Source of the DNA: Haloarcula rubra
GTDB lineage: Archaea > Halobacteriota > Halobacteria > Halobacteriales > Haloarculaceae
Direction of reading: 5' to 3'
NCBI RefSeq assembly: GCF_019599465.1
Contig: NZ_RKLR01000021.1
Coordinates: forward strand, 1 to 32,764
DNA length: 32,764 bases
In this document: piece after piece, positions 1-32,764 of the stretch
How the letters are laid out: every line of letters begins with the position of its first letter
Position numbering within the stretch: position 1 is the first letter of the stretch
Program-made: the position numbers and the translations under genes
Notes under the pieces: model-generated
Seen by the model: only the letters and a program-made list of their open reading frames with translations
Database searches by the model: none
What the model was told of the DNA's origin: nothing

Positions 1-831
1 CAAGCTAACGCCGTATCTCAGAGCCTTTCAGCTCCGCTGCGAACTCTACAGAAAACCAGGCGATGACGCGCTCAAACATGCTATCGACGCCGCCCTCTGA
101 AAATCAACAACGTGCTTCACAAGAGCGATCCTCCAATGACGGCGATGAACACGATGGACACTGGGACGGTGAACCACAGCGCTTGTCAAACCCAGCGAAT
201 TCTTCGAGAACAACCACGACAGCAGGTGCGGTTGCGAGTCCAACATATGTCGCTCCACTCGTGACCGCGTTGAGCGGACCGCTATACCTTGGGGCTGCTT
301 CAACCGCATAGCTGGAGAGTACTGGAAACCCGCTAAAAATAGCAAACCTGGCGACAAAGACCACAGCGAACAGGAGTTGATCGTCGTGCCGGTAAATGAG
401 CGGCGTATCTCGTAGGAAGACAACGATTTCGAACGCTTGGACACGACCGATGAACAGTGACTGCTGAGCGGTCTGAAGCAGTCAGTGATTAGTTGTGAGT
501 GGTGGCCTTATGTGTCCGATGTTGCCCAGGAAGCTCGTGGCTTCGTACTGTCCGGTGCACGTCTGTTAAATATACACCTGTTTTGAGAACTCGTAGTAGC
601 ATAATGCGGCTTCGTTGACGGCAACGATAGCCTAAATATTCTGCGCCGCCATACAACAGGATAACATCCGTACACGCGTTACCATAGTGATTGTGACTTG
701 GGCATTACACCCTCTTCTCTCCACGAAATTGCGTTTCAACTATCATGAAGAGACTGGGAGTTCGACGATAACTCAGATCGGCGACCGGAATACAAAGATT
801 GACATGCGTTACCTCATCATGATCAACATGT
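1..831. other. Decayed stretch without a convincing gene
   Basis: I see no intact gene here. On the minus strand a frame stays open from about 481 down to 104 and encodes hydrophobic runs that look like membrane helices (for example around 230-290 and 340-370). It has no good start and ends in an unrelated-looking Cys/Ser-rich tail, so it may be a decayed membrane protein gene. I could not name it. Another minus-strand piece near 585-650 reads like the C-terminus of a protein but is broken by a stop. The stretch is best treated as gene debris. Confidence 0.4.
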
Positions 832-1240
832 ATGGAATACACCACAGAATCCGACCGGATCATCGTTCGCCTTGACCCTGGGGAAGAGGTCCTCGATTCA
901 CTCACCGCTCTTCGTGCCGACGCCGACATCGAACAGGGATTTCTTATGGGAATCGGTGCCGTTGACGAAGTCACTCTCGGCCACTATGATGTTTCAGAAC
1001 AAGAGTACAATGAAGAGACGTTTACTGGGCAATGCGAGGTGACCAGTTTTTTTGGGAAACATAGGCTCCGACAAAATCCACACACACATTCAGGTGGGGA
1101 CGGATTCATTTGAGTCGTTGGGTGGGCACTGCTCGAAAGCAGTCGTCTCTGGAACCTTTGAGGTCGTCGTATTCCCCGGCGAGACACCCCTGGTCCACGA
1201 ACTCGACGAGCGAACAGGACTTGACGTCTTCAACCTGTAA
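832..1240 (+). pseudogene. PPC/DUF296-domain protein gene, frameshifted
   Basis: Two overlapping frames together encode one PPC (DUF296) domain protein of about 136 residues. The first frame gives the N-terminal strands (EYTTESDRIIVRLDPGEE, then GFLMGIGAVDEVTLGHYD). The second, readable from 1052, gives the conserved continuation GNIGSDKIHTHIQVG, a GGH motif, and the C-terminal SGTFEVVVFPGE segment. The break falls in a run of seven T at 1047-1053. Removing one T joins the halves as SFLGNIGSDK, which fits the family. PPC domains occur in small archaeal and bacterial proteins of poorly known function and, fused to AT-hooks, in plant DNA-binding proteins. The break could be a real mutation, a homopolymer sequencing error or, less likely, slippery frameshifting. 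The ATG at 832 fits the family N-terminus. Confidence 0.75.
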
Positions 1241-1568
1241 CGCGCTTACTCGATACCAGCAGCTTTCTCGATGCTATCGGAAGCAATCGATTCTAATATC
1301 AGCGCTATTTTATCAAAGTACGACATCGATCCAGGTCGTGTTTAGATTATTGAGGCCACCTATAGTTCTATATCAGCATCTTACATCCATTTGTAGAATT
1401 TGGTATTTTTATCGGGCTAAACTGCGGATATTTGTATACGTATTCTATTATGAGACTGTGAATGGTGACAATATACAAGCCTTAGAGTTTTTTTACAGTC
1501 AAACACCCACATATGGTCTCAAAATGCATCTAATAGAGTGATATAAAACGGCGATGCTAACAGCACAG
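1241..1568. other. AT-rich intergenic stretch
   Basis: This stretch is clearly richer in A and T than the coding DNA nearby. The frames that stay open across it look unlike haloarchaeal protein (few acidic residues, many Ile/Tyr/Phe), so I read it as non-coding. No repeat or hairpin stands out. Confidence 0.4.
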
Positions 1569-2376
1569 CTAAGCGAAACAGATCCCGGTATCAAGACGAT
1601 TAACGACGAATGATACGTTGATACCATCGGTGACCGTTAGCAGGCTTTCAACGGGGCCGTACGCAGTACTATACGCTTCGATCTTGAAATCGGGGACGGT
1701 TTTCTATCAGTCTGTGAGACGTCGAACACTGCCGTCAACCGAATTCCGACGAGGACTCGCGATCAGTCTTCGGGGTCGGTGACGTCGTACTCAGAGTCGG
1801 TGTTGGCATGACAGACGGTGGCTTCCCGAATTCAGGGCACTTGTTCTGATGGATGCCCAAATCCAGATGGCGCCCTCACCTTGCTAGACCTACCGGTCGA
1901 AATCCTCTTGTTAGCTGTTGTAGCCGGCGGCTTTCGTGGCTCGGGAGACTTCAGTTAGATGAGAGTGTGTCCTGGGCAGAGTAGTTATGGAACTTGCTCT
2001 GGATATCCAGCCACTGTTGGAACTATTCGCTGACCTGCACGTCGTCAATCAACTCAACGAGATCTGCGACCCACGTGTCGAGCTGGTGGTGTACGTTGTC
2101 CGCCCCATATTCAATTCGTTGAACGAACAGGTATTCTACTGGCTGTACACCTCGGCACCGAGACGGCCGGATTGTATCGTAAAGACTCGTCCCGACGGTT
2201 AATTAACGAGATGCTTTCGCTGGGAACGACGTCAATAACGCCCTCGGCACGGAGATCCTGACGAGGTTGAGAGTAAACGCCTCGTCTAAATGCAGGATGG
2301 CCGTTCGCTCCTTGTCGTGGTCTCTGGTTGGCTGACGGTGCTCGAATCGCTTGTCGTTTGCCACTGTATTATCCAT
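1569..2376 (-). pseudogene. Decayed ArdC-like ssDNA-binding / antirestriction-type gene
   Basis: Read on the minus strand across several frames, this matches the layout I know from haloarchaeal ArdC-like proteins, which combine an ssDNA-binding domain with an ImmA/IrrE-type peptidase region. The pieces in order are: start ATG at 2376 (MDNTVANDKRFEHRQPTRD); a VELIDDVQVSE segment near 2010-2050; FHNYSAQDTL; GEGAIWIWA near 1870; a degraded zinc-knuckle-like part ending TVCHANTDSEYDVTDPED at 1763-1815; TAVFDVSQTD near 1700; and EAYSTAYGPVESLLTVTDGI near 1630. Frameshifts and stops interrupt nearly every piece, and no HEXXH region follows, so the gene is dead and 3'-truncated. Such proteins are common on haloarchaeal plasmids and integrative elements. 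Identification is from remembered family motifs; outer limits are approximate. Confidence 0.55.
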
Positions 2377-2422
2377 GATGGTGCGATAGGTCTCACTCTC
2401 ATTTCACCGGACGCGAAAATTA

Positions 2423-2465
2423 GCTAACCAACAATTGATAGCTGGGCCACTGATTGTTGGTTAGC
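2423..2465. repeat. Perfect 13-bp inverted repeat with 17-nt loop
   Basis: GCTAACCAACAAT at 2423-2435 is the exact reverse complement of ATTGTTGGTTAGC at 2453-2465. The right arm stops one base before the leftmost origin-type repeat at 2467. It could form a hairpin, mark the edge of the origin, or be a transposon-end remnant; nothing in the sequence decides between these. Confidence 0.6.
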
Positions 2466-2466
2466 G

Positions 2467-2492
2467 ACACACCACTGTTTCCCGAGCTTTTC
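2467..2492 (+). repeat. Origin recognition box-like repeat 1
   Basis: ACACACCACTGTTTCCCGAG followed by CTTTTC. It carries one extra C compared with the core and is the leftmost copy. Confidence 0.65.
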
Positions 2493-2652
2493 GGTCGTAT
2501 AAGAAGTCAGATCGGGCAGTTTCAACGTTATTATGAGCTGGCAAGACACGATTCCGGATCGTTGAATCCCATTGGCTTGTCGGTAGCCGGGAAACGGACC
2601 CCGGATTTCCGCTGAAAATTAGTCGCGAGAGTACTGTCGTGGACGGTGCCCC

Positions 2653-2678
2653 ACACACCACTGTTTCCGAAGCTATTC
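2653..2678 (+). repeat. Origin recognition box-like repeat 2
   Basis: Full-length copy: ACACACCACTGTTTCCGAAG followed by CTATTC. Together with the copy at 2857 it is closest to the consensus. Confidence 0.75.
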
Positions 2679-2752
2679 GATTGGATGTGTATAGATAACC
2701 TATCGAATTAGACCATCCGCAGAGCTGCTACTAGAATATGATCCAGATGTTC

Positions 2753-2776
2753 ACACACACACCACCGTTTCCTGAG
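2753..2776 (+). repeat. Origin recognition box-like repeat 3, degenerate
   Basis: ACACACACCACCGTTTCCTG then AG. The CACCAC-GTTTCC core is kept but the right half (GAAGCTAT) is lost. Confidence 0.55.
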
Positions 2777-2782
2777 TAAACA

Positions 2783-3034
2783 GTGCGTATCACGGATGAA
2801 GAGATAAAACAAGATGATTTAGATTACATTGGAAATGATGGATCGGCAGGGCGTACACACACCACTATTTCCGAAGCTATTGATATTCTTGAGAGGGGTG
2901 ATACGATCAGAGCATATCCTGTTGCCGACAGTACTGAAACGACGAACCACACAAATCAATTTCCAGTGAAGATGGGACCTAGCGATCTTAGAGACTTGTT
3001 TGTGTCCGGGGTACAAGCTGAGACGGGAGACTAA
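2783..3034 (+). CDS. Small acidic ORF inside the origin repeats, doubtful
   Basis: An 83-codon frame with a GTG start encodes an acidic peptide (MRITDEEIKQDDLDYIGNDG at the start). I recognise no domain. Repeat 4 of the origin array lies wholly inside it and is translated as THTTISEAID, so the frame may be open only by chance. The acidic composition is haloarchaeal-like, but there is no clear ribosome site and codon use is AT-richer than in real genes of this window. It could be a small origin-linked protein, a remnant, or nothing. Confidence 0.25.
   Translation: MRITDEEIKQDDLDYIGNDGSAGRTHTTISEAIDILERGDTIRAYPVADSTETTNHTNQFPVKMGPSDLRDLFVSGVQAETGD
2857..2881 (+). repeat. Origin recognition box-like repeat 4
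   Basis: ACACACCACTATTTCCGAAG followed by CTATT; a full-length copy. The similarity to repeat 6 continues a little further right (CTATTG then ATTCTT). Confidence 0.75.
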
Positions 3035-3035
3035 C

Positions 3036-3058
3036 CCTCCACCGTTTCCGAAGCTTTT
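3036..3058 (+). repeat. Origin recognition box-like repeat 5
   Basis: CCTCCACCGTTTCCGAAGCT followed by TTT. The left end diverges while the TTTCCGAAGCT half is intact. Confidence 0.65.
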
Positions 3059-3081
3059 CTCTTCTGGAGAATAGGGTGACC

Positions 3082-3107
3082 CTCACACCATTATTTCCGA
3101 AGCTATT
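3082..3107 (+). repeat. Origin recognition box-like repeat 6
   Basis: CTCACACCATTATTTCCGAA followed by GCTATT. It is the last plus-oriented copy before the AT-rich stretch. Confidence 0.7.
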
Positions 3108-3312
3108 GGGATTCTTCAAAGGAACCCATGGAGGTCGAGGTGAAGATTACGACTACTATCAGCAAAACTCTCATGTTTTCATATCCGCATCTAGTATATC
3201 TAGATTTCTTACATTTTTTATTTAGTGTCTTACGGGTTAGGTTAGTCTAATATAGATATAAATCTTTCCCCACGCTAGACCAGTATAAGTCCTATAGGCT
3301 ACCCAGATACTA

Positions 3313-3336
3313 GATAGCTCCGGAAAAAGTGGTGTG
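3313..3336 (-). repeat. Origin recognition box-like repeat, inverted
   Basis: The reverse complement reads CACACCACTTTTTCCGGAGC then TATC, matching the core in the opposite orientation on the far side of the AT-rich stretch. It lies just upstream of the orc1/cdc6 TATA-like sequences, so initiator binding here could also repress the orc gene. Confidence 0.7.
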
Positions 3337-3433
3337 ACTGTGTCATATAAAAGATAGAGCTTAGGAAGTCACGGTGTGGGGTGGAGTTATAAATCACATA
3401 GCTTCGGACGCTCCGGAAGCTAAGGAACCACTG

Positions 3434-3448
3434 GTTTTATCATATTAT
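3434..3448 (+). promoter_or_regulatory. TATA-like box before orc1/cdc6
   Basis: TTTTATCATATTATA lies about 20-33 nt before the ATG at 3467, a spacing that would give a leaderless transcript. A second candidate, CATATAAAAG at 3344-3353, stands the same distance before a GTG at 3374. Confidence 0.45.
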
Positions 3449-3466
3449 ACTGAGAGTGAGTTTCTC

Positions 3467-4723
3467 ATGGGGATGTTTGAACGGGATCGACAAGTGTTCG
3501 CAGATGCGACTCCCCTAGACGATTCCTACGAACCAGAAGACATTCGCGAACGGGATGACGAACTGGAAAAGTATCAACGAGCTCTCCAACCAATTATCGA
3601 CAATCGACCGACATCGAATATTTTTCTTTATGGGAAAACCGGGACTGGAAAGACAGTTGCAACGAAGTTCATGCTCTCTCATTTGGAGGCTGATGCAACT
3701 TCATATGATGACGTCGACCTTTCGACCGTCTGGGTTAGCTGTGAGAATCTTTCCTCGTCGTATCAAGTAGCAGTCGCACTCGTGAATGAGATCCGCAAGG
3801 ATCAAGAAAAAGATCGGATCAGCACGACGGGATATTCGCAGCAACGGGTGTTTGATCTTCTCTATGAAGAACTAGACTCCCTTGGAGGGACTGTCGTGAT
3901 CGTTCTTGACGAGATCGATAACATCGGTCAATCGGACGATATCCTATACGGGCTGCCTCGAGCTCAGTCGAACGATTATGTCGACGACGCTCGACCGGTT
4001 ATTGTCGGCATCAGTAACGATTTCCAATTCCGGGAGAATCTCTCCCCGAAAGTCAAGGATACACTGGCAGAAAAAGAGATACTGTTCCCACCATACGATG
4101 CCAATCAACTGCGTTCCATCCTCCGACCGCGGGCTGAGAAGGCATTTCATGAAGATGTGCTTGAAGAGGATGTTGTTCCGCTTTGTGCGGCTTTCGCGGC
4201 ACAAGATACTGGGTCGGCGCGTCAGGCCATTCGCCTCTTGCGCGAAGCGGGTGAAATCGCTCAGGCAGAAGAATCCGAGGCTGTGACTGGAGATTACGTT
4301 CGCGATGCGCAGGATGAACTGGAAAAGAATCAGCTCTATGAGGGAATGCAGGAACTAACTACGCAGGGCCACGCTGTACTGTGTGCGCTGGCGTATCACC
4401 AAGCCCTCGATGAAGTCCCAGTCCGCTCCCGTGACCTCTATGAACGGTACATCAAAATTTGCGACAGGTTAGATGCCGATAGCGTTAGTGAACGGCGTGT
4501 TCGTGATCACCTGTCGGATATGAATATGCTTGGGCTCATCAGTGTATACGAACGCAATGAAGGGCTTTCAGCCGGTCGCTACCACGAGTACGAACTTGAC
4601 GTCCCGCTCAACGCCGTTCTCGATGTCTTGCTGTCAACCTCTCGGTTCGAAGATGTCGCGAATATCATTCAATCAACGGCAGAAGATAATGATCTCCTCC
4701 AGGCGAACCTCTCAAAATACTAA
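3467..4723 (+). CDS. orc1/cdc6: Orc1/Cdc6 family replication initiator
   Basis: AAA+ ATPase that binds origin repeats and helps load the replicative helicase; archaeal Orc1/Cdc6 proteins combine both roles. From the ATG at 3467 it has 418 residues, normal for the family. Visible parts are the N-terminal stretch DSYEPEDIRERDDELEKY, Walker A GKTGTGKT (56-63), Walker B VIVLDEID (144-151), sensor 1 around GISND (181-185), the sensor 2 region GSARQAIRLLREA (about 255-268) and a C-terminal winged helix (about 320-418). The frame is open back to a GTG at 3374, which would add 31 residues. I prefer 3467 because homologs begin close to MFERDRQVFAD and a TATA-like box is correctly placed. It lies between inverted copies of the origin repeat, so it is very likely the initiator of this origin. 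Confidence 0.95.
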   Translation: MGMFERDRQVFADATPLDDSYEPEDIRERDDELEKYQRALQPIIDNRPTSNIFLYGKTGTGKTVATKFMLSHLEADATSYDDVDLSTVWVSCENLSSSYQVAVALVNEIRKDQEKDRISTTGYSQQRVFDLLYEELDSLGGTVVIVLDEIDNIGQSDDILYGLPRAQSNDYVDDARPVIVGISNDFQFRENLSPKVKDTLAEKEILFPPYDANQLRSILRPRAEKAFHEDVLEEDVVPLCAAFAAQDTGSARQAIRLLREAGEIAQAEESEAVTGDYVRDAQDELEKNQLYEGMQELTTQGHAVLCALAYHQALDEVPVRSRDLYERYIKICDRLDADSVSERRVRDHLSDMNMLGLISVYERNEGLSAGRYHEYELDVPLNAVLDVLLSTSRFEDVANIIQSTAEDNDLLQANLSKY

Positions 4724-4768
4724 ACGCTAATCCCAGAATCTTTGCCGAACTCCCCAACGACTTCGAAA

Positions 4769-4793
4769 AATAGCTTCGGAAATGGTGGTGTGT
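4769..4793 (-). repeat. Origin recognition box-like repeat behind orc1/cdc6, inverted
   Basis: The reverse complement contains ACACACCACCATTTCCGAAG followed by CTATT, a nearly perfect copy. It lies 45 nt after the orc stop codon, in the 271-nt gap before the next gene, where nothing else stands out. Confidence 0.7.
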
Positions 4794-4994
4794 TTCTGCC
4801 ATCTCACTACGACTAATCAAATCAAGTGATTCGTTTACAAAACTATATCGGAGTTACTGGTCTGGAACTTTGACTTGATAATGGACGCCATAAGCTCACT
4901 GCCTCTGCGGCGTGCGCTCATTGGAGAGAGCCCTAGTTAACGAATGCCGACGGCTCTGGATTAATCAGCGTTGACTGCTCAAGATCAGAGGTTG

Positions 4995-5462
4995 TCATCG
5001 GAAAACGACGTCATGTCGGTGCGTTAATTGGTCGATGAACTGGGGAAGCGAGACGTTGGCAGTGCTGGCGACCGAGATGGTCAGCCCTGTCGCCTGGGTT
5101 AGCGGAATCCGGAGTACTTGTCCGTCTTCGAACCCCCGCACATTGTATTCCAACTCACCGAGATGGAAGAGCTGCTCTTGATACGTATCTTCTCGCTGGC
5201 CACTCAAAATAAATTCATCACCCGTTGCGATAAGCTCCTCCTCTGTGTACTGCTCGGTGATTTCCGCGTCGGCGTACAGGAACTCGAAAGTATGCTCATT
5301 GTACGCGCCAACGACTCGCAACTCGTCGCCAAATATGTCACGCATCCGCTCAACGAGGCCATCGTCAGACACAATAATACTCTCAACAGCGTGAATCTTG
5401 TCGGTGAACTGGATTTGTAGTTGTTGCCCCTGATCAGACGGATCGTTATCTGGATCGGCCAT
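4995..5462 (-). CDS. Hypothetical acidic haloarchaeal protein
   Basis: A 155-residue acidic protein starting at ATG 5462. I do not recognise a named domain with certainty. The layout (an early amphipathic helix DGLVERMRDIFGDELRVVGAY, a middle with YTEEELIATGDEFILSGQRE, then LEYNVRGFEDGQVLRIPL and a closing helix LPQFIDQLTHRH) resembles small haloarchaeal hypothetical proteins of about 115-160 residues, possibly the DUF7522 type. There is no signal peptide or membrane segment, so it is probably cytoplasmic. A TATA-like CATTTTTGTA (minus strand, 5484-5493) stands 22-31 nt before the start. It follows orc1 convergently; no functional link is evident. Confidence 0.7.
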   Translation of the reverse strand: MADPDNDPSDQGQQLQIQFTDKIHAVESIIVSDDGLVERMRDIFGDELRVVGAYNEHTFEFLYADAEITEQYTEEELIATGDEFILSGQREDTYQEQLFHLGELEYNVRGFEDGQVLRIPLTQATGLTISVASTANVSLPQFIDQLTHRHDVVFR

Positions 5463-5499
5463 GCTTCAAATCGAATGTGGGAGTACAAAAATGTGTATT

Positions 5500-5511
5500 G
5501 TTAACGTTAAC
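5500..5511. promoter_or_regulatory. Small palindrome GTTAACGTTAAC
   Basis: This 12-bp perfect palindrome lies 38-49 nt upstream of the gene starting at 5462, just beyond its TATA-like box, a position where an archaeal regulator could bind. The rest of 5512-5770 holds no gene. Two copies of ACCTCATCTA (5712-5721, 5730-5739) occur near the following IS gene. Confidence 0.3.
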
Positions 5512-5770
5512 CACACAAAATTGCCACCCTCACGAGTGGAGCCACTATTGGTACTCCCCGTTCGGTTTATTGTGGTTCTCAAGGACTGAAATATGCCCCT
5601 ACAATATCAAGCGGGCCACGGGAACTAGAAACACGCACAGTGTATGACACATTCAGGACTTAAAACCGAACCCTCGAACCGGTGCGTTGTTCTGGGATTT
5701 ATATAAAACAAACCTCATCTAACTCGCCCACCTCATCTACCTAAGGTGGATAAGCTATCTCTGGTAGGTG

Positions 5771-6409
5771 TTAACTTTGGCATCGGTTCCACCAGACAGC
5801 GAAGGATTCGAGCCTGGATTCAGCTGTCGACGGCTCGACGTGACTAAACGTATTTGCAAACGAGGAGGCTCGTCGTTTTACCTCACGAAAGATATGTTCG
5901 ACGCTGTTGCGATTTCCGTGGCGACGTATATGAAATTGGAGGCCGAGTCGTGAGAGTGCGTCTTTGAGGTGGGCGGCGTCGTCGATGAAAAACGTCGTAT
6001 CGCCGATGTCGTGTTTCTCGCGGAGTTCACGCAGAAACACGTATGTAAGTCCTGAATTCGTGTTCGGAAACAGCCGTACGTGCAGAAATTCGTTAGTCGT
6101 GGGATCGACCGCTGCGTACAGCCAGTAGCGGTCGGTCCCGATCTGAATTACGGTTTCGTCGACCGTAACGTAATTCGACGATCTCGTGCCGGTCCGCTGT
6201 AGATCGGCCTTCTGCACCCAGTTATGGATGGCGGCTCGACTGCGTTGGACACCCAACCTTTCAAGATGCTGTTTGGTATTCGAAAGTGACAAACCAGCCA
6301 AGTGGAGTCGAATACCCATTTCAATGATTTGCTCGGGTGTCCGTTCTCGGTCCACAAAATCCAAATCAACCCACTCGTTATCCTCGCTGAGGCGGTCGAT
6401 TTCGGACAT
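5771..6409 (-). CDS. IS6-type DDE transposase
   Basis: Transposase of 212 residues, the usual size for haloarchaeal IS6-type elements. It has an N-terminal helix-turn-helix (about 25-68, LHLAGLSLSNTKQHLERLG and AAIHNWVQKA) and a DDE catalytic core: D84 in VDETVIQIG, D143/D144 in FIDDAAHL and E171 in SVEHIFREVK. I chose ATG 6409; the frame is open to 6565 but that part looks unlike transposase. The C-terminus ends in VWWNRC. I could not find convincing terminal inverted repeats between 5690-5770 and 6410-6570, so the element may be a remnant. Its sequence differs clearly from the other IS6-type enzyme at 13213. Confidence 0.85.
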   Translation of the reverse strand: MSEIDRLSEDNEWVDLDFVDRERTPEQIIEMGIRLHLAGLSLSNTKQHLERLGVQRSRAAIHNWVQKADLQRTGTRSSNYVTVDETVIQIGTDRYWLYAAVDPTTNEFLHVRLFPNTNSGLTYVFLRELREKHDIGDTTFFIDDAAHLKDALSRLGLQFHIRRHGNRNSVEHIFREVKRRASSFANTFSHVEPSTAESRLESFAVWWNRCQS

Positions 6410-6670
6410 AGAAATTCGAAACACCGGCCACCTCATCCTTATCTTAACACGACGCCGTAACACGGGTGAAGAGATAAATTCCAAATGCCACACCGGATTT
6501 GTCACTTCGATTTTTACGACGATAACGTAGTCGTGACACTCCCGTCTAAAGAAACTACAGAGCATTGAAGTCTTGAATCTCGTCTTCCGACACCGCGACG
6601 AGAGAAACCTATCGACCAGTAGCGGACTGAGAGTTTGAATGTAATAAATAGAACGGAAATTGGCTAACAG

Positions 6671-7417
6671 TCACAAAATAAGGCCGTCGTCAACGCGAAC
6701 AACCTCGCCGTTGATATACCCCGCGTCATCGCTGGCTAAGAAGGCCACAACAGCAGCGACTTCTGCTGGAGTGGCCACACGCCCACTTGCAGCATTGGAT
6801 TCAACGACGGACTCGTAGCCTTCCAATTCGTCGAGCAAGTCAGTGTCTGTGTATCCCGGTGCCACGGCATTCACTCGGATGTCTTTACCGCCCAGCTCGC
6901 GGGCGGCCGATCGGGTAAACCCGAGGACACCGGCCTTGCTGGCGGCGTAGTTGGCCTGACCGGTCTGACCGCACTGAGCAGCGATACTGGCGACGTTGAC
7001 GATCCGGCCGTCCTGATCGGTGTGCCGAAGCATTTGTTTGGCCGCTTCTCGCGTGCAGTAGAACGTTCCCGTGAGGTTGACATCAATGACGCGCCGCCAC
7101 TGCTCGGGTGTCATACGAAGCAGCAGGCCATTGTTGACTGTTCCTGCGTTGTTGACGAGCACGGTTGGGGCGCCGTATCGCTCGGTGATGGTTTCGAACG
7201 TCGCCGCCACGGCATCGTAATCAGTGACGTCAAACTGCTCGACAGCTGTCTCGCTCTCGAATTTGGCCAACTCGGTTGCCGTCTGCTCGGCCGCCGCCTC
7301 GTTCTCGTGGTAGGTAGCGATGACAGTCGCGCCCAGTTTGGCCAACCGCTCCGTCACAGCACGCCCGATCCCTCGCGTCCCGCCGGTGACGACTGCGACT
7401 TGGCCGTTGAAATCCAT
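6671..7417 (-). CDS. fabG: 3-oxoacyl-ACP reductase-like SDR (FabG)
   Basis: Short-chain dehydrogenase that in a FAS cycle reduces 3-oxoacyl-ACP to 3-hydroxyacyl-ACP with NAD(P)H. The 248 residues show the Rossmann glycine motif TGGTRGIG (11-18), NNAG (89-92) and the catalytic tetrad N114, S144, Y157 and K161 (YAASK). The ATG overlaps the stop of the fabD-like gene (TAATG at 7415-7419), so the two are translationally linked. It is the last gene of the operon. Many haloarchaea carry FabG-like SDRs for PHA or other uses; the ACP, ketosynthase and acyltransferase next door are what point to an ACP-bound substrate here. Confidence 0.88.
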   Translation of the reverse strand: MDFNGQVAVVTGGTRGIGRAVTERLAKLGATVIATYHENEAAAEQTATELAKFESETAVEQFDVTDYDAVAATFETITERYGAPTVLVNNAGTVNNGLLLRMTPEQWRRVIDVNLTGTFYCTREAAKQMLRHTDQDGRIVNVASIAAQCGQTGQANYAASKAGVLGFTRSAARELGGKDIRVNAVAPGYTDTDLLDELEGYESVVESNAASGRVATPAEVAAVVAFLASDDAGYINGEVVRVDDGLIL

Positions 7418-8364
7418 TACGCGAAAGCCTCCCGAGCGTCCGAAGGCGTCTCAAGAGTGATACAGTCGGCTTGCGGCGCGATGCGCTCGACAAGATTCGA
7501 TAGCACTCCCGCGGGCGGGAACTCGACGAACCGTTCGATACCCTGTTCGCGGAGTTGCTCGACGGCGCGTACCCAGTCGACGGACGACGTAACCTGGGTC
7601 GTCAGATCCCGGCGTGCGACGTTTGGGTCCGTGTACGTGTCTCCGGTCACATCAGAGACGATGGGGACCCTGGCTTCACGAATCGTCACTTCGGTCATCG
7701 CGTCCTCTACACAGTCGACCGCCGATGCCATCACCGGCGAGTGAAACGCCCCGCCGACATCTAGCTCCCGGAAACGGGTTCGCGTTCGTTCCTCAAGCGT
7801 CGCTCGGACCGACGCTACACCCTCAGTGGTACCGCTGATGACAGTCTGTTTCGGCGCGTTATAGAGGGCCACACCTACGTCGTCGCGGGCAGCGCACGCG
7901 TCTTCAACTGTCTCCGGATCGGACAGCAACACTGAAATCATCGTCCCTGGTCCGTCGGTGGCCGCCGCCCGCTCCATACATCGTCCCCGCTCGTGGGTGA
8001 GAGAGGCTGTCGCTACGGGGTCCAAAGCATCCGAAGCAGCTAGTGCGGAAAAGTGGCCGAGGCTGTGGCCGGCCATGAGCGCCGGCTTGACGCCGAAGCG
8101 CATCCGTACCGCCTCGTAGACCGAAACTCCAGTCGTCAGTAACAGCGGCTGGGTGTTGCTCACTCGTCGTATCTCCGCTTCAGTCCCGTCGAAACACATC
8201 TCCCGGAGATCGATATCGATCGCGGCGTCGAGTCGATCGAACGTCGTACGCATCTCGGGCCAGTTGTCGTAGAACGCCCGCCCCATACCGGCAGTCTGAC
8301 TTCCCTGTCCGGGAAAGAGGAATGCGGTCCCGTCGAGTGTCACCGGTGGTCCCTCGGTGGACAT
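7417..8364 (-). CDS. fabD: Malonyl-CoA:ACP transacylase-like protein (FabD)
   Basis: Acyltransferase that moves malonyl (or another acyl) groups from CoA to ACP. The 315 residues fit FabD length. Motifs are FPGQGSQ (17-23), the nucleophile elbow GHSLG with S101, a conserved Arg in the HERGRCM stretch (about 126) and the catalytic His in FHSP (H208). Substrate choice is not certain: FabD usually has GHSLGE, and here the residue after GHSLG is His. The gene starts 26 nt after the acpS-like stop and its own stop overlaps the fabG start. With the ketosynthase it could supply extender units to the ACP. Confidence 0.9.
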   Translation of the reverse strand: MSTEGPPVTLDGTAFLFPGQGSQTAGMGRAFYDNWPEMRTTFDRLDAAIDIDLREMCFDGTEAEIRRVSNTQPLLLTTGVSVYEAVRMRFGVKPALMAGHSLGHFSALAASDALDPVATASLTHERGRCMERAAATDGPGTMISVLLSDPETVEDACAARDDVGVALYNAPKQTVISGTTEGVASVRATLEERTRTRFRELDVGGAFHSPVMASAVDCVEDAMTEVTIREARVPIVSDVTGDTYTDPNVARRDLTTQVTSSVDWVRAVEQLREQGIERFVEFPPAGVLSNLVERIAPQADCITLETPSDAREAFA

Positions 8365-8390
8365 TGAGTAGGGTGTATCGAGGTGGTCGC

Positions 8391-8849
8391 TTAGTCGTGT
8401 CGACTCGCTGCGCTCACGACGGTCACCGATCCGACGGCGTAGCCAGCAGTTCGGTCGTGACTGAGACTGACGTCGATGTCGGCCGTTTCGAGCGATGTCC
8501 CCAGTTCGTCAAGTGTTTCCCCGAGAGCCTCGGACGCAGCGGGCGCTAGCGAGAGCCGCGGTCCATTATTCCGCCGGTCAATTTCGATTGCTACGATTGG
8601 GACGCCGGGTGCTGGGTCGGTCAGCGTCTTCAGGAACGCTTCCTTGGCTGCCCAGCGGGCGGCGTAATGCTGTGGTGGGAAGCCCTGCGCGTCACAGTAC
8701 GCTTGCTCGGCTGGAGTGAACACCCGGTCCCGAAACGAGGTACCGAACTCATCGAGGAGATCGCCGATTCTGGGTATAGACACCACGTCGATGCCGTGAC
8801 TGACAGCAGATCCGACGTCAATGTCAGGTGCATCTGGTTCCCCGGTCAC
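8391..8849 (-). CDS. acpS: Holo-ACP synthase (AcpS-type phosphopantetheinyl transferase)
   Basis: Transfers 4'-phosphopantetheine from CoA to the serine of ACP. The 152-residue protein shows HGIDVVSIPRI (Asp at 21), FTPAEQAYC (44-52), ARWAAKEAFLKTL (64-76, with metal-binding E70) and the closing strand VSLSHDRTAGYAVGSVTV. It is about 20-30 residues longer than bacterial AcpS, mostly an acidic N-terminal tail. The start overlaps the ketosynthase stop (ATGA at 8846-8849). Its presence shows that the ACP in this operon is meant to be modified, so the cluster is self-sufficient for carrier activation. Confidence 0.88.
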   Translation of the reverse strand: MTGEPDAPDIDVGSAVSHGIDVVSIPRIGDLLDEFGTSFRDRVFTPAEQAYCDAQGFPPQHYAARWAAKEAFLKTLTDPAPGVPIVAIEIDRRNNGPRLSLAPAASEALGETLDELGTSLETADIDVSLSHDRTAGYAVGSVTVVSAASRHD

Positions 8850-10069
8850 GGTTGCTCGAGTACGAGTGCGCCGTTCGTACCGCCAAAGCCGGCAGACGTA
8901 CTCACCACGACATCTATTTCATTTTTACGTGTCTCAGTAACGACTGGCACATTGCAATCTGGGTCGGGCGTCTCGTAATTCGCTGTCGGTGGGACGATGC
9001 CCTTTGAGATAGTCTGTGCGACGACGGCGGCTTCGATGGCACCAGCGGCGCCGAGCGTATGGCCGATTTGACCTTTAATACTCGTCACCGGGGGGGTCGA
9101 CGTGGATGCGAACACCGACTCGAGGGCCTCGGCCTCTCGGGCGTCACCGACGGATGTACTTGTCGCGTGGGCGTTGACGTGGTCGACAGCGGTGGGCTCG
9201 TAATTAGCTTCAGACAGCGCTTGCTCGACACAGCGACGGAGCCCATCGCCTGATTCAGTCGGCCGCGTGGGATGGTGGGCGTCGCCGGTCCAGCCGGCCC
9301 CGGAGACGGCAGCGTACGGCGTCGCCCCGCGTTCACGAGCGTGGTCCCGTGCCTCGAGCACAACAATGCCGCTACCTTCAGCAAGAACTAATCCATCTCT
9401 ATCGGCGTCGAAGGGACGGCTCGCGGCTTCGGGGTCGTCCGTGCGCGAGCTGAGTGCACGCATCGCTTCGAAGCTCCCGACTCCGAGCGGTGATATCGCG
9501 GCGTCGGTCCCCCCGGCCACGGCAACGTCGGCCCGTCCACGACGGATATCGTCGGTTGCGGCCCCAATGGCGTGTGTCCCCGCTGAACAGGCCGTCCCCG
9601 GCGCACGGTTCGGCCCTCTTGCGTCGATGCAGATGCTGACGTGGCCAGCCGCGAGATTCGTCAGTGCGGTCACGAGGAATGAAGGTGATGGGCGGTCGCC
9701 AGCTGCGGCTTCGACCTCGGAGAGCCCGGCCAAACCCGATCCGATGCTGGTACCGACCCGATCGGAATTCCAAGCCGGGGAGATGGGGTCGAAACCAGCG
9801 TCGTCAAGTGCTTCGGCGGCGGCAGTGACGGCGAACTGTGCGTACCGACCCATGGTCCGGTCGTCAACGAGGATGTCCGTGTTGATGACACCGGTGTCTG
9901 TCCCCACCTCGCCGGCAATGTCAGTCCGCAGGCCAGCCTCGTCGGGATCGAACTGCGTTATCGGTCCACACCCTGAGGCCCCGTCGACGAGGCCGTTCCA
10001 AGTGCTCTCGGTCGTCTGCCCGAGCGGCGTCACCAGTCCGAGGCCGGTTACGACGACGTCCCGACCCAT
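8846..10069 (-). CDS. fabF: Beta-ketoacyl-ACP synthase, FabF (KAS II) type
   Basis: Condensing enzyme that elongates acyl-ACP with malonyl-ACP. From ATG 10069 it has 407 residues, normal for FabF. The catalytic Cys-His-His set is visible: C161 in TACSAG, H301 in NAHATSTSVGD and H337 in GHTLGAAGAIEA, with K332 before it. The N-terminus VVVTGLGLVTPLG and the C-terminal AGFGGTNGALV are typical. A GTG at 10108 is also in frame, but using it would overlap the ACP gene by 38 nt; ATG 10069 begins one base after the ACP stop. FabF needs a primed acyl-ACP, so where the starter comes from is open. Confidence 0.92.
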   Translation of the reverse strand: MGRDVVVTGLGLVTPLGQTTESTWNGLVDGASGCGPITQFDPDEAGLRTDIAGEVGTDTGVINTDILVDDRTMGRYAQFAVTAAAEALDDAGFDPISPAWNSDRVGTSIGSGLAGLSEVEAAAGDRPSPSFLVTALTNLAAGHVSICIDARGPNRAPGTACSAGTHAIGAATDDIRRGRADVAVAGGTDAAISPLGVGSFEAMRALSSRTDDPEAASRPFDADRDGLVLAEGSGIVVLEARDHARERGATPYAAVSGAGWTGDAHHPTRPTESGDGLRRCVEQALSEANYEPTAVDHVNAHATSTSVGDAREAEALESVFASTSTPPVTSIKGQIGHTLGAAGAIEAAVVAQTISKGIVPPTANYETPDPDCNVPVVTETRKNEIDVVVSTSAGFGGTNGALVLEQP

Positions 10070-10070
10070 C

Positions 10071-10316
10071 TCAGGCGCGCTCGACAACGTACGATCGGAG
10101 GTCACCAACTGTTTCTATTTCTTCGAGATCCTCGTCGGGGACGTGAACGCCGATATCGGCTTCGACAGCCTCAGCGACCTCGACCATGTCTAATGATTCA
10201 GCGTTGAGAGCCTCTCCGTCGAAGCGCGTCTCGTCGTTGAGCGCTTCCTGTCCAACGCGCAGCCTGTCTGCGACGATGCTTTCGACACGGGCGCCAACAT
10301 CCTGGTTATCAGACAT
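10071..10316 (-). CDS. acpP: Acyl carrier protein
   Basis: An 81-residue acidic four-helix carrier protein. The phosphopantetheine attachment serine is S41 in NAESLDMVE, where most ACPs have DSLD; the Asp before the Ser is Glu here. The segment before it (FDGEALNAESLD) is organised differently from the common FxxDLGADSLD. Helix 3 and the C-terminal helix (IETVGDLRSYV) are typical. The frame is open to 10343, but ATG 10316 (MSDNQDVGARVESIVADRL) fits the family. It lies 67 nt after the MDR gene and one base before the ketosynthase. ACPs are rare in archaea, so this gene largely defines the cluster as unusual. Confidence 0.9.
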   Translation of the reverse strand: MSDNQDVGARVESIVADRLRVGQEALNDETRFDGEALNAESLDMVEVAEAVEADIGVHVPDEDLEEIETVGDLRSYVVERA

Positions 10317-10383
10317 GGTCCGTGATTTTATAGCGGCCGTCAAAACTGTCCCGATTCACGCCAGGTCGACCCCTATCGAATCC

Positions 10384-11355
10384 TCAGGGGACGAGGACCA
10401 CTTTGCCCGTAGTCTCTCTGTTGGCGAGGGCATCATGGGCCTGCTGGGGTTCGCCCAGTGGAAGTGTTCGGTCGACGACGACCTCAACCGAGCCAGACCG
10501 TAGATGCCGGGTCAGGGATGGTACGGCGCTCAGCACCCGCTCGGGGACATGGGCGAGCGCGTGTTCGAGATGGTAACCTAAGAGCGACTGGTTCTCGAAG
10601 AACAGACGTGGCGTCGCAACGGTCGGGACAGACCCACTGGCCATTCCGAACGAAACGATACGCCCGGCCGGAGCAAGCGCCTCGACGCCCGCAGCAAAGG
10701 CGTCGCCACCGACGCCATCGAGGACGAGGTCGACGCCCTCGCCGTCGGTTCGCGTCAGCAGGGTGTCGGCCACGTCTGTTTCCGTGTAGTCGAGAGCGTG
10801 GTCGGCACCGAGATCGAGGGTCTGCTCGCGTTTCGCTTCGGTGCTCGCGGTGGTGTACACGGTGGCCACAGCCGCATCTGCCAGTTGGACGGCGAGCGAA
10901 CCGACGCCGCCCGCTCCGGCGTGGACTAGGACCCGATCGTCCGCCGACAGACCGCCCCACTCGTGAAGAACGTTGTGGGCGGTCAATCCTTGGACTGGCA
11001 GCGCGGTCGCTTCGGCCCAGGAGAGCGACTCGGGTATCGGGAACGTGTGTTGGACTGGCGCTGTCGCGACCGTCGCGTACCCACCGCTCGAGGTGAGCGC
11101 GGCGACCCGATCGCCGGCTTCGATATCACTCTCCGAGGGCGCCTCTGTGACAATTCCAGCGACCTCTAAGCCAGGGACGAACGGTGGTGACGGCCCACCG
11201 GGGTAGTTCCCTTTGCGCTGTTCGACATCAGCGAAGTTGACGCCTGCCGCTTCGACGTTGATACTGACCTCGTCTGGGGCCCGTGTCGGCGCTGGTCGCT
11301 CAGTGACTGTCAGGACCGAACTATCGCCGTACTCGGGAACTACAATGGCCTGCAT
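10384..11355 (-). CDS. Zinc-independent MDR oxidoreductase (quinone/enoyl reductase-like)
   Basis: Medium-chain dehydrogenase/reductase of 323 residues. It has the GroES-like N-terminal fold (AAGVNFADVEQRKGNYPG, 37-54), PGLEVAG (61-67) where zinc alcohol dehydrogenases carry GHE, and the NADPH site AGAGGVGSLAVQ (146-157). No catalytic or structural zinc cysteines are present, which places it with quinone oxidoreductases and with the enoyl-reductase domains of polyketide and fatty acid synthases. Given its place, two bases after the R2lox-like gene and just before ACP, an enoyl-thioester reductase role is a reasonable inference, though the operon has no dehydratase to make an enoyl substrate. 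A decayed relative lies near 29603-29945. Confidence 0.87.
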   Translation of the reverse strand: MQAIVVPEYGDSSVLTVTERPAPTRAPDEVSINVEAAGVNFADVEQRKGNYPGGPSPPFVPGLEVAGIVTEAPSESDIEAGDRVAALTSSGGYATVATAPVQHTFPIPESLSWAEATALPVQGLTAHNVLHEWGGLSADDRVLVHAGAGGVGSLAVQLADAAVATVYTTASTEAKREQTLDLGADHALDYTETDVADTLLTRTDGEGVDLVLDGVGGDAFAAGVEALAPAGRIVSFGMASGSVPTVATPRLFFENQSLLGYHLEHALAHVPERVLSAVPSLTRHLRSGSVEVVVDRTLPLGEPQQAHDALANRETTGKVVLVP

Positions 11356-11357
11356 CG

Positions 11358-12212
11358 TTACTCTCCAACCGTCCGTTCAGGATCGTTTCCGTCAGGTAGC
11401 TGTTGTAGTCGGTCTCGGCGTTGCTGACCGGCGAATGCCGAGAGGTCTTCACTGTCGGGCCCGGGGAGGTGCTTCCAGCCCATGGTCTCGACGACGGCGT
11501 CGACCGGGTCGGCGAGGTCTGCGACTGTTGCCTCGATAAGTGAACGGTCGATGTCCTCGTTGCGTAAGAGGTCCGCGAGTCGGTCCATCCCGTATCCGAC
11601 GTGTCGCCCCTCGTCCCGTCGTACAGCGGTAGTTCCCTCAACGAGGCCCGAGAGCGACGGGCCATCCGTTCTAGGCCCGAAGGTTGCTTCTATAGCGTGG
11701 AAGCCGGTCTGGCCGAGAACGCCCTCTACCGTCAAGTGGTAGTGACAGTACGCTCTGGCGCGGTTTGCGGGCGTGTCCGCGTCCAACAGTCTGCGCATCG
11801 CTCTCGCGGTCCGGTCGAACACCGACTCATACGGTTCCGAGAACCATCGGTCAGCGGTCGGCAGTGTCGGGTCCATCTCCCGAGCAATCTCTGCCGGTTC
11901 GATTGCCAGGCTCCAGTAGCGATCGAAAAACGCGGCGTGCTTGGCCTCCTCGTACATGTGGTTGGCGACGAACCGCTGGTCGCTCTCCCCGTCGATGATC
12001 GCAGCTAGTGAGGTGAGTTCCTCTGTCACGTTCTCCTCACCCGCACCGAACATGGCGACCAATGCGCGCACCTGGGTGAATGCACGTCGGCTGAGTCCGG
12101 TGAGGGTATCTATATCTGCCGCTAAGTCGAGTTCATACGGGTTCCAGTGATTCACGACTGCGTGTCTGAAGTACCGCATTGCTCTGTCCTCGTTCTCGGC
12201 TGTCATGCTCAT
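11358..12212 (-). CDS. R2lox-like ferritin-fold di-metal oxidase
   Basis: A 284-residue ferritin-like protein of the ribonucleotide-reductase R2 superfamily. Six metal ligands can be assigned: E59, E89 and H92 (EEAKH), E163, E201 and H204 (DEGRH). V62 lies three residues after E59 and Y158 five before E163. This matches R2-like ligand-binding oxidases, where that Val and Tyr form an ether cross-link next to an Mn/Fe site that binds a long-chain fatty acid. The R2lox match is from remembered residue spacing and is an inference, but an acyl-binding oxidase heading an ACP/ketosynthase operon makes good sense. Alternatives are an acyl-ACP desaturase-like or AurF-like oxygenase. The start may be ATG 12212 or the in-frame ATG 12206. 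Confidence 0.82.
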   Translation of the reverse strand: MSMTAENEDRAMRYFRHAVVNHWNPYELDLAADIDTLTGLSRRAFTQVRALVAMFGAGEENVTEELTSLAAIIDGESDQRFVANHMYEEAKHAAFFDRYWSLAIEPAEIAREMDPTLPTADRWFSEPYESVFDRTARAMRRLLDADTPANRARAYCHYHLTVEGVLGQTGFHAIEATFGPRTDGPSLSGLVEGTTAVRRDEGRHVGYGMDRLADLLRNEDIDRSLIEATVADLADPVDAVVETMGWKHLPGPDSEDLSAFAGQQRRDRLQQLPDGNDPERTVGE

Positions 12213-12224
12213 TCGTTGTAGCTA

Positions 12225-12237
12225 CTAAAAAAAAGCC
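12225..12237 (-). promoter_or_regulatory. Possible TATA box of the ACP/R2lox operon
   Basis: On the minus strand CTTTTTTTTAGTAG precedes the first gene. Its distance suits a leaderless transcript starting at the ATG at 12206. The remaining gap up to 12421 holds nothing else recognisable. Confidence 0.3.
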
Positions 12238-12421
12238 TAACCGTTCCAGTTCGCTGCACGCTTCATTGTCGTTTCGAGTAGTCGTTCTCGTCAAATTCGG
12301 TTTTGACGGAATTGTAGATAGAAGGGACTCAGTTCCAGTCCGCCGATGAGACCGACTGTGAGGAGAACATCATTTTGCCGACGACGGTTTCGTTGAATGA
12401 ATGCGTAACAATTCTGATTCA

Positions 12422-13069
12422 TTATTTAAATACTCCTTGTAGGGTCGGGAGGTCCCAATCATAAGTGACCGCAGCTAACCGGGTTATGATAGTAACAAGA
12501 GCGCATGCTCCGGCAGCAGTACTCCCAGATACTCCGATGGCGTCTGTTATGAAGAATGCACACCCGCCCAGCACTGCACAACTTGCATAGAAGTCATCAA
12601 ACAAAATAAATGGAGATCGATCTAGGAGGATATCGGCAAACGCACCACCACCCACCGCATTGATTGTTGCTATCGCGATGACACCAAAGACTGAAACGCC
12701 TGTTTCGGCGGCAACGATAGCACCGGTCGTGGTAAAAGCTGCAAGCCCGATTGCATCCGCAATAACCGTGATTGGATGAGCGTCTGGTGACTTGAGAACG
12801 GCACTCAGTACAATCGCTAATCCAACTCCAAAGAGTCCCAGGCTGATTTCGATGGGTGACTGGAGTGCTAGCGGAATCCGTGACACGAGGATATCACGTG
12901 TTGCTCCACCAGCAAATGCCATTGTCAAACCAACGATAGCAATCCCGAAAACATCGAATTTTTCACGGATAGCTTTCGATGAACCGACGAAAGCGAAAGC
13001 GATCAAACCAATCGTGTTCATCACTGCGAACGGATCGCCAAACAATGTCATGATGAGGTTCTGAGTCAT
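12422..13069 (-). CDS. TRIC/UPF0126 family membrane protein
   Basis: A 215-residue polytopic membrane protein with about seven hydrophobic segments. It shows the internal duplication of the UPF0126/YicG family: first copy VMNTIGLIAFAFVGSSKAIRE with FAGGATRDILVSRIP, second copy ADAIGLAAFTTTGAIVAAE with GGGAFADILLDRSPFIL. Prokaryotic members are homologs of TRIC trimeric cation channels and conduct monovalent cations, so a potassium or sodium channel in the cytoplasmic membrane is the likely role. It is transcribed in the same direction as the ACP operon but 209 nt upstream of it, so a functional link is doubtful. Confidence 0.88.
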   Translation of the reverse strand: MTQNLIMTLFGDPFAVMNTIGLIAFAFVGSSKAIREKFDVFGIAIVGLTMAFAGGATRDILVSRIPLALQSPIEISLGLFGVGLAIVLSAVLKSPDAHPITVIADAIGLAAFTTTGAIVAAETGVSVFGVIAIATINAVGGGAFADILLDRSPFILFDDFYASCAVLGGCAFFITDAIGVSGSTAAGACALVTIITRLAAVTYDWDLPTLQGVFK

Positions 13070-13150
13070 TACTCGTTTCTAATAGAACGATCCTTTTCAG
13101 TGCTCTGAGACTTCTTTTTCCTAGTTGACCTCACGTCTAGTGACCTCCTC

Positions 13151-13170
13151 CCCGTCGTTCACGACGGGGC
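13151..13170. repeat. 8-bp-stem hairpin resembling an IS200/IS605 end
   Basis: CCCCGTCGTTCACGACGGGG forms a perfect 8-bp stem with a TTCA loop, framed by GACCTCCT and CTTC. Haloarchaeal TnpB-type (IS200/IS605) elements often end in similar C-rich/G-rich hairpins. No tnpB gene is next to it, so at most it is a leftover end; the IS6 element begins four bases further right. Confidence 0.4.
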
Positions 13171-13173
13171 TTC

Positions 13174-13904
13174 GGCACCGTCTAGTTAAGGAACGAACAG
13201 GTCGAAGAGTGAGTGATTCATGCTACCTCAGACCTGCTCAAGGAGAGTTTGGACACCGCTACGCTTGAATGTTGGCAGCGGGAGCGAACGGCGACGCCCG
13301 TCAGGGCGTTCGCCGTTCGTCTCCATGCTGCAGGTCTTTCACTTCGAGAGACAGAAGCGATTCTTCGGCTTCTCGGCATAAATCGCTCGTTTCAAGCGAT
13401 CTGGCAGTGGGTACATCGTCTCTCTGACAGCCTGCCAGACCCGCCGAAGGCGAAGCCGAGGCGGGTCGCCGTCGACGAGACGGCTGTCAAAATCAATGGG
13501 GAACAGTCGTGGCTGTACGCTGCAATAGACCTCGACACAAAGCTGATCTTGGATATCGCTCTGTTCAGCCGACATGGCACCGATCCGGCAGCTGCGTTTC
13601 TTCGTGCAGTCACCGAGAAACACGACTGCTCGGAAGCAGTGTTTCTCACAGATGCTTTCGGCTATCGGACTGCCATCTTTCGATTAGGACTCAACGGTCA
13701 GGTCGATTACACCGACCGAAACCTGATCGAAAAGTGGTTTCAGACCTTCAAAATGCGAGTCGACCGTTTCCATCATTCGTGGGTGGGCAGTCGGCTGAGC
13801 GTCCGCCAGTGGCTTGCAGTGTTTGTTCATTACTACAATTGTCAGCGACCGCATCAGGCGTTGAATGATCGAACACCAGCTTAGGAGGCTATCTAGACAG
13901 TGCC
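13174..13904 (+). mobile_element. IS6-type insertion sequence, 731 bp
   Basis: GGCACCGTCTAG at 13174-13185 matches the reverse complement of CTAGACAGTGCC at 13893-13904 at 11 of 12 positions. These terminal repeats enclose a single transposase gene, the normal IS6 plan. The eight bases on either side (GGGGCTTC and TCGGGATA) are not direct repeats, so the element may have recombined since insertion. Confidence 0.7.
13213..13884 (+). CDS. IS6-type DDE transposase, slightly shortened
   Basis: A 223-residue transposase with an N-terminal helix-turn-helix (about 35-70, LHAAGLSLRETEAILRLLG) and a DDE core: D88 in VAVDETAVKI, D147 in FLTDAFGY and E173 in NLIEKWFQTFK. The C-terminal YYNCQRPHQALNDRTPA is typical. 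The GTG at 13213 is the likely start. The stop TAG directly after TPA is followed in frame by GAG GCT ATC TAG; homologs usually end in PAEE-like residues, so a GAG to TAG change probably removed the last few residues. That loss need not inactivate the enzyme. It belongs to the element bounded at 13174 and 13904. Confidence 0.87.
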   Translation: MIHATSDLLKESLDTATLECWQRERTATPVRAFAVRLHAAGLSLRETEAILRLLGINRSFQAIWQWVHRLSDSLPDPPKAKPRRVAVDETAVKINGEQSWLYAAIDLDTKLILDIALFSRHGTDPAAAFLRAVTEKHDCSEAVFLTDAFGYRTAIFRLGLNGQVDYTDRNLIEKWFQTFKMRVDRFHHSWVGSRLSVRQWLAVFVHYYNCQRPHQALNDRTPA

Positions 13905-13915
13905 TCGGGATACTA

Positions 13916-13932
13916 TTTCCCAATGTAGGAAA
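13916..13932. promoter_or_regulatory. Candidate IclR operator, copy 1
   Basis: TTTCCCAATGTAGGAAA has 5-bp arms TTTCC and GGAAA around a 7-nt centre. It is related to the copies at 14086 and 14958. Confidence 0.35.
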
Positions 13933-14085
13933 CTCTTCAGGACAGTGTACTTAATTTCGCTCAGTCGGCTGCGCACAAGGAGGACGTGGTCTTGATTAGA
14001 TTGTCTAACTGCGCTAGTGAGTGTGGGCTCTAATGCTCATCTTGAGAGTGAGTTTTAGCGTATCCACGAAATAGGGCCAGACAAG

Positions 14086-14104
14086 ATTACCCATATTAGG
14101 AAAA
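14086..14104. promoter_or_regulatory. Candidate IclR operator, copy 2
   Basis: ATTACCCATATTAGGAAAA shares the 14-mer CCCATATTAGGAAA exactly with the copy at the start codon of the IclR-type gene. It lies beyond the 3' end of that gene. Confidence 0.4.
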
Positions 14105-14217
14105 GCTCAGTGAGAACGACAACTCGAATAATAACGGGTGTACGTGTATTATAGTTCTCCCAGAACAGCCTGACAGAGCTGGGTCCTGTGAGAATATACT
14201 GAATTCGATAACAGCAG

Positions 14218-14967
14218 TCAGATGCGGCTGTTTTTGATACTTTGTTCGATATTGTCGACTGCCTCCTGAAGACGATCCGCGATAATCTCGTCGTCAGGAA
14301 GCCTGTACGGTGGGCCGGAAATATCCAGTGTGCCGAAAAGGTCGCCGTTGGGTTTGTTGATTGCGACTGCAACCGCTCTGAGCCCCTCTAACTCCTCCTG
14401 CTTATTCACCGCATACCCCTGTTCCCTGATTTGCTGGATCTCGTGGAACAACCTGCTTCTGCTGGCTATCGTGTTGCCAGTGTGCTTTTTCAGACCGCGT
14501 TTGTCAATGATATCTCGTATTCGCTCGTCACTAAACTCCGCTAATGCCGCTTTCCCACAGGCTGAACTGTGCATATTGAAGTATCGCCCCACCTGGAACC
14601 CCTCCTCTGATGGTGCGGTAATCTCATCGTAGATGATAATCATACGACCGTTCTCTTCGACCGCGAAGCTAACCTCTTCTCCAACTCTGTTAGACAGTTG
14701 CCAAGCTTCTTCCTTCGCTATTTGATACCGTTCGTCGCGTCTACGTGCCTTTTCACCGAGATGAAACATCTTCATCCCCAGACGGTATTCACTATTCTTT
14801 TTTTGAAGGTACTCGTTCTGTTTCAGTGTCTGGAGGTGTGTATGGAGCGTACTGGTCGGAATATCGGTATAATCGGAAATTTCTGTTAGACTTGCACTGT
14901 CCAACTCTCCGACTGCCTCTATGATCTCCATCGAAGTTTTCGACGTTTTCCGCGATTGTTTTCCCAT
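14218..14967 (-). CDS. IclR-family transcriptional regulator
   Basis: A 249-residue regulator with an N-terminal winged helix-turn-helix (about 8-60: TSMEIIEAVGELDSASLTEI, then SDYTDIPTSTLHTHLQTL and YRLGMKMFHLGE) and a C-terminal effector-binding domain (about 80-245) with the usual SACGKAALAEF and YAVNKQEELEGLRAVAV segments. Archaeal and bacterial IclR proteins control catabolic operons. ATG 14967 fits the family; the frame runs on to 15000 without purpose. The start codon lies inside a near-palindrome, suggesting autoregulation. Divergent from ilvA and near the gcv genes, it probably controls the glycine/serine/threonine module or the amidohydrolase operon further right; the ligand cannot be read from sequence. 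Confidence 0.9.
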   Translation of the reverse strand: MGKQSRKTSKTSMEIIEAVGELDSASLTEISDYTDIPTSTLHTHLQTLKQNEYLQKKNSEYRLGMKMFHLGEKARRRDERYQIAKEEAWQLSNRVGEEVSFAVEENGRMIIIYDEITAPSEEGFQVGRYFNMHSSACGKAALAEFSDERIRDIIDKRGLKKHTGNTIASRSRLFHEIQQIREQGYAVNKQEELEGLRAVAVAINKPNGDLFGTLDISGPPYRLPDDEIIADRLQEAVDNIEQSIKNSRI

Positions 14968-14978
14968 ATTAGGAAATA
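14958..14978. promoter_or_regulatory. Candidate IclR operator, copy 3, over the regulator start
   Basis: TTTTCCCATATTAGGAAATA (14959-14978) has TTTCC/GGAAA arms and contains the regulator's own ATG (14965-14967, minus strand). A protein bound here would block its leaderless transcript, as expected for autoregulation. Confidence 0.45.
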
Positions 14979-15108
14979 CAGCGTCAGGATAAAAAAACAA
15001 CCGGTGTCATAGCTAACCGATCCCACTGGTCAGCACCGAATATTCCTCTGTATTTTGAACTGCTATCTATGCCTATGGATGCGAGGAATCCAACCCCGGC
15101 CACCAGTA

Positions 15109-15118
15109 CTTATAAAAT
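15109..15118 (+). promoter_or_regulatory. TATA-like box before ilvA
   Basis: CTTATAAAAT gives an expected transcription start near 15140 and so a leader of about 70 nt to the ATG at 15210. It lies in the 242-nt divergent gap with the IclR gene. Confidence 0.4.
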
Positions 15119-15209
15119 GGCTCGCATGATCGTTGCACATGATCGGTCGGCTACTGCGTGGTTTACCGATAGGAATCATTCGGAAGCCGACCACCGGTCC
15201 AAGAGAACC

Positions 15210-16433
15210 ATGTCCATAGAATTCGACGACATTCAGCGAGCGCAGGACCGTCTTGATACCGAATCGGTTGCCAGAGAGACACCGATCGAGACGAGCCGCA
15301 CATTAGATCGCGACACTGACGCTCGGGTATTCCTCAAAATGGAGCACCTCCAGCGATCCGGCTCGTTCAAGACACGGGGAGCGTACAACAAACTGTCTAA
15401 GATTGCAGATGACGACGATGGAGCGGCCGTCGACAGAGCGATCGCTGCCAGCGCTGGCAACCACGCGCAGGGCGTCGCACTGGCTGCAGCGAAGACCGGG
15501 CTCGAGGCCACCATCGTCATGCCGACGAACGCACCACAATCGAAGATTGACGCGACGCGGGGCTACGGTGCCGATGTCGAACTCCGCGGTAAGAACTTCC
15601 AAGCAGCAATGGACTATGCCCAGTCGCTAGTCGACGATAGCGCAGTCTTCGTGCACGCATACGATGACCCTGATATCGTTGCTGGTCAAGGGACACTCGG
15701 CCTCGAAGTACTCGATCAGGTCCCGGATCTCGACACGGTCGTCGTACCGATTGGCGGGGGCGGACTGATCGGTGGCGTCGCAGCGGCTCTCGCTGAACTG
15801 GCTCCCTCTGTCCGTGTTATCGGCGTTCAGGCCGAAGACGCAGCGACCGTCCCACAAAGCCTCCAAAAGGGTGCCCCACAGACAATCGATTCGGTTCAAA
15901 CGATCGCTGATGGGATCGCGACAGGCGGCATCTCCACGCTCACGTACAACCTCATTGACCAGCATGTCGACGAGGTGGTGACAGTCTCGGATACGGAGAT
16001 CGCACATAGCATCCGCTATCTCCTAGAACGGACCAAGCAGATGGTCGAGGGTGCCGGAGCCGCGACCGTAGCGGCGCTCCTGAGCGACCGGCTCGCCGTC
16101 AGTGATGAGACGGTTGTTCCGATTCTCAGCGGCGGGAATCTCAGCGCGACGATGCTTCAGCGGACACTCACACACGAGCTTACCTATCGACAGCAACTCG
16201 TCCAGCTCCGGGTCCGAATCGTCGATGAGCCTGGGAAGATGGGCCGCATCTCAAACATCATCGCCGACCAGAACGCCAATATCCGGACCGTGAACCACGA
16301 ACGAGCTGTCGACGAGCTGAAGGTCGGCGAGGCGTATCTCGACATCCGGATCGAGACGAGTGGCGACCGACATACCCAACGCATCATCCAATCGATCGGT
16401 GATGCAGGCTACGAGGTCTCCCGTCTCAACTGA
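15210..16433 (+). CDS. ilvA: Threonine ammonia-lyase (PLP) with C-terminal ACT domain
   Basis: Converts threonine (and serine) to 2-oxobutyrate (pyruvate) and ammonia. From ATG 15210 it has 407 residues. The PLP lysine is K54 in GSFKTRGA; SAGNHAQGVA, the phosphate-binding IGGGGLIGG and LSGGNLSATML follow in fold-type II order. The C-terminal ACT domain (about 330-407, QLVQLRVRIVDEPGKMGRIS) suggests allosteric control by an amino acid. The frame is open back to 15069, but the MSIEFDDIQRA start fits homologs. It lies between the divergent IclR gene and the gcv genes. Catabolic TdcB-type use fits the surroundings as well as isoleucine synthesis does. RidA, encoded nearby, acts on the enamine this reaction releases. 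Confidence 0.93.
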   Translation: MSIEFDDIQRAQDRLDTESVARETPIETSRTLDRDTDARVFLKMEHLQRSGSFKTRGAYNKLSKIADDDDGAAVDRAIAASAGNHAQGVALAAAKTGLEATIVMPTNAPQSKIDATRGYGADVELRGKNFQAAMDYAQSLVDDSAVFVHAYDDPDIVAGQGTLGLEVLDQVPDLDTVVVPIGGGGLIGGVAAALAELAPSVRVIGVQAEDAATVPQSLQKGAPQTIDSVQTIADGIATGGISTLTYNLIDQHVDEVVTVSDTEIAHSIRYLLERTKQMVEGAGAATVAALLSDRLAVSDETVVPILSGGNLSATMLQRTLTHELTYRQQLVQLRVRIVDEPGKMGRISNIIADQNANIRTVNHERAVDELKVGEAYLDIRIETSGDRHTQRIIQSIGDAGYEVSRLN

Positions 16434-16535
16434 TGTGCGCTATGAAGTCTCTGGATCGAACCACGCTGTCACGCGTCGCAACATCGCACCAATTCCCGGC
16501 TCGTCGTGGTACATCCGGGATCGTGTCACGATAAG

Positions 16536-16544
16536 CTATATATT
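16536..16544 (+). promoter_or_regulatory. TATA-like box before gcvT
   Basis: CTATATATT stands 23-31 nt before the GTG at 16567, placing the transcription start essentially at the start codon (leaderless). Confidence 0.5.
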
Positions 16545-16566
16545 GCTCCAGAAGAGCATCTAATGC

Positions 16567-17658
16567 GTGTCGACCAAAAGGCCACAGCTTCACGAGAAGC
16601 ATTTGCAGTCCGGGGCCGACTTCACTGACTTCGGCGGCTGGGATATGCCGGTCTCGTTCGACTCGATACAGACCGAGCATGCTGCGGTTCGTGACTCAGT
16701 CGGTATCTTCGACGTTAGTCACATGGGTGAAGTTACGGTTTCCGGTCCGGAAGCTGCAGAACTGATGAATCGGCTTACGACCAACGACGTGACCGCGCTT
16801 GATCCAGGGGACGCTCAATACGCCTGCATCCTAGCTGAGGACGGGACGATTATTGACGACACTGTCGTTTATTTTCAGCCTGATGGCGAAGAATACCTTT
16901 TCATCCCCAACGCCGGAAATGACGAGGCGATGGTCGACCACTGGACCGACCACGCGGCGGCACACAACCTTGACGCAACTGTTGTGAACCGGACCCAGGA
17001 TTTCGGGATGTTCGCCGTGCAGGGCCCAGACGCTGTCGAGTCCGTTCAGGCGGCTGCGGCCGATTCCCTTGAGGATGTGTCCCGGTTCAGTACCCGCGAA
17101 ACAAGGATCGATGGCGCTGACTGTCTCGCTGCTCGGACCGGCTACACCGGTGAGGACGGCTTCGAACTGATCTTCGACGCCGATGACTCCGAGAAGATAT
17201 GGGATGCGTTCGACGACGTACAGCCTTGCGGGCTCGGAGCGCGAGACACGCTCAGGCTTGAGGCCGGACTGCTGCTCTCCGGACAGGACTTCCACCCGGA
17301 GGACGAACCGCGCACGCCCTACGAGGCGCGACTGGGATTCGTCGTCGATAGCTCGAAGCCGTTCTTCGTCGGCCAGGAGGCACTTCGCGACGCGGACAAC
17401 CCCGACGAACTGCTCGTCGGGCTGGAGTTGCAGGAACGAGGGGTCCCGCGCCACGGGTATCCGATTCTGCACGATGGGGAGCAGGTCGGCCACGTAACCA
17501 GTGGGACGATGAGCCCGACGCTTGAGGTACCAATCGCACTCGGCTATGTCGATGCCGCGTACGTCGATGAAGGGACCTCACTTGGCGTCGAGGTACGCAA
17601 TAGGACGGTGGCGGCGACGGTTGTAAGCCACCGATTCCTCCAAGAGCATCGCGAGTGA
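16567..17658 (+). CDS. gcvT: Glycine cleavage system T protein (aminomethyltransferase)
   Basis: Transfers the methylene carbon from aminomethyl-lipoyl-GcvH to tetrahydrofolate and releases ammonia. The 363 residues match GcvT length: the N-terminal folate-binding part has DFGGWDMPVSF and FDVSHMGEVTVSG, then the TNDV and QYACILAEDGTIIDD segments; GARDTLRLEAGLLLSGQD (about 225-242) is the family signature. The start is GTG 16567 (MSTKRPQLHEKHLQ). An ATG at 16563 is out of frame and leads to a 17-codon dead end. First gene of gcvT-gcvH-gcvPA-gcvPB, with 27 nt to gcvH. Confidence 0.95.
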   Translation: MSTKRPQLHEKHLQSGADFTDFGGWDMPVSFDSIQTEHAAVRDSVGIFDVSHMGEVTVSGPEAAELMNRLTTNDVTALDPGDAQYACILAEDGTIIDDTVVYFQPDGEEYLFIPNAGNDEAMVDHWTDHAAAHNLDATVVNRTQDFGMFAVQGPDAVESVQAAAADSLEDVSRFSTRETRIDGADCLAARTGYTGEDGFELIFDADDSEKIWDAFDDVQPCGLGARDTLRLEAGLLLSGQDFHPEDEPRTPYEARLGFVVDSSKPFFVGQEALRDADNPDELLVGLELQERGVPRHGYPILHDGEQVGHVTSGTMSPTLEVPIALGYVDAAYVDEGTSLGVEVRNRTVAATVVSHRFLQEHRE

Positions 17659-17685
17659 ACTACCAACGAATCACGAACACTACCA

Positions 17686-18069
17686 ATGGAATTTGACGTA
17701 CCTGACGAACCGTACTATACCGAATCGCACGAGTGGATCGAACTAATCGAAGATACGGTGAGGATCGGGATCACCGACTTTGCACAGGACGAACTCGGTG
17801 ACATCGTCTTCGTGGAACTGCCGGCTGCCGGCACCGATTTCGACGCTGGCGACGACTTTGCGGTCATCGAGAGTATCAAGGCTGTTTCCGATGTCTACGC
17901 CCCGGTTGCTGGCGTCGTCGCAGACATCAATGAGGCCGTGGAGTCCGAGCCCGAACTCGTCAACGAGGACCCTTACGGTGACGGCTGGCTGATTGAACTG
18001 GAACTCGATGGGGACCTCGATACAGAGTCATTCCTGTCAGCCAGCGAATATCGAGAGCAGATCGAATAA
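17686..18069 (+). CDS. gcvH: Glycine cleavage system H protein (lipoyl carrier)
   Basis: Lipoylated carrier that shuttles the aminomethyl group between the P, T and L proteins. At 127 residues it has the usual length. The lipoylation site is K65 in [14 protein letters not shown], preceded by HEWIE (15-19) and GDIVFVELP (38-46), with [15 protein letters not shown] in the C-terminal part. It must carry lipoate, and a lipoyl synthase is encoded about 6 kb downstream. The spacings to gcvT (27 nt) and gcvPA (19 nt) indicate one operon. Confidence 0.96.
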
Positions 18070-18088
18070 TCAGACGGAGCAAACAGCA

Positions 18089-19450
18089 ATGTCACAGCAA
18101 TTCCAAGACAAGAAAAGCGAGTCCCGATCTACGGAGAGTCCCTTTGCACCACACACCGAAGAGGACGTCCAGGCGATGCTCGACGCCATTGGCGCCGAGT
18201 CAGTTGAGGACCTGTTCGACGTCCCATCGTCGGTTCAGTTCGACGGGTCGTTTGGGATCGAGTCGTCGTCGGAGCAGGAAGTGGTCCGAGACGTATCGGA
18301 CACGCTTGCACGAAACGACCAACTTACCGAGTTCCTCGGTCGCGGCCGGTACGAACACTACGTGCCATCGATCATCGATAACCTCTCGTTGCGCTCGGAA
18401 TTCCTTACGAGTTACACACAGTACCAGCCTGAGATCGCTCAAGGGTTCCTGCAGGCGTTGTTCGAGTATCAGTCGATGCTGGTTGAACTCACCGGCCTTG
18501 AGGTCGCGAACTGCTCGATGTATGACGCGGCGACGGCACTGGCCGAAGCAGCGCTGTTGGCTGACCGAGTCCGTGGAACGAGCGGTTCGAAAGTACTGGT
18601 CTCAGACCTCGTTCGTGAAGAGCGTCTCTCGGTCCTCGAGAACTATCTTATTGGTAGCGATATGACGGTCGAAACGTACCCCACTGTGGACGGGGCAACC
18701 GATCCGACAGCGCTCGCCGACAACGTCACCGACGAGACGGTGATGATATACGTTGAGAATCCCACGGCTGTTGGCACCATTGAGGAGAACCTCTCAACGG
18801 TCGGCGATATCGCAGAGGAGCATGACGCCGCCTTCTGCTTAGGGACCGATCCCGTCGCGCTTGCACTGCTCGAGGAACCGTCTAATGTCGGCGCAGATGT
18901 AGTCGTCGGCGACGCAAGTGCCCTCGGACTGTCACCTGCCTACGGGTTAGGCCTCGGCCTCTTCGCCTGCCGCGAAGACTACCTCCGGCAAGTACCAGGA
19001 CGGCTCGTCGGTGCGAGCGAAGACGCGAACGACAACCGAGCCTACACACTAACACTGCAGACCCGAGAACAACATATCCGCCGAGAGCGGGCCACCTCCA
19101 ATATCTGCACCAACCAGGCGTGGGTCGCTCTGCGAACCGCGATTCACGTCGCCTGGCTCGGCGCGACCGGGCTCGTCGATTTGGCCGAGGAGTGCGTCCA
19201 ACTCCCCCGAGAACTGGCGGCCGATCTTAATGACATCGATGGCGTCACTGCGCCGGTCCACGACCGGCACCACTTCCGTGAGTTCCTCGCTGAGACGCCC
19301 CGGGACGCTGAGCGGGTCGCAGCTGACCTCGAAAGCAACGGATTCGCGGTTCACGCCGTCGACGAACACCAGGTCCAGGTCTGTATCACCGACGCGAACC
19401 GGTCTGAGCGGGATGAGTTCGTGGAGGCTGTCAGGGAGGTGGTGGCCTGA
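18089..19450 (+). CDS. gcvPA: Glycine dehydrogenase (decarboxylating) subunit 1
   Basis: N-terminal half of the split P protein, which decarboxylates glycine with PLP. From ATG 18089 it has 453 residues. Family segments are [18 protein letters not shown], the [20 protein letters not shown] region, [12 protein letters not shown] and [14 protein letters not shown]. It works as a heterodimer with the next gene, which carries the PLP lysine. The start follows a CGGAG-like ribosome site (18074-18078). The frame is open back into gcvH, but that part is not protein-like. The stop TGA overlaps the ATG of gcvPB by one base. Confidence 0.95.
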
Positions 19451-20874
19451 TGCAGCGCTACAATCAGGCCGTCTGGAGTGAGACGGACGACTCTCGCTAC
19501 GAGACCCTACTCGCAGAAAAGAACGAGCAGACAGTCGACGTTGAGGAGCGAACCACACTTCCCGACGAGTTAACTCGCGAATCGGTGACGCTCCCGGAGC
19601 TCTCGGAACCCGAGATTGCGCGCCATTACACGCGCCTATCCCAGATGAATTACGGCGTCGAGAGCGGGCCGTTCCCGCTGGGGTCCTGTACGATGAAGTA
19701 TAACCCCAAGTTCACCGAAGAGGTTGCCGCGCTCGCCGACGCGGCCGTTCACCCGGACAGATCTGCTGAGAGTACTCAGGGCACACTCGCGGTGTATGCC
19801 CGTTTGCAGGACTACCTCGGGCGGATTGGTGGGATGGACGCAGTAACACTCCAGCCGCCCGCCGGCGCATCTGGCGAGTTCACTGGCATTCTCGTCGCTA
19901 GGGCCTACCACGAACACAACGACGAGGGGAACCGCAGCAAGGTTATCGTCCCCGCAAGTGCCCATGGTACGAACTTCGCGAGCGCAGTGATGGCAGGATA
20001 TGAGGTGGTTGAACTCCCGCCGAGTGACGATGGACGGGTTGATATCGATGCACTGGAAGCGGCTGTCGGCGATGATACGGCGGCACTGATGCTGACGAAC
20101 CCTAACACGCTGGGGCTGTTCGAGCGCGATATTGAGGAGATCGCTGAGATCGTCCACGATGCAGGCGGGCTCCTGTACTACGACGGGGCGAATCTGAACG
20201 CGCTGCTGGGCCAGGCCCGGCCAGGCGACATGGGGTTCGACATCATGCACTTCAATCTGCACAAAACCTTCGCCACTCCCCACGGCGGTGGTGGGCCTGG
20301 AGCCGGTCCAATCGGTGTTACAGCTGATCTGGCCGAATTCCTTCCCTCCCCGCACGTGCGGGCCGACGGCGAGAGCTACGAGTTGTACGAGCCCGAACGC
20401 TCGATTGGTAAGGTTCACGGCGCGATGGGGAACTGGCTCGTCCTACTGAAAGCCTACGCCTACATCGAGCGGCTTGGTGACGAAGGACTCACAGACACGA
20501 GTGCGAAGGCGGTACTGAACGCGAATTATCTCGGATCGCAGATCGACCTCGACATACCCTTCGGACCATTCCACCACGAGTTCGTCGCTAGCGCTGGCGA
20601 CCGCGACGCCGCCGACTTCGCGAAGCGAATGCTCGATTACGGGGTCCACCCGCCGACGACAAAGTGGCCGGAAATTGTTTCCGAGGCCCTCATGACAGAA
20701 CCGACGGAGATGGAAAGTCAAGATACCCTCGACCAACTCGCCGATGCGTTCAATGCGGTAGCAGGAGAGAACGAGGAGTCGCTGTCGACGGCGCCGTCGT
20801 CAACGGCAGCCCGCCGCATCGATCAGACAAGCGCTGCCCGAAACCCGCGTCTCTCCTGGCACGCGCTCGAGTGA
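19450..20874 (+). CDS. gcvPB: Glycine dehydrogenase (decarboxylating) subunit 2
   Basis: PLP-carrying half of the split P protein, 474 residues. It has PLGSCTMKYNPKF (76-88), AHGTNFASAVMAGYE (171-185), YYDGANLNALLG (243-254) and the PLP lysine K272 in FNLHKTFATPHGGGGPGAGP. The start overlaps the gcvPA stop (TGATG), typical of coupled translation of an obligate heterodimer. The C-terminal tail after about 445 is Ser/Ala-rich and likely unstructured. It completes P, T and H; the L protein gene follows after 147 nt. Confidence 0.95.
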   Translation: MQRYNQAVWSETDDSRYETLLAEKNEQTVDVEERTTLPDELTRESVTLPELSEPEIARHYTRLSQMNYGVESGPFPLGSCTMKYNPKFTEEVAALADAAVHPDRSAESTQGTLAVYARLQDYLGRIGGMDAVTLQPPAGASGEFTGILVARAYHEHNDEGNRSKVIVPASAHGTNFASAVMAGYEVVELPPSDDGRVDIDALEAAVGDDTAALMLTNPNTLGLFERDIEEIAEIVHDAGGLLYYDGANLNALLGQARPGDMGFDIMHFNLHKTFATPHGGGGPGAGPIGVTADLAEFLPSPHVRADGESYELYEPERSIGKVHGAMGNWLVLLKAYAYIERLGDEGLTDTSAKAVLNANYLGSQIDLDIPFGPFHHEFVASAGDRDAADFAKRMLDYGVHPPTTKWPEIVSEALMTEPTEMESQDTLDQLADAFNAVAGENEESLSTAPSSTAARRIDQTSAARNPRLSWHALE

Positions 20875-21021
20875 GCCGCGGCTCTAAGGCTTTCCTGTCA
20901 AGGTCGTGCCGGTGATCCGGCTCGCTCTTTCACAGCACTGCGTTTATTCTGCCCCCCTCCAGCTCGACGGGGAAGTATTAACACGAGGCGGCCGAGAGTG
21001 TTCGAGGAGGTCAGCATACCC

Positions 21022-22440
21022 ATGCAAGAGACAGACGTACTTGTCATCGGCGGCGGTCCCGCAGGCTATGTCACAGCCATCCGTGCGGGACAGCTCGGCC
21101 AAACCGTCACTCTCGTCGATCGGAGTGGTGTTGGCGGAACGTGTCTGAACCACGGCTGTATCCCTTCTAAGGCGCTGATCGACGCAGCTGACGATGTCCA
21201 CTCGATCCGAAACGTAGAGGATCGAGGTATCGAGGCAGATGTTGCGGTCGACTTCGCGCGTCTCGTTCAATGGAAGGATCGCGTTGTTCGGCGGCTCACA
21301 AAGGGTGTTGAGAAGCTCTGTAAGGCCAATGACGTTACACTACGCAAGGGAACGGCCCAACTGGTCGCCGAGCACCGCGCAGAGGTCTGGGAGGATGGGA
21401 ACGGAGAGCCCGAAACGATCGCGTTCGACCACGCCATTGTCGCTACCGGGAGCAGACCGATCGAACTCCCCGGATTCTCGTTCGACGACGAACCGATTCT
21501 GAACGCGAAGGCGGCGCTCGATCTCGATGCGATTCCTGATGAACTCGCGGTCGTCGGTGCGGGTTATATCGGGATGGAACTGTCGACGATGTTCGCCAAA
21601 CTTGGTGTGGACGTGACCGTCGTCGAGATGTTGGAAGCGCCGCTGCCGCGGTACTCGGCTGATTTAACTCAGCCGGTGCGAAAACGGGCCGAGAAGCTCG
21701 GGTTGTCTTTTCAGTTCGGTCGCGTCGCAACAGACTGGGAGCGAATCGACAATGGGCAGATACGGATCGCCACCGAACCTGCTGGGGACGAAACAGGCGA
21801 GGACGCGGTCGAATGGCTAACAGCCGATAAGGCGTTGATCGCGATCGGTCGTGATCCGGTCTCCGACACAGCAGGGATTGACGCACTTGGGATCGAGTGC
21901 GACGAAAATGGATTTGTCGAAACGGACGAACTCGGACGAACGAATATCGATCATATCTTCGCCGTGGGTGACGTTGCAGGCGAACCAATGCTTGCCCACG
22001 AGGGAAGCGCTGCGGGCGTCGTTGCAGCCGAGACGATTGCAGGTGCGGCGCCCGACCCAGTCCGCACCGTTCCGAGTGTCGTGTTCACTGATCCCGAGAT
22101 CGGGTCTGTTGGGTTGACCGAAACCCAGGCGCGGGAACAGGGCTACGAACCTACTACTGGCGAGTTCCCGTTCCGAGCGAGCGGGCGAGCGTTGACGTCT
22201 GGAGAGCGGACGGGGTTTGTGAGACTCGTCGCTGACGTCGAGTCTGGGACCGTCCTAGGCGGACAGATTGTCGGCCCCGAGGCATCCGAGTTAACTGCCG
22301 AGATTGGACTCGCCGTCGAGCATGAACTGACACTCTCGGACATCGCTTCGACCGTCCACGCGCATCCCACGCTCTCTGAAGCGATCATGGAAGCGGCCGA
22401 CTGCGCGCTTGGCCATCCGATCCATACATTGGATCGGTAA
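21022..22440 (+). CDS. lpdA: Dihydrolipoyl dehydrogenase (L protein)
   Basis: FAD enzyme that reoxidises dihydrolipoyl-GcvH with NAD+. From ATG 21022 it has 472 residues. Visible features are the FAD motif VIGGGPAGY (8-16), the redox disulfide GGTCLNHGCIPSK with C41 and C46, the NAD motif VVGAGYIGMEL (about 182-192), the second FAD motif INHIFAVGD-like NIDHIFAVGDV (about 313-323) and the active-site HAHPTLSEAIMEA at the C-terminus. A GAGGAGG ribosome site (21004-21010) supports this start. It could also serve 2-oxoacid dehydrogenases, but its place directly after gcvPB suggests dedication to glycine cleavage. The 147-nt gap may hold its own promoter (GTATTAACAC near 20975). Confidence 0.95.
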   Translation: MQETDVLVIGGGPAGYVTAIRAGQLGQTVTLVDRSGVGGTCLNHGCIPSKALIDAADDVHSIRNVEDRGIEADVAVDFARLVQWKDRVVRRLTKGVEKLCKANDVTLRKGTAQLVAEHRAEVWEDGNGEPETIAFDHAIVATGSRPIELPGFSFDDEPILNAKAALDLDAIPDELAVVGAGYIGMELSTMFAKLGVDVTVVEMLEAPLPRYSADLTQPVRKRAEKLGLSFQFGRVATDWERIDNGQIRIATEPAGDETGEDAVEWLTADKALIAIGRDPVSDTAGIDALGIECDENGFVETDELGRTNIDHIFAVGDVAGEPMLAHEGSAAGVVAAETIAGAAPDPVRTVPSVVFTDPEIGSVGLTETQAREQGYEPTTGEFPFRASGRALTSGERTGFVRLVADVESGTVLGGQIVGPEASELTAEIGLAVEHELTLSDIASTVHAHPTLSEAIMEAADCALGHPIHTLDR

Positions 22441-22598
22441 TTGGTTCGTTCAGTGACTCAAGCCACGAACGAGAGTTCTTTTCGCGAGCAGTCCAACGCA
22501 GGTCACTGTAGGCCGGGGACACGGTACCGCCGTCTGCTGCAGTACCGCTGTCCTGTCGACTCAAAATCGCAGTCTGTGATCGGTTGGGGGATGTCGCC

Positions 22599-22976
22599 TT
22601 ACTGGCCAGCGATGGCTTCGATCTCGACACCGACGCCTTTCGGGAGTTCGCTGACACCAACGGCGCTACGGGCGGGAGGTTCGTCGTCAAAGTAACCGCT
22701 GTACACCTCGTTCATTGCCTCGAAATTGCCGATGTCGTCGAGAAAGACGGTTACTTTGAGGACATGGTTCATCGCCAGTCCTGCCTCGGCTAGTACCGCT
22801 TCCACGTTATCGAGCGCCTGTTCGGTTTGTCTGGTGATCGGCGCGTCGTCCAATAGATCACCGTCAGGTGTCGCAGGGATCTGTCCGGCGGTAAATACCA
22901 TATCGTCGTGTTTGGTCGCTTGGCTGTACGCACCGACCGCTGCCGGCGCTTCGGCTGTCTCTATGGTTCGCACCAT
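22599..22976 (-). CDS. ridA: RidA family reactive enamine/imine deaminase
   Basis: A 125-residue trimeric-type RidA protein. It hydrolyses reactive 2-aminoacrylate and 2-aminocrotonate released by PLP-dependent serine/threonine dehydratases, protecting other PLP enzymes such as serine hydroxymethyltransferase. The signature residues are present: Y17/S18 in GAYSQA, R103 in PPARSAVGV and E120 in VGVEIEAIA. ATG 22976 fits the family and has a TATA-like box at 23001-23010. It is transcribed against its neighbours lpdA and glyA, yet lies within the module containing its expected source (IlvA) and its expected targets (GlyA, GcvP). The 158-nt convergent gap to lpdA (22441-22598) holds nothing else. 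Confidence 0.93.
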   Translation of the reverse strand: MVRTIETAEAPAAVGAYSQATKHDDMVFTAGQIPATPDGDLLDDAPITRQTEQALDNVEAVLAEAGLAMNHVLKVTVFLDDIGNFEAMNEVYSGYFDDEPPARSAVGVSELPKGVGVEIEAIAGQ

Positions 22977-23000
22977 ACACCAACCACTCCAGCCCATCGA

Positions 23001-23010
23001 CTTAAAATAT
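23001..23010 (-). promoter_or_regulatory. TATA-like box before ridA
   Basis: On the minus strand ATATTTTAAG lies 25-34 nt before the ATG at 22976, fitting a leaderless transcript. Confidence 0.45.
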
Positions 23011-23124
23011 GGTACAGACCGGCGGTTTGGTGGTTGTTTTCAGGACCGACTCGGGGACCTATGAACCGACTACGGGAGTTACATTCTTTCCAAATCGTCC
23101 TAGGACCACAGTTTCGACCGAGGG

Positions 23125-23134
23125 TTTTAATTCT
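23125..23134 (+). promoter_or_regulatory. TATA-like box before glyA-lipA-pdxS
   Basis: TTTTAATTCT is 25-34 nt before the ATG at 23159, fitting a leaderless transcript for the three-gene run. Confidence 0.45.
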
Positions 23135-23158
23135 ACTAGTGGTGATAACTGAACACGT

Positions 23159-24409
23159 ATGTTACCGGACGGTGACCTGTCAGCGTCAGATCCAGACGTT
23201 CAAGCCGCCATCCGAGGAGAAAAGAGACGACAAGAAGAGAATTTAGAGATGATTGCCTCGGAGAATCACGTCTCGAAGGCTGTCCTCGAAACGCAGGGTT
23301 CGGTACTGACCAACAAGTACGCCGAAGGGTATCCCGGATCACGGTACTACGGCGGCTGCGAGCACGTCGACACCGTGGAACAGCTGGCCATCGATCGGGC
23401 GAAAGAACTCTTTGGAGCCGAACACGCGAACGTCCAGCCTCACAGCGGTACGCAGGCCAATATGGGCGTCTACTTTGCGATGCTGGAGCCTGGTGACCGG
23501 ATCCTCTCGCTGGACCTCACCCACGGTGGTCATCTCTCGCACGGTCATCACGTCAACTTCTCGGGTCAGTACTACGAGGTTGAGCAGTACGGCGTTGATC
23601 CGGAGACAGGGTACATCGACTACGACGAACTCGCCAACCACGCCGAGCAATTCGACCCGGGTCTCATCGTCAGTGGGTCGTCAGCGTACCCGCGAGAGTT
23701 CGATTACGAGCGCATCGGCGAGATCGCCGCCGCCGTCGACGCGTATCACATGGCGGACATCGCCCACATCACGGGACTCATCGCTGGTGGCGTCCACTCG
23801 AACCCGGTTGGGGATGCCGACTTTGTGACGGCGAGTACGCACAAAACGATTCGTGCCGGCCGCGGTGGGATAATCCTCACGACGGAGGAACATGCCGAGG
23901 AAATCGACAAAGCAATTTTCCCCGGCGCGCAGGGCGGCCCGTTGATGCATAACGTCGCCGGCAAGGCCGTCGGCTTCGGGGAAGCGCTCACCGACGAGTT
24001 CAGAGAGTACTCGGAACAGGTCGTTGCGAATGCGAAGGCGCTCGCAGACGTGTTCACCGATCGCGGAATGTCGCTCGTCAGCGGTGGCACCGACAAGCAT
24101 CTCCTCCTCGTCGACCTGCGTGAATCGCATCCGTCGATTACCGGAAAAGACGCCGAGGAGCGACTTGAGAGCGTCGGGATCACGGTCAACAAGAATACCG
24201 TCCCGGGCGAGTCACGGTCGCCGTTCGTCACAAGCGGCATCCGCGTCGGGACGCCTGCGTTGACGACGCGCGGGTTCAGTGAATCGGAGATGGAAACGAT
24301 CGGCAATTACATCGTCGATCTCCTCGACAACCCAGACGACGATGACCTGGCCGAGGAGATCTCGATGGAAGTGGAGCAACTCTGTTCGGAGTACCCTATT
24401 TATGACTAA
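23159..24409 (+). CDS. glyA: Serine hydroxymethyltransferase
   Basis: PLP enzyme interconverting serine and glycine with transfer of the hydroxymethyl group to a tetrahydrofolate-type cofactor; it joins the glycine cleavage system to serine. It has 416 residues. Motifs are [13 protein letters not shown] (30-42), [16 protein letters not shown] (51-66), [13 protein letters not shown] (95-107), [14 protein letters not shown] (198-211) and the PLP lysine K229 in [13 protein letters not shown]. Most family members have GPRGG after the lysine; AGRGG is unusual, though the Arg and Gly residues remain. It heads the glyA-lipA-pdxS run. Confidence 0.95.
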
Positions 24410-24432
24410 TCATCGATCGACCGTCAAATACT

Positions 24433-25380
24433 ATGAGCAAGGCGCGTAAACCGGACTGGCTGAAGATTCGGCCGCCATCGGGCGAGCGATTCACCGATAT
24501 CAAGCAATCGCTCCGCGAACGGGACCTCCACACCGTCTGTGAGGAGGCTAACTGTCCGAATATGGGCGAATGTTGGTCCGGGCGTGACGGTCCCGGCACG
24601 GCGACGTTCATGCTCATGGGCGACCGCTGCTCGCGGGGGTGTAACTTCTGTGACGTCGAGACCGGTGGGATGGACCCGCTTGACGAGGACGAACCCGTGA
24701 ACGTTGCGGAAGCCGTCGCCGACATCGGTCTCGACTACGTCGTCCTCACGTCAGTCGACCGTGACGATCTGCCCGATCAGGGCGCGAATCACTTCGCCCG
24801 GACCATCCGCGCAATCAAGGAACGGGATCCCTCGATCCTCGTGGAGTGCCTGATCCCAGACTTCCAGGGCGATCCTGACCTGGTTGGGAAAATCGTCGAT
24901 GCCGAACCGGATGTGATCGCTCACAACGTTGAGACCGTCGAGCGCCTCCAGTGGCCGGTCCGGGACCGCCGCGCCGGCTACGAGCAGTCGCTCTCAGTCC
25001 TCGAGCAAGTCGGGCGCGAGAGCGACGTCTACACGAAGACAAGCCTGATGCTGGGGGTTGGCGAGTACGCCCATGAGGTGTACCAGACGCTGTCGGACCT
25101 CCGGCAGGTCGGCGTTGATGTCGTGACGCTGGGTCAGTATCTCCAGCCCTCCCGATCACATCTTGAAGTCAGCGAATACGTCCACCCAGACGCCTTCGAC
25201 ACCTGGCAGCGCGTCGCCGAAGAGGAACTGGACTTCCTCTATTGTGCCTCTGGCCCGATGGTCAGGTCCTCGTACCGCGCTGGCGAACTGTTCGTCGAGG
25301 CGGTACTCAACGGGGAGAATATCGAACGGGCACGCGAGCGAGTACGGACCCAGTCGCGAACAGACCTGGAAATCAAATAA
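24433..25380 (+). CDS. lipA: Lipoyl synthase
   Basis: Radical SAM enzyme that inserts two sulfurs into octanoyl groups bound to carrier domains. It has 315 residues with both clusters visible: auxiliary cluster C36, C41 and C47 ([12 protein letters not shown]), radical SAM cluster C66, C70 and C73 (CSRGCNFC), and the C-terminal RSSY serine motif (about 284-287). The substrate here is presumably GcvH. An octanoyl transferase or lipoate ligase is not in the window and must be elsewhere. Interestingly the substrate is an octanoyl chain, and an ACP-based acyl operon is on the same stretch of DNA; a link is only speculation. Lies 23 nt after glyA and 8 nt before pdxS. Confidence 0.95.
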
Positions 25381-25388
25381 GAAAACGA

Positions 25389-26306
25389 ATGACGAAAACG
25401 ACAGCAAACACGGGACTTGAGGAACTTGAGCACGGAACTGAACTGATCAAACAGGGGTTCGCGAAGATGCAGAAGGGTGGCGTCATCATGGATGTCGTCA
25501 CGCCCGAACAGGCCCGCATCGCCGAGGACGTCGGCGCCGTCGCGGTGATGAACCTCGAAGCCGTCCCGGCCGACATCCGCAAGCGCGGTGGCGTCGCCCG
25601 AATGGCCGACCCCGCGTCGCTGGAGGCGGTCATCGACGAGGTGTCTATCCCGGTGATGGGCAAGGCGCGTATCGGCCACACGAAGGAGGCCGAAATCCTC
25701 GAAGCCGCCGGCGCGGACATGCTGGACGAGAGCGAGGTGCTCACGCCGGCCGACGACCGCTACCACATCGACAAGCGCGACTTCACCGCGCCGTTCGTCT
25801 GTGGCGCCCGGAACCTGCAGGAGGCGCTCCGCCGCATCGACGAGGGCGCGGCGATGATTCGGACCAAGGGTGAGGCCGGCACCGGCGACGTGAACCAGGC
25901 CGTCCACCACCAGCGCAACATCAAGGGCTCGATTCGCAAACTCGAAGGCATGAGCTACGAGGAACGCGAGAAGTGGGCCCGCGAACACGAGGCCCCCGCC
26001 GACCTCGTCCACGAGACGGCCGACATGGGCCGCCTGCCGGTCGTCAACTTCGCCGCCGGCGGCATCGCGACGCCCGCCGACGCCGCGCTGATGATGCACC
26101 ACGGCTGTGACGGCATCTTCGTCGGGTCGGGCATCTTCGGCGCCGAGGACCCGGAAGCGATGGGCACCGCCATCGTCGAAGCTGTCAACAACTGGGACGA
26201 CCCCGAGCGACTCACCGAGATCAGCAAGAACGTCGGCAAGGGGATGAAAGGCGACGCGAACGCCGACCTGCCCGAAGAGGAGCAACTGCAGGGCCGCGGC
26301 GTCTAG
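25389..26306 (+). CDS. pdxS: Pyridoxal 5'-phosphate synthase subunit PdxS
   Basis: Lyase subunit that makes PLP from ribose 5-phosphate, glyceraldehyde 3-phosphate and ammonia. The 305 residues include [18 protein letters not shown], the catalytic lysine K92 in MGKARIGH and the second lysine near 160 in [11 protein letters not shown], followed by [17 protein letters not shown] and FVGSGIFG. Third codon positions are almost all G or C, visibly more than in the neighbouring genes, so it may have joined the cluster separately or be a highly expressed housekeeping copy. The glutaminase partner PdxT is not in the window. In this setting it would supply PLP to IlvA, GcvP and GlyA. The minus-strand frame across it (25239-26387) is an artefact of its codon use. 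Confidence 0.96.
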
Positions 26307-26598
26307 GCTCGCACGCTGGGGTACCGACAGGCGCCGACTGTCCTCTAATGAACGAGTGTCGGACTCACCGCTTGTGAGAGACATCAAACCATTTGATGAG
26401 ACCGCTTTGAAACAGCCGAACTTCGAAACTGCAATATCGGTTTTGTGCGCAAGATTGCGACGAATCTAACGCGTTTTCGGTGCAACGCCTGACTCTTTCA
26501 GCCATCTCATCTACGGGACTCTGCATGGTGGATTGTCATATATCTGTGAGACCCCACCGATGGTTATATATGGTAGTTCGTTATATAACGGATATGCT
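26307..26598. other. Intergenic stretch with small inverted repeat
   Basis: No gene is supported. CATCAAA at 26382-26388 and TTTGATG at 26392-26398 form a perfect 7-bp inverted repeat with a CCA spacer. It could be a regulatory site or a weak hairpin after pdxS. Confidence 0.4.
26562..26571 (+). promoter_or_regulatory. TATA-like box before the DUF5058 operon
   Basis: GGTTATATAT stands 28-37 nt before the ATG at 26599, supporting that start over the in-frame TTG at 26533. Confidence 0.45.
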
Positions 26599-27348
26599 AT
26601 GATGTGGCTAGAGCTAGTACCAATAGCACCAGCGTATATGGATGTCGCCAATAGTCGCTGGTTGTGGCTCTCGACGTTACCAGTTGTTTCAGTAGTACTG
26701 TTGCAAGCCGCTATCTTCCTCCGGCGCGCGTGGAACGACGGAAAGGAGATGGGGCTATCGGAGGAGAAACTGAAGACCGGGTTTAAGACGGGATTGATAT
26801 CGGCTATCGGTCCTTCAGTCGCGGTGTTAGCTGGGATGTTGGCCTTGATTGCGACAGTCGGTGGTCCCGTTGCGTGGATGCGCCTTTCAGTGATTGGATC
26901 GGTGGCGTTCGAGCTACCAGCTGCTGAGTTAGGTCTCAGCCAGTTCGGATACAGCCTGGGTGACGAGGGCATCACTGAAACCGCGTACGCAACGGCGGTC
27001 TGGTCGATGACACTCGGTGGCACTGGCTGGTTGCTCGTCTCGGCATTCGGAACGCGGCATATGGAGAAAGTCAGAACGAAAATCAGCAACGGCAATGAAA
27101 AACTCATACCGATTATCAGCGCCGCAGCGATGCTTGGCGCGTTCGCGTACTTTCTGAGTGGTGAAGTCACAGCTGGAACTCCGGAGACTGGTGCCGTCGC
27201 CGTCGGAGGACTTGCTATGCTCGCGTTGTTGCACCTTGCCGATAGTCGAGATATTCAGTGGCTCAGGGAGTGGGCGCTTGGAGCAGCGATGTTAGTTGGC
27301 CTCCTGGTCGGTGTTGTGATACAAGTGACCCTCGGGAGTTTGTGGTAA
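26599..27348 (+). CDS. DUF5058 family membrane protein (putative transporter subunit)
   Basis: A 249-residue membrane protein with about seven hydrophobic segments (near 22-41, 66-86, 96-112, 133-150, 170-187, 197-213 and 226-244). It matches my memory of DUF5058: WLSTLPVVSVVLLQAAIFLRR, AIGPSVAVLAGMLALIATVGG followed by PVAWMRLSVIGS, ETAYATAVWSMTLGGTGWLL and RHMEKVRTKI. DUF5058 proteins are best known from Firmicutes, where they sit with a second membrane protein and an M20 amidohydrolase, as here. Substrate uptake or export is inferred; no transport assay is known to me. ATG 26602 directly after is an equally possible start. One base separates it from the next gene. Confidence 0.82.
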   Translation: MMWLELVPIAPAYMDVANSRWLWLSTLPVVSVVLLQAAIFLRRAWNDGKEMGLSEEKLKTGFKTGLISAIGPSVAVLAGMLALIATVGGPVAWMRLSVIGSVAFELPAAELGLSQFGYSLGDEGITETAYATAVWSMTLGGTGWLLVSAFGTRHMEKVRTKISNGNEKLIPIISAAAMLGAFAYFLSGEVTAGTPETGAVAVGGLAMLALLHLADSRDIQWLREWALGAAMLVGLLVGVVIQVTLGSLW

Positions 27349-27349
27349 C

Positions 27350-28108
27350 ATGTCTAAAAGCCAGAGCAAGCAAGTCAGTAAGTCCCAAACGGTAGACAGT
27401 AGCGATGTATACGAAGAAAGTTTCATCCCGTATGTCAATAAGTGGGGTAGAAGGACCAACCTTCTCGCGGTTGCCCTCTCTTTGGGGCCGGCAGTAACTC
27501 TGCTGGGCGTCTTCGATATTCTTCCCACCACAGCGGCAATTGTCGGAGCATTCGTCTCGGTCGCACTCACGTTTGGTTGGGCCTGGTTCATTGAACCGTT
27601 GTCGTATTACCCGGTGCTGGGTATTCCTGGGACGTATATCGCCTTCCTGTCGGGGAACATCTCAAACCTGCGCTTGCCTTGTGCTGCAGCGGCCCAAGAG
27701 GCTTCAGATGTCGAGACAGGGACACCCCAAGCGAGTATCATCTCGACGATAGCGATAGCTGCTTCGGTTATTGTCAATACGGCAATGCTGGGGATCGGTG
27801 CGGTCGCACTCGTCTCAGCCTTTCAGGCACTCCCAGAGCTGTGGAAAGGCGCACTCGAATCGTACCTAGTACCGGCGGTTTTCGGTGCTATCTTCGCACA
27901 GTTCGGAAGAGATTACCCAAAAGTTGCTGGTATCGGGTTCACGATAGCGTTGATTATGACGCTACTGCTGGAGCTTGGATATCTGGCCTTCCTCCCGAGT
28001 TACCCCCTATACGCGGTGATAATTGTCTCCGTATTCGGCACGACGTTCATCGCTCGTTGGATGTGGCACCGCGACATGATCTCAGCGCCCGACGAGGCAA
28101 ACGAATAA
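27350..28108 (+). CDS. Partner membrane protein of the DUF5058 protein
   Basis: A 252-residue membrane protein with a 35-residue hydrophilic N-terminus, then about six hydrophobic segments. The most distinctive stretch is YYPVLGIPGTYIAFLSGNIS followed by NLRLPCAAAAQEASDVE, a hydrophilic loop rich in Gly, Asn and Ala between membrane segments that could line a substrate path. I know no named domain for it. It begins one base after the DUF5058 stop and is followed by the M20 gene, so all three are probably co-transcribed. A two-subunit transporter is the best inference. Confidence 0.8.
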   Translation: MSKSQSKQVSKSQTVDSSDVYEESFIPYVNKWGRRTNLLAVALSLGPAVTLLGVFDILPTTAAIVGAFVSVALTFGWAWFIEPLSYYPVLGIPGTYIAFLSGNISNLRLPCAAAAQEASDVETGTPQASIISTIAIAASVIVNTAMLGIGAVALVSAFQALPELWKGALESYLVPAVFGAIFAQFGRDYPKVAGIGFTIALIMTLLLELGYLAFLPSYPLYAVIIVSVFGTTFIARWMWHRDMISAPDEANE

Positions 28109-28152
28109 CGTAGATATTAGGGCCACGAACGAGTACATATTGCAAGTTACCA

Positions 28153-29445
28153 ATGACAACGAAGATGCACCTCCCAACGGAACAGGAACTCATCGATCTC
28201 CGGCGTGAATTCCACGAATTCCCGGAACCGGGGTGGCGCGAGTTCTGGACAACAGTTCGAATCGTCGAAGAGCTCGAACGCTTGGGTGTCGACCAGATTC
28301 ACATTGGGGCTGACGCACTCGATCCCGACGAGCGTTTGGGGGTTCCAGACGAACAGGAACTATCTGATTGGCTTGAACGCGCGGCATCTCGGACCGACAG
28401 AACTGATGTCCTTGAACAGGTTGCAGGCGGACATACCGGAGTTGTCGCAGTCGTTGATCGCGGTGACGGCCCGACGGTAGGACTTCGCGTTGATATTGAC
28501 GCGCTTCCTATCACCGAAGCGTCCGATGAGAGCCACAAGCCGGCTGCCGCGGGATTCCGATCCCAGAATGAGGGATTTATGCATGCGTGCGGTCATGACT
28601 CACATATCACATTTGGTTTGGGAACGCTCCAGACAGTCCTCAAAAGCGACTTCAGTGGTACGTTCAAGCTCTTTTTCCAGCCATCAGAGGAACTCCTCGG
28701 TGGCGGGAAAGCGATGGCCGCCGGACCACATCTTGACGATGTGGACTACCTAATCGGAACACATGTCGGGCTCGATTATCCGACTGGGACCGTAACTGCG
28801 GGCCTCGACGAGGTGCTAGCCTTCTCACGTTTCGACGTCTCCTTTACTGGCGAATCTGCTCACGCCGGGTTAGCGCCCAACGAGGGCCGCAATGCCGTCC
28901 AAGCACTTGTAGATGCCACGAGCAATATCTATGGTATTCCGCGTCACAGAGACGGTGCCACTCGGGTAAATGTTGGCGAACTCAGGTCCGACAATGCCTC
29001 CAATGTGATTGCCAGTAAAGCGACTGCTACAGTCGAAGTGCGTGGGGAATCGGATGAGTTGATGGAGTATATGCGCGATTCCGTCCGCCGGCACATCGAC
29101 TCAGCGGCAGAAGCGCACGACTGTGAGGCAGAGACGGCGCTTATTGGAGAAGCGATCCGTGAGGACAGCGATGAAGAACTGGTTCACCTTGTCGACAGGA
29201 TTGCAGGCGATGTTGATGGAGTTTCTTCAGTGCGCCGACGTGATAGCCTAGGTGCCAGCGAGGACGTGACCTATCTTATGAGGGCTGTCAAAGAGAACGG
29301 CGGAAAAGCGACGTACGTCGGAATCGGCGGCGGTAATCCCAGTGGACATCATACACCGACGTTCGATATCGACGAAGGTTGCTTGCTGATCGGTGTCTCG
29401 GTCCTCTCAGAGACTGCTCTCCATCTCCTGTCGCGAACCAGTTAG
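28153..29445 (+). CDS. M20 family amidohydrolase (AbgB/N-acyl amino acid hydrolase-like)
   Basis: Metal-dependent amidohydrolase of 430 residues, cytoplasmic. Metal and catalytic positions are H144, C146 and H148 (HACGHDSH), E179/E180 in PSEELLGGG, H204 in GTHVGLD and a C-terminal His in SGHHTPTFDID. A dimerisation domain (about 215-325, FTGESAHAGLAPNEGRNAV) is present. Residues 52-90 are longer than in typical hippurate hydrolases, as in AbgB-type enzymes that cleave p-aminobenzoyl-glutamate. Likely substrates are N-acyl or N-aroyl amino acids, perhaps brought in by the two membrane proteins encoded before it; the exact substrate cannot be told. It follows the partner protein by 44 nt. Confidence 0.9.
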   Translation: MTTKMHLPTEQELIDLRREFHEFPEPGWREFWTTVRIVEELERLGVDQIHIGADALDPDERLGVPDEQELSDWLERAASRTDRTDVLEQVAGGHTGVVAVVDRGDGPTVGLRVDIDALPITEASDESHKPAAAGFRSQNEGFMHACGHDSHITFGLGTLQTVLKSDFSGTFKLFFQPSEELLGGGKAMAAGPHLDDVDYLIGTHVGLDYPTGTVTAGLDEVLAFSRFDVSFTGESAHAGLAPNEGRNAVQALVDATSNIYGIPRHRDGATRVNVGELRSDNASNVIASKATATVEVRGESDELMEYMRDSVRRHIDSAAEAHDCEAETALIGEAIREDSDEELVHLVDRIAGDVDGVSSVRRRDSLGASEDVTYLMRAVKENGGKATYVGIGGGNPSGHHTPTFDIDEGCLLIGVSVLSETALHLLSRTS

Positions 29446-29602
29446 AGCGTTTAATCTATCGGGATTATCTTGCGAGGTTGTCGGGCGACGCACCTGCAAC
29501 CTATAGGCTGAAAAATAGCTGCATTACTCGACAGAATATCGCGAATCTATGGAAATGGACACCGATCTCTCAACAAGCGGAGGAAGTTCAGAATCAAAGA
29601 CA

Positions 29603-29945
29603 TCACAGTCGCCGAATACGGCGGTAGCGATATTCTGGCCGTTACTGATTGTAGATTCACCAGTGGCCGTTACTGATTGTAGATTCACCAGTGGCCGATA
29701 CAAATAAAAGAGAGCTTCAAATTAGCGTTGATGCTGCCGGTGTGAACTTCGCCGACTCGAACAGCAGTGGGGAAACTATCTGGAAGGTCCGTCCCAACTG
29801 TTCGTTCCCCCGTCTTGGAGTCGCTGGGACTGTCACCGTAACCGCCGTTCATCCGAAGACGGGGGTATTCCTGCCCAGTCTTCCGTTGCTCGCCGCCGAC
29901 ATCGCTGACATGGTTGCGCTGCCGCCCTCTTCGCTGTTAATCAGA
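29603..29945 (+). pseudogene. Decayed MDR (quinone oxidoreductase-type) gene fragment
   Basis: The first piece reads ITVAEYGGSDILAVTD (about 29609-29656) and then runs into a stop. A second frame from about 29706 reads LQISVDAAGVNFAD and later GVAGTVTV. These correspond to IVVPEYGDSSVLTVTE, VSINVEAAGVNFAD and LEVAGIVT in the intact MDR protein encoded at 10384-11355. A 28-bp tandem duplication sits exactly at the junction and shifts the frame. Everything beyond the N-terminal domain is missing or unrecognisable, so the gene is dead. Confidence 0.65.
29637..29692 (+). repeat. 28-bp tandem duplication
   Basis: GGCCGTTACTGATTGTAGAT then TCACCAGT occurs twice without a gap (29637-29664 and 29665-29692), followed by a further GGCCG. 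The copies are identical, which points to a recent slippage event inside the MDR pseudogene. Confidence 0.95.
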
Positions 29946-30171
29946 TGACCACGCCGTCGGTGGCACAGAAACTCGAGACGGCGGACTAGTTGGACCTCTC
30001 TCGGAGCGGATATTTCGAGAGCTAAAGTGCTGAATCTCAATGTTCTCGATCATTCTCAGTCACGCCGACCTGGAAAATCCCCAATCTTTGCTGCACTCCT
30101 TCGGTCGCTGATACAATGCCCCAAACTAAACCATATCGTCTGTCTGGAACACACCGTATATAGCTGGTCGG

Positions 30172-30435
30172 TCATCTCTTCCGAGATGTGTCGTTGATCG
30201 AGTATACCTTTTGTCGAGCATCACCGTATTTTACCCGTGACGTGATCTCATCTACCTCTTCAAGCTTACTCAGTGCTGATCTGACTGTCCGGCCAACAAG
30301 AGTGGTTTTTTCTACGAGCTCTTTCTGTGTGAGATCTCCTTCATATTGGAGTGTCTTGAAAACCAATTTTGCGCTTATCGTGAGCTCCTCTACACCTCTC
30401 TCTTGAGAGTCACGTATCTCGGATTTCTGCGTCAT
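30172..30435 (-). CDS. Small winged-helix (MarR-like) transcriptional regulator
   Basis: From ATG 30435 an 87-residue protein that is almost entirely one winged helix-turn-helix: ELTISAKLVFKTLQYEGDLT, then QKELVEKTTLVGRTVRSALSKL and a wing ending DARQKVYSI. Haloarchaea have many such 80-100-residue regulators with this layout (an Arg-rich recognition helix and a DARQ..Y wing), so I prefer this start. The frame stays open to an ATG at 30630, which would add 65 residues (beginning MHRTRYTKGSIAFGRHGRD) of no recognisable domain; a longer protein cannot be excluded. The target is unknown, but a perfect palindrome lies upstream at 30765. Confidence 0.75.
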   Translation of the reverse strand: MTQKSEIRDSQERGVEELTISAKLVFKTLQYEGDLTQKELVEKTTLVGRTVRSALSKLEEVDEITSRVKYGDARQKVYSINDTSRKR

Positions 30436-30630
30436 CAATTCCACTTTCCCGTCTGAGAGTACTTTGTGATACCGGTTCCCAGCCTGAGCCGTATCCACTC
30501 CATCGTACAGAGGATCACATTCGAGAAACGGATAGAACGCGTCTAAAACCATGTAAATGGCGTCTACAGTGTGATCTCGGCCATGGCGGCCGAACGCTAT
30601 TGATCCCTTCGTGTATCGAGTGCGATGCAT

Positions 30631-30927
30631 TCATAGGCTGTATTCAGTAGTGATACGATATCGTAAACAGTCGAGATACCGCATCCCTGCATAATCGGAT
30701 TATAATACATGTACTTGTGTTATTAATATCTCACACCCATCGGCATTTACGGCCGTATACATTTGTGTTTTCGAAACTCGAAAACACGGTTTTCCACGGC
30801 TATGTCGAATTACTGTATGCCGAGAAGGTTACAGCTCTCAGACAACCCACTCAACGCAATTTCCCGGTGCCCACGGAGCCACACGCGATGTTGTAGGACA
30901 TAGAGAGGATAATATCGGGATCACAAA
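30631..30927. other. AT-rich divergent intergenic stretch
   Basis: No gene is supported. It is AT-rich near 30690-30730 (TTATAATACATG and GTTATTAATATC could hold promoters) and carries the palindrome at 30765-30787. Confidence 0.4.
30765..30787. promoter_or_regulatory. Perfect 10-bp-arm palindrome
   Basis: GTGTTTTCGA, a 3-nt spacer AAC, and TCGAAAACAC form a perfect inverted repeat. Such symmetry and spacing suit a dimeric winged-helix regulator; the nearest candidate is encoded at 30172-30435. Confidence 0.5.
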
Positions 30928-31116
30928 ATGACTGAGAAGACAGCGACCGAACTAACCGATACGACGACGAAATCGAAGTGGTATCACGCTGTAGAGGCGG
31001 CAGTCGGCTCGCTCCACCGCGTCCGCAAGTCCGTTATTGAGGCTGCTAACGCCGCACAGAAGGTTGTAGCTGTGACCGATGGCTATGCCGAAAGGTCCAT
31101 CAGATTGTGTAAATAG
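30928..31116 (+). CDS. Small hypothetical protein
   Basis: A 62-residue frame from an ATG, beginning MTEKTATELTDTTTKSKWYH and continuing with an Ala/Val-rich amphipathic helix (VEAAVGSLHRVRKSVIEAAN). I recognise no domain. It is not strongly acidic, but codon use is fairly GC-biased and the sequence looks protein-like. A purine-rich AGAGAGGAT lies about 20 nt before the start. It may be a small helical protein or the remaining N-terminus of a larger one. Confidence 0.4.
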   Translation: MTEKTATELTDTTTKSKWYHAVEAAVGSLHRVRKSVIEAANAAQKVVAVTDGYAERSIRLCK

Positions 31117-31235
31117 AGGCCATGGTTGATAGCTTGGTGTGACTACAGCGACGGTTACCAGATAACCATGTTCGTGTTCTGTTCAGGCTACAACATCGGG
31201 GCGACCGAATCGACATAATTGAATCACTTCTAGGG

Positions 31236-31244
31236 GTTTTATTT
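31236..31244 (+). promoter_or_regulatory. TATA-like box before the NuoF-like gene
   Basis: GTTTTATTT lies 23-31 nt before the ATG at 31267, fitting a leaderless transcript. Confidence 0.5.
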
Positions 31245-31266
31245 CAGTAACGGCAGTCGTTTGACC

Positions 31267-32764
31267 ATGGCACGCGATACAGGTGTTGGAAGTCATTCAC
31301 CTGTCGTCCGCGTCTCGGCAGACGCGGCACGAATAAACCACGAACCGGTGGTGACCGCGGCGCGGGATGCGACCGACGCCGTTTCAGTCCGTCAGACGGG
31401 GCCGTCCGGCATCGCGGGTGACGGGCCACTCTTCATGGCATCGCTCGAAGGGCGAACCGCGTTCTTTCACGACCCGCCATTGTCGAGTATTCCGTCGCTC
31501 GTCAAAAGCATCGAAGGTGGCCTCTTGCCCACCGACGATGCAGACGCTGTCGTTAAGCACGATCCACAGACAACGACACTTCCTTTACAAGACACAGGGC
31601 CAGTGTCAGTAGGGGACCGACTCGTGTTGGGTCCCTGTGGATGGGTCGACCCGCTTGACCTTGCCCAGCATACCTTCGTCTCGACGTCCACGACGGCCGA
31701 AACGGTGGCGGATGTCGGTCTGCTTGGCCGTGGTCGGGGTGATGCGGCCGCCGACAACCCGGTCGCCGACGTGTGGGAGACCGCACGTACGGCCGACGGT
31801 GACCCGGTCGTCGTCGTCAACGCGAACGAGACACGGGATGAACAATGCGCTGATAGGACACTGCTTGCCGCCACGCCGATGACGGTCCTTGATGGCGTCG
31901 CGGTGGTAGCCGAGCACATTGGTGCTGAGGACGCCGTTCTCTACCTGAACGAGACGGACACCCATCTCCATCAGCACCTACAGGCCGCCATCGACGCGGC
32001 CGGTGACGATCTGCCGGTTATTCCGAAACTAGTGGCCGGCCCGGACGAGTACCGCGCTGGCGAACCGACAGCGGCGCTTGAAGCATTAGAGGGGGCAGAC
32101 CGCATCGAACCGCGCCTGCAACCACCGACACCGGCTGAATGTGGTCTCTACGGCCGACCGACAGTCATCCACACCCCACGGACCTTCGCTCACGTGCACC
32201 GACTCCTCACCAACCCAGATGCCTACGACTCGGATTCTCCCGATCCTGGTACTCGACTCGTCACGGTCACTGGTGACGTCGCAAACCCGGCCACCGTCGA
32301 ACTGTCCTCCGACAGCAGCCTCACCGCTGTCCGCGATGCGGTCGAGATGGATGGAACCTACAAGATGGCCTGCGTGGGTGGCGTCCTCGGCGGTATCACC
32401 CGTGACCTCGACGTCGCCCCGACGGCACAATCCTTGCGGGCCGCCGGTCTCGGCACGGACGGCGTCGTGGAACTGCTCGCCGACGACCGCTGTGCGCTGG
32501 CGACCGTCGGCGAGCGAGCGCGGTTCGCCGCCACGGAGAACAGCGGCCGTTGCGTCCCCGGGCGCGAAGGGACGACACAACTCGCCGAACTCCTGCGTGA
32601 CGTGTACGACGGCTCGTTCGAGACGGACAAACTACGTGAACTGGGGCGGGTGATGCGCCGGTCCAGCAACTGCCAGATTGGCGCGCACGCGCCACGGCCC
32701 GTGACGACAGCTCTCGACGAGTTCGAACCGGAGTTTCGCGCGCACACCGACGGCCGTTGCCCGG
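31267..32764 (+). CDS. NuoF-like (51 kDa NADH dehydrogenase type) protein, 3' end cut by the window
   Basis: The frame runs from ATG 31267 to the window end without a stop, 499 codons. Its layout follows NuoF: an FMN-domain part GRGRGDAAADNPVADVW, VVNANETRDEQCADRTLLAA and GAEDAVLYLNETD; then LYGRPTVIHTPRTFAHVHRLL; the SLBB-like GTRLVTVTGDVANPATVEL; and a C-terminal Fe-S domain. In that domain NuoF normally has four cysteines (CxxCxxC and one about 40 further). Here the stretch is ENSGRCVPGREG (424-435), with Ser and Gly in place of the first and third Cys; C429 and C469 remain. It probably oxidises or reduces NAD(P)H in a soluble complex such as formate dehydrogenase, but the partner genes lie outside the window. 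Confidence 0.8.
   Translation, partial: MARDTGVGSHSPVVRVSADAARINHEPVVTAARDATDAVSVRQTGPSGIAGDGPLFMASLEGRTAFFHDPPLSSIPSLVKSIEGGLLPTDDADAVVKHDPQTTTLPLQDTGPVSVGDRLVLGPCGWVDPLDLAQHTFVSTSTTAETVADVGLLGRGRGDAAADNPVADVWETARTADGDPVVVVNANETRDEQCADRTLLAATPMTVLDGVAVVAEHIGAEDAVLYLNETDTHLHQHLQAAIDAAGDDLPVIPKLVAGPDEYRAGEPTAALEALEGADRIEPRLQPPTPAECGLYGRPTVIHTPRTFAHVHRLLTNPDAYDSDSPDPGTRLVTVTGDVANPATVELSSDSSLTAVRDAVEMDGTYKMACVGGVLGGITRDLDVAPTAQSLRAAGLGTDGVVELLADDRCALATVGERARFAATENSGRCVPGREGTTQLAELLRDVYDGSFETDKLRELGRVMRRSSNCQIGAHAPRPVTTALDEFEPEFRAHTDGRCP

Follow-up and report, generated by a model that had tools for sequence, protein, structure and literature searches.

A divergent R2-like ligand-binding oxidase encoded at the head of a FAS-like operon in haloarchaea

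R2-like ligand-binding oxidases (R2lox) form a family whose natural substrate has been unsettled since it was described. The DNA analysed here, a stretch of 32,764 nucleotides from Haloarcula rubra (hereafter the window), carries a genuine R2lox gene as the first of seven genes in an operon that also encodes an acyl carrier protein (ACP), a ketosynthase (KS), a malonyl transferase (MAT), a ketoacyl reductase (KR), a phosphopantetheinyl transferase (AcpS) and a reductase of the MDR family. Such company names a testable class of substrate and, because the order of the operon is kept in 11 genomes from three families, a carrier-bound acyl chain is the best candidate substrate for the R2lox of this operon clade. 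The proposal that the protein is a two-electron oxidase of an ACP-bound acyl chain, putatively with a Mn/Fe site, strikes us as evenly balanced between right and wrong. Archaeal membrane lipids are isoprenoid ethers, and the association bears on the role of FAS-like genes in archaea. No report of R2lox together with FAS genes was found in the R2lox or haloarchaeal FAS literature, in a search that covered mainly open-access papers.

The plus strand of the R2lox interval is rich in stop codons, and the real open reading frame lies on the minus strand (Table 1). An earlier note on this DNA had read in its product the six-ligand pattern of R2 proteins (E59, E89, H92, E163, E201 and H204) and the pair of residues that forms the R2lox cross-link, V62 at E+3 and Y158 at E-5, and both are present exactly as stated. 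E59, V62, E89 and H92 align with E69, V72, E102 and H105 of Geobacillus kaustophilus R2loxI, and Y158, E163, E201 and H204 with Y162, E167, E202 and H205, residues whose roles as ligands or cross-link partners are described for that protein (PMC6060897). With the ligands in the R2 order E/E/H/E/E/H, all eight columns are invariant across 42 related sequences whose identity falls to 26%, so that the residue pattern cannot be ascribed to chance.

Searches of profiles and folds lead to the same family. Against solved structures, phmmer matched R2lox at an E-value of 8e-18 and RNR R2 chains at 0.48 or worse, and a 14-sequence profile run against the PDB matched R2lox at 5e-35 to 6e-26 and RNR R2 at 1e-7 or worse. 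The R2lox equivalogs of NCBIfam (NF006198-NF006202) were the best matches but scored under their cut-off (109 versus 194 bits), as expected of a divergent branch. Mean pLDDT of the AlphaFold model is 93 and, among the chains listed by the fold search, its nearest neighbours are solved R2lox structures (Z 30.6-34.0), with RNR R2 at 27.6 or lower. RNR R2 subunits, those of class Ic included, share the fold and the ligand set, but are the weaker match by both profile and fold (Z under 28), and a mis-called RNR R2 is rejected on these grounds. A Pfam scan returned PF00268 as its sole match and none to the AurF or acyl-ACP desaturase families (E-values up to 10 were requested, HMMER filters dropping most matches above 0.1); on this ground an AurF or desaturase identity was set aside, the fold search listing top chains only. 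Ligands, Val/Tyr pair, profiles, predicted fold and tree therefore agree with the earlier assignment, and the protein is a genuine R2lox with a ferritin fold and a dinuclear site. Of the outcomes that the note had named as refuting, membership of an AurF or desaturase family did not appear, and V62 and Y158 match the cross-linked pair in sequence alignment, the model superposing on solved R2lox chains at Z about 33. It shares ligands, Val/Tyr pair and fold (Z about 33) with G. kaustophilus R2loxI (PDB 4HR0) and Mycobacterium tuberculosis R2lox (3EE4), but is only 20-25% identical to them and carries Phe at the Tyr175 position and Gly at that of Ala171.

Table 1. Coordinates of the R2lox operon and of key R2lox codons in the window
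Feature	Position	Strand	Basis
R2lox, 284 aa, operon gene 1	11358..12212	-	ORF, residues, profile, fold
Codons from metal ligand E59 to V62, valine of the cross-link pair	12027..12038	-	sequence; invariant, n=42
Codons E89 to H92, metal ligands, ExxH	11937..11948	-	sequence; invariant, n=42
Codons from Y158, tyrosine of the cross-link pair, to metal ligand E163	11724..11741	-	sequence; invariant, n=42
Codons E201 to H204, metal ligands, ExxH	11601..11612	-	sequence; invariant, n=42
Codons G167 to F171, at the G. kaustophilus Ala171/Tyr175 positions, ligand channel	11700..11714	-	alignment; roles PMC4118035, PMC6399176
NADPH oxidoreductase of the MDR family, 323 aa, 2 bp past R2lox stop; candidate trans-acting enoyl reductase	10384..11355	-	
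Acyl carrier protein, 81 aa, Ser-Leu-Asp attachment motif	10071..10316	-	
FabF-type ketosynthase, 407 aa, Cys-His-His motifs	8846..10069	-	
AcpS-type phosphopantetheinyl transferase, 152 aa	8391..8849	-	
FabD-type malonyl transferase (MAT), 315 aa, GHSLG motif	7417..8364	-	
FabG-type ketoacyl reductase (KR), 248 aa	6671..7417	-	

The operon reads R2lox-MDR-ACP-KS-AcpS-MAT-KR, entirely on the minus strand, with intergenic gaps of -4 to 67 bp. It holds the type II FAS set of ACP, KS, MAT, KR and AcpS, catalytic motifs having been checked in the first four; in the window the expected motifs are present in KS, MAT, KR, ACP and MDR, the MDR pattern finding no match at loci L095 and L096. The MDR protein is related to quinone reductases and also to PKS ER domains. 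The operon has no FabA/FabZ dehydratase and none was found across the whole genome, so that the set is called FAS-like, being incomplete as encoded here; eight MaoC-type matches above cut-off lie elsewhere in the genome. Carboxyltransferase genes that could supply malonyl-CoA are also present, as is a single ACP_syn_III_C match, either FabH-like or an HMG-CoA synthase. The missing dehydratase, the patchy distribution of the KS (16 of 391 haloarchaea) and the possession of a dedicated AcpS would all suit a specialised, polyketide-like product of which R2lox would be the tailoring oxidase. We hold this to be improbable, since the KS is FabF-like, passing the curated cut-off of one FabF subfamily model (PRK07314) and having FabF proteins as its nearest solved structures, and the operon lacks genes for a chain-length factor to partner the KS, for a cyclase or for any further tailoring enzyme.

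The complete seven-gene operon occurs in identical order in 11 genomes of the Haloarculaceae, Natrialbaceae and Haloferacaceae; the genomic link to an ACP and ketosynthase set, which the earlier note had raised as a hint to an acyl substrate, is therefore real. Besides the window, the carriers are Haloarcula pellucida, Haloarcula amylovorans, Natronolimnohabitans sp. A-GB9, Natronorubrum bangense, Haloferax mediterranei, Natrinema limicola, two strains of N. hispanicum, Haloterrigena sp. H1 and genome G291. Genes were called with a codon-score caller, as calling by longest ORF was misled by antisense ORFs. Only 1-2 bp lie between the R2lox and MDR genes where these do not overlap, the 14 bp overlap at L096 depending on the called start (a 1 bp gap in the record's own annotation). 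The association may go back to a single ancestral event spread by transfer, and the 11 genomes are accordingly not 11 independent observations. In Natronorubrum bangense, seemingly the same operon region lies on chromosome and plasmid (L096, L097), through either duplication or an assembly artefact.

In the window the operon is bracketed by IS6-family transposases (5771-6565, minus strand; 13213-13884, plus strand), which suggests that it can move as a unit. Such transposases occur near other loci too, and several copies of the operon are carried on plasmids. R2lox might then be a stress protein, or one that handles metal or oxygen, which merely travels in a mobile gene block and has no metabolic tie to the FAS-like genes. 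However, gene order and R2lox-MDR spacing are fixed in the 11 genomes amid unrelated flanking genes, which vary between genera. Operon decay, furthermore, retains R2lox in Halostella pelagica (L032:7787-8992), where MDR and the C-terminal portion of KR make up a single in-frame fusion, with R2lox adjacent; this fusion is the scar of a deletion from ACP to MAT. Genome G301 retains R2lox and MAT. Other loci are rearranged: in Haloterrigena turkmenica and KLK7 a set of R2lox, MDR, ACP', a KS fragment and KR diverges from ACP-KS-AcpS-MAT, in G029 R2lox-MDR is separate from ACP-KS-AcpS-MAT-KR, and in Natrinema sp. SYSU A 869 the R2lox and KS frames are broken and MAT is joined to KR. Finally, the linked R2lox proteins form one clade. 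Fixed order and spacing, co-retention and common descent argue for a functional tie, and we consider passive carriage in a mobile block quite improbable.

The linkage is also specific. Among the 391 haloarchaea sampled, 185 have an R2lox-like match, about 132 of these being strong by our count, whereas a FabF-type KS match is confined to the 16 genomes mentioned above. R2lox is found in 13 of these 16 KS genomes against about 132 of 391 overall (Fisher p 1e-4, kinship ignored), and lies within 10 kb at 7 of 18 KS loci where about 0.1 would be expected, kinship again ignored. The clade of FAS-linked R2lox has support of 99/97, or 93/83 under wider sampling, whereas no KS, ACP or MAT was found within 8 kb of unlinked haloarchaeal R2lox at 12 loci. 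On the KS tree, three changes are needed to explain R2lox linkage among the KS lineages. FAS-like loci without R2lox also exist in haloarchaea, so R2lox is not required for chain building. A second KS set of this kind (L071-L080) is mostly arranged as ACP-KS-AcpS-MAT-KR, in some cases beside an MDR gene.

The operon clade differs from characterised R2lox in the ligand channel. Tyr175 of G. kaustophilus, at E+8, is a conserved cavity residue for which a possible part in substrate oxidation has been proposed (PMC4118035); its counterpart in the window is Phe171, and Phe is found in 13 of 13 operon-clade proteins. Ala171, which opens the ligand channel of R2lox where RNR R2 has Phe (PMC6399176), corresponds to Gly167, and the clade has Gly in 11 and Ala in 2 of 13 proteins, always a small residue and never the Phe of RNR. 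In contrast, the unlinked haloarchaeal R2lox compared, mostly 41-48% identical and including the paralogue G000:C31:330286, have the same eight residues but keep Ala and Tyr in the channel, and the flanks of the 12 loci inspected are free of FAS genes. Both residues are likewise kept by the sister forms of G181, G197 and G029, and Tyr is also found at the Tyr175 position in Geobacillus, Rhodococcus and Neobacillus R2lox. A distant R2-like protein (L119, about 25% identical) has Phe there too, so that the Y175F change is not unique within the superfamily. The operon clade is thus an R2lox variant without the second cavity tyrosine of the characterised type, for which characterised R2lox may be an incomplete guide to chemistry. 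The two substitutions, Y175F and A171G, let the tuning of R2lox chemistry be studied by comparing channels that differ naturally. Tentatively, and with more doubt than we attach to an acyl-ACP substrate as such, the clade could represent a new class of Mn/Fe oxidase that depends on a carrier protein, a branch of R2lox that has lost this tyrosine and is dedicated to acyl-ACP in an archaeal FAS-like pathway; haloarchaea would then make, with O2, an oxidised acyl product of a kind not known from Archaea. A docking patch for ACP was also sought; the basic residues R42 and R80 are clade-specific but seemingly lie at opposite ends of the bundle, and no claim is made for them.

Known R2lox of G. kaustophilus and M. 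tuberculosis hold a long-chain fatty acid on their metals (PMC6060897), as the earlier note had said; its statement that the substrate is unknown no longer stands in full, since alkane use was reported in 2024 (PMC10867098). In that work lysates with G. kaustophilus R2loxI, the gene for which lies in a beta-oxidation cluster, consumed C10-C22 alkanes, which would favour R2lox acting as a monooxygenase on a substrate not bound to ACP, such as a free fatty acid, an alkane or some other product after its release, the operon supplying or recycling the molecule. The evidence is thin, however, coming from crude lysates and with an E202A/H205A mutant that retained most of the activity (PMC10867098). 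Gene neighbourhoods elsewhere point the same way: an adenylate-forming enzyme near Geobacillus R2lox, an alcohol dehydrogenase and an oxidoreductase/ferredoxin pair near that of Rhodococcus, and enoyl-CoA hydratase or AMP-binding genes near some haloarchaeal R2lox. On a Rhodococcus opacus plasmid (L116), R2lox has the alcohol dehydrogenase on one side and, on the other, the NAD(P)/FAD oxidoreductase with its ferredoxin, an arrangement as for a monooxygenase. Whereas Geobacillus R2lox lies near alkane and beta-oxidation genes, that of the window lies near FAS-like ones: the genes of the operon are biosynthetic, with no acyl-CoA ligase, beta-oxidation enzyme or thioesterase among them, and its R2lox clade stands apart from unlinked R2lox with an altered ligand channel. 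A free substrate is accordingly unlikely for the operon clade, though it deserves serious consideration.

Beside the operon in the window lies, at 14218-29445, a block of IclR-IlvA-GcvT-GcvH-GcvPA-GcvPB-Lpd-GlyA-LipA-PdxS, a membrane pair and M20. In Haloterrigena turkmenica, KLK7 and G243, too, parts of this block adjoin FAS-like genes (identity up to 91% in G243). The operon could then make octanoyl-ACP for LipA and the adjoining glycine cleavage H protein, with R2lox as an accessory oxidase. In all four genomes the FAS-like genes lie beside the glycine cleavage block and two lipA copies are present, one lying within the block itself in both the window and G243, but at a distance of about 13 kb in Haloterrigena turkmenica and KLK7. 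Yet 365 of 391 genomes have lipA while 16 have the KS, which means that lipoylation can do without the operon, and lipoate was rejected as its driver and kept solely as a rival account. Furthermore, no glycine cleavage genes occur in the flanks read at seven further loci of the operon, L033-L036, L095, L096 and that of Haloferax mediterranei, and G243 carries operon and block without R2lox. A role in lipoate supply is therefore very improbable.

For the preferred reading, oxidation of an acyl chain on ACP, the gene set could build and reduce such a chain provided that a dehydratase acts in trans. AcpS would arm ACP, MAT would load malonyl, KS would lengthen the chain and KR would reduce the keto group; water would be taken out by a hydratase whose gene lies outside the operon, probably one of MaoC type, and the enoyl reductase may be the MDR protein. 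R2lox, its translation probably coupled to that of MDR, would carry the putative V62-Y158 cross-link and Mn/Fe loading, and its dinuclear site would activate O2 for a two-electron oxidation, a desaturation or hydroxylation of the chain on ACP or during release. Stearoyl-ACP desaturase, AurF/CmlI and CmlA are dimetal oxidases, several of which act on carrier-bound substrates, and they offer a precedent for the proposed reaction through likeness of role only. A desaturase role for R2lox has itself been proposed on theoretical grounds (PMC4118035).

The operon encodes no electron donor of its own. At L095:9613-9948 and L096:9328-9663, R2lox is closely preceded, in the same orientation, by a gene for a 111-aa [2Fe-2S] ferredoxin, accompanied by a divergent geranylgeranyl reductase gene, and this upstream ferredoxin, a possible electron donor, is confined to the Natronorubrum and Natronolimnohabitans operon loci. 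Haloferax mediterranei, also a carrier of the operon and with E6P09_RS15840 as its R2lox gene, has been used in published CRISPR-interference work (PMC8387396); there, a phaC gene (L104:8309-10009) is found on the upstream side of the R2lox operon, about 2 kb away.
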